Source of the DNA: Kiritimatiellota bacterium
Lineage (GTDB): Bacteria; Verrucomicrobiota; Lentisphaeria; Oligosphaerales; JAADHN01
NCBI GenBank assembly: GCA_013151865.1
Contig: JAADHN010000063.1
Span: 1 to 36,987, forward strand
DNA length: 36,987 nucleotides
Reading direction: 5' to 3'
The position numbers were made by a program, and so were the translations under genes. The notes under the pieces were generated by a model. The model had not been told where the DNA came from. It made no database searches and saw only the letters and a list, made by a program, of their open reading frames with translations. The first letter of the stretch is position 1. Every line of letters starts with the position of its first letter. Positions 1 through 36,987 of this stretch are shown here, piece by piece.

Positions 1-54
1 GCCGACCAACCTTGGGCGTTGCCCAAGGCTACGGTAAAGTCGGCCTTTCAGGCC
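1..54. repeat. REP-like nested hairpin at the window edge
   Basis: CCTTGGGC (10-17) and GCCCAAGG (21-28) form a perfect 8-bp stem with a GTT loop. GCCGAC (1-6) can pair with GTCGGC (39-44) and enclose it. A further GGCC/GGCC hairpin follows at 42-54. Stacked short hairpins in a non-coding stretch look like a REP-type intergenic element. The element may be cut by the window edge. Confidence 0.45.
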
Positions 55-203
55 CTCTGAGGACACGCACAATAATAAAGCGACAGGCCCTCTTGGGACC
101 GTCGACAGCCCCTTCTCCATACGTTGCATAAGTCGGTGAAATGGTCCCTGTCCGACTCGCAGCTTCCCGAAGCCCTTTTTCGCATCGATTCGTCACATTC
201 GTC

Positions 204-232
204 TTGACTCGACGCAATACGACGGCTACAAT
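204..232 (+). promoter_or_regulatory. Sigma70-type promoter for the pseudopilin pair
   Basis: TTGACT (204-209) and TACAAT (227-232) are separated by 17 bases; each box matches consensus at five of six positions. This is the best promoter match found in the window. Transcription would start near 239, about 95 bases before the first pseudopilin ATG. Confidence 0.65.
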
Positions 233-334
233 GCTAATGTTGTTGGGTGCTTTTTATCTCGTATCACGCCCGGGCCGCTGGTCACGATAACGTCGGCAGG
301 CACCCCGGCAAGAACCGAAGAAAGTGAGGTAGTC

Positions 335-1027
<693 letters not shown>

Positions 1028-1189
1028 GTTGCGACTGGGAGGCGTGAATTCGGCTTTGTGCAGGCGCCGCGCCGTTCTCCAGTCCAAAGGGGGAACGATC
1101 CGCAAACCACGCGCAACCGGTTCTCTCCCCCGCTCGTTCGCACTGCACACGGGGGGCGGGTCCGCAAAACCGAAGGAAACAAGCCAATC

Positions 1190-1816
<627 letters not shown>

Positions 1817-2002
1817 TCGACGGCCGTCAGCCGCACAGGCCGCCCGCGTACTCGTCCCACGGGTCTGGCCCTGTACAAACAAGCCCTGAAGCGCGTTGCT
1901 CCCGCGGAGCCGTGCATCGCGCGCCGGCCATCGTACTCGCCCAGTCGCCTCCCCACACAAACCGTGATTCCGCGTCGAACTTCCGTCGCGTGCGCTTGCT
2001 CC

Positions 2003-2800
2003 TCACCCAGGCCGCCTGGCCAGGAAAACCGCGACGTGCGGGATCCGCAGCAACTCCTCGTAATGCTCGCGCCAACCGGGGCTGTCGTACGGAATGCGAT
2101 CCTGGATCTCCTGCTCGCTCATGGCCGGCAGCAATGGCGGCGGCGCCGGTTCGAGAAACTGCAACACGTCCAACCCGGCCGTCCGCAGCCAGGAAAACAC
2201 CATACTGAGTGGGACCGGCCGACAGACCTCACACGCTTCTGCACCCTTCAACAACCGACGGTCGATGCGCGGGTGATAATAATCGGCAAGAAACAAGCCC
2301 GGTCCCTCGTCGCCGAGGTCGATCCATTCGCCCGCGGCAGCCGGGTGCGCCGTGCTTATCAGGAGCAGTCCCCCCGGTCGCAAGCGCTTTGCGGACTCCG
2401 CAATCACTCGTTCCGGACGCGTCACAAACGGTAGAGCGTACGAAGAGTGAACGAGGTGGAATCGGGGGCCCTCTCGCACGGGCAATCGATCCACGTCGCC
2501 CACCATGAACCGAACGGGCGCGCCGACCTGCCGGGCGAGCATACGGCCGTGACCGATCATGGCCGCGGATTGGTCTATAGCCGCAGCCAAGGCCCCACGC
2601 CGAGCCAGGAAGATGGAATTCTGTCCCGCGCCACACCCGAGTTCGAGGCAGGACCAGCCCGCGACACAGCACGGCAAGAGCCGCAACTCTCGGTCGCCGG
2701 GCAAAAGCGGACCGTAATGAAAATCTTCCGTCGAGATTCGGAGCCGACGGACGTACTCGGCCGCGAGCCCATCCCAGTATCTGCGCCCCGAAGCGGTCAT
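2003..2800 (-). CDS. Class I SAM-dependent methyltransferase
   Basis: The 265-residue protein carries the Rossmann motif I (LELGCGAGQNSIFLA, residues 52-66) with an acidic residue at the end of strand 2 (AIDQS, Asp76), followed by VGDVDRLPV and a post-I region ending RLRPGGLLLIS, the usual order of a class I methyltransferase of the Methyltransf_11/25 type. The N-terminal YWDGLAAEY resembles the start of ubiquinone/menaquinone-type and small-molecule methyltransferases. The substrate cannot be told. Its ATG overlaps the stop of the upstream parvulin gene as ATGA (2797-2800), so the two are probably translationally coupled. The gene converges on the pseudopilin pair. There are no membrane segments and no signal peptide, so it should act in the cytoplasm. 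Confidence 0.85.
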   Translation of the reverse strand: MTASGRRYWDGLAAEYVRRLRISTEDFHYGPLLPGDRELRLLPCCVAGWSCLELGCGAGQNSIFLARRGALAAAIDQSAAMIGHGRMLARQVGAPVRFMVGDVDRLPVREGPRFHLVHSSYALPFVTRPERVIAESAKRLRPGGLLLISTAHPAAAGEWIDLGDEGPGLFLADYYHPRIDRRLLKGAEACEVCRPVPLSMVFSWLRTAGLDVLQFLEPAPPPLLPAMSEQEIQDRIPYDSPGWREHYEELLRIPHVAVFLARRPG

Positions 2801-3867
2801 TTTTCAGGGACCAGGATCTCGACTTTCGCGGCGGCGCGCGCCGCTTTCAAAACACGTTCGACACGCGCGATCAACTCCTTCTTCTGCAATTTGTTCCGGA
2901 TCTCGGCGTCCGATTCCTTGAACGTCTTCATTCGGGCAGGAGTGTGTTTGCCGGCCTTGATGATGTGATAGCCGAATCGGGTTTCGACAATGTCGCTGAG
3001 TTGCCCTTCCTTCAGTGCAAAAGCGGCTTTGTCGAACGCAGGCACCATCTGTCCACGCTGGAACGACCCCAGATCTCCACCGTTGCGAGAGCTGGGGCCG
3101 TCGCTGTCCTTGCGGGCCAGCTCTGCGAAATCGGCACCCTTTTTCAGCTTGGCCAAAACCGTCTCCGCTTTCTTGCGGGCCTTGACTTTTTCATCCGGCG
3201 AAGCGTCGGGCTTCACTTTGATCAAAATGTGCGAAGCCTGCATTTTTTCCGGGGTCTCGAACTGGCTCTTATGCGTGCTGTAGTACTCCTTCAGCGCCGC
3301 TTCATCAATCTTGATGTGGGGCCTGATCTTCTTGTCGACCCACTCGGAGAGGGCGACTTCCTCGGCGATCTGGCGCGCCACTTCGTCCCGCGTCAATCCT
3401 TGAAACGCCAAAATGCGATCCAGCCCTTGCGGTCCGCCAAATCGCTTTTCGAGTTGAGACAAACGTTTCGCGGCCTTTTTCAGGTCCGGTTGTATCCCGG
3501 CTTTCTTGCAGATCCCGAGGAGAAGCTCGCGGTCGATCAATTGCGAAGTCAATCCATGGGCCGCCTTTTTCAACTGCGCTTCCGGCAGGTTCGGATTGCG
3601 CCCGACCAACATCAGCAACTGCGGTGCTCCACGCTTAAGGAAATCCGCCGAAGTCAGTTCGTTGCCGCCATAGCGGGCGACGACTTTGGGAAGAAAAGCA
3701 AACTTCTGCGCCAGGAGATCGGCGCCGGATTGCTTGGGCAAGGGCGGCAAGCCCGGCGGGGGAGGCACTCCGGACTTGCCGGCGTCGGCCGCGACAAGGA
3801 CCGGGGCGACACCGCCGAGAATCCCGAGAACGAGCAACACACGCAAGACAGGGAGGAACGATTGCAT
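2797..3867 (-). CDS. Exported parvulin-type peptidyl-prolyl isomerase (PpiC/SurA-like)
   Basis: This 356-residue protein has a signal peptide (MQSFLPVLRVLLVLGILGG, probable cleavage near VLVAADA), a proline-rich linker, a helical SurA/PrsA-type chaperone region (about residues 48-200) and one parvulin domain (208-306) with MQASHILIKVK, GGDLGSFQRGQMVPAF and ETRFGYHIIK. It should assist folding of exported or outer-membrane proteins in the periplasm. The start was set at ATG 3867 because the signal peptide begins there; the frame stays open for 132 more codons but those read as arginine- and cysteine-rich nonsense. AAGG lies about 9 bases upstream of the start. The gene follows a lipoprotein gene by 223 bases and is coupled to the methyltransferase by ATGA. 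Confidence 0.9.
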   Translation of the reverse strand: MQSFLPVLRVLLVLGILGGVAPVLVAADAGKSGVPPPPGLPPLPKQSGADLLAQKFAFLPKVVARYGGNELTSADFLKRGAPQLLMLVGRNPNLPEAQLKKAAHGLTSQLIDRELLLGICKKAGIQPDLKKAAKRLSQLEKRFGGPQGLDRILAFQGLTRDEVARQIAEEVALSEWVDKKIRPHIKIDEAALKEYYSTHKSQFETPEKMQASHILIKVKPDASPDEKVKARKKAETVLAKLKKGADFAELARKDSDGPSSRNGGDLGSFQRGQMVPAFDKAAFALKEGQLSDIVETRFGYHIIKAGKHTPARMKTFKESDAEIRNKLQKKELIARVERVLKAARAAAKVEILVPEK

Positions 3868-4090
3868 CAGGCAAGCCTTTCGGTTGGGGAGGCGGAGAGG
3901 ACACACGGGTCCCGCCCGGCGGGAACCAGCAAGAGCGCCCCGGTTCGACGGCGCGACCGCGAATTCGGACGCCTTCGAATTATGGGCCGCGGTCGGGGGC
4001 GAACAAACCCGGAAAAAACGGTCCGTCGACCCCGGAGTTGCCGGCATGCGGCCACCGAAGTGCAGCCGCACACAGAGACAAGACTCACGC

Positions 4091-5200
4091 TTACGGAACG
4101 GCGCCCCGCCGACGGAGGACGCCGCGCACCTGCCGCAACCCATCGAGCAGGTCCGTGATTGTGGGCAACGGTGTACGCCAGGGACGCGCCTGAAACTGCT
4201 CGACCGGCATGACCAGGCGCGAAACGCGTAAAGCCAACTGTTCGGTGGCCGGCAGGACCGCACCGCAGACTTGGCGGGTCAGTCTTGCCGATTCCACACG
4301 CCGCCCGGCCTCGAGAGCCAAACGCCCCCGCAACCAAGTCCCGGAAATCGACGTACCGTCAGACGGTTCGACGGAGAACAACAGACGCGAAATGTCCCTG
4401 CGAACCGCGCTTGGCAAACGGTCCCAATTCCGGCAAAGCCCGGCTTCCAAGGAACGACATTCAACCGGTTGTCGGCTCCCGAAAATGCCGCGCACCCATT
4501 CCCTCAAGCCGGTGAAATCTCCTCCGGCGACACGGCGATCCAGCACGACCGCGGCGTTGTCGGGGGACAGTCTCCGGATCTCCGCCAAGCGCTCGAGTGC
4601 GATCCTCGGACTTTCAACGACCGCCCGGTCGTAGGCAACGCTCAAGCGCTCGAGGGCCCGACGCTTCTCCTCGACGCGCAACTTCTCGAGCCGGCGTTCC
4701 AGGCGCGCGGTCCAAGCGTTGTATGCCGGGGACTGCAACACTACGGCGAATTCCCGCACGGTTTTCAGCGCGGCGTCGAGTTCGGCACTGGTCGAATACG
4801 GGCGTTGCCGAGAAACCTTCCGGAGGACACGCAGGCCGGCAATCACACGTTCGCTGCGGGCAATCAGTGGGGAACGCCCGAATCGAGTTTCCCAGTCGTC
4901 GAGGAGGCTTTTGGCGTCATCGAGGCGACCGGCTCGAAGCAACACATTCAAACGCCGTTCGAACTGTCGTTCGCGGACGTATCGGATTCCGGTGTCCGGG
5001 AGTGGGGTCTCCGGATAGACGTCCCGCAGACGTTCAAGCAGTTTCAGCGCTTGCGGATCGTCGCCCCGGGCCAACGCGTCCAGCGCTTCCCGCAGGATCT
5101 GCCCCGGAATCGGGTCGTACCGGACAGCAGGCGTTCGCCCACACCCGGTGAGCAACACCGACATTCCAACACAAATCATACAGAAAAAAATCGACAGCAA
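4091..5200 (-). CDS. Lipoprotein with helical, TPR-like body, unknown role
   Basis: The 369-residue protein starts with a hydrophobic segment ending in a lipobox (LLTG-Cys20), so it is predicted to be lipidated by signal peptidase II. The body is rich in Leu, Arg and Ala with repeated helical stretches such as ALDALARGDDPQALKLLERL and LLRAGRLDDAKSLLDDWE, suggestive of TPR-like repeats. I do not recognise a named family. The longest frame uses TTG at 5200; ATG at 5179 would leave a very short signal sequence, so the start is uncertain. It lies upstream of the parvulin gene in the same orientation, and both products are envelope proteins, so joint expression is plausible. Confidence 0.75.
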   Translation of the reverse strand: MLSIFFCMICVGMSVLLTGCGRTPAVRYDPIPGQILREALDALARGDDPQALKLLERLRDVYPETPLPDTGIRYVRERQFERRLNVLLRAGRLDDAKSLLDDWETRFGRSPLIARSERVIAGLRVLRKVSRQRPYSTSAELDAALKTVREFAVVLQSPAYNAWTARLERRLEKLRVEEKRRALERLSVAYDRAVVESPRIALERLAEIRRLSPDNAAVVLDRRVAGGDFTGLREWVRGIFGSRQPVECRSLEAGLCRNWDRLPSAVRRDISRLLFSVEPSDGTSISGTWLRGRLALEAGRRVESARLTRQVCGAVLPATEQLALRVSRLVMPVEQFQARPWRTPLPTITDLLDGLRQVRGVLRRRGAVP

Positions 5201-5282
5201 CTGGCAATACCTCGGGCAAACCGCATACTGTACCGTGTCTTGGCCCCCAGGCCAATCGGGAATAACGGCAAAAGTGACCCGT

Positions 5283-5289
5283 CAGTCTC
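5283..5289 (+). repeat. Target-site duplication, left of MITE copy A
   Basis: CAGTCTC directly precedes the left inverted repeat and recurs at 5486-5492 directly after the right one. The shared string can be extended to CAGTCTCG (8 bases) because the element itself starts with G. Confidence 0.7.
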
Positions 5290-5485
5290 GAGCCCGTCCA
5301 CAAAGGGCGCGGATGCTTTCGGACGATCTTTCGCCGTTTCCCCCTCCCGCCGAGCGGGATTACCGCTGAGGGCAGCATCGCCTGCCTGTGCGGGGCACGC
5401 AGACAGGCCGGATCCTGCTCGGCGGGAACGAAATCTCACCCAAAATCGCACTCGCGCGCCCATGCACCCTATTGTGGACGGGCTC
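5290..5485. mobile_element. MITE-like non-autonomous element, copy A
   Basis: This 196-bp element has terminal inverted repeats starting GAGCCCGTCCACAA; 14 bases are perfect, and the similarity continues to about 21 with one indel. It is flanked by a 7-8 base direct repeat (5283-5289 and 5486-5492). The interior is highly palindromic: CCCGCCGAGCGGG pairs with the later CTGCTCGGCGGG, enclosing a second stem built from CCTGTGCG and CGCAGACAGG. There is no credible ORF. A close copy lies at 29736-29937 in opposite orientation with a different flanking duplication. This is the expected pattern for a non-autonomous element moved by a transposase encoded elsewhere. Confidence 0.8.
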
Positions 5486-5492
5486 CAGTCTC
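5486..5492 (+). repeat. Target-site duplication, right of MITE copy A
   Basis: CAGTCTC follows the right inverted repeat directly, matching 5283-5289. Confidence 0.7.
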
Positions 5493-5639
5493 GGGGGACC
5501 GAATCGCTGCTGCCGTCATGATCGTGGCCGCCATCGCGGTTACGGTCGATTCCGATTTCGATGCGGTCTCGATTTCGAGTCGGTCCCCTCTACACGTGAC
5601 TGAACCGGTTGTTGGCAAACCAAAGAAAGGACGGTCGCT

Positions 5640-6374
5640 ATGGCAGTCTTGCGTGCGGACAAGCGGGGGGACGACGAGTTGCGTCCAGTCTCGTTTGAAC
5701 TCGATTTCCTGAAGCACCCTCTCGGATCGACGGTTATTCGATGCGGCAATACTCGAGTCCTATGCAGCGTCAGCGACGTCCCCGGCATTCCCGGCTGGAT
5801 GCGCGAACAGCAGGTGCCGGGCGGATGGCTCACCGCAGAGTATCGGATGCTGCCCGGGGCCACCCCGGAACGGGCGCGACGGCAGGTCGTCGGACCGGGC
5901 GGCAGGGCGACGGAAATCCAACGACTGATCGGTCGGTCTCTCCGGGCCGTGGTCGACCTGACGCAGATCGGCCAGCGCACTTTGTACGTGGATTGCGATG
6001 TCCTCGACGCGGACGGCGGCACACGTTGCGCGGCCATCACCGGGGCGTCCATCGCTCTGGAACTGGCCTTGCGCCGGCTTTTCGTCGAGAGTCGAATCAG
6101 CACGTGGCCCCTGAAGACCCGCGCGGTCGCGGTGAGCGCCGGAATCGTCGAGGGACGGCCCATGCTCGATCTCTGTTACAGCGAGGACGCGGCCGCGGCG
6201 GTCGATATGAATGTTGTCATGACCGCCGAAGGCAATTACATTGAAATCCAAGGCACGGCGGAAGAAACACCGTTTTCCGCCCCGCAACTGGATCGACTCC
6301 TGGCGCTGGCGCGCAGCGGCGCCGCACGACTGGCCGACCTGCAGAGACAGGCCATCGACGCCCCGGCGCCGTGA
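5640..6374 (+). CDS. rph: Ribonuclease PH
   Basis: The 244-residue protein matches RNase PH over its whole length: RGDDELRPVSF near the N-terminus, GGWLTAEYRMLPGAT, the hallmark GRATEIQRLIGRSLRAVVDL, and the catalytic-region DCDVLDADGGTRCAAITGA. It is a phosphate-dependent 3'-5' exoribonuclease that trims tRNA and other RNA 3' ends, normally as a hexamer of dimers in the cytoplasm. Length is usual for the family. AAAGGA (5627-5631) sits 8 bases before the ATG. The RdgB/HAM1 pyrophosphatase gene that often follows rph is absent; a secreted protein of unknown role follows instead. A MITE copy lies 155 bases upstream. Confidence 0.96.
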   Translation: MAVLRADKRGDDELRPVSFELDFLKHPLGSTVIRCGNTRVLCSVSDVPGIPGWMREQQVPGGWLTAEYRMLPGATPERARRQVVGPGGRATEIQRLIGRSLRAVVDLTQIGQRTLYVDCDVLDADGGTRCAAITGASIALELALRRLFVESRISTWPLKTRAVAVSAGIVEGRPMLDLCYSEDAAAAVDMNVVMTAEGNYIEIQGTAEETPFSAPQLDRLLALARSGAARLADLQRQAIDAPAP

Positions 6375-6547
6375 AGCAACCTCCTCGGCGCTCGAGTGAT
6401 GGAATCCCTCGTCCGGGGAGCGGCCAACCCAAAAGGCGGAACCAATTCCCGCAGTCCGCGATTCTCGATCCGGACGCCCAGCAACGGCGAAGTCGATGAC
6501 ACGACCGGCAATCATGAAACCGTCTGGCAACACAAGGAGATGAATGC

Positions 6548-7390
6548 ATGAACCCTTTTGCCGGATCGATGCAGCGCTGGTTTGCGCTCCTGCTTACTGC
6601 CGCGGCACTCATTGGCGACCGACCCCTCCTTGCCGTCGGCCGCCCCGCCCCGAAGAAGTCCGACCTGCCCGCGGTCGACACGGCAATCCCGGTGCGGTGC
6701 GGACGGATCGTGGGAGTCAGAACAACAGACAAGCCCGTCTTGTGGCGCGACCTGGACAAGGTGTTGGCGGCGGGTCGATTTCGTCCGTCCGAAACCGATG
6801 ACGAATCGACGCTCACCCGTCGTCCGCCGGCAGACGGTCGCGTGTATGTCGTGGTCGACATCAAATTGGCAAAAGGACGAAGTATCGGGAAGTACGATTG
6901 GAAGCTGGCCGTTGGAAACGAGGTCGTACCGTGCCTGGCCCTTGCCCGCGACCGATTGCCGTTTGACGCACGGAATTGGGAGTACCGGTACGACACCGGC
7001 CTGGCGGTCTTTCATCTGCTGTTCGAAGCCCCCGCGGACCTCAATGAGGCGAGCCTCGTCCCCGCCCTGCCGCTCACTCTGAAAGAACCTGCTGTCCGAC
7101 TGGACCTTACCGGCGCGGGAAAAACCGGCCGCGCCACTCCCCCGGAAAAAGCGACGACCGGGAAAAGAAAAAAGAAGACGGCAGACAAGAACGAGTCGAC
7201 CGCCACGAAGCCGCCGCCGAAGCCCAAAACGAAACCCGCCCGGGAAAAGCGCGCGGAAACAGTCGAAAAACCGTTGGTCAAACCGCCTCCAACCGCGCCG
7301 GCAGAACCAAAAAAAAGCGACAGGCCGAAGCCCGCAAAAAAACCGAAACCCCCTGCCCCGAAACCTGCTATCGACAACGACTGGATGTAG
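6548..7390 (+). CDS. Secreted protein with K/P-rich tail, unknown function
   Basis: This 280-residue protein starts with a signal peptide (RWFALLLTAAALIG, cleavage probably near residues 28-32). A compact region (about 45-185) contains VRCGRIVGVR, VYVVVDIKLAKGRS and VFHLLFEAPADL and looks like a beta-rich domain of no family I recognise. The last roughly 95 residues are low-complexity Lys/Pro/Ala (PPPKPKTKPAREKR, KKPKPPAPKP), probably disordered and strongly basic, ending DNDWM. An AAGGAG a few bases before ATG 6548 supports the start. It follows rph by 173 bases and ends 9 bases before the convergent WbqC gene. The basic tail could bind polyanions such as cell-wall or surface polymers, but that is a guess. 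Confidence 0.75.
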   Translation: MNPFAGSMQRWFALLLTAAALIGDRPLLAVGRPAPKKSDLPAVDTAIPVRCGRIVGVRTTDKPVLWRDLDKVLAAGRFRPSETDDESTLTRRPPADGRVYVVVDIKLAKGRSIGKYDWKLAVGNEVVPCLALARDRLPFDARNWEYRYDTGLAVFHLLFEAPADLNEASLVPALPLTLKEPAVRLDLTGAGKTGRATPPEKATTGKRKKKTADKNESTATKPPPKPKTKPAREKRAETVEKPLVKPPPTAPAEPKKSDRPKPAKKPKPPAPKPAIDNDWM

Positions 7391-7399
7391 GCCCGGCAT

Positions 7400-8077
7400 T
7401 CAGGTTCGGGCCGGGAACGGACCGGGGGCCCACATGACCCTGTCCATGGCGGAGAGATGGGAAACAAACCGCCCCCGGCCGCCCTGAGGGTAGACAGGAT
7501 GCTCGAAATCCTGGAAAACCAGCTCGATGCCGGCGGCTTCGAACAGCTCCTGCTCGAGGTAGTCTCGCCCGCCGGCCCCGGAAAGATAGACATCCGCTCC
7601 CACGGCCCGACAGATGTCGATCAACCGCCCGGTCGGAGCGTCGGACAACGGTCCCAAATCCGTGCACCGGTGGGTGGGCGTCCGAATGCCGAACAAATCG
7701 AGCAGCCACAGCACCGTGGCCGTATTCAATTCCGCCAGTGACCGCCAGCTCTCTTCGAGGATGATGGCTTCGAACCCCGGAAAGGCGGCCGCGTACCCCG
7801 GCGCCCGAGCATAACTCATGGCAACGGTCCGCAGCAACTTCTTGCGCCACCGCCCGTCGGCGGCCACCTTCACTTGGTCAATCCGGTCTCCAAACCGAAA
7901 AGACACCGGGACGGTGAGCCAAGCCGGCCCCTGAGGCGTGAGGACCCGGTTCCGATTCTGGTACTCATTCTTCTTGAATTGAACACAATCGAGAAAAACA
8001 AAGACATCGGCCCGAAAAATCTTGTCGAAATAGCCCAGCCATGGAATAAAATGCGGTTGGTGGATCGCACAAATCAT
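7400..8077 (-). CDS. WbqC-family protein
   Basis: The 225-residue protein shows the WbqC signature from its first residues: AIHQPHFIPWLGYFDKI, ADVFVFLDCVQFKKNEYQNR and NRVLTPQGPAWLTVPV, then a C-terminal part with VGADVYLSGAGGRDYL and PVYPQ. Members are commonly found in O-antigen or other surface polysaccharide clusters; their biochemical role is poorly defined, with a link to modified sugar or amino-acid transfer suggested by context. Its ATG (8075-8077) overlaps the stop of the upstream glycosyltransferase as ATGA (8074-8077), so the two are very likely one operon for cell-surface glycan assembly. Confidence 0.9.
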   Translation of the reverse strand: MICAIHQPHFIPWLGYFDKIFRADVFVFLDCVQFKKNEYQNRNRVLTPQGPAWLTVPVSFRFGDRIDQVKVAADGRWRKKLLRTVAMSYARAPGYAAAFPGFEAIILEESWRSLAELNTATVLWLLDLFGIRTPTHRCTDLGPLSDAPTGRLIDICRAVGADVYLSGAGGRDYLEQELFEAAGIELVFQDFEHPVYPQGGRGRFVSHLSAMDRVMWAPGPFPART

Positions 8078-9285
8078 TTACCGCCCCCGGTTTTGGCCTC
8101 GAGCGCCCGAGTGTAGAGCCGGGCAATGCGCTCCACCATGTACGCCTCGTCGAACTCGGGATACACGGCCCGACGCCCCGCCGCTCCCATCCGCGCCCGC
8201 TCGGCCGGGTCGGCAACCAAACGCGCAACCGCCCCGGCGATTGCCGCCGGGGCCTCGGGCGGCGTCAGAATGCCGGACACGCCGTCCTGAACCACGCACC
8301 GGACCCCGCCCACGTCAGTCCCGACCACCGGAAGGCCGGCGGCCATGGCCTCCACATAGACTCGCCCCATGCCTTCGTTGCGGCTCGCCAATACGAACGC
8401 GTCCGCGGCATGGAGCAGATCCGGAACGTCGGAGCGAGCACCCAAAAACGCGATCCGGTCCGACAGACCCGCACGGAACACTTGCTCCTCAAGGCGGGGA
8501 CGCTCGCCGCCTTCGCCCACAATGAGCAAACGGGGGGCCGGGGCAGCCACCAAACGCCAGGCATCGACGAGCACGTCCACCCCTTTGACCGGCGCCAGGC
8601 GCGCCACCGTGATGAACAAGACTTCTTCGGGCCCGATCCCCAAAACCGCGCGGACGCGTTCGCGGACACCCGCTCCCCGCTCCATGAATCGCTGCAGCGG
8701 CACCCCACTGGGAATCGTCACATACTGCCGCGGCCTCCCGATCCCCCGCTCCAGGTAATCGGTGGTCTCTCGATCCGTGAGGGAAATGATATGATCGCAC
8801 CAATGAGCGGCCATCCGCTCAATCCACGCGAATAGCCGCATCCGAAACGCACCGAAGTACCCGTAAAAGATGTGCCCGTGCGGTGTGTGCACGACAACAG
8901 GCACCCGCAACAACCACCCCGCGAAACGCCCTAGTACGCCTGCTTTCGAGGTGTGAGTGTGCAACACTGTCGGCCGGAGACGCCGGACCAGCGCCAGGGT
9001 CTCGATCAAGCCGGCAACATCGCCGAGGGGATTTGGGTTGCGCCGCAGGTGTGGTAAAGTGACGCGGGACACGCCCGATTCATCGAGGCCGCGCGTCAAT
9101 TGCGGCGGCATTTCTGGAGACGGTCCGGCCGCAAGCGTCACGTCGCAGCCATACACGCCGGCCAGTCGGACACACGTCGCGGCGGTGTTGGTGGACGAGC
9201 CGCCCATGTCCATCCGAGTGATCAAGTGAAGCACCCGGAGGCCGGCCGAATCGGAAACCGACGATTGTGCACCGGGATTTGCCAT
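8074..9285 (-). CDS. GT4-type glycosyltransferase
   Basis: This 403-residue protein has the two-Rossmann GT-B layout of family GT4: an N-terminal half with VLHLITRMDMGGSSTNTAAT and the PTVLHTHTSKAGVLGRFAG region, and a C-terminal nucleotide-sugar half with VARLAPVKGVDVLVDAW, LLIVGEGGERPRLE and the E-x7-E motif in NEGMGRVYVEAMAAGLPVVG. It probably transfers a sugar from a nucleotide donor onto a lipid-linked or surface glycan at the inner face of the membrane. ATG 9285 is preferred; a TTG four codons earlier (9297) is possible, and neither has a strong ribosome-binding site. It is coupled to the WbqC gene. Confidence 0.9.
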   Translation of the reverse strand: MANPGAQSSVSDSAGLRVLHLITRMDMGGSSTNTAATCVRLAGVYGCDVTLAAGPSPEMPPQLTRGLDESGVSRVTLPHLRRNPNPLGDVAGLIETLALVRRLRPTVLHTHTSKAGVLGRFAGWLLRVPVVVHTPHGHIFYGYFGAFRMRLFAWIERMAAHWCDHIISLTDRETTDYLERGIGRPRQYVTIPSGVPLQRFMERGAGVRERVRAVLGIGPEEVLFITVARLAPVKGVDVLVDAWRLVAAPAPRLLIVGEGGERPRLEEQVFRAGLSDRIAFLGARSDVPDLLHAADAFVLASRNEGMGRVYVEAMAAGLPVVGTDVGGVRCVVQDGVSGILTPPEAPAAIAGAVARLVADPAERARMGAAGRRAVYPEFDEAYMVERIARLYTRALEAKTGGGK

Positions 9286-9520
9286 GGTCCAGGACAATAG
9301 TCCGTGGCGTTGGGCACTGCAAATGCTGCCGGAGGCTCACAGTTTTGGAGGCTTGCCGCGCAAACCGAGTGGGCGCGGCCGCTGTCCGTCGCCGACCGAG
9401 ACGGACTTGTCGCTGCGAAGTGACCGAAGGATTGCGAACATGAATCGCAGGCCGACGTGCGCTCGCGATGCCGAAGTCGAACGCGACTGCGTGCACGGGG
9501 ACGAACGAGGACGGTCGAAT

Positions 9521-11029
9521 ATGGCCCCCCCAAGAAAACAATGCCTGTGGGCCGCAGCAGTCTATCTGCTGGCCGGTGGGATTCTTCCGGCGCAAGCCGA
9601 CGCCCCTGCCTCGGAAAAACAGTCCCCGTTGCGGCCGTATCGGGTGGTGGTCGGCTTTCGGACAAGCGTGTCCGGCGGCGACATGTCCCTCGATAAGCTG
9701 GCGAGGCAGGCCAAGACCGCCGGGATCGACGGCGTCATGCTCTCGGACCGACTCTCTCGCCAGCTCCAGTATGGACTGCCGCCCCTCCGGTATCTTCTCT
9801 GGTTCGCCTTCCGGAAGCCCTCGGTCTCAACCATGGGCCCGAGCCGCTACATCGAGAGTGTTCGAGCCTTGAACCGCACTCAAAAAGACGTTTGTTTCGT
9901 TCCCGGCGTCAAAGTCGCACCGGGGTATTACTGGACCGGCTCGCTGCTCGGCGATCTGCAATGCCACAATTACCACCGTGAAATCTTGATGCTTGGCACG
10001 CAATCTCCCGAACCGCTGCTGCGTCTGCCTTATGCAGCAGGATATGTCCCCGGACGTGACGGCCTCTGGCTTTTCGCGGCCCGGTTCCTCCTGCTGCTCT
10101 GTGTCGCTCTGTGGGTGGGCTATTACTACGTCCCCGCCTGGGTCCGACACCGATTCCGCATCCGGCGCCGAAAGACCAAGAGCGTGTATTTCGTGTTTTT
10201 CATCGTGCCGTCCCTGGTCGTCGTCGCTTTTTTCAATATCGTGGCGGGCGGCGTGCGTCGCTTCCATATCCACGGCCCTCCCGAGGGAATGAGCCCGGAG
10301 CAAGGGGTCCTGAACCGCGGCGCCGAGGCCGGTTTTTTCCAGATGTGGAGCCATCCGCAGGAAGGCGTGGAGAACTACCGCTGGCCGGTCTCCTTCGTCA
10401 CCCCGCCCTATCGGGAGGTCATCACCCTCACCCACAGTTTCAACGCCTTCAGTTGTTTTTCCGCCAGCGGCCCGGACCTCTACGCGCCCGGGCAAGTATG
10501 GGACCGGTTGCTGCTGGACTTCATCGAACAGGTGGCCCCGTACCCGATTTGGACAGTCGGCGACCTGCTCGACCCCAAAAAGCTTGTCGACACTCCCGCC
10601 GGGATGGTCGACAACGTGGTTTTCGCCCGCGAAAAGAGCCCCGGCGCCTTTCTGACGGCCTTGGAAACCGGACGGTTTTACTGCAGGCGCCGCTCGCCGA
10701 CCAATGCAATCGATATCAAGCGCTTCACGGTCGAAGGGCATTCGTTCGGCGAACAGGCGAAAACCGACCGCAGCCGTATGGAGGTGGCCTTCGAAATATC
10801 GAGCCTCGAGCCCGGCACGCCGGTCGAGGTGAAGCTCGTTCGAAATGGGATCGTGCTCTATTCGTTCAAGGGCGTGACGCCGTTCGCGAAAAAACTGTCC
10901 GATTCGATCGACCAGCGGACGGAAACCGTCTACTATCGGATCACGGCGAAAGGACCGGGACGACTCGCCGCGGTCGGCCAGCCCGTCTTCCTCACTTACG
11001 CCCCGTCGGAACGCCCGTGGAGCGACTGA
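9521..11029 (+). CDS. Membrane protein resembling a PHP phosphoesterase without metal ligands
   Basis: This 502-residue protein starts at ATG 9521 (GAGG at 9507-9510) with a signal-like segment (LWAAAVYLLAGGILPAQADA). Residues 41-160 follow the PHP outline: SGGDMSLDKLARQAKTAGID, a strand ending LSDR where LTDH is usual, and FVPGVKVAP where PGVEV is usual. The expected metal ligands are replaced: HxH by R47-T-S49, Asp-His by D76-R77, and Glu by K131. Two strong membrane helices follow (ARFLLLLCVALWVGYYYV and VYFVFFIVPSLVVVAFF), separated by a very basic loop (RHRFRIRRRKTK). The C-terminal part (about 275-500) looks beta-rich. The fold assignment is an inference; if right, this is a non-catalytic relative with a binding or signalling role. 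The end overlaps the convergent comEC gene by 38 bases. Confidence 0.65.
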   Translation: MAPPRKQCLWAAAVYLLAGGILPAQADAPASEKQSPLRPYRVVVGFRTSVSGGDMSLDKLARQAKTAGIDGVMLSDRLSRQLQYGLPPLRYLLWFAFRKPSVSTMGPSRYIESVRALNRTQKDVCFVPGVKVAPGYYWTGSLLGDLQCHNYHREILMLGTQSPEPLLRLPYAAGYVPGRDGLWLFAARFLLLLCVALWVGYYYVPAWVRHRFRIRRRKTKSVYFVFFIVPSLVVVAFFNIVAGGVRRFHIHGPPEGMSPEQGVLNRGAEAGFFQMWSHPQEGVENYRWPVSFVTPPYREVITLTHSFNAFSCFSASGPDLYAPGQVWDRLLLDFIEQVAPYPIWTVGDLLDPKKLVDTPAGMVDNVVFAREKSPGAFLTALETGRFYCRRRSPTNAIDIKRFTVEGHSFGEQAKTDRSRMEVAFEISSLEPGTPVEVKLVRNGIVLYSFKGVTPFAKKLSDSIDQRTETVYYRITAKGPGRLAAVGQPVFLTYAPSERPWSD

Positions 11030-13343
11030 GCACGACCGGCGCCACGGCGCCGGGTTCGAGCACCGCAATCCGACCCGTCAGCGACGCTCCCCCACGGAAC
11101 AGTTCGTCCCATCGCCCCCGGCCCGGTCGTCGAATAGCCGCCGTCCCCCCCTGATTCGCCCTGTTCGCAACCCGCACTTCACTCACCATTCCGCCCGCGG
11201 GCAAGCCGATGCGGAGTTCGCACTCGCGACCTTGGGCGGTCCGAGTCACATCCACGCCGGAGCAGCTCACCGTCCCACGGGCGACATCCGGAAGCGATCT
11301 TAGCCGGCCACCCCGACGACTGTGTTCCGCCAAGGCCCGTTCAAGACGCGGTCCTGCCCGGTCCGGCCGAAAACAGACGACGGTCCTCACATCCAAAGAC
11401 TCAAGCAGAGCCGGCGCACCGCCGGCCGTGTCCCCGGCCGGACCGGCCAGGATCAGGGCGTCCACAGTGCGCACCCCGTGGCTGAGGAGCCACTCGGCCA
11501 TCAATCTCCCTGTCCGGGAATCACCGGTATTCACGATCACGGGCGGGACTTGCGGCCGCCACGTGACCGCCACCGCCGGAACAGCCCCGCCGGGGCCGAG
11601 AACGGCGACCGCGTCGAACCCCGGCGTACGGAGTCGCGGCCAAGCGAAGAGAACCAACATCCCGAGGCCGCCGGCGAACACTACGCGGGCCCGAACCCGG
11701 AGCCGAGGGTGCAGTGCCGCAAGCAGAAGTGTGTAGTACAACAATACCGGCAGAACTGTCGGCCGGTTCACGGCCAGGCTCAGGGGCGGCTTGGCCCCCA
11801 ACGCCGTCGCGCCGCGCATGACCACAAGGCCCGCCTCGAGGAATCGCCCGGCAACGTGTTCCGGCCACCGCCATAAGGGAACAAAGCTGAACAACAGTTT
11901 CCAGCCCGACATAAAAAGCGTGCCCCAGGCAAGCGGAGCGACCACAAGATTGACCAGAAACCCACCGGGAACCACCAGGGAGTTGGTCCAAGCCACTAAC
12001 CCCCCGCTGCCGAGCCACGCCAGCACCCCGGCCCCGGTCAGACGAACCACGCCGCGGACCGCGCCGAACCTTGCCCAGGCGCTCCGAAACCGCAACGGGA
12101 CCCAAAGGGCTCGTTCTTCGATGACAGCCGCCGTCTTCGAGACCAGCGGCCATCCCAGAATAAGCGTAACCACAATGGTAAACGAGAACTGAAATCCCGT
12201 CCGGGCCAGGTTTAGTGGATTGAGCACCAGGAGAACAAGGGCCGCCAAGGCCACCGTATTCAAGGGAGCCGCCGGCAAAAGCCCCGCCCTACCCCACGAC
12301 CAGAGGGAAAGCATGATCCAGGCACGAACCCCGGACGGGTGCGCCCCGGTCAGGAAAACGTAGACGGCCAGCGGCAAGGGCAAGAACCAGTAGCGAAGGC
12401 GAAAAGGCACCCGGAAGGTTCGCAGCACGAGCAATAGCAACCCGGCAAAAATGCCGACGTGCAACCCGCTGATGGCAAACACGTGCACCGCCCCGCTCCG
12501 GACGAATTGAAGACGTGTGGCCCGGTTCAGACCTTGACGACAGCCAAGAGTGATCGCGGCCAGAAGGCGTGCGTTCTCCGTGGAGCGCGTCCCCCGAATC
12601 ACACGATCCACGAGCCGGTCCCGCACCCGGAACAGGGCCGCCGCCGGGCGCCGCCACCCCATCGGGCCGGACAGCAGCCCGGCACGTTCAACGGTCAGGA
12701 TGTGCCGCACTCCATCGCAGAGGAGGTACCGCCGATAGTCGAACGCACCCGGAAACGCTGCGGCGGACGGCAACGAGAGACGTCCCTCCAATTGGACTTC
12801 CGCCCCATACGGCAGTCCCGGCGCCCCGAACGGCAGGCGAGCGAGAAGACGGCCGGCCGCACCCCGCCAAGCCGATTCCCCCGGGCGGCGAACGGCACGC
12901 ACCAGGATCTCACTCGAAGTCCCCCGTCTTGTGGGCGGCAGTCCATCGCCCAAATAAACGGGAGACGACACAATGCCCCGAACCTCGATCCGACACGGAA
13001 CTCGAGGCAGAACGCGAAGGTAAGAACGCCCCGACGTTGCGAGATGCAACTGCGACAAACTCATCCCGACCGCAAACCAGCACAACTCGACCAAACGTCC
13101 CGACCGCAAACCGACCCCAAGGCAACGCAGGGCGAAGAATATACCAAAAAAAGACAAGCCGGCCCACGAGATTCGCGGATCACCCCAAAAACGCACTCCG
13201 AGCACCGTAACGATGCCCAGTGCTATGGCGATCACGGCGGGAAAGGCCGGACACAGGCGAAAAAACGACGCCGTCCACCGGCGCAATCCGAAAACGGCCG
13301 CCGCAACACGCAGGCGGACCAACTCATTCCAATTGGCAATCAA
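10992..13343 (-). CDS. comEC: ComEC/Rec2-type DNA uptake channel
   Basis: The 783-residue protein has the ComEC layout: N-terminal membrane helices with an OB-like region (DUF4131; EVQLEGRLSLP, FDYRRYLLCDG), a competence domain (about residues 240-510) containing SGAVHVFAISGLHVGIFAG and further helices, and a C-terminal metallo-beta-lactamase-like domain (about 575-783). ComEC carries single-stranded DNA across the inner membrane during transformation. In the C-terminal domain the usual HPHxDHxGG motif reads AGPAGDTAGG, so the histidine ligands are gone and nuclease activity is unlikely from this domain. The only plausible start is TTG 13343; an in-frame stop lies just upstream. No other competence gene is in the window, although pseudopilins occur at 335-1816. 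Confidence 0.9.
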   Translation of the reverse strand: MIANWNELVRLRVAAAVFGLRRWTASFFRLCPAFPAVIAIALGIVTVLGVRFWGDPRISWAGLSFFGIFFALRCLGVGLRSGRLVELCWFAVGMSLSQLHLATSGRSYLRVLPRVPCRIEVRGIVSSPVYLGDGLPPTRRGTSSEILVRAVRRPGESAWRGAAGRLLARLPFGAPGLPYGAEVQLEGRLSLPSAAAFPGAFDYRRYLLCDGVRHILTVERAGLLSGPMGWRRPAAALFRVRDRLVDRVIRGTRSTENARLLAAITLGCRQGLNRATRLQFVRSGAVHVFAISGLHVGIFAGLLLLVLRTFRVPFRLRYWFLPLPLAVYVFLTGAHPSGVRAWIMLSLWSWGRAGLLPAAPLNTVALAALVLLVLNPLNLARTGFQFSFTIVVTLILGWPLVSKTAAVIEERALWVPLRFRSAWARFGAVRGVVRLTGAGVLAWLGSGGLVAWTNSLVVPGGFLVNLVVAPLAWGTLFMSGWKLLFSFVPLWRWPEHVAGRFLEAGLVVMRGATALGAKPPLSLAVNRPTVLPVLLYYTLLLAALHPRLRVRARVVFAGGLGMLVLFAWPRLRTPGFDAVAVLGPGGAVPAVAVTWRPQVPPVIVNTGDSRTGRLMAEWLLSHGVRTVDALILAGPAGDTAGGAPALLESLDVRTVVCFRPDRAGPRLERALAEHSRRGGRLRSLPDVARGTVSCSGVDVTRTAQGRECELRIGLPAGGMVSEVRVANRANQGGTAAIRRPGRGRWDELFRGGASLTGRIAVLEPGAVAPVVLSRSTGVPTGRK

Positions 13344-13417
13344 AATGCCTGCTTACTTCTTCCGATTATCCGGTCATGGCATGCCGGGCTGCAACTCAAG
13401 GCAGGTGCAGATAGGGG

Positions 13418-15514
13418 TCAACGTGCTTGCTGACCCGCATCGTCGTCCGCCTGCAATCGGCAACCCTCCAAGACGAGACCGGTGATGTGGTACGCCACGC
13501 AACGACCGGTCACGATGATCGCCTCGCGTCGCGCCCGGGCCACGCGGACCCGGGTCCGCACGTCCTTGAACTCCTCGGGCGGGAAATAACATTGAATGCG
13601 TTTGCCGAAATCGACACGGCAACGGCCGGCCGTCTCACTGTCCCCGGTCGGAACGCCGCGAATCGTCAGTTCCCGCCCGGTCAGTCGCCGCTTCAGCTCG
13701 ATGCCGCTCGTCATCCGGAAGAGCCGCTCCAATTCAGCCACCGTAAACGTGTCCTGTCCGGCCTGCCGCTCCGGAGCGCCGGGCCCGCCCTCCCTCCCTG
13801 CCGTCTGTGCCTCCTTGGCGGCGCCCCGCTGCGCTCGGGCTGGAGGACCGACGATGTCGTCGCCGAAAAGAGTGGGGCCGGCGGAAGCCCCGGCTGTCGC
13901 TCCCGAGCGACGCCCGACGCCCGCCGCAAAGCGTGCAGCCAATTGCCGCGCCGCCTTCTTGGACAACGGTCCAACGCCGGCAACCTGCGCTTTGGCATAC
14001 CGCCGGGTTTGCAAAGGTGTTTCGGCGAGCAACACGTCGCCGTTGGGCTCGCGGCGAACCAGCATACCGAATCGCTCGCCGCCGTTGACGAGTTTGACAC
14101 GCGTGTCCGGAACCCAGAACCCCAGCGTGAGTCGTGCTGTCTGGCCGGCACTGACGCTGACTTTCCGGGTCTGCACGCCGGCGAGCGGGTGCCGGACCGA
14201 CACGACATGTTCGCCCTGGACCAGACCGGGGACATTCAGCGGCGCCGAAATCCCACCTCCTTTTCCGGACGGAACAGTCGTCCCCTTCGGATCGCCGTCG
14301 ACCACAACTCCGCAGCCCGCCGGTCGAGTCGCCACCGCCATTGCGCCGAGTGCGGATTTCAGCTCGACTCGCAGCCGCTCGCCACGAATGGGATTTACTT
14401 CAGCGCGCACGGTCTGCGGCACGAACCCCAGCGCCACCAGCCGCAGCTCCTGCTTGCCCGCAGGCAGTCCGCGCAACACGACGGGCGTACGTCCGAGCAC
14501 CTGAGTGCCCTTCAGGACCGCGGCGCCCGGCGGGGCAGACTCCACCAGGAGCATTCCGGGCCGAAGGCGCAATTCGTACGGCGCGGTCGGTAGGGCCCCC
14601 GGCACCAGGATCTGCCGGACCAGCGGTTCGTATCCATCGAGCACAAGACGGACCCGATGGCGTCCCGGCGCCAACCCGCGCAGCACCAACGGCGTTTTCC
14701 CCACCTGTTCCCCGTCGATCTCGACCGAGGCCCCGGCCGGTTTGCTTTCTACAACCCCCAGGATAGCCGCGACCGGGGGCCTCGGCGCCGGTGCACCCCC
14801 CGCAGCTGCCGCTCCGTTCTTGGGGACGGCGACCTTCTCCGTCGCACCCGCCTCTTTCGACACAGGCGGTGCGCTCGGCGCGCCCGGCGCAAGCGATATT
14901 GGCGGCAACGGATTCTTGGGAGGTTCCAAGACCTTGGACGCACCCGGGGCAATCGATGCCGCTGCGTCCGCTTTCGAAATTGCGGACTCCGCAGGCGCAG
15001 TCGAGGCAGCCGCCTGAGTCGCTTCCCGATCCCCACCATCCAACGGAGTCCGGAAGGCAGCGATCAAGCCTGCAATTCCCGCACCCAAGAGCAGAAAAAC
15101 CAAAACGGCCCGAAACCAGGGAAACGATGCGGACTCGACTCGAGGCGGCTCGGGGCCGGGGCCGACCCCCCCCATGGCATCGCGCGGGATCGATTCGACG
15201 TGCAGCGCTGCGGGATCCACGATCCCGGTGTCATCGGAAAAAAGCAGAAGTTGCCGGCAAATCCCGATTCGGTCGCCCGGTTTGAGAACAGAGACGCGGT
15301 CGATTCGCTTCCCGTTCACCCGGACGCCATTGGTGCTCTTCAGGTCCTCGATAAACCATTCGTCGTTCTCGCGGTAAACCCGGCAGTGACGGCGAGAAGC
15401 CCCCTCGTCTTCCAAGACCAGATCGTTGTCGGCGTCCCGCCCGATCCCAAAGCCGTCGGGCTTCAAATCCAGGGTCCGACCCTGATACCGCCCGCCGAGG
15501 TATCGCAGCTTCAT
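13418..15514 (-). CDS. FHA - membrane helix - triple PEGA - OB-fold protein
   Basis: This 698-residue protein starts at ATG 15514 behind a strong AAAGGAGAA (15530-15522). Residues 1-92 form an FHA phosphothreonine-binding domain with GIGRDADNDLVLED, SRRHC and the TNG turn (61-63). A single membrane helix lies at about 133-154, then an Ala/Pro-rich linker (155-250). Three PEGA-type repeats follow (about 252-318, 320-386, 390-466; SKPAGASVEIDGEQVGKTPL, SAPPGAAVLKGTQVLGRTPV). The C-terminal 580-698 resembles the OB-fold tRNA_anti-like domain (LTGRELTIRGV, RIQCYFPP, IIVTGRCV, GLVLEGCRL). The FHA half should be cytoplasmic and could read kinase-phosphorylated partners; the PEGA/OB half should be periplasmic. 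A Hanks-type kinase occurs at 29968. It is upstream of comEC on the same strand (74-base gap). Confidence 0.85.
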   Translation of the reverse strand: MKLRYLGGRYQGRTLDLKPDGFGIGRDADNDLVLEDEGASRRHCRVYRENDEWFIEDLKSTNGVRVNGKRIDRVSVLKPGDRIGICRQLLLFSDDTGIVDPAALHVESIPRDAMGGVGPGPEPPRVESASFPWFRAVLVFLLLGAGIAGLIAAFRTPLDGGDREATQAAASTAPAESAISKADAAASIAPGASKVLEPPKNPLPPISLAPGAPSAPPVSKEAGATEKVAVPKNGAAAAGGAPAPRPPVAAILGVVESKPAGASVEIDGEQVGKTPLVLRGLAPGRHRVRLVLDGYEPLVRQILVPGALPTAPYELRLRPGMLLVESAPPGAAVLKGTQVLGRTPVVLRGLPAGKQELRLVALGFVPQTVRAEVNPIRGERLRVELKSALGAMAVATRPAGCGVVVDGDPKGTTVPSGKGGGISAPLNVPGLVQGEHVVSVRHPLAGVQTRKVSVSAGQTARLTLGFWVPDTRVKLVNGGERFGMLVRREPNGDVLLAETPLQTRRYAKAQVAGVGPLSKKAARQLAARFAAGVGRRSGATAGASAGPTLFGDDIVGPPARAQRGAAKEAQTAGREGGPGAPERQAGQDTFTVAELERLFRMTSGIELKRRLTGRELTIRGVPTGDSETAGRCRVDFGKRIQCYFPPEEFKDVRTRVRVARARREAIIVTGRCVAYHITGLVLEGCRLQADDDAGQQAR

Positions 15515-15847
15515 CGGGACGTTCTCCTTTGCCGGCGCCGGGTACGGCGCCCAGGGCCGCAACTCAGACGTTACGTCGCGCACCGCACTCGCCTCGGAAC
15601 AAAATGCACCCGTTTTCAGCAACCGTCAAGCCGCGTGGAAACGGTCCGCCCACCGGGCCCCCTCGGACGCTTGTCCGAACAGAGGCAGACGACCGTCCTT
15701 TCGGAGTCGGCTTGTACACCCCGGGATTTGGACTCCGCGGTCCCCGTGCTAGATTCCCGGCTGTTGCGGACAACGCACCGTGCCGGTCCGCGCGACTTCC
15801 TTCCCATCGACCCGTTCGCAAACGACGAGCCCATCTGGAACAGAGAC
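15515..15847. other. Divergent promoter region, FHA protein and sugar transporter
   Basis: No gene is supported. It holds an inverted repeat at 15663-15678 and a weak promoter candidate on the plus strand (TTGGAC 15728-15733, TAGATT 15750-15755, 16-base spacer). The two genes transcribed away from it have no obvious functional link. Confidence 0.5.
15663..15678. promoter_or_regulatory. Inverted repeat, candidate operator
   Basis: TCGGAC-GCTT-GTCCGA is a perfect 6-bp inverted repeat with a 4-base spacer. It lies about 170 bases before the sugar transporter start, ahead of the weak promoter at 15728-15755. Its location fits a repressor or activator site or a small hairpin; no T-run follows, so a terminator is unlikely. 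Confidence 0.3.
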
Positions 15848-18379
15848 GTGGCCACTGGCGAAAGCAAACCACCCCCCTGCGTGTGCATCCGGCGCATATC
15901 TAAAACCTTCGAGGGCGTTCGGGCCCTCCGGGATGTGAGCCTCGATCTGTTTCCAGGCGAAATCCACGCCCTCTGCGGTGAGAACGGCGCCGGCAAATCC
16001 ACACTGATCAAAATCCTGGCCGGCGTGCACGTGCCGGATTCGGGGAACGTGACCGCCTGGGGCGAAGCGTTGCCGTTCGGCAATGTCCTGCACGTCCGGC
16101 GGGCCGGGATTGCGGTCATTCACCAGGAGTCGACGGCGTTTCCGGACCTCACCGCGGCCGAGAATATGTTTGCCGGTCGCGAACCCCGGTGTCTGCACGG
16201 CCTGGTCCTGGACCGGGCCCGAATGCGCCGGGAGGCGGCGGCGGCTTTTGCAGCCCTGGCCGCCGATATTTCGCCGGATTGTTCCGCCGGCCTTCTCTCC
16301 CCCGCCGAACAGCAGGTAATCGCCATTGCCGGCGCACTCTCCGAACAATGTCGACTGCTGATACTGGACGAACCCACGGCGTCGCTGTCGGAACACGAAT
16401 GCGCCTCGCTCTTCCAGAACCTCGAACGACTGCGCTCCAAGGCAGTGAGTATCCTGTACGTGAGCCACCGGCTCGACGAGGTGTTTGCTTTGGCGGACCG
16501 GGTTACGGTCCTCAGGGACGGCCGATTGGCGGCTACTCGACCGGTCGCCGGGCTTTCACGTCCCGAACTCGTCCGCCTGATGGTCGGACGCGAAGTCACC
16601 GAACACGCCCGACAAGAACGAAGCCCGGACACGGACCGAGGCGCAGTGCCGCGTCTCGAAACTCGTGGGTTGACGCGACGGGACGAGTTTCAGGACGTGT
16701 CCCTGCACGTCTCTGCGGGAGAAATCGTCGGACTGGCCGGATTGGTCGGTGCGGGCCGCTCCGAACTGGCGCGCTGTCTCTTCGGCCTGGCACGTCCCGA
16801 TGCGGGGGAAGTGCGGGTCGGCGGCAGGCTGTTAACCGGCGCCGGGGCGGCGGAGGCGATCCGGGCACACATGGCCCTCGTCCCCGAAGATCGGCAACGC
16901 CAGGGGCTGGTTCTGCCGTTGCCGGTACGCGAGAACCTGGGCATGGCCGTGCTGCACGGCTTGAAACGACGATTCTTTCGCAGTGCAAAACAAGAATCCG
17001 CGCTGGCGAGACGCTTGGTCGAACGCCTGGGGATTACCCCCCCCAACACCGAAGCCCCGACCCGGGCGCTGTCGGGGGGCAATCAGCAAAAGGTCGTCCT
17101 GGGAAAATGGCTGGCGACCGACCCGGAAATCCTTGTGCTCGACGAGCCGACCCGGGGAGTCGACGTCGGGGCCAAGGCCGAAATCCACCGGTTGGTCCGG
17201 GAACTGGCGCAAAACGGGACCGCAGTGCTCCTGATTTCTTCCGAATTGCCCGAACTCCTGGCCCTGAGCGACCGCATCTTGGTCATGCGCGCGGGACGAA
17301 TCGTCGCCAACGTGCCTGGGAGGGGCGCAACCCAGGAACAAGTGCTCGAACTGGCGCTGCCCGACAGCAGCTCGACGGCACCGACCGCAAAGGCCCCGGC
17401 CCGCACCGGCATCCACCGGTTGTTCAGACGGCGCGAATGGCCGCTGGCACTTTTTCTTGCCATGCTGTGCGCCGTTGTTGCCGGCGTCAGTCCCCACTTC
17501 CTCGCCCCCGGCAATTTGAGCGACATGCTGGTGAATGCCGCACCGGCGGTGATCGCCGGCTGCGGTCTGACTCTGGTGATCGCCACTGGCGAAATCGACA
17601 TTTCGATCGGATCGATGATGGGCTTGTTGGCGGCGCTCCTGGGGACTTTGTCCGCCGCCGCCCGGCTCGACCTCCCCGTGCCGGTTGCCGTAGCGCTGGT
17701 CCTGGCCGCCGGGACTGTGCTCGGAATCGTCAACGGCAGCTTGGTGGCACTGGCCGGAATCCCATCGATCATCGTCACGCTCGCTATGCTCACGATCTTG
17801 CGTGGTCTTACGGAGCTGGTCATGGGCGGCGAATGGATCACCGACCTCCCAGCCGGCCTGCGCGTGCTGGGAACCGGAACGTGGGCAGGGCTGCCCCTGA
17901 GCATTTGGACCGCGGCATTCGTGGCGGTCGGCGTCGCCGCGCTCGTGCGTCGGACGTCTTTCGGCCTCCATGTCTTCGCCGCCGGGAGCAACCCCGAAGC
18001 CGCGGCTGTCCGAGGTATTTCCGTTCGCCGCACCCGATTGACGGCCTTCGCAATCACCGGACTGCTGACCGCTTGCGCAACGGTCGTCAGCGTCCCGCGA
18101 CTTTCGGTGGTCGAGTCGGGAATCGGCCAGGGCTTCGAACTGCTTGTGGTCACCTGTGTGGTCGTGGGAGGCGCTTCGATCCGTGGCGGCAGCGGCACCA
18201 TTGCCGGCAGCGTCCTCGGAGCGCTGCTGCTCACGACCATAGGGACCATGCTCATTTTTCTCCGACTCGGTGCGACCGCCGTTTACTGGGAGCGCACCGT
18301 CCAAGGCGCGTTCATCCTCATCGCCGTCCTGAGCGATCATTGGCTGCAACGATCCCGGCGAAGAATGGAGGCGGCATGA
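15848..18379 (+). CDS. Fused sugar ABC transporter: RbsA-type double ATPase plus RbsC-type permease
   Basis: The 843-residue protein joins two nucleotide-binding domains to a permease. NBD1: Walker A GENGAGKST (44-52), a non-standard signature LSPAEQQV, Walker B LLILDEP (D174, E175), YVSHRLDEV. NBD2: the degenerate loop GLVGAGRSE (298-306) typical of RbsA second halves, signature LSGGNQQK (408-415), Walker B LVLDEPTRGVDVG (D432). From about residue 529 follow multiple membrane helices including TGEIDISIGSMMG, the RbsC/AraH-family hallmark, and GGASIRGGSGTIAGS. It should import a sugar of the ribose/rhamnose/AI-2 class. GTG 15848 is the most sensible start; no strong ribosome-binding site is visible. 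The stop overlaps the next permease gene as ATGA. Separate rbsA and rbsC genes are the norm, so the fusion is unusual. Confidence 0.88.
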   Translation: MATGESKPPPCVCIRRISKTFEGVRALRDVSLDLFPGEIHALCGENGAGKSTLIKILAGVHVPDSGNVTAWGEALPFGNVLHVRRAGIAVIHQESTAFPDLTAAENMFAGREPRCLHGLVLDRARMRREAAAAFAALAADISPDCSAGLLSPAEQQVIAIAGALSEQCRLLILDEPTASLSEHECASLFQNLERLRSKAVSILYVSHRLDEVFALADRVTVLRDGRLAATRPVAGLSRPELVRLMVGREVTEHARQERSPDTDRGAVPRLETRGLTRRDEFQDVSLHVSAGEIVGLAGLVGAGRSELARCLFGLARPDAGEVRVGGRLLTGAGAAEAIRAHMALVPEDRQRQGLVLPLPVRENLGMAVLHGLKRRFFRSAKQESALARRLVERLGITPPNTEAPTRALSGGNQQKVVLGKWLATDPEILVLDEPTRGVDVGAKAEIHRLVRELAQNGTAVLLISSELPELLALSDRILVMRAGRIVANVPGRGATQEQVLELALPDSSSTAPTAKAPARTGIHRLFRRREWPLALFLAMLCAVVAGVSPHFLAPGNLSDMLVNAAPAVIAGCGLTLVIATGEIDISIGSMMGLLAALLGTLSAAARLDLPVPVAVALVLAAGTVLGIVNGSLVALAGIPSIIVTLAMLTILRGLTELVMGGEWITDLPAGLRVLGTGTWAGLPLSIWTAAFVAVGVAALVRRTSFGLHVFAAGSNPEAAAVRGISVRRTRLTAFAITGLLTACATVVSVPRLSVVESGIGQGFELLVVTCVVVGGASIRGGSGTIAGSVLGALLLTTIGTMLIFLRLGATAVYWERTVQGAFILIAVLSDHWLQRSRRRMEAA

Positions 18380-19371
18380 AAACCGGGGCACACACGGCAA
18401 ACACGATCCGTCGCGCCGCCCGCCGGCTGTTCCGCCATGAAACCGCCCTGGTCCTGATCCTGGCCGGCGTACTCGCAACGGCGGGGGTTTTGGATCCGGC
18501 CTTCCTCGCCTGGAACACCCAGATAGAACTGTCGACCCACATGTGGGAATTGGCCCTGCTTGCCTTGCCCATGATGCTGATCATCGTCGCCGGCGGGATC
18601 GATCTCTCCGTCGGCTCCGCCATGGCCTTGGCCGCGGTCGTGCTCGGCTTGACCTATGCAAAGGGCGGGGTTTCCATTTGGACCGCAGCCCTGGCCGCGG
18701 TGGCAACCGGCGGCGCGGCCGGCGCCTGCAACGGCCTGCTGACGGCCCGATTCCGCCTGCATCCACTGATCGTGACACTGGCAACATTGGCCGCTTTCCG
18801 CGGCATCGCGGAAGGTATCAGTCTCGGCCGGCCGTTCTCCGGTTTCCCGGACGCCTTCATCCTGCTGGGTCGCGGGACGTTCCTCGGTTTGCCCATACCC
18901 GGCCTGGTCGTTGCCGCAGCAACCGTCGGGACGGGCGTGCTGCTTGCCAGAACCACGTTCGGCCGCTCTCTTTTCGCCATCGGTCACAATGAAACCGCCT
19001 GTCGGTTTTCGGGCGTACGGGTGGGGCGCACCCGCTTCCTGCTCCACACCGCCGCCGGCTTGGCGGCGGGTCTCGCCGCGGTCCTCTACGCCGCGAGACG
19101 CAACACGGCCAAAGCCGATGTCGGACTCGGAATGGAGCTGGATGTGATCACTGCCGTCGTTCTCGGCGGCACGAGTATTTTCGGCGGTAGGGGGACCTTG
19201 TTGGGGACCATCGCCGGGGTCGTGGTCATTCACGAAGTCCGCGAATTCACCGGGTGGCATTGGGATCGGGACGAGCTGGTTTTCATTGCGGTCGGCGCCT
19301 TACTCATCTTGTCCACGCTCCTCCACAAAGCGTTGGACGCCGCACAAGGTGCAGATTCACTTCGGCAGTGA
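18376..19371 (+). CDS. Sugar ABC transporter permease, RbsC/AraH family
   Basis: This 331-residue membrane protein has 8-10 predicted helices and the family hallmark IIVAGGIDLSVGSAMAL, plus AVVLGGTSIFGGRGTLLGT near the C-terminus. Its ATG overlaps the stop of the ATPase-permease fusion (18376-18379, ATGA), implying coupled translation and a heterodimeric channel made of the fused permease and this one, as in rhamnose (RhaP/RhaQ) or AI-2 (LsrC/LsrD) transporters with two unlike permeases. The periplasmic sugar-binding protein needed by such systems is not in the window. The polysaccharide lyase gene follows 235 bases downstream on the same strand. Confidence 0.92.
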   Translation: MKTGAHTANTIRRAARRLFRHETALVLILAGVLATAGVLDPAFLAWNTQIELSTHMWELALLALPMMLIIVAGGIDLSVGSAMALAAVVLGLTYAKGGVSIWTAALAAVATGGAAGACNGLLTARFRLHPLIVTLATLAAFRGIAEGISLGRPFSGFPDAFILLGRGTFLGLPIPGLVVAAATVGTGVLLARTTFGRSLFAIGHNETACRFSGVRVGRTRFLLHTAAGLAAGLAAVLYAARRNTAKADVGLGMELDVITAVVLGGTSIFGGRGTLLGTIAGVVVIHEVREFTGWHWDRDELVFIAVGALLILSTLLHKALDAAQGADSLRQ

Positions 19372-19510
19372 ACCGCGCCGCCCCGTGGAACGGCGGACGT
19401 CCGACAATCACAACCATCGCCCTCCGACGGACTGCGTCGCGAGAGGAAAACCCGGAGTGCAAACGACCGGACGAGTCGAATGATGGGGCAACGCGGCAAA
19501 CCGCGTGCTC

Positions 19511-19534
19511 ATCGTCTCGAAGCAATCTGGAGCG
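19511..19534 (+). repeat. Short conserved intergenic motif, copy 1
   Basis: This 24-base sequence matches the reverse complement of 31551-31574 at 21 of 24 positions. Both copies lie a short distance upstream of a gene start (73 and 17 bases before 19607 and 31591), but in opposite orientation. Confidence 0.4.
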
Positions 19535-19568
19535 TGGGCAAAGTCGCTTGCCTCTGTTGAACCGGCCA

Positions 19569-19586
19569 GACCGTTCTGAGACGGTC
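19569..19586. promoter_or_regulatory. Inverted repeat, candidate operator upstream of the lyase gene
   Basis: GACCGT and ACGGTC form a perfect 6-bp inverted repeat with a 6-base centre, ending 9 bases before the AAGG ribosome-binding site of the large lyase gene. An operator or a small leader hairpin are both possible. Confidence 0.35.
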
Positions 19587-19606
19587 CGCAAGAAAAAGGC
19601 CATGCC

Positions 19607-22600
19607 ATGTGTTACGAGACGCAAGTCCAGTCAGCCGGCAATGTCGACCGCGGCCGACGTACCGCCCGAACCGCCGGTTGCATCCTTGCTTGGCTGGCCG
19701 CCTGCGCCCTGTTGGCGACCGAGCGTCTCGGGGCTTTAGACTCCGCAACCGCCGTCCCCCTGGACGCGAATCTGTATTGGCGCTGTACGGACATTTTGCG
19801 GCAGGGACTGAGTGCCAAAGAATTCTGGCCGTCGATGCATGCGGCCGAGGCCCTGACCGAAACAAACCTCGGCGATGTCGTGCGTTTCCGCCTCCGGCCG
19901 CGTCTACCCGCGGAAATAGACGGGAATCGCCGTTGCGGCCTGGCGCGGGAACTGGTACGGGCATCCGATACGGTGCGGAGCGCCGTGCTCGTCGACGTCT
20001 TGACCAACCCGAAAAGCACTGCGGACGAACGTATCCACGCCGCGGAAAGCCTGTACAAAGTGAATGCCGGCGGCCGGGCCGAAGCTCCGTTGCGTGCCTC
20101 CCTGGATACGGGCAAGCCGGTCCTCGAACTCATGGCCGCCGCGGCCCTGGTCCGGGCCGGACATAACGACTTGCTGCCTCGTATTCGCAGGCGGTTGAGC
20201 GACGCCGACCCGAGAACCTTTCGCATCGCCGCCTGGCTCTGCGGCAGACTCGGCGACGACGCCGCGGTCCCGGCACTGAAGCGCCTGCTGAAAGTGAAGT
20301 GCGACCCGTTATCGCATTCCTTCGTGGTCAATGCACTGGCGAGGCTCGGGGACCCGGATTCGCGACGGCAGGTGCACGAGGAGCTGAAGAGTTCGGACCC
20401 CGGAGTCCGCACATACGCGGCAGCCGCACTCGGTGCGTACGGAACGCCGACCGCGATCCGCCTCTTACGTCCCCTTTTGAACGACGCGAACCTCGACACG
20501 CGCATTCGTGCCGCGCAAGCGATCCTGCGGCTGACCCGTCGTCGGCTGGCGGCGGACCGGGACCGGGACGGAGTGCCGGACGCCGTCGAACTCGAGCTGG
20601 GTACGCCACAGAATAGCCCGGAACCTTTCGCGGTCTTGTGGCGTGGACAGTCGCGCAAGCTCCCGCCGGACGTGAACCCGGAACGAGTCGCACCGTATCC
20701 CGTCGAAGTGCGCTTCTGTCACACAGGCGGCGACCGATACCTTTGGGAGGTGCGGTTCGACCGGCACTATTCGGACGTGCGCACCGTGTTCCACATGTAC
20801 ATGGACCTGGACAACGACCGGTCGAACGGACGGCAGGACAAAGATTGGGTCCGGGGCGTGGACGTGATGTACACATTCTCGAACGCACGGCTTGATCCGC
20901 GTTTTTTCACGCCGTCGCTGCGCACGCGTCCCGATTGGCCGGTCCGTGGCATGATTCTCGGCGACACCTTGTGGCTGTGCGACGATGTCCGCGTCCGCCG
21001 GGAAGCCGGCAGAACCGGGTTCCGGATGTGGACGCTCAGCGAATATCGCAACCCGGCGGGCAAGGTCGCCCGGCGTTTCAGCACCCCGGACCAGATCGTC
21101 CGAGCCCTCCTGCACATGGGACGCACAGTCCCCGAGCTGCCGTTCCCCAAACTCCAGGGGTTCCGTTCGTTTCCGCCGTCCTGGGAACTGCGGCATCGCT
21201 TGCAGTCCGCTCCGGACACGGTGGAGCTGACGCCGAACCCGGCCGCTTGCTCGGACGCGGAAATGCAAGGGAACGGAGCGGTCGACCTGGCGGGATACGG
21301 TGCAGGGACGGCGGGCTTCACTGTGCCGGGGGCGATCGGACCTCGATTTGTGGCCGTCTACGCACAGGCACTGAGCGGAGGGCTCGGTGCAGTCGAACTG
21401 CGCGTGAACAATGCCCGTGCCGGAACGCTGGTGGCGGGAGCGGCGGAGTCGCCGGGCGTGCTGTTGTCCGCAATCGAACCGATCACTTTCCACAAAGGCG
21501 ACCGCCTCGAGTTCCGGACTTTGCCCCGCAGCGGTCGGCTGCGTTTGAGGCAAGTATTGCTCCCAACAGCCCCGCCGACATGGCCGCCGCTCCGCATCGA
21601 CCACCTGACGACCGCGGTCCTGCCGCCGCGTGCCGGAGAGACACGCGACCGCGTGACGATCTCTTGGACCACCAACCGTCCCGCGACCTGCGAACTCCGC
21701 ACGACGCAGACACGCGGCGGACGAAGCCGCCGCGTCGTCGTCGACCCCGAGCCGGTCGAGGTACACCGTTTTACAATTCCGGCGGCTTGGCAGTCCGGCG
21801 CCGGGAATGAGGTGCAGGTCTGGCTGTCGGCTCGCGATTCGCTCGGCGTCACGGCCGAAGCGGGGCCCGCGACCGTGCCGTTTCGGCGACCGCGCCCGGA
21901 AAAAACGGCCGCTTGGTCGTCGAGACGCATTCCGCTGACCGTGGCCGAACCCACACGGACTCCACGCCGCGCCTGGCCGCTCCGCTCGGGCGTGCCCCTG
22001 CCGCCGAAGACCCTGGCGGACCCCGCACGCTGCCGGGTGCTCGACCCGACAGGCAAGCCCGTGCCCGGCCAGTTCCGCGCCCTCGCCTATTGGCCGGACG
22101 GCAGTGTGAAATGGCTCCTCACCGAGTTCGAAGCGGATACAGTGGCCGGCCCCCGGTCCGTCGCCCCGGCCGGTTACACACTGGTAACCAACGTCTCACC
22201 GTACGAGACGCAGGACACGCCGCGAGTCGCGGTCCGACAAACTCCCGAAGCGGTGATCGTAGACACGGGGACCTTGCGAATAATTCTGCGACGGGACCAG
22301 TTCGATCCGTTCGCGGCAGTGGAAGTGAACGGACGCCGACTGGCGAAAGCCCCCGGCAGAGGGCTTGTCGTGGTCGACGGGGACGGCGCCGTGTACACTT
22401 CCTGTTCCACGAAACCGGACGAGATGCTGGTCGAGGCCGACGGGCCGGTACGCGCTACGGTGCGCGTCCGCGGGCATGTGGCGGGTGCCGTGGCCCGGAA
22501 AGGAATGGCCTATCTTTGCCGCATGGACTTCTTTGCCGGCCGCCGAATGGTCCGCTGCACGTTGTCGCTCGACAACAGCCTGGTGGGCCGGAAGATGAGC

Positions 22601-25177
22601 CTGTTCCGCGAGGCGACGTTGCACATCCCGGTATCCGCCGTGCGAACCGCGCAGTTCGGCGGCGACGGCAGTAGTGTCGTGCGAACTCCGCAACTCCCCG
22701 CCCGCCTCCTGCAGGACTACGACAACCGCTGGCGATTGAGCAGCGGGGCGAACGGCAACGAGATCGCCTCGGGGAAACGCGCGGCGGGGTTCGCGGCCGT
22801 GCCGGACGCACGAGTGGCGGTGCGCGATTTCTGGCAGTTGTATCCCAAAGCCCTGGCCGTGGACCGGACCGGCCTGACGGTCGAATTCCTGCCGAAAATT
22901 CCGGAGGACCAGTACACATCGGACGAAGACCGCAAGCTCTTGTCGAAACTCTATTTCTGGTCTGACAAGGGCCGATACAAACTCCGTGCCGGCGCACGGA
23001 TCACCACGGTGTTTACGGTCGATTTCGGCAAACCGCCTTCGACGACGACCTTCGCTGCACATGTCCGGCAGCCGCTGTTCGCGGCGTGCACCCCGGACTG
23101 GTATTGCGCGAGCCGGGCGGTGGGACGGATCGCACCGCGGCGGCCGGGAGCGTTTCCCAAGTACGCCGAAAACCTGGACAACGCGTTTGCGGGTTTCCTA
23201 TCCCGGCGTGAACAGGTGCGGGAGTACGGATTCATGAACTACGGCGACTGGTACGGCGAGCGCCGGTGGAACTGGGGCAACCAAGAGTACGACACCCAGG
23301 GCGCGTTGGCCTTGAATTACCTGCGCACCGGCAACCTTGCCATGCTGCGTCGGGCCCTCGAAGCCGAGTCTCACAACGCAGACATCGACACCATCCACCA
23401 CAGCGTCAACCCCAACGACGTCGGGCGCGTGCACATCCATTGTCTGGGGCACACCGGCGGATACTTCCCGGCGGGGTTCAAAGGCATGAGCCGGTCGTTT
23501 ACCGGGGGCGCCATGACCCCGAGTCACACTTGGGATCGGGGACATTTCCTGCTGTGGGCGCTTACCGGCGAACCGCGCTACCGCGAAACGGGCGACCTGG
23601 TGGCGGAACACTTGGCCTCCGTGGATGCGAACAAAGCGGCCATCGGCCGGTCGCGCAGCGGCGGCTGGGCGCTCATCGCCCTGACCGGCGCATATCAAGC
23701 CACCGGCGACCCGTACTATCTGAACGCAGCCCGTCTGCTCACCCGAAAGATCCTGGAGAAGCAACGTCCCAACGGCCAATGGCGTCATCCCATATGGGAA
23801 GCGCGGGACAGGACCCCGCAGCCGTGGGGCTGCAAGCCGTTCATGACCGGCATCATCCTGCACGGACTGTGCATGATGGACCGCATTGATCCTTCGGACG
23901 CGGTCAAGGCGGCCATCCTTCGCGGTGCGCGGTACCTGTGGGATAAAACATACGTGCGCAAGGACCACGGGTTCGTCTACGCCGAGGCGCCGCGTTTTAT
24001 GGGACGCGGAGGGATTTGGACGCTGCCGCTGGTGGGTGACGGCCTGGCCTATGCCTGTCGGCTCGACCCGAGACATCGAGACAAAGACCTGCTGATCGAA
24101 GCGTGCAGTTGGAACTTCCACAAGGCCGGGATCAGTTCATTCGGCAAGAGCTTCACGCAAGGCGCCTGCTTCATGCCGTACATGCTGACCGAGTTGCCGC
24201 GACTCGGCATCACACGGATCCAACCGCCCATCGAACAGGACGTTTTGCACTTGCGCGAAGCGGTCGTTCTGCCCGTGGGGGGAAGTACAGAGTTGCGGAT
24301 CTGGATCGAACGGAAGCAGTCGGAGAGCGCGGACTGGACCGCAGTGTTCGCCCAAGGCGCAGAGCGCTGGCTCCGCCTGCCTGCCGACCGCACTTTGCGG
24401 TGGCGGGCGACGCCGGGATTGTCCGGTAGTCCGATTGTACCCGTGCAGGCACCGACAAAACCTGCCCGCGAGAAACTGAGGGTCACCCTCCGCAGCGGCA
24501 AGCGCACCGAGCACACGATCATGCTTTTCGGGGCCGTGGCCGCCCGGAAACCCGGAAGGCGCATCGGCTGGGTCACGGGCAAAGACGATTGGCTGCGCCG
24601 CGCTGCAGAGGCCTGCGGCGAGAAAATCGCCCGCATCCCCGACCTTCGCACTGCCGACTTGGCAGGATACGGCGCGATCATCATTGGCGCCGAGGGCTTC
24701 GAGAAACGGTTTGCCCACTGTCGGGAAGCCTCCGTCAAACTGCTGGAGTTCGTGGCTGCGGGCGGGCGGCTTGTTTGCGGGCAACTGAACGATGGCAATT
24801 GGCGGCTCGGGTTCCTGCCGTTCGACCTGATTTTGAGTGACGCCGGATCTGAAAGCGGGAGGATTATTGATTCCCGCCATCCATTGTTCAACCGTCCCGT
24901 GCGGTTCTCGCGTCTCCCGACTGTGGCCTGCTACGACAGCATCGTGCGAGCCGCGCCGGAGTGGCGGACCTTGATGCAAGACACCGCCGGGCGACCCGCG
25001 ATTGTCGAAGCAACGGTTGGAACTGGGCGCGTCCTGGTCGTAATGCCCAGTTTCGACCGTCCCGTGCTGAACGCCGAGGCCGATGCGGAGACACGCAAGG
25101 CCTGTCGGGGCTTCATTCGGAACCTGATCGCCTGCGCACGCCGCCTAACCCCGCCCTTTGAAGAGCGGCCAGACTGA
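19607..25177 (+). CDS. Giant secreted multidomain protein with PL26 (YetA/PcRGLX-like) rhamnogalacturonan lyase
   Basis: This 1856-residue protein has an N-terminal export signal (CILAWLAACALLA, about residues 24-45). Helical HEAT-like repeats span about 60-312 (VPALKRLLKV, SDPGVRTYAAAALGAYG). A calcium-type loop follows (DRDRDGVPDAVELE, 317-330). About 345-690 is beta-rich with MYMDLDNDRSNG; 695-765 looks fibronectin-like (RVTISWTTNRPATCEL). From about 785 the YetA/PcRGLX layout appears: PLRSGVPLPPKTL, VPGQFRALAYWPDGSVKWLL, then an alpha/alpha-toroid (about 1180-1560) with NYGDWYGERRWNWGNQEYDT, GRVHIHCLGHTGGYFP and HTWDRGHFLLWAL. About 1650-1850 resembles a GATase/ThuA-like Rossmann domain (LAGYGAIIIGAEG, VGTGRVLVVMPSFDRP). 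AAGG 7 bases upstream supports ATG 19607. It probably cleaves rhamnogalacturonan I or a similar polymer outside the cytoplasm for import by the transporter upstream. Confidence 0.8.
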   Translation: MCYETQVQSAGNVDRGRRTARTAGCILAWLAACALLATERLGALDSATAVPLDANLYWRCTDILRQGLSAKEFWPSMHAAEALTETNLGDVVRFRLRPRLPAEIDGNRRCGLARELVRASDTVRSAVLVDVLTNPKSTADERIHAAESLYKVNAGGRAEAPLRASLDTGKPVLELMAAAALVRAGHNDLLPRIRRRLSDADPRTFRIAAWLCGRLGDDAAVPALKRLLKVKCDPLSHSFVVNALARLGDPDSRRQVHEELKSSDPGVRTYAAAALGAYGTPTAIRLLRPLLNDANLDTRIRAAQAILRLTRRRLAADRDRDGVPDAVELELGTPQNSPEPFAVLWRGQSRKLPPDVNPERVAPYPVEVRFCHTGGDRYLWEVRFDRHYSDVRTVFHMYMDLDNDRSNGRQDKDWVRGVDVMYTFSNARLDPRFFTPSLRTRPDWPVRGMILGDTLWLCDDVRVRREAGRTGFRMWTLSEYRNPAGKVARRFSTPDQIVRALLHMGRTVPELPFPKLQGFRSFPPSWELRHRLQSAPDTVELTPNPAACSDAEMQGNGAVDLAGYGAGTAGFTVPGAIGPRFVAVYAQALSGGLGAVELRVNNARAGTLVAGAAESPGVLLSAIEPITFHKGDRLEFRTLPRSGRLRLRQVLLPTAPPTWPPLRIDHLTTAVLPPRAGETRDRVTISWTTNRPATCELRTTQTRGGRSRRVVVDPEPVEVHRFTIPAAWQSGAGNEVQVWLSARDSLGVTAEAGPATVPFRRPRPEKTAAWSSRRIPLTVAEPTRTPRRAWPLRSGVPLPPKTLADPARCRVLDPTGKPVPGQFRALAYWPDGSVKWLLTEFEADTVAGPRSVAPAGYTLVTNVSPYETQDTPRVAVRQTPEAVIVDTGTLRIILRRDQFDPFAAVEVNGRRLAKAPGRGLVVVDGDGAVYTSCSTKPDEMLVEADGPVRATVRVRGHVAGAVARKGMAYLCRMDFFAGRRMVRCTLSLDNSLVGRKMSLFREATLHIPVSAVRTAQFGGDGSSVVRTPQLPARLLQDYDNRWRLSSGANGNEIASGKRAAGFAAVPDARVAVRDFWQLYPKALAVDRTGLTVEFLPKIPEDQYTSDEDRKLLSKLYFWSDKGRYKLRAGARITTVFTVDFGKPPSTTTFAAHVRQPLFAACTPDWYCASRAVGRIAPRRPGAFPKYAENLDNAFAGFLSRREQVREYGFMNYGDWYGERRWNWGNQEYDTQGALALNYLRTGNLAMLRRALEAESHNADIDTIHHSVNPNDVGRVHIHCLGHTGGYFPAGFKGMSRSFTGGAMTPSHTWDRGHFLLWALTGEPRYRETGDLVAEHLASVDANKAAIGRSRSGGWALIALTGAYQATGDPYYLNAARLLTRKILEKQRPNGQWRHPIWEARDRTPQPWGCKPFMTGIILHGLCMMDRIDPSDAVKAAILRGARYLWDKTYVRKDHGFVYAEAPRFMGRGGIWTLPLVGDGLAYACRLDPRHRDKDLLIEACSWNFHKAGISSFGKSFTQGACFMPYMLTELPRLGITRIQPPIEQDVLHLREAVVLPVGGSTELRIWIERKQSESADWTAVFAQGAERWLRLPADRTLRWRATPGLSGSPIVPVQAPTKPAREKLRVTLRSGKRTEHTIMLFGAVAARKPGRRIGWVTGKDDWLRRAAEACGEKIARIPDLRTADLAGYGAIIIGAEGFEKRFAHCREASVKLLEFVAAGGRLVCGQLNDGNWRLGFLPFDLILSDAGSESGRIIDSRHPLFNRPVRFSRLPTVACYDSIVRAAPEWRTLMQDTAGRPAIVEATVGTGRVLVVMPSFDRPVLNAEADAETRKACRGFIRNLIACARRLTPPFEERPD

Positions 25178-25552
25178 TCGCCCGCGCGGCACTTGCCCTG
25201 CGGCGAGATCCCCCTGGGAGTACGGCGCCGCCATGTCGTGCCGCGATCGCGTTCCGCCTCGACCCGACGACACCGCGCACTTGTTCGGGCCGACATTTCG
25301 GTCCGGTCGCGACCGCGTGTGCAGCCGCGCCGTACTCGGGCCAAACCCTTGCGCGTGTGCATTGGACATTTCCACCAACCTGTGGTAGGTTTTATTTCCG
25401 TGGTCGGAATCCTGCGGGCGGGCTGTCCGTCCGGTGGCAGAGTCGCCCTTGAATAACCGCACCGACAGGAACGTCCCCCGGAATATGGAACGGGGGAACT
25501 GTCGGCAACAACGCCCGGAACCGTTCACCTGAAGTTAAGGGAGGATGTGGCG
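25178..25552. other. Intergenic region with structured leader
   Basis: No gene is supported. A weak promoter candidate (TGGACA 25363-25368, TAGGTT 25386-25391, 17-base spacer) precedes a stretch rich in nested inverted repeats (25402-25505) and a strong ribosome-binding site (AAGGGAGG, 25537-25544) for the secreted protein. Confidence 0.5.
25402..25505 (+). promoter_or_regulatory. Structured 5' leader, candidate cis-acting RNA
   Basis: TGCGG (25413-25417) pairs with CCGCA (25457-25461), or overlapping GGGCG (25416-25420) with CGCCC (25444-25448). A second domain has CCGACAG (25462-25468) with CTGTCGG (25499-25505), enclosing TCCCCCG (25474-25480) with CGGGGGA (25491-25497). GTCGG at 25403-25407 could compete for CCGAC at 25462-25466, giving an alternative fold. 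It matches no riboswitch class I know. Confidence 0.4.
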
Positions 25553-26641
25553 ATGAACTGCCTGAAATTTCACAGCTCGACTCTGAGGGTCTTGGCCAGT
25601 GCCCTCGCCCTCGGTTTGATTCTCGCGGCGCCGGCCCGGGGTGCACGCGAAAAGAGGAAAAAGGAAGCGGATTGGAAAGTCGAACGAAGAAAACTCTTGA
25701 CTCAAATCGAGCAGCAGGTGGCCGCGGAAGTCAACAAGGCCGTGGACCCAAAAAAGGTCGCGGCCCAGTTGAAACTGAAATGGCCGGTCACCGCACCGAA
25801 AAAGTCCTTGAAAGAAATCGAGGAAGAAGTCAAGAAGCGTATCCAGAAAATGGTGGACAAAGAATACCCGATGGAGGGCAAGAAAGAGGAGTACCGGAAA
25901 CAGGCCGAAGCCAAGTATCGACTCCACAAGATCGGAGATCGGGTGTCCTTCGTCATCCGCGGGGGGCGTGGAACCAACACGTTTGTCGAGGGACGCTTCG
26001 ACGCCATTACCGCAACGCGGATCAAGGTCAGCAACCGTTGGATCGTCCGTAGCGACATGGCCATGAGCGATGTCGCCTGCTTCGACCCGGACGTGCACAA
26101 TCGGTACGTGGAACGATACGCGCGAGTCCAACTGAACAAGTACAAGATCAGGCGAGTCGACTACGCCGAAGCCCTGCGCAAGAAATTCGTGGATCAGGCG
26201 TACAAAGATGCCGGTTACATCAAGTGGGGAAAAAACTGGATTGCGGCCCGTGATCTTCTGGACCGGGCCATTGCCTTCCAGCGCAAACAGCTCGAGACTC
26301 GTATCCGCCCGAAACTCGAGAGAGAAGTGTTTACGAAAAAAGGCTACATGCTTTTCAAGGGAGAATGGATGCCCAAGAAAACGGCCACGTCTCTCAAAGA
26401 AAAGCTCAAGAGAATGATCGAGGAAAAGAAACAACAGTCCCAGGCCCAGGAACTCTTCGGCCCGGAAATGGGCGCCGGCAAACAGGGCGGCATGCCGGGA
26501 ATGGGGAAGGGCGCCGACATGATGATGGGACCCGGGATGCCCAAAGGCGGCGGCGCCGACATGATGATGGGGCCCGGGATGCCGGGCGGCAAGAAAAAGA
26601 AGGGAAACAAGGGCGGCGGTCTCTTCGACGAAGACCAGTGA
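25553..26641 (+). CDS. Secreted Lys/Glu-rich protein with Met/Gly-rich tail, unknown function
   Basis: This 362-residue protein has a signal peptide (TLRVLASALALGLILAAPARGA). The mature part opens with a long charged helical stretch (about 30-110; ERRKLLTQIEQQVAAEVNK, KEIEEEVKKRIQKMV), probably coiled coil, then a small beta-rich region (DRVSFVIRGGRGTNTFVEGR), further helices, and from about 310 a Gly/Met-rich tail in which ADMMMGPGMP occurs twice. It ends KGGGLFDEDQ. ATG 25553 fits AAGGGAGG (25537-25544) with 8 bases of spacing; a GTG two codons earlier is less likely. I do not recognise a family. The methionine clusters could bind copper or another soft metal, or act as a flexible spacer. 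A strong hairpin follows at 26702-26744. Confidence 0.75.
   Translation: MNCLKFHSSTLRVLASALALGLILAAPARGAREKRKKEADWKVERRKLLTQIEQQVAAEVNKAVDPKKVAAQLKLKWPVTAPKKSLKEIEEEVKKRIQKMVDKEYPMEGKKEEYRKQAEAKYRLHKIGDRVSFVIRGGRGTNTFVEGRFDAITATRIKVSNRWIVRSDMAMSDVACFDPDVHNRYVERYARVQLNKYKIRRVDYAEALRKKFVDQAYKDAGYIKWGKNWIAARDLLDRAIAFQRKQLETRIRPKLEREVFTKKGYMLFKGEWMPKKTATSLKEKLKRMIEEKKQQSQAQELFGPEMGAGKQGGMPGMGKGADMMMGPGMPKGGGADMMMGPGMPGGKKKKGNKGGGLFDEDQ
26511..26583 (+). repeat. In-gene tandem repeat encoding ADMMMGPGMP twice
   Basis: The 31-base units at 26511-26541 and 26553-26583 differ at one position and are spaced 42 bases apart in frame, so the tail of the secreted protein could expand or contract by slippage in 14-residue steps. 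Confidence 0.8.
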
Positions 26642-26701
26642 CCGACGTCAATGTCACGGTGGCACAGCGGCTGAGAACAACGCAAATCGCCGACAAAAGC
26701 C

Positions 26702-26757
26702 CCGGCAGGGATCTCCGCCGCCGCAATCGCGGCGCCCCTGCCGGAGCGCTTTGTTTG
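26702..26757 (+). terminator. Strong hairpin, probable terminator after the secreted protein gene
   Basis: CCGGCAGGG (26702-26710) pairs with CCCTGCCGG (26736-26744) and encloses a second stem CGCCGC/GCGGCG (26719-26724, 26729-26734). The following AGCGCTTTGTTTGG is only moderately T-rich, so a factor-assisted terminator or RNA-stabilising hairpin is also possible. Confidence 0.5.
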
Positions 26758-26768
26758 GACCAGTGCTC

Positions 26769-26810
26769 ACTCGATCCCGTCCACAAAAGGGACGCCGATA
26801 TTTGGACGAA
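26769..26810 (+). repeat. Diverged relic of a MITE end
   Basis: TCGATCCCGTCCACAAAAGG and the bases after it align with the left end of the element at 5287-5328 at most positions with short indels, including a later GGACGA. The matching right end is not evident, so this looks like a decayed or truncated copy. Confidence 0.4.
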
Positions 26811-27120
26811 CGCACAGCCCGGGAGATAACCAGCGCCGAGTCGGAACTCGCCCATGCAAGGCAAAAACCTCGCCAGTCGATTGGGCGCGCGGTCCGGGGA
26901 ATTTCGCCTGGAGGGCAGTCCCGCCCGACGGGAAAGCCGTGCCTTCCGGCAAGCAGACCGCAACGTTGAACGGAAGTCAGCCAATGCGCACGTTCCACTT
27001 ACGCGCCTCGACGAATTCTGTTTGAAACGGTTTTCTCCGCCCGAAAGTCCTTTTCGGGGCGGTCCGCAACCGGCACGCACTTTGATCGGAGGCAATCTGC
27101 CTTCAGGTTGCCCGAGCGGT

Positions 27121-27130
27121 CCTGTACAGG
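27121..27130. promoter_or_regulatory. Perfect 10-bp palindrome upstream of nitrilase-GDPD gene
   Basis: CCTGTACAGG lies 50 bases before the ATG at 27180. It is short, so chance occurrence is quite possible; it could be a dimeric regulator site. Confidence 0.2.
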
Positions 27131-27179
27131 CAGTCTCCGCAAAGCGTGCCGCCGGCTTCGGAGAATTGGAAGAACGATC

Positions 27180-28757
27180 ATGCAGGCGACAATCCTTCAG
27201 CCGCCCTACCCTTCTGCCTCCAGTGCCGCACTCGCCCGAGACTGCCAGACCTGGATGCTGGCACGACTCGCCGAACTCCCGCCGGGAAAGACGGACTTGA
27301 TCGTGTTGCCGGAGTACGCCACTGCACCGGGCATCGATGCCCCGGAGCTGCTGTTTCAATTCTCCGCAACCACGGGAGCCGACTTCCTCCAGCGACTCCA
27401 GACCGCGGCCGAGCGGCTGAACGCATTCATCACGGTGGGAACGGTCCAGCGGTCCGGCCGGCGTCACGTCAATCGGACAGTCGTTTTCGGGCCGGACGCA
27501 ACCGCAGTTGCCGTGTATGACAAAACGCACCTGACTGCAGTCGAACGGGAAACCCTGAAGTTGGCCCCGGGCGGAAAACCCGGCCTGTTCCCCCTCAAGC
27601 GCTGGCGCGCGGGGCTTGCCGTCTGTTTCGATCTCTATTTTCCGGAGTACTTCGAAGCATTGGCCGCCGAACAGGTGGATGTGATTCTCTGTCCGAGTTA
27701 CCAGCGGTCGGAATCCCCGGAGCGGATTCGGCTGATCTGCGGCTGCCGGGCCCTGGACACCGGGGCTTACGTATTGCGCAGCGGATACGCAATGGCCGAC
27801 CGTTCCCGTGGAGGGGCGTCACTGGCGGCCGGACCGGACGGCCGGATCCTGACCGACGCCGGCAGCGAACCGGGAGTACTTACGGTCAGTTTCGACCCGG
27901 AAACCAAGTTCCGCAAGCCCGCATCCCACGGACAGGCGGCGATCGACCATCGCCGCCTGATCGAACGCCACCGGCGACCGAACCTCTATCGGCCTTCTCC
28001 CAAGCGCAGACGTCGCATCCTTGACAGTCCGTTTCCACGCCTTTGCGCTCACCGCGGCCTGAGCGCGGTGTGCCCGGAGAACACGGTCCCGGCCTTTGCC
28101 GCCGCCGCCGCTCTGCCTGGGGTCCATGAAATCGAGTTCGACCTTTGGTTGTCGCGCGACGGGGTCCCGGTCGTCTGTCATGACCCGAAGCTGGACCGAA
28201 CGACCAACGGAACGGGCTACGTCCCTGAATTGGATTGGACCGACATTCGCCGCCTCGATGCCGGCGTCCGTCGGGGCGAAGAGTGGCGCGGGGTGCGCGT
28301 CCCATCGCTGGACGAAGTGATTGACGCCGTGGATGGGCGGGTCGGCCTGAACATTCACATCAAGGCCCCGGGACCGGACAACCGGTTGATTCATTTGGTT
28401 TGCGACCGCATCCGCGAATACGGCGATGTGGAAACCGCTTACATTGCCGGAGACGGGCCGGTTCTCGAGGCGGCTCGGCAGTATGCACCCGAAATCGCCC
28501 GCGCCTGCCTCGCCGCACAGGACCGGCCCGCACAACAGATCGAGGCAGCGCTTCGATTCGAGTGCCGGCGGATCCAGTTCGGGCGGAACGCAACCGCGGA
28601 GCACATCGTCGCGGCACGGGACGCGAACCTGATCTGCAACCTCTTCTGGTCGGATGAACCGGACGATGCCAGCCGATGGTGCGCCAAAGGAATCCAGGTA
28701 GTGCTGACCAATGCGGCGCACACATTGGCCGCAGTCGGGGGCGACGCCGGCGGGTAG
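27180..28757 (+). CDS. Fusion of nitrilase-type amidohydrolase and glycerophosphodiester phosphodiesterase
   Basis: This 525-residue protein carries two enzymes. Residues 1-260 form a carbon-nitrogen hydrolase with its Glu-Lys-Cys triad: Glu45 in IVLPEYAT, Lys115 in YDKTHLT, Cys149 in LAVCFDLYFPEYF. After a short basic linker (RPSPKRRRRI), residues 287-520 form a GDPD TIM barrel with CAHRGLSAVCPENT (H291, R292, E300, N301), EIEFDLWLSRDGVPVV (E319, D321) and HDPKLDR (H334). Both sets of active-site residues are complete. Neither half has a signal peptide, so action in the cytoplasm is likely. A substrate with both an amide and a phosphodiester, such as an N-acyl ethanolamine-type lipid headgroup, would explain the pairing, but that is speculation. 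ATG 27180 starts directly at the nitrilase strand; the ribosome-binding site is weak. Confidence 0.88.
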   Translation: MQATILQPPYPSASSAALARDCQTWMLARLAELPPGKTDLIVLPEYATAPGIDAPELLFQFSATTGADFLQRLQTAAERLNAFITVGTVQRSGRRHVNRTVVFGPDATAVAVYDKTHLTAVERETLKLAPGGKPGLFPLKRWRAGLAVCFDLYFPEYFEALAAEQVDVILCPSYQRSESPERIRLICGCRALDTGAYVLRSGYAMADRSRGGASLAAGPDGRILTDAGSEPGVLTVSFDPETKFRKPASHGQAAIDHRRLIERHRRPNLYRPSPKRRRRILDSPFPRLCAHRGLSAVCPENTVPAFAAAAALPGVHEIEFDLWLSRDGVPVVCHDPKLDRTTNGTGYVPELDWTDIRRLDAGVRRGEEWRGVRVPSLDEVIDAVDGRVGLNIHIKAPGPDNRLIHLVCDRIREYGDVETAYIAGDGPVLEAARQYAPEIARACLAAQDRPAQQIEAALRFECRRIQFGRNATAEHIVAARDANLICNLFWSDEPDDASRWCAKGIQVVLTNAAHTLAAVGGDAGG

Positions 28758-28772
28758 GACCGCACAAAGCAC

Positions 28773-28810
28773 AAAAAAAAGCCTGCCCCCGCACACGCGA
28801 GGGCAGGCTT
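28773..28810 (-). terminator. Rho-independent terminator of the RRM gene
   Basis: Read on the minus strand, AAGCCTGCCCTCGC and its complement form a roughly 13-bp GC-rich stem (28779-28810) followed by eight T (28780-28773). It lies 32 bases after the RRM stop. The plus-strand side has only CGGTTTATT, but the hairpin may also stop transcription of the convergent nitrilase-GDPD gene. Confidence 0.88.
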
Positions 28811-28841
28811 CGGTTTATTCCGACTCAAAGACTCTGGCGGT

Positions 28842-29150
28842 TTACCAGCGATGTCCGCCGCCGCCGCCGCCGAACGAGCGTCCGCCGCCGCCGCCATCGC
28901 GCCGGGGCCGGTCATTGGCCTCGTTCACCCGCAGGGGGCGCCCATCAAGATCGGCGCCGTTCATCTGATCCATTGCCGTCTGTGCGTCCTCGTCGTTCGC
29001 GAAAGTCACAAAACCGAAACCGCGGGAACGCCCGGTGTCCCGTTCCGTGATGACTTTTGCCTCGATGACTTCGCCGAACTGCTCGAACGCCGTGCGCAAA
29101 CTGTCGTCCGTCGTTCCCCAACTCAGATTGCCTACAAACACCTTTTTCAT
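28842..29150 (-). CDS. RRM-domain, glycine-rich RNA-binding protein
   Basis: This 102-residue protein is one RRM with RNP2 VFVGNL near the start and RNP1 RGFGFVTF, followed by a glycine-rich tail (GGGGGRSFGGGGGGHRW). Such single-RRM Rbp proteins occur in cyanobacteria and PVC bacteria; cyanobacterial ones are often cold-induced and bind RNA in the cytoplasm. ATG 29150 directly precedes KKVFVGNL; a GTG four codons upstream (29162) is possible, but AGAGAG is spaced better for the ATG. A clear terminator follows at 28773-28810. Confidence 0.93.
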   Translation of the reverse strand: MKKVFVGNLSWGTTDDSLRTAFEQFGEVIEAKVITERDTGRSRGFGFVTFANDEDAQTAMDQMNGADLDGRPLRVNEANDRPRRDGGGGGRSFGGGGGGHRW

Positions 29151-29494
29151 ACGACCCGACACTCTCTTTTCCGGTCACGCTGCTGTCTGAGACGGGTTGC
29201 GGCGTTTCCTTTGGACACCTGATACATCCCGGACGCCCGCACATCCGGGCCGGGCAACCCCACGGCCGCCCGGGGTCCAGCATCACCGCCCCTCTTCCGA
29301 CACTCGAGTATACTCGGAGGGACGCGCGTCAGCAAGGCCGGTGGGATTACCCCGCCGCAGCCGGCAGACAGACACTGGACTCAAAACCGGAACTAACTTA
29401 GTTGGCTAAAAACGGTATACAACTCATTTCAACATATTTTTTTGAGGCACGGACCTTCCCGTTCCCGGGAGCGCCTCCCCCACAGAACCACGAA

Positions 29495-29524
29495 TTGCAG
29501 AATTCGGTAAATGCGGTATATAGT
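29495..29524 (+). promoter_or_regulatory. Weak promoter candidate for the kinase gene
   Basis: TTGCAG (29495-29500) and TATAGT (29519-29524) are 18 bases apart. The -10 box matches five of six consensus positions and the -35 three. If used, the transcript would carry MITE copy B in a leader of about 440 bases. Confidence 0.3.
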
Positions 29525-29729
29525 TCGCAGGTGTCCAGGAAGGCCCCTCGTGCATCCCCCTGGCGTACGAGTGCAAGCCGGCCCGGCTTCTCGCATCGGC
29601 ATGACTGTGGAAATCTCTGCTTGGGACAACGTCGCCGGCCATGAGCCGCCGCCAAGTCGCGGAAGTCTCCCGGCGCTCGTGCGAGACCCCGGGGGCTTCC
29701 TCGGGGCTCCTCTGACTGGCTCCATCCCA

Positions 29730-29735
29730 TGACTG
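29730..29735 (+). repeat. Target-site duplication, left of MITE copy B
   Basis: TGACTG directly precedes the left end of the element and recurs at 29938-29943 directly after the right end. With the ambiguous G it extends to TGACTGG (7 bases). A further TGACTGG occurs at 29713-29719. Confidence 0.6.
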
Positions 29736-29937
29736 GAGCCCGGCCACAAACACATAAGGGAGCATGGCCGCGCGCGAGCACGATTTTGGTGAGATTTCGT
29801 TCCCGCCGAGCGGGACCCGGTCTGTCTGCGTGCCCCGCACAAGCAGGCGATGCTGCCCTGAGCGGCAATCCCGCTCGGCGGCAGGCGGAAACGGCGAAGG
29901 ATCGCCCGAAAGCGTCCGCGCCCTTTCTGCCGGGCTC
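29736..29937. mobile_element. MITE-like non-autonomous element, copy B
   Basis: This 202-bp element is the reverse complement of the element at 5290-5485 with most positions identical and a few indels. The ends start GAGCCCGGC on both sides. The interior keeps the nested palindrome (CCCGCCGAGCGGG with CCCGCTCGGCGGG). It is flanked by TGACTG on both sides, a different duplication from that of copy A, showing independent insertion. No ORF of its own. It lies between the likely promoter and the ribosome-binding site of the kinase gene. Confidence 0.8.
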
Positions 29938-29943
29938 TGACTG
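29938..29943 (+). repeat. Target-site duplication, right of MITE copy B
   Basis: TGACTG matches 29730-29735; it ends 8 bases before the GAGGAGA ribosome-binding site of the kinase. Confidence 0.6.
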
Positions 29944-29967
29944 GTGACTAGAGGAGAAGATCGACCG

Positions 29968-31224
29968 GTGAGCACCCGAAACCCTCCGCCGTCGAACCCC
30001 GACCCGACTGCCGCCACTGTGATGCGCCAGGAACGGAAACGCATGGCCACGGCCGACGTGCGCGCCTTGCTCGAGGTCGTGGGCCGCGTCCAGCGCGACC
30101 ATTTGGAGAAAACAAACCGCCGGCAGGACTTGTCCGCCAGCCTGAGCCGCGGACAGTTGGCGGAATGGTTCTCCAAAGACCGCTACGTCTATGCCGAAAC
30201 GATCGCCGAGGGTGGAATGGCACGCATCTACTGCGCGGCGGACCTGCACCTCTGTCGGACCGTGGCACTCAAGACACTGTTGGAAGACCAGCCCCCCGAA
30301 AACGTGGCCCGCTTCTTGTACGAGTCGCAGATCGCAGCCCAACTCCAGCACCCGAACGTGGTGCCCGTATACGATACCGGGCTCGACGAACAGACCGGCC
30401 GCCCCTTCCTGGTGATGAAACTGATTGCAGGGCAGTCCCTGCTCGACATTATTCTCGGACTGCGGCGGCACGACAACACCGTGCGGCGGTACAGCAGCTT
30501 GGCGGAACGAATCAACATCTTTCTCAAGGTCTGCGACGCCATCAGTTACGCGCACGCGCACAATGTGGTGCACCGCGATATCAAGCCGGCGAATGTCATG
30601 GTGGGCGAATACGGTGAAGTCTACGTCATCGACTGGGGCATCGCCGAATCCCGTGCCGACTTGCCGCCTTCGGACCCCGAAACCGGTCGTGTGGCTTTTG
30701 GGGGCGACCGTGTATCGACGTTCCACGACGTCTACCGACTCTCCGATCCGGCCGCCGATAAGTCTTTCATGGGCTCGCCGGTACACATGGCCCCCGAGCA
30801 GATCGCCAGTCCCGACGAAATCGACCACCGCTCCGATGTTTACGGGCTCGGGTGCACCCTGTACGAACTCATCACGCTCAACGCGCCGTTCAGCAGCCGG
30901 TTGAGTATCGACGAACTCTATCGTGCCAAGTGCAGCGGCGACTTTCCGCCGGTTTGGCGATACGTGCCGGTGGCGCGGTATGGACTGGCCGACATTGTCC
31001 ACCGGTGCATGGCGCCCCGGAAAAGCCGGCGTTTCCAAAAAGTCACTTCGTTGCAGAATGCCCTCAAGCGTCATTTGCAGAACGCCATGAAGTCCAAGCT
31101 TCCGCAACGAATAGACGCTCTCGCCGCCTGGGTCAACAAGATCGACCCGGATTGCTTCGACGAAAAAGTCAAGGCGGAGTTGCTGGACCGACTTTCCAAA
31201 ATTGCCCGCGGGAGAAAGCCCTGA
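29968..31224 (+). CDS. Hanks-type Ser/Thr protein kinase
   Basis: The 418-residue protein is a soluble kinase: glycine-rich loop AEGGMARIYCA (about 78-88), VAIK-type Lys102 (VALKTLL), HRDIKPAN (H202, D204, N209), DWG (D222) in place of DFG, and MAPEQI. About 50 residues lie between DWG and APE, longer than usual. Residues 1-70 are a charged N-terminal extension and the C-terminal 80 are helical; there is no membrane segment or PASTA domain, so it should act in the cytoplasm. The start was set at GTG 29968 because AGGAGA (29952-29957) is spaced 10 bases from it; GTG 29944 would place that site inside the gene. Possible targets include the FHA protein at 13418-15514 or the lipid transport genes downstream, but nothing proves a link. 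Confidence 0.92.
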   Translation: MSTRNPPPSNPDPTAATVMRQERKRMATADVRALLEVVGRVQRDHLEKTNRRQDLSASLSRGQLAEWFSKDRYVYAETIAEGGMARIYCAADLHLCRTVALKTLLEDQPPENVARFLYESQIAAQLQHPNVVPVYDTGLDEQTGRPFLVMKLIAGQSLLDIILGLRRHDNTVRRYSSLAERINIFLKVCDAISYAHAHNVVHRDIKPANVMVGEYGEVYVIDWGIAESRADLPPSDPETGRVAFGGDRVSTFHDVYRLSDPAADKSFMGSPVHMAPEQIASPDEIDHRSDVYGLGCTLYELITLNAPFSSRLSIDELYRAKCSGDFPPVWRYVPVARYGLADIVHRCMAPRKSRRFQKVTSLQNALKRHLQNAMKSKLPQRIDALAAWVNKIDPDCFDEKVKAELLDRLSKIARGRKP

Positions 31225-31590
31225 GGCGCCCCCGGCCGGGAGCACTGTTCAGTTTTCCTCCCGTACTATTTGGCCGGGACTTTTGTCCAACCCGGTGGGC
31301 GGGGATCGGTAACCGAGGAATCGATGCCGTGAATCCGACGCAAGCACGGGGACCCGACTGCGCGACTGCGTGCGACATGCCTCCGGATTGGCAGAACGAT
31401 CCCGTGGCCGGGGCTTGCGCTCCAACCTACTTACTGTATGAACCATCCGCCGCAATGACAGTTCTCGTGTGCCTTCTCGCGACGAAGTTCATGAATCGCA
31501 AAGCGTCTCGAAGGGGTCGGAGAATACTGCAGGGCCCGCAGGTTGGAGTGCGTTCCCGATTGTTTCGAGACGATTCGCAGGTCCGATTCA
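31225..31590. other. Intergenic region between kinase and lipid transport genes
   Basis: No gene is supported. CGTCTCGAA (31504-31512) and TTCGAGACG (31564-31572) form a 9-bp inverted repeat with a 51-base loop, ending 18 bases before the mlaE start. No strong promoter or terminator was found; TACTAT at 31265-31270 lacks a partner -35 box. Confidence 0.5.
31551..31574 (-). repeat. Short conserved intergenic motif, copy 2
   Basis: Reverse-complement partner of 19511-19534 (21 of 24 positions identical), directly upstream of the mlaE-like gene. Confidence 0.4.
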
Positions 31591-32715
31591 ATGAAACCCT
31601 TTCAAATCCAAGATGATGCAGACGCCCTCCGGATCCTTTTCGGCCCACGCTTCGTCCGAACTGATACCGCAGCTTTCTGGGACGAAATCGACGACTCGGT
31701 CCGCGGGACGTCCCGGGAACGCGTCGAACTGGACTTCACCGCCTGCACCCGATACGATTCCAGCACCGTGGTTCTTGCCGCAGCACTCCGAACCCAATGC
31801 GAACAGCGCGGGATCTCCTGCGAACTCCACACGCCCTCGGGGAACTTCGACGAACTGCTCAGTGCCGCGTCGGCCCAGCCCCCCGACCTTCGCACCCGGA
31901 CAACGGCTCCCGCCTCTGACCGGCGTTACCCCACGCGTATCGGCGACGCAGCCGTACGTCTCGCCGAAAGTGTCTACCGTGCCCTGGTGTTCACGGGCGA
32001 ATCGGCCGCGGCCTTGGCCGAAGTCCTGCGCCACCCCGGGCGCACCCGCTGGGGAGAGACGTGGCGCATCCTCCAAGGGGCCGGCGCCGATGCGTTGCCG
32101 ATCGTCGCCCTAATCTGCTTCCTCATGGGGGTCATTATGGCATTCCAAGCCGCCGTGCAACTTCATACCTTTGGTGCCGACATCTACGTGGCCGACCTTG
32201 TGGCCCTCAGCATCGTACGCGAGCTGGGCCCCCTGATGACGGCCATCATCTGCGCCGGACGCTCAGGGGCGGGGTTCGCCGCGGAACTGGGAGCCATGAA
32301 AGTCGGAGAAGAGGTGGACGCCATGGTCACCATGGGATTGGACGTCCAGCGATTCCTCGTCACGCCGAAAATCCTGGCCCTTCTCGCGGCCCTTCCCTGC
32401 CTGACCGTACTCGGCAATCTCATCGCCATTCTGGGCGGCATGTTGATAAGCGCCACGGTCCTCGGCCTGCCCTGCGCCGTCTACTGGAACGAAACCGTTG
32501 CCGCACTCGGGTACAGCGACTTTTTCGGAGGACTGGCCAAGAGCTTTGTGTTTGCCGCCCTGATCGCCGGGATCGGTTGCTACCGGGGCCTCGAAGTCGG
32601 GACCGACGCCCAGGACGTCGGTCGCAAAACAACCTCGGCCGTCGTAACCGGAATCTTTTTTATCATTCTGGCCGACGCCGGATTCTCTGTCTTGTACCAT
32701 GTAATGGGAATCTGA
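31591..32715 (+). CDS. mlaE: STAS-MlaE fusion, lipid ABC transporter permease
   Basis: This 374-residue protein has an N-terminal STAS-like domain (about 1-95; ELDFTACTRYDSSTVVLAAA is the typical strand-Asp-Ser-helix) fused to an MlaE permease (about 125-374) with several membrane helices and the family core QAAVQLHTFGADIYVADLVA, SIVRELGPLMTAIICAGRSG and GEEVDAMVTMGLDVQRFLV. In E. coli the STAS protein MlaB is separate and binds MlaF; here the two are one chain. It should form the inner-membrane part of an MCE-type phospholipid transporter that maintains outer-membrane asymmetry. ATG 31591 was chosen because the STAS strand begins there. mlaF starts 28 bases after its stop. Confidence 0.93.
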   Translation: MKPFQIQDDADALRILFGPRFVRTDTAAFWDEIDDSVRGTSRERVELDFTACTRYDSSTVVLAAALRTQCEQRGISCELHTPSGNFDELLSAASAQPPDLRTRTTAPASDRRYPTRIGDAAVRLAESVYRALVFTGESAAALAEVLRHPGRTRWGETWRILQGAGADALPIVALICFLMGVIMAFQAAVQLHTFGADIYVADLVALSIVRELGPLMTAIICAGRSGAGFAAELGAMKVGEEVDAMVTMGLDVQRFLVTPKILALLAALPCLTVLGNLIAILGGMLISATVLGLPCAVYWNETVAALGYSDFFGGLAKSFVFAALIAGIGCYRGLEVGTDAQDVGRKTTSAVVTGIFFIILADAGFSVLYHVMGI

Positions 32716-32743
32716 CCCCGCGACGCCACGAACAAAGCAGACC

Positions 32744-33568
32744 ATGAGAGCCACATCCGCAGCCGATATCGCCATCGAGGTCAGCGGTCTGACCGCGTCC
32801 TACGGCCATAAAGTGGTCCTGACAAATGTCAGCTTCTCCGTCAAACGCGGGGAAGTCTTCGCTATTCTCGGCGGCAGCGGTTCCGGCAAGACCACGATCC
32901 TTCGCCACCTGATCGGACAAGCCCGACCCGCCGCCGGCGCGGTCAAGGTGCTCGACACCGACGTCGCCGCCGCCCCGGAAGACCAACTCCGGCGCCTGCG
33001 GAGTCGGTTCGGGGTGTTGTATCAGACCGGAGCGCTTTTCGGGGGAATGACCGTGGGCGAGAATGTTGGCTTGCCGTTGCGGGAATTGACGAACCTGCCG
33101 GATGCGGCCGTCGACGTCCTGGTCCGACTCAAACTCCGCTTGGTCGGACTCGAAGGAGCGGAGAATCTGTACCCGGCGGAGCTGAGCGGCGGAATGCGCA
33201 AGCGCGCCGGACTGGCCAGGGCCATGGCCCTCGATCCCGACCTGCTCTTTTTCGACGAGCCTTCCAGCGGACTCGACCCGGTCCTGGCGGCAGGACTGGA
33301 CCGCCTCATCGTCAAACTCCGCGACGCCTTCGGGACCACCATGGTGCTGGTCACCCATGACCTGGACAGCGTCATGGCAGTGGCCGACCGAGTGATTCTC
33401 CTTAGCGGGCAGGCCCGGGGAGTGGTCGCTGAGGGCGATCCCAGGCAGATCGAGAAGAGCGCGGCTCGAGCGGAGGTAAGGGATTTCTTCAGCCGTTGCG
33501 GTCTCCGTCACGCGAGTGCCGGGATCGACTCGACCGTCACCAACAGGATACCCGAAAATGGCCAATGA
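32744..33568 (+). CDS. mlaF: MlaF-type ATPase of MCE lipid transporter
   Basis: The 274-residue protein is a single ABC ATPase: Walker A GGSGSGKTT (43-51), Q-loop Gln94 in VLYQTGALF, signature ELSGGMRKRAGLARA, Walker B LLFFDEPSSGLDP (167-179) and H-loop His205 (VTHDLDSV). VLYQTGALFGGMTVGENVGLP is characteristic of the MlaF/Ttg2A branch. It powers lipid movement by the MlaE permease at the inner membrane. It overlaps the start of the MCE gene by 11 bases. Confidence 0.95.
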   Translation: MRATSAADIAIEVSGLTASYGHKVVLTNVSFSVKRGEVFAILGGSGSGKTTILRHLIGQARPAAGAVKVLDTDVAAAPEDQLRRLRSRFGVLYQTGALFGGMTVGENVGLPLRELTNLPDAAVDVLVRLKLRLVGLEGAENLYPAELSGGMRKRAGLARAMALDPDLLFFDEPSSGLDPVLAAGLDRLIVKLRDAFGTTMVLVTHDLDSVMAVADRVILLSGQARGVVAEGDPRQIEKSAARAEVRDFFSRCGLRHASAGIDSTVTNRIPENGQ

Positions 33569-34652
33569 AATCGACAGGTTCAAACTGGGGCTGTTCCTGG
33601 TGGGGGCCGGTCTGGTCCTGATCGGGGCCCTCGGCGTGCTGGGCAGCGGCAGGATCTTTGCCCGCCCGCTGCACTTGGTGTCGTTTTTCGACGAATCCGT
33701 CCAGGGACTCGAAACCGGTTCGGCAGTGAAATGGCGAGGCGTCCGTGTGGGCCGAGTCTCACGTATTCTGCTCGACGCCAATGCCCGGCTCGTGCGCGTC
33801 GAAATGGACGTCAACACCCGGCGCTTCGCCATGGAGGCGGCAGCGGAGAGCGGCCGTGTCGATCTGAAAAAGACCGAGCTAAAAAAAATCATTCGCCAAA
33901 AAATCCGGCAAGGCCTGCGCAGTCGACTCGAGTTGACCGGCATTACGGGGATGAAGTATGTCGAGTTCGATTTCTTCCCGACCCGCACAAAGCGCTCTCC
34001 TTGCCCGACGCCACCGGTCGCCGAGGCGATCTGCATCCCCAGCGTGCCGTCCAGTTTGGCGCAACTTCAGGAATCGGTGACCCGCACCGCCGAACGCGTT
34101 GCCGCCATCGATTTCGAAGGAATCTCGAAAGACATCGAGGCCCTGCTTCAAAACGCCAACAACGTGTTGGGCAACCCCGCCCTGGTGGAAACACTCCAGG
34201 ACCTCAAGACGGCAGGAAGGGCCTTCTCCCGGCTGTCGACGCGCTTGGACGGGGCCATGGATGAACAGGTCCTGCTGAAGGTGAAACAAGACTTGAGTAC
34301 GGTTTCGGGTAACTTGGCAACCGTCACCACGCGCCTAAACCGGTTGCTTGAAAACAAGACGCTCGAAGAAACCCTGAACGACTTTCGCACCGCCGGCAGC
34401 ACGGCCCGATCCGCCGCGGTCCGCTTGGACAAACAGTTGGCCAACCTCGACCTGCCCGGAATCGCCCGAGATACGCGTCGAACCCTAGGAGAAGCACGCC
34501 GGGCGGCAAAGGCGATCACCGGAACCCGAACGGACCTGCGTCAATCTCTGCACGAACTGGACCTGACCCTCACGGCACTGCGCCGGCTCATCGAACAGGT
34601 CCAGAACGACCCGTCAATTCTGGTCCGTGGAAACCCGACGGAAGAGGAGTAA
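33558..34652 (+). CDS. mlaD: MlaD/MCE-domain substrate-binding protein
   Basis: This 364-residue protein has an N-terminal membrane anchor (LGLFLVGAGLVLIGALGVLG) and one MCE domain (about 36-150) with FFDESVQGLETGSAVKWRGV and RVGRVSRILLD, then LTGITGMKYVEFDF. The C-terminal roughly 190 residues are amphipathic helix, probably coiled coil (RLNRLLENKTLEETLNDFR, ARSAAVRLDKQLANLDL). MCE proteins form hexameric rings that hold lipid in the periplasm; the long helical tail suggests a needle or tunnel rather than the short E. coli MlaD. The ATG overlaps mlaF by 11 bases. Confidence 0.93.
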   Translation: MANEIDRFKLGLFLVGAGLVLIGALGVLGSGRIFARPLHLVSFFDESVQGLETGSAVKWRGVRVGRVSRILLDANARLVRVEMDVNTRRFAMEAAAESGRVDLKKTELKKIIRQKIRQGLRSRLELTGITGMKYVEFDFFPTRTKRSPCPTPPVAEAICIPSVPSSLAQLQESVTRTAERVAAIDFEGISKDIEALLQNANNVLGNPALVETLQDLKTAGRAFSRLSTRLDGAMDEQVLLKVKQDLSTVSGNLATVTTRLNRLLENKTLEETLNDFRTAGSTARSAAVRLDKQLANLDLPGIARDTRRTLGEARRAAKAITGTRTDLRQSLHELDLTLTALRRLIEQVQNDPSILVRGNPTEEE

Positions 34653-34657
34653 ACCCG

Positions 34658-35383
34658 ATGCGCAGCACGACGCCGGACCGGACGACCCAACCCGGAAATC
34701 GACCGTCGGCGCGATGCGTCGTGACGGCGGGACTGGCGACGGCACTCGTGTTGACGGGATGCAGCTTCTCGCTGGTCGATCTCGCTCCGCGACCGACTCC
34801 GGCCGAACTCTACGAACTGCAAAAGCCGCTGGTGACTCCGGTCAAGGACGCCTGGTGCCGGGATCTGGTGCTCGCGATCGAACCGTTCACAACACCCGAC
34901 AAGTACGACACCCGTTTCTATTCACGTCGAGGAGCGCACAAAGTTGTACTGGCGAAAACTGCTCGGTGGGTCGAATCTCCCGGTCCCATGATCGCCGACC
35001 TTCTGCACGCCTCTCTGCTCGACAGCGGCCTTTTTCTGCACGTGACGGACGCCCGCTCCGGCCTGTCGCCCGACCTGCGCCTCACCGGCGCCGTGCTCAC
35101 CTTCGAGAAACAGTTCGGCAATGGGCGGAAAAACCCCGAAGCCGTGCTGCGAGTCTCGGCGGTGTTGACGGCTGAACACGATCTGCCCCCGGCCGTCCAA
35201 AGCACACTCCGAACCATCGTGGGAAGCGTGGAAGAGGCGGGACTCGTCTGGAAAGACACATTCGAAGCGCGGGAGCCGGTCGCCGGAAAGTCGCCGGAGG
35301 CCTTTGCCGCCGCCATGAGTGTCTGCCTCCAACGTGTTGCGGAAAAACTGGCCCGCAGTATCGCCGCCGCCGGCGCGTCTTGA
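34658..35383 (+). CDS. ABC transport auxiliary lipoprotein, PqiC/YmbA-like
   Basis: The 241-residue protein has a basic N-terminal stretch, a hydrophobic segment and a lipobox (VLTG-Cys35). The mature part follows the ABC_trans_aux outline: LYELQKPLVTP, LVLAIEPFTTPDKYDTRFYSR, RWVESPGPMIADLLHASLLDSG, LRLTGAVLTFEKQF. In PqiABC-like systems this lipoprotein sits at the outer membrane and receives the MCE tunnel. The gene starts 5 bases after mlaD, so it belongs to the same operon and completes a four-gene lipid transport system. GAGACATGTCTC, a 12-bp palindrome, overlaps its stop codon. Confidence 0.88.
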   Translation: MRSTTPDRTTQPGNRPSARCVVTAGLATALVLTGCSFSLVDLAPRPTPAELYELQKPLVTPVKDAWCRDLVLAIEPFTTPDKYDTRFYSRRGAHKVVLAKTARWVESPGPMIADLLHASLLDSGLFLHVTDARSGLSPDLRLTGAVLTFEKQFGNGRKNPEAVLRVSAVLTAEHDLPPAVQSTLRTIVGSVEEAGLVWKDTFEAREPVAGKSPEAFAAAMSVCLQRVAEKLARSIAAAGAS

Positions 35384-35408
35384 GACATGTCTCCCCTTGC
35401 GACGTCGC
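35382..35408. repeat. Two perfect palindromes at the end of the lipid transport operon
   Basis: GAGACATGTCTC (35382-35393) and GCGACGTCGC (35399-35408) lie side by side at the operon end. Neither is followed by a T-run, so ordinary intrinsic termination is not supported. Confidence 0.35.
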
Positions 35409-35671
35409 GAAGCGATTGTTGAAAGCAGACGCAACGGCCCGCCCCGCGGTTCCCTCCCGTCATACGCTCCCATCGGCGTCCATCCGCGGTTCGTTTCGGA
35501 CTTCGCGACCGCAGGCAGATCTCGGAGCACGCGAACACAGTCGACCCCTTTCCAGATACCAACCCGGCGGGTCGGCGGAGGGCGCGTCTTCCGCAGAAGG
35601 CAACGCGTTCCAACAGCGTTCGGCGTATGTCGTCGGGTAACACATTTTGCAACCGCCGACGGTCAAACGTG

Positions 35672-36442
35672 TTAGACGCGCTCCACAAAGAAAAACGGGT
35701 TGTGCCGCAACGCCCAATGCCCCTTTTCCCACATGGCTCGCACCTCGATCAGTTGGCAGACCGCCTGAAGCACCCTCCCCGTGCGGACCTCGCCTTTGGC
35801 TCCATCCAGCAACGGCCCGAGCCGGTCATACCGTTGCGCATAGCGCGTGCCCCGGAACAGGAACTTGTGCCGAAGCACCCGCATTTCGAAGGACGGCCGA
35901 CCTGCCGGAATCATGGTATACACCACCTCGTTGCCGAGGAGGTAGGGCGGTTGCGACAGCTCCTCCACGGCGTGCATCGAGGTGTTGGGATGTAACCCGC
36001 ACCCCAGCATCAGCAATTGCCCTTCCCGATCCCGGAGCTTGCGAAAAGGCGAATTTGGACCGCACGGTGTGTGGTCCATCTCGTGCCTTCCGAGAAGTTC
36101 GCCGGCAGACCTCCCGACCCCGCAGACCGAATGCGTGGGATGAAGGCTTCGCAGCGTTCCGGGCCGGGTGCGGAAATACTCGGGCAGGTACCCGACACAA
36201 GATGGTGTGTTTAGCTGGTCGAAAACGGGGTTGGCGGCGTTCACAGTGGCGTACGAGAGGGCCGGCATCAGGAGCGTCCCGTCGCCTCCAAGCGCCTCGA
36301 GCAACGCCCGTATCACCGTCTCGGCTCCGCCGCCGACGCGGCCAAGCGATTTAAACGAGGCATGCACGAGCAACACACCTCCGGACCGCACCCCCAGTTT
36401 TTTCAGATCGTCGCAAACTCGACCGATGTCCGAACCGCGCAT
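35672..36442 (-). CDS. AAC(3)/YokD-family N-acetyltransferase
   Basis: The 256-residue protein matches the aminoglycoside 3-N-acetyltransferase fold family: GGVLLVHASFKSLGRVGGGA, ALGGDGTLLMPALSYATV, SLHPTHSVCGVGRSA, CGPNSPFRKL and LMLGCGLHPNTSMHAVEEL. Many members outside clinical isolates acetylate amino sugars or secondary metabolites rather than antibiotics, so a resistance role should not be assumed. AAAGGAG about 7 bases upstream supports ATG 36442. It converges on the lipid transport operon, with 288 bases between. A 16-bp perfect palindrome lies 21 bases upstream of the start, in the position of an operator. Confidence 0.9.
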   Translation of the reverse strand: MRGSDIGRVCDDLKKLGVRSGGVLLVHASFKSLGRVGGGAETVIRALLEALGGDGTLLMPALSYATVNAANPVFDQLNTPSCVGYLPEYFRTRPGTLRSLHPTHSVCGVGRSAGELLGRHEMDHTPCGPNSPFRKLRDREGQLLMLGCGLHPNTSMHAVEELSQPPYLLGNEVVYTMIPAGRPSFEMRVLRHKFLFRGTRYAQRYDRLGPLLDGAKGEVRTGRVLQAVCQLIEVRAMWEKGHWALRHNPFFFVERV

Positions 36443-36462
36443 TACCGAACTCCTTTTATTTT

Positions 36463-36478
36463 TATTGCTGCAGCAATA
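36463..36478. promoter_or_regulatory. 16-bp perfect palindrome, candidate operator of the acetyltransferase gene
   Basis: TATTGCTGCAGCAATA is self-complementary over all 16 bases and lies 21 bases upstream of the ATG at 36442, in an AT-rich pocket of a GC-rich region. Position and symmetry fit a dimeric repressor site; an RNA hairpin in the leader is an alternative. Confidence 0.5.
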
Positions 36479-36873
36479 GTAACATCGCTGAAAGCAGGCG
36501 CAAGGGAACGATAAACCGACCACGGCCGAGGCTCCTGCACACCGCCGAACGGGATAGGACCATGTAATCGGAGCCCGAAACGCGTCATGCGACGCACGAC
36601 GTCTGGATTTCGCTCCCACACACGGGGACATGCCCGAAACGTCTTGAAATTGCCGCGAGGGGCTGGATTCTTATCGCGGCCGACGCACTTCTTTCATCAT
36701 GCGTCGGTTACGGCGGAGACCGCCGGGCCCGGGGAACGCCGCTCGTGCGGAACAACCCGCTTGACGGGCCGGTCGATTCATTGACAAACGGCGGCAAATC
36801 CACGGCTCACGGGGCCGTCCGCCGTCCCGACACATGGCTCGCCAGCACGGTTTTGGAGGGCGAGCGGCCCTGC

Positions 36874-36910
36874 GAGTCGCATAAAGCGACAGGCTTTGAA
36901 GCCGGGACTC
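36874..36910. repeat. REP-like double hairpin near the window end
   Basis: GTCGC-ATAAA-GCGAC (36876-36890) and GGCTT-TG-AAGCC (36892-36903) are enclosed by GAGTC (36874-36878) and GACTC (36906-36910). The 14-mer ATAAAGCGACAGGC here also occurs at 75-88. Confidence 0.4.
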
Positions 36911-36987
36911 GGACGGCGTTCTTCCCGGGGCTCGTTTCTCCTTCCACCGTCTCCGTCTTCCTCCGTGTCTCCGCGCGAGATGATTCG

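Follow-up and report, generated by a model that had tools for sequence, protein, structure and literature searches.

Bacterial MITEs such as RUP, Correia/NEMIS, ERIC, Nezha and others are described as short, non-coding elements with TIRs and target duplications, present in many, mostly intergenic copies (PMC2229807; PMC10969869). As far as the account in PMC2229807 goes, most of them are A+T-rich with TA ends, and for most bacterial repeats the transposase is not identified. The elements described here have the same general architecture, and here too no transposase was found among the families searched; set against most bacterial MITEs as portrayed there, they differ in being G+C-rich, in having no TA end, in what is best read as an 8-bp duplication at a CTAGCTAG-like site, and in their mosaic interiors. 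A second point of comparison is offered by tyrosine transposases that are flanked by long TIRs, since these TIRs form repeat families in several bacteria (PMC3733652), which, like the present elements, are self-complementary, TIR-only repeats dispersed in the genome. We find that the present family is a MITE family of the ordinary kind, new in a Lentisphaerota lineage and, as far as the literature searched shows, first described here: the search returned no MITE family of Lentisphaerota, and nothing on Lentisphaerae that combined insertion sequence with inverted repeat. A MITE family is thereby documented in a little-studied phylum, its exact ends and target preference make masking and annotation possible in other genomes, and its missing transposase becomes a concrete search target.

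The window, that is the whole stretch of 36,987 nucleotides that was analysed, is one entire contig (C9) of an assembly of 6.21 Mb in 176 contigs. It holds two copies of the element, termed A and B, with the following features.

5290 to 5485, minus strand: copy A, the entire element; 196 bp with the shared outer G/C included (end comparison, A/B alignment, BLAST, flank analysis)
5283 to 5290, no strand: putative target duplication of copy A, left, CAGTCTCG (flank comparison; 8 of 8 bases, register shifted by one base)
5486 to 5493, no strand: putative target duplication of copy A, right, CAGTCTCG (flank comparison)
5290 to 5303, plus strand: terminal inverted repeat of copy A, one end, GAGCCCGTCCACAA (pairs with the other end in the fold)
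5472 to 5485, minus strand: terminal inverted repeat of copy A, other end (sequence comparison; folding)
5381 to 5407, minus strand: 27-bp hairpin module inside copy A, CCTGTCTGCGTGCCCCGCACAGGCAGG (pattern matches, copy comparison)
29736 to 29937, plus strand: copy B, whole element, 202 bp, orientation opposite to A (A/B alignment, BLAST, flank analysis)
29729 to 29736, no strand: putative target duplication of copy B, left, ATGACTGG, 7 of 8 bases equal to the right one (flank comparison)
29937 to 29944, no strand: putative target duplication of copy B, right, CTGACTGG (flank comparison)
29821 to 29847, plus strand: 27-bp hairpin module inside copy B, 2 mismatches to that of A (pattern matches)

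The first-pass annotation had described copy A as a 196-bp stretch with terminal inverted repeats between two CAGTCTC flanks, and copy B as its counterpart in opposite orientation with different flanks of its own; both descriptions hold. CAGTCTC lies directly outside both ends of copy A (5283-5289 and 5486-5492), an extra G at 5290 and 5493 lengthens this direct repeat to CAGTCTCG, and the inverted repeat GAGCCCGTCCACAA is perfect over 14 nt. Without the shared outer G/C the element measures 194 bp and reads AGCCC...GGGCT, the canonical orientation of the family being the minus strand at this copy. Copy B is bordered on either side by TGACTG (29730-29735 and 29938-29943), and its terminal repeat, which covers the outer 9 nt, is less perfect than that of A. 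Between A and B complementarity is 91% over 146 nt, and BLAST finds 86% identity over positions 1-196 of A. Copy A sits between divergent genes, with a reverse-strand open reading frame without Pfam match (4091-5200) on one side and a forward RNase PH gene (5640-6374) on the other, and copy B stands upstream of a reading frame for a Ser/Thr protein kinase, some 30 bases ahead of its likely start at about 29968; judged from these positions, both copies might affect the adjacent genes.

When copy A was compared with the assembly by BLAST, at least 59 matches were obtained at E <= 10 and at least 43 at E <= 1e-10, counts that are a lower bound, 40 of 106 first-look candidates having been scored. 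The terminal motif AGCCCGGCCACAAAGGGNGCGTG, with up to 3 mismatches, gave 56 matches in the 6.21-Mb assembly and its reversed control none, so that the repetition greatly exceeds what chance would give. The same motif occurred once each in five of 196 other genomes of the class, no more often than the control there, so that the subfamily of the window is confined, among the genomes compared, to its own genome. The terminal inverted repeats are (G)AGCCCGGCCACAAAGGG and common to all copies; 8 to 15 of the outer 18 nt are identical between the two ends (19 copies), and the hand-anchored copies, whose ends are the same throughout, measure between 31 and 468 bp. Among 19 copies examined there is no reading frame that stays open in every one, and 11 of the 19 lengths are not multiples of 3. 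Eight of 22 copies lie within long open frames, as against 815 of 1016 random stretches of the same loci in an admittedly crude comparison. The copies have diverged from one another, and present-day activity is no part of the evidence. Exact matches to the terminal patterns were absent from IMG/VR, and a 22-mer of the core had no match in the GTDB r220 collection, in which the own genome is perhaps not included. Four contigs of the own genome (C46, C107, C125 and C169) start, and one (C45) ends, inside the element, so that assembly was probably interrupted by the repeat and the copy numbers given are too low. We also noted two palindromes of about 31-33 bp in which two ends are fused without clear duplication (L035, contig C31 at about 5276-5308; L075, contig C172 at 14748-14778), which are perhaps relics.

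In the alignment of copies the element is bounded by AGCCC...GGGCT, and a direct repeat of 8 bp adjoins it on the outside. Among 22 two-ended copies, 10 had at least 7 of 8 flanking bases duplicated and 15 at least 6 of 8, compared with 2.4% and 8.9% when left flanks were paired with the right flanks of other copies, the P values being descriptive since this set was chosen and anchored by hand. Five of the 27 own-genome copies listed were dropped for one unanchored end; by eye, two of these (L006, L031) look like 6 of 8, two (L020, L084) show no duplication, and one (L038) has a single end in the list. When ends were paired automatically, 24 pairs resulted; with a single fixed register, 10 of them reached 6 or more of 8 (null 6.5%). 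Seven of the 22 copies match at 4 or 5 of the 8 bases, which counts against the MITE reading; some of these copies have lost the duplication or arose otherwise. The flanking 8-mers vary from copy to copy with a common preference for C..G and for A at position 3, and the duplicated ones favour C at position 1, A at 3, C at 5 and G at 8, which is near CTAGCTAG. Neither inconsistent ends nor identical flanks, both of which the first-pass annotation had named as signs of mere segment duplication, were found in the whole-genome comparison. Judging from these alignments, the most fitting reading of the direct repeats is a target-site duplication of 8 bp at a site resembling CTAGCTAG; the duplications proposed earlier are real, and their length, then put at 7-8 bases, settles best at 8 bp. 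We consider it unlikely, though worth weighing, that the outer G...C is part of the element (GAGCCC...GGGCTC), which would leave a 6-bp duplication in place of the 8-bp one and its C......G preference. The bases adjoining AGCCC...GGGCT are indeed G and C in most copies; however, with a 6-bp duplication the far bases, at the start of the left 8-mer and the end of the right 8-mer, should be ordinary flank, whereas a count by eye shows a frequent C at the former (13 of 22) and a frequent G at the latter (14 of 22), and for genome G034 and for copy A the 8-mers agree once the register is moved by one base.

Related elements are present elsewhere in the order. In G001, what first showed as a weak match turned out to be an entire element that has the ends GACCCCGTCCAGAAAGG and is flanked by the 8-bp duplication CTCGTTAG; when this element was used as query its interior was shared with the window family (E 3e-9). 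G001 and G002 are the Lentisphaerae MAGs SI037_bin151 and B1Sed10_208R1, and all 8 stretches with the exact end pattern in the public genome collection come from these two. With up to 3 mismatches the end pattern was present in 11 of 47 genomes of the order (45 matches in G002, 9 in G001, and 3 each in G011 and G034), the controls giving 3 in all. The relatives in these four genomes, which belong to other families of the order, have the ends GACCCCGTCCGGAAAGG or GACCCCATGCGAAAAGG and the same architecture; no other genome among those compared is of the same family as that of the window. Seven of 15 anchored copies among the relatives show at least 7 of 8 duplicated bases (null 2.9%), a list from which one two-ended G002 locus without visible duplication (L165) was left out. 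Several elements in G002 and G011 measure 44-57 bp and hold little beyond two ends, which places them below the range of 70-300 bp that PMC3733652 gives for MITEs. Perfect 8-bp duplications flank two such elements, L177 (46 bp) and L230 (52 bp), and duplications of 7 of 8 bases flank L162 and L166, so that elements consisting of hardly anything but their two ends seem to have moved.

What is observed, then, is a set of defined ends, many copies, copy-specific duplications, internal length variants and relatives of the same architecture in the order. Because the ends are consistent genome-wide, the duplications are specific to each copy, no frame is conserved and relatives exist elsewhere, the mobile MITE-like family proposed by the first-pass annotation is well supported. 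In our view A and B are very probably members of a MITE family, non-autonomous DNA transposons moved in trans by a DDE-type transposase. Inverted ends, duplications of fixed length and the absence of a protein point to cut-and-paste by such an enzyme in trans, and it is from these that we infer both the agent and its mode of action. The transposase would come from an element now absent from the genome or unassembled in it, would recognise the ends AGCCCGGCCACAAAGGG and insert at CTAGCTAG-like sites, and its staggered cuts at the target would leave the 8-bp direct repeats.

A transposase gene with GAGCCC-type ends, as anticipated in the earlier reading, was looked for and not found among the transposase families searched. 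No facing pair of ends 1-3 kb apart was seen by eye among the own-genome matches listed, and the single DDE_Tnp_1 locus of the own genome has ends that differ from those of the MITE. Transposase_mut (IS256-type) genes are present in 6 of 47 order genomes, and the loci scanned were without MITE ends; a derivation from the IS256 family was rejected, since the ends at these loci differ. ISL3-type genes were found in 18 of the 47 genomes; 30 loci were scanned, not all with a clear end pair, and none had MITE ends. The clear ends at these loci are GGCTCTTCGAC, GGCTCATCGGGG and TTCTTCGACGG, and since they differ, an ISL3-family derivative was likewise rejected. The stretches with single ends in G001, G002, G011 and G034 yielded further MITEs and no autonomous partner. 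That no transposase with MITE ends appeared in the DDE_Tnp_1, Transposase_mut and ISL3-type searches is counted against the DDE explanation. As a separate observation, one contig of the own genome, C50 (L104, L184, L189, L192), carries both the only DDE_Tnp_1 element and a broken gene for an IS256-type transposase; considering the genome size of 6.2 Mb and the abundance of MITE ends, few transposases were found.

One could ask whether a RAYT/TIRYT-type tyrosine (HUH) transposase, and not a DDE enzyme, spread the elements as REP-like or TIR palindromes, given that they are palindromic and mostly extragenic, that many G002 elements of 44-57 bp are two ends joined, and that TIR repeat families have a TIRYT precedent (PMC3733652); we hold this to be very improbable. 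The 8-bp direct repeats are specific to each copy, in the own genome and in the relatives alike, whereas the RAYT/TIRYT REP/TIR repeats are marked by having no target-site duplication. HUH transposases of the IS200/IS605 group are not known to make target duplications. A conserved GTAG tag was not seen. Unlike the TIRYT families as characterised in PMC3733652, the present family has direct 8-bp duplications and lacks a match to the TIR motif GGGGWSAS, its ends reading outward GGGGTC or GGGCTC and then the duplication.

Least credible is a reading in which segmental duplication has multiplied a regulatory element or a structured non-coding RNA that was kept for its fold, a reading which could draw on strong predicted folds (z about -6.5 on both strands) and on the placing of B just ahead of the likely kinase start and of A between divergent genes, with possible effects on neighbours, but which is at odds with duplicated flanks that differ in each copy, a covariation term of 0 with double changes in 3 of 30 predicted pairs (18 copies), the absence of an Rfam match in the window and interior modules that are freely present or absent. 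Copy A does fold well on both strands (z -6.65 and -6.41); since covariation is lacking in 18 copies, the fold is explained by the inverted repeats, and the folded transcript that had been suggested from the nested palindromes was rejected, there being no covariation, equal folding of both strands and no Rfam match.

Returning to the MITE family, longer copies such as L004 (468 bp) and L012 (452 bp) carry, beyond the part shared with A and B, several more short palindromes and then the right end ...CACGCCCCCTTTGTGGACGGGCTC. In A, B, L006 and L011, GTCCGCGCCCTT is joined directly to the right end, and the junction falls at CCCTT, which is present on both sides of the missing part; for this reason these four may be read as one internally deleted form that multiplied. 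The window copies therefore look like internally deleted forms of longer elements of up to about 468 bp, as far as such junctions can tell. The interior is a mosaic: of 28 module copies, 15 contain the 27-bp hairpin, as CCTGTCTGCGTGCCCCGCACAGGCAGG or a variant of it, 12 lack it precisely and 1 has it in truncated form. In the own genome the hairpin, with up to 3 mismatches allowed, has 11 matches, every one of them within a copy of the element. Elsewhere in the order the hairpin has 27 matches in G008, 7 in G003, 6 in G015, 2 in G009 and 1 in G044 (controls 0), and in G008, G003, G009 and G015 it is embedded in at least 3 other, unrelated repeat contexts (L064-L070, L194-L224). Very small nested mobile repeats, tiny hairpins that sit inside other repeats and are precisely present or absent, were reportedly described from cyanobacteria by Elhai and colleagues in 2008; these resemble the 27-bp module and not the MITE itself, and differ from it in sequence and lineage. 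It is conceivable, and we suggest it with reserve, that a superfamily of non-autonomous elements extends across several families of this Lentisphaerota order and is moved by a transposase that needs only two ends of roughly 20 bp, with elements of 44-52 bp transposing with perfect 8-bp duplications and larger ones hosting hairpin repeats that are smaller still and move from one repeat family to another, unrelated one. The elements of 44-52 bp would help to define the least DNA that a transposase needs.

Two further repeats were noted on the way. In the window, positions 313-504 and 1168-1359 form a 192-nt direct repeat, 82% identical and 855 bp apart. Another dispersed repeat of the own genome, which starts AGCCTGAANNATGCATGA, was seen at L051 (1703), L062 (1824), L076 (771) and L087 (1217), and three MITE copies (L010, L051, L087) have gone in at the edge of this repeat, where they show (C)TAGCCTG-like duplications.

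Follow-up and report, generated by a model that had tools for sequence, protein, structure and literature searches.

A modular protein with a PL26-type core on an uncharacterized branch found in Lentisphaerota, Armatimonadota, and related bacteria

We analyzed a stretch of 36,987 nucleotides (hereafter, the window), which makes up one entire contig in an assembly of 6.2 Mb with 97% completeness. The host is a bacterium that degrades sugar chains. The window encodes a protein of 1856 amino acids, and its sequence makes a secreted modular enzyme the most likely product. Profile, alignment, and model comparisons give good support for a complete three-domain PL26 fold at residues ~775–1480. This fold, the residues conserved in both the branch of the fungal enzyme PcRGLX and that of the window protein, and the module order were established computationally. 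Members of this branch typically come from Lentisphaerota, Armatimonadota, and bacteria related to them; the window protein is ordinary in kind and uncharacterized in its branch. The reading we favor, with moderate confidence, is that of a secreted enzyme of the PL26 fold superfamily that acts as an exo-type uronan beta-eliminase and carries binding and docking modules.

The open reading frame (ORF) is uninterrupted, and an AAGG-like ribosome-binding stretch precedes its start codon (Table 1). Its coding score, the highest in the window, is partly circular because the codon table was taken from the same ORF. Read by eye, the putative signal peptide has a basic n-region, the hydrophobic stretch CILAWLAACALLA, and a cleavage-like L-G-A end; its LAAC resembles a lipobox as well. 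Signal-like starts are also found in related HEAT proteins. An assembly chimera was considered and rejected, since the module junctions recur in independent genomes. The initial annotation had described a lyase of this length in which HEAT repeats, a calcium-type loop, and beta domains precede a center of PL26/PcRGLX type. Judging from the ORF, the Pfam matches, and the AlphaFold model, the protein is real and this layout was largely right.

Table 1. Coordinates in the window of the PL26-type protein, its modules, and the upstream importer
Feature	Residues	Position	Strand	Basis
Monosaccharide (CUT2) ABC importer		15800..19371	+	NCBIfam AraG E 1e-149 and AraH E 3e-51 (both below the equivalog cut-offs), Pfam
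Full ORF, predicted secreted HEAT-TSP3-beta-CBM35-like-Fn3-PL26-like-beta-GATase_like protein	1856 aa	19607..25177	+	
Putative signal peptide	~1–43	19607..19735	+	Read from sequence
HEAT solenoid	~52–315	19760..20551	+	Pfam HEAT_2/HEAT_PBS, AlphaFold model, Foldseek
TSP3-type calcium-binding-like loop DRDRDGVPDAVELELGT	~317–344	20555..20638	+	Alignment, TSP3_bac in relatives
Conserved beta domain	~345–516	20639..21154	+	AlphaFold model, alignment of relatives
Beta domain weakly like CBM35	~517–672	21155..21622	+	Profile against PDB
Fn3-like domain	~672–776	21620..21934	+	Pur_ac_phosph_N / fn3 matches in relatives
PL26-type catalytic core	~775–1497	21929..24097	+	Pfam, profile, alignment, AlphaFold, Foldseek
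Post-core beta domain	~1498–1631	24098..24500	+	AlphaFold model, alignment of relatives
GATase1_like Rossmann-type domain	~1634–1856	24506..25174	+	Foldseek, Pfam on aligned tails

The assignment of the core relies on several lines of comparison. The Pfam models PcRGLX_1st (E 2e-6), PcRGLX_2nd (E 7e-9), and PcRGLX_3rd (E 8e-5) matched the ORF, the last with 22.5 bits, just below its cut-off of 23.8. A core profile was built from the cores of 55 relatives, which came from a one-genome-per-species scan and from relatives of the host; among the latter, 33 of 60 genomes contained matches of some kind. When searched against the PDB, this profile matched PcRGLX at positions 6–728 of 765 (723/765) with E 3.6e-110, and the next match, an alpha-1,6-mannanase, followed at E 3e-11. 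The AlphaFold model of residues 768–1856 (core plus tail, 46 sequences) had a pLDDT of 92.1 and a pTM of 0.87. With this model as the Foldseek query, PcRGLX chains took all of the first 13 places (E between 3e-30 and 1e-27; TM 0.59–0.63 by target length), followed by a match at E 4e-8, so that the proposed PcRGLX-type center is borne out by both profile and structure searches. The overall rmsd to the PcRGLX chains was 7.5–9, which suggests a different arrangement of the domains or a superposition distorted by the appended tail. The core comprises a RIFT barrel bearing W829-P-D-G-S-V-K-W836, a beta sandwich, and an (alpha/alpha) toroid, which is the same order as in PcRGLX of Penicillium chrysogenum (CAZy PL26; PDB 5xq3, 5xqg, 5xqj, and 5xqo). 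Aligned by structure, the two proteins are about 15% identical, and PcRGLX, with about 906 aa, lacks the HEAT, TSP3, CBM35-like, Fn3, and GATase_like modules of the window protein.

Conserved alignment columns were defined as invariant in PcRGLX and its eight near relatives, and as at least 92% conserved in 14 sequences of the window clade. There were 27 columns conserved in both branches, and the residue was the same in 27 of the 27 (PcRGLX chain numbering); the window protein itself deviates at one of them, with K801 for G32. On the side of the RIFT barrel, the shared pairs (PcRGLX/window) include W61/W829, D63/D831, K67/K835, and W68/W836. The toroid contributes, among others, D541/D1214, W562/W1223, N564/N1225, E566/E1227, R579/R1240, H595/H1256, D600/D1261, H614/H1278, H618/H1282, and W691/W1354. 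No loss of PL26 residues relative to PcRGLX was therefore seen, a comparison that covers family-conserved positions rather than experimentally established catalytic residues. Six further columns were fixed within each branch and differed between them, and several of these are close to the 27 shared ones (G558/R1219, A561/N1222, L567/Y1228, and D690/G1353 are near the conserved set). Such branch-specific changes may mean that the chemistry or the substrate has changed.

In a maximum-likelihood tree of 56 cores, whose root and deep order are uncertain, the window protein and PcRGLX fell into different clades separated by long branches. The PcRGLX clade (branch length 1.77, support 100/100) contained Streptomyces and other Actinomycetota (Microbacterium), Paenibacillus, Bacteroidota, and Verrucomicrobiota. 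The window clade (15 rows, 100/100) contained Armatimonadota, Lentisphaerota, Verrucomicrobiota, and Planctomycetota, and no characterized member was sampled near the window protein. Its closest neighbor was L056, followed by L057 and then L058 (each 100/99). The relatives of the host are Lentisphaerota; the nearest named one, Victivallales bacterium Lenti_02, carries L056, which is 53% identical over the core, and the core identity to L057 and L058 was 42–47%. The L056 gene (6187–10190) appears in two frames; since the break coincides with an ambiguous assembly base (X in both frames), we did not treat it as a genuine split of the gene. Pfam PcRGLX_1st also matched in the control genomes of B. 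subtilis, the species of YetA, and Bacteroides. PL26-type sequences of Paenibacillus phytohabitans, Actinomycetota, and Bacteroidota grouped with PcRGLX rather than with the window protein; YetA itself was outside the alignment, and the titles and abstracts consulted on YetA contained nothing informative. Overall, the sequences make membership in the fold family clear, whereas membership in the characterized exo-rhamnogalacturonan lyase group is not.

The modules in front of the core were also recognizable. The DxDxDG loop, DRDRDGVPDAVE at residues ~318–329, contains the D-x-D-x-D-G-x-x-D-x-x-E motif of TSP3_bac, and its D-x-D-x-D is invariant in the alignment of relatives (A4). Pfam called TSP3_bac on the aligned loop in 10 of 18 relatives, with the copy in the window protein itself below the threshold. 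The annotated calcium-type loop thus corresponds to a bacterial TSP3-type repeat, and the beta domains proposed for the front part appear in the AlphaFold model at residues ~345–775. The beta domain that follows the TSP3 loop has an invariant Y / D / G-R / G signature (Y-x-D-x-D-N-D ... G-R), and it gave no match in Pfam or in sequence searches of the PDB. This domain occurs in many PL26-like proteins, and it accompanies HEAT without a lyase in L048. For the next beta domain, the profile (A5) matched the CBM35 structure 2vzp at a marginal E of 0.025, and the resemblance is suggestive only. Pur_ac_phosph_N and fn3 matches were obtained in relatives for the Fn3-like region, whose end is a low-confidence stretch of the AlphaFold model.

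Behind the core, the alignment of relatives contains a conserved Rossmann-like domain at ~1640–1845. The initial annotation had compared the tail to GATase and ThuA proteins, and the GATase-like part of this comparison held: Pfam GATase1_like matched four of eight aligned tails (best E 7e-4), and Foldseek matched the tail fold to STM3548 (2gk3; E 7e-5). The ThuA part did not, as Pfam ThuA failed to match the aligned tails, on which GATase1_like and DUF4350 were found instead. PDB sequence searches with the tail returned nothing usable. The fold is therefore one that the tail has in common with GATase1_like proteins (PF07090), whereas the sequence score is weak and the tails of the clade have no conserved Cys. 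Positions with G, H, YD, W, D, P, S, and R are common to the eight aligned tails. No Cys is invariant among them, and the Cys of the window protein in RLVCGQLND is not conserved; a working glutaminase is therefore unlikely, and from its sequence the tail is probably non-catalytic.

The HEAT repeats proposed for the front part were confirmed by Pfam (HEAT_2, E 2e-18; HEAT_PBS, E 2e-7), by the AlphaFold model, in which the solenoid has about 7–8 helical hairpins, and by Foldseek, in which the N-terminal half matched alphaRep/HEAT structures. The repeats are strongest at residues 140–315, and a PDB search with the single sequence found almost only HEAT designs, which made a family profile necessary to detect the PL26 match. 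Vip3, Cry, CDTb, and xanthan lyase also ranked high among the Foldseek matches of the N-terminal half, with an rmsd above 20 and a TM of about 0.1–0.15; we regard these multi-domain alignments as meaningless and claim no relation to toxins. We searched 289 genomes of the phylum, drawn evenly and including only part of the 60 host relatives scanned for PL26, with residues 41–542. Besides the window, only G009 matched at E <= 1e-15. In G008, HEAT precedes the TSP3 domain in an ORF that runs off the contig end (L055), and the remainder of the protein begins right at the border of a second contig (L054); a single gene divided between the contigs would agree with this but is not proven. In Lenti_02 (G014), HEAT is shortened and most repeats are lost. 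HEAT fused to a PL26-type core is thus found in the window, probably in G008, and in shortened form in G014. No HEAT was found in the Armatimonadota relatives. From this absence and the reduction in G014, HEAT is unnecessary for the chemistry of the core.

HEAT modules of the same kind also occur apart from PL26-type cores. Stand-alone HEAT proteins with signal-like starts were found in G009 (L136, 287 aa, separated by 6 bp from the sulfatase gene that follows) and in G019 (L137, 327 aa, before an APH-like gene), the latter with a kinase-like gene and a peptidase gene as neighbors. G001 encodes a HEAT plus TSP3-beta protein (L048, 486 aa, also with a signal-like start) between a GH4 gene and a gene for a 1386-aa CBM35/PKD protein. 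The HEAT–TSP3 junction was seen independently in G001 and G008, with 41–50% identity over the junction, L055 of G008 giving the 50%. In the host's own genome, such a HEAT module and a sodium:solute symporter form one fusion protein (846 aa; L035, 1919–4456, minus strand). The titles and abstracts consulted on HEAT–polysaccharide lyase fusions contained nothing informative. A docking role for the HEAT cap would be a natural and plausible one; the cap is a lineage-specific add-on and not the mark of a new protein class.

A new class of multidomain protein, as had been suggested, is in fact not indicated by the rest of the architecture, as the order from TSP3 to tail recurs across Armatimonadota and Lentisphaerota, the HEAT cap being the sole rare part. 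Two uncharacterized proteins, L057 (Zipacnadia, 1574 aa) and L058 (Armatimonadota, 1563 aa), have the same TSP3-beta-CBM35-like-Fn3-PL26-GATase_like order as the window protein but lack HEAT. Lentisphaerota proteins show this order as well, it also occurs in L063, L070, L083, L037, and L043, where the TSP3-beta region and tail were recognized, and the beta-PL26-tail junctions are found in Armatimonadota too.

As judged from family searches, the host genome contains four PcRGLX_1st, 15 heparinase II/III-like, and 75 sulfatase matches, several GH78-type matches, and one rhamnose isomerase (RhaA). It has only two GH28 matches, and Pfam found no GH88/GH105 unsaturated-uronyl hydrolase. GH88/GH105 was likewise not matched in G008, G009, G015, and G020, each of which has several PL26-like genes, and was matched once in G014. 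Genes for glycan degradation also adjoin the relatives: a heparinase II/III-like gene overlaps that of L057, and a GH129-like gene precedes that of L058. A monosaccharide importer lies upstream of the window ORF on the same strand across a gap of 235 bp. It consists of an AraG-like sugar ABC ATPase and a BPD_transp_2 permease, apparently fused in one ORF (15800–18379, plus strand), and a second, AraH-like permease that ends at 19371. No substrate-binding protein gene was recognized beside it in the window. This importer was not seen among the examined neighbors of the G008 and G014 relatives, and the link between the PL26-type protein and the importer is therefore weak.

In the mechanism that we favor, the cleft between the RIFT barrel and the toroid would bind the end of a uronic-acid-bearing glycan, and the enzyme would cut next to the uronate by beta-elimination, as an exo-enzyme by analogy with PcRGLX. 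Conserved Arg and Lys residues would neutralize the carboxylate, with conserved His residues as candidate base and acid. The TSP3, CBM35-like, and Fn3 modules would place the core on its substrate, the GATase1_like tail might serve as a non-catalytic domain for ligand binding or assembly, and the HEAT solenoid, as a lineage-specific docking module, could tether the enzyme to another protein or to a surface. Released sugars may enter via the adjacent ABC importer. PcRGLX acts on rhamnogalacturonan I (RG-I) from the reducing end. That the window protein is likewise a true exo-rhamnogalacturonan lyase, PL26 in activity, as first annotated, we consider unlikely, and RG-I as its substrate is unproven. 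The PL26 fold with its 27 shared positions would agree with this activity, as would the rhamnose isomerase and the GH78-type rhamnosidases of the host, but PcRGLX lies away on its own long and fully supported branch, changes specific to the window clade surround the conserved positions, and the host combines few GH28 matches and no GH88/GH105 match with sulfatase and heparinase II/III-like matches in numbers that speak against a simple RG-I role. The same deep separation raises the somewhat unlikely alternative that the protein is not a lyase, its name being carried over from PcRGLX, and that the PL26 scaffold serves another reaction, such as that of a glycosidase or one directed at a glycan with sulfate or methyl groups. 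The lack of unsaturated-uronyl hydrolase matches in several genomes with many copies and the sulfatase-rich host genome fit this alternative, and the toroid resembled GH127/GH76/GH88-type folds in the profile search as well. However, all positions conserved in both branches coincide, and other enzymes acting on unsaturated uronates may escape a single Pfam model.

The remaining alternatives concern the HEAT cap. It is quite unlikely that HEAT is the functional point of the protein, as an adaptor bringing sulfatases, transporters, and lyases together in a single complex at the surface. The module does stand free beside a sulfatase gene, lies next to a CBM35/PKD protein, and is fused to a symporter and to the window protein, but these linkages are few and not conserved, the G019 neighbors are kinase-like and peptidase genes, and the loss of most repeats in G014 and the absence of HEAT from the Armatimonadota relatives make it dispensable for the enzyme. 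A chance fusion, with the HEAT cap as neutral baggage or the ORF as an assembly chimera, is very improbable: the fusion occurs in only two or three genomes, but the HEAT–TSP3 junction is seen independently in G001 and G008 and, shortened, in G014, and the junctions shared with Armatimonadota largely refute a chimera. More speculatively, and with low probability, the window clade might form a new family of enzymes that use the PL26 scaffold on a substrate of their own (e.g., a marine or algal glycan that is sulfated or bears rhamnose/uronate), and HEAT might be a mobile docking module that, in these Lentisphaerota, links lyases, sulfatases, and a sugar symporter in one degradation complex associated with the surface. 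Returning to the secreted PL26-superfamily enzyme, fungal PcRGLX was the only solved PL26 structure found in the PDB search, and a large part of the fold's diversity in bacteria lies on branches without a sampled characterized member, often with several copies per genome in Lentisphaerota. For expression and assay, the window clade is an obvious candidate, and its TSP3, unnamed conserved beta, and GATase1_like modules offer testable candidate binding domains; the HEAT fusion alone is a modest curiosity.

Several other genes were observed in the window. Upstream of the importer and divergent from it lies a gene for an FHA plus PEGA-repeat protein (13418–15622, minus strand), and a 581-aa ORF with a good coding score (9284–11029, plus strand) had no Pfam match. 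Downstream of the PL26-type ORF, a single ORF of 549 aa (27108–28757, plus strand) combines a carbon-nitrogen hydrolase with a glycerophosphodiester phosphodiesterase. A protein kinase gene (29944–31224) stands just before an Mla-type operon (31543–35383, plus strand) that encodes STAS-MlaE, an ABC ATPase, MlaD, and ABC_trans_aux.
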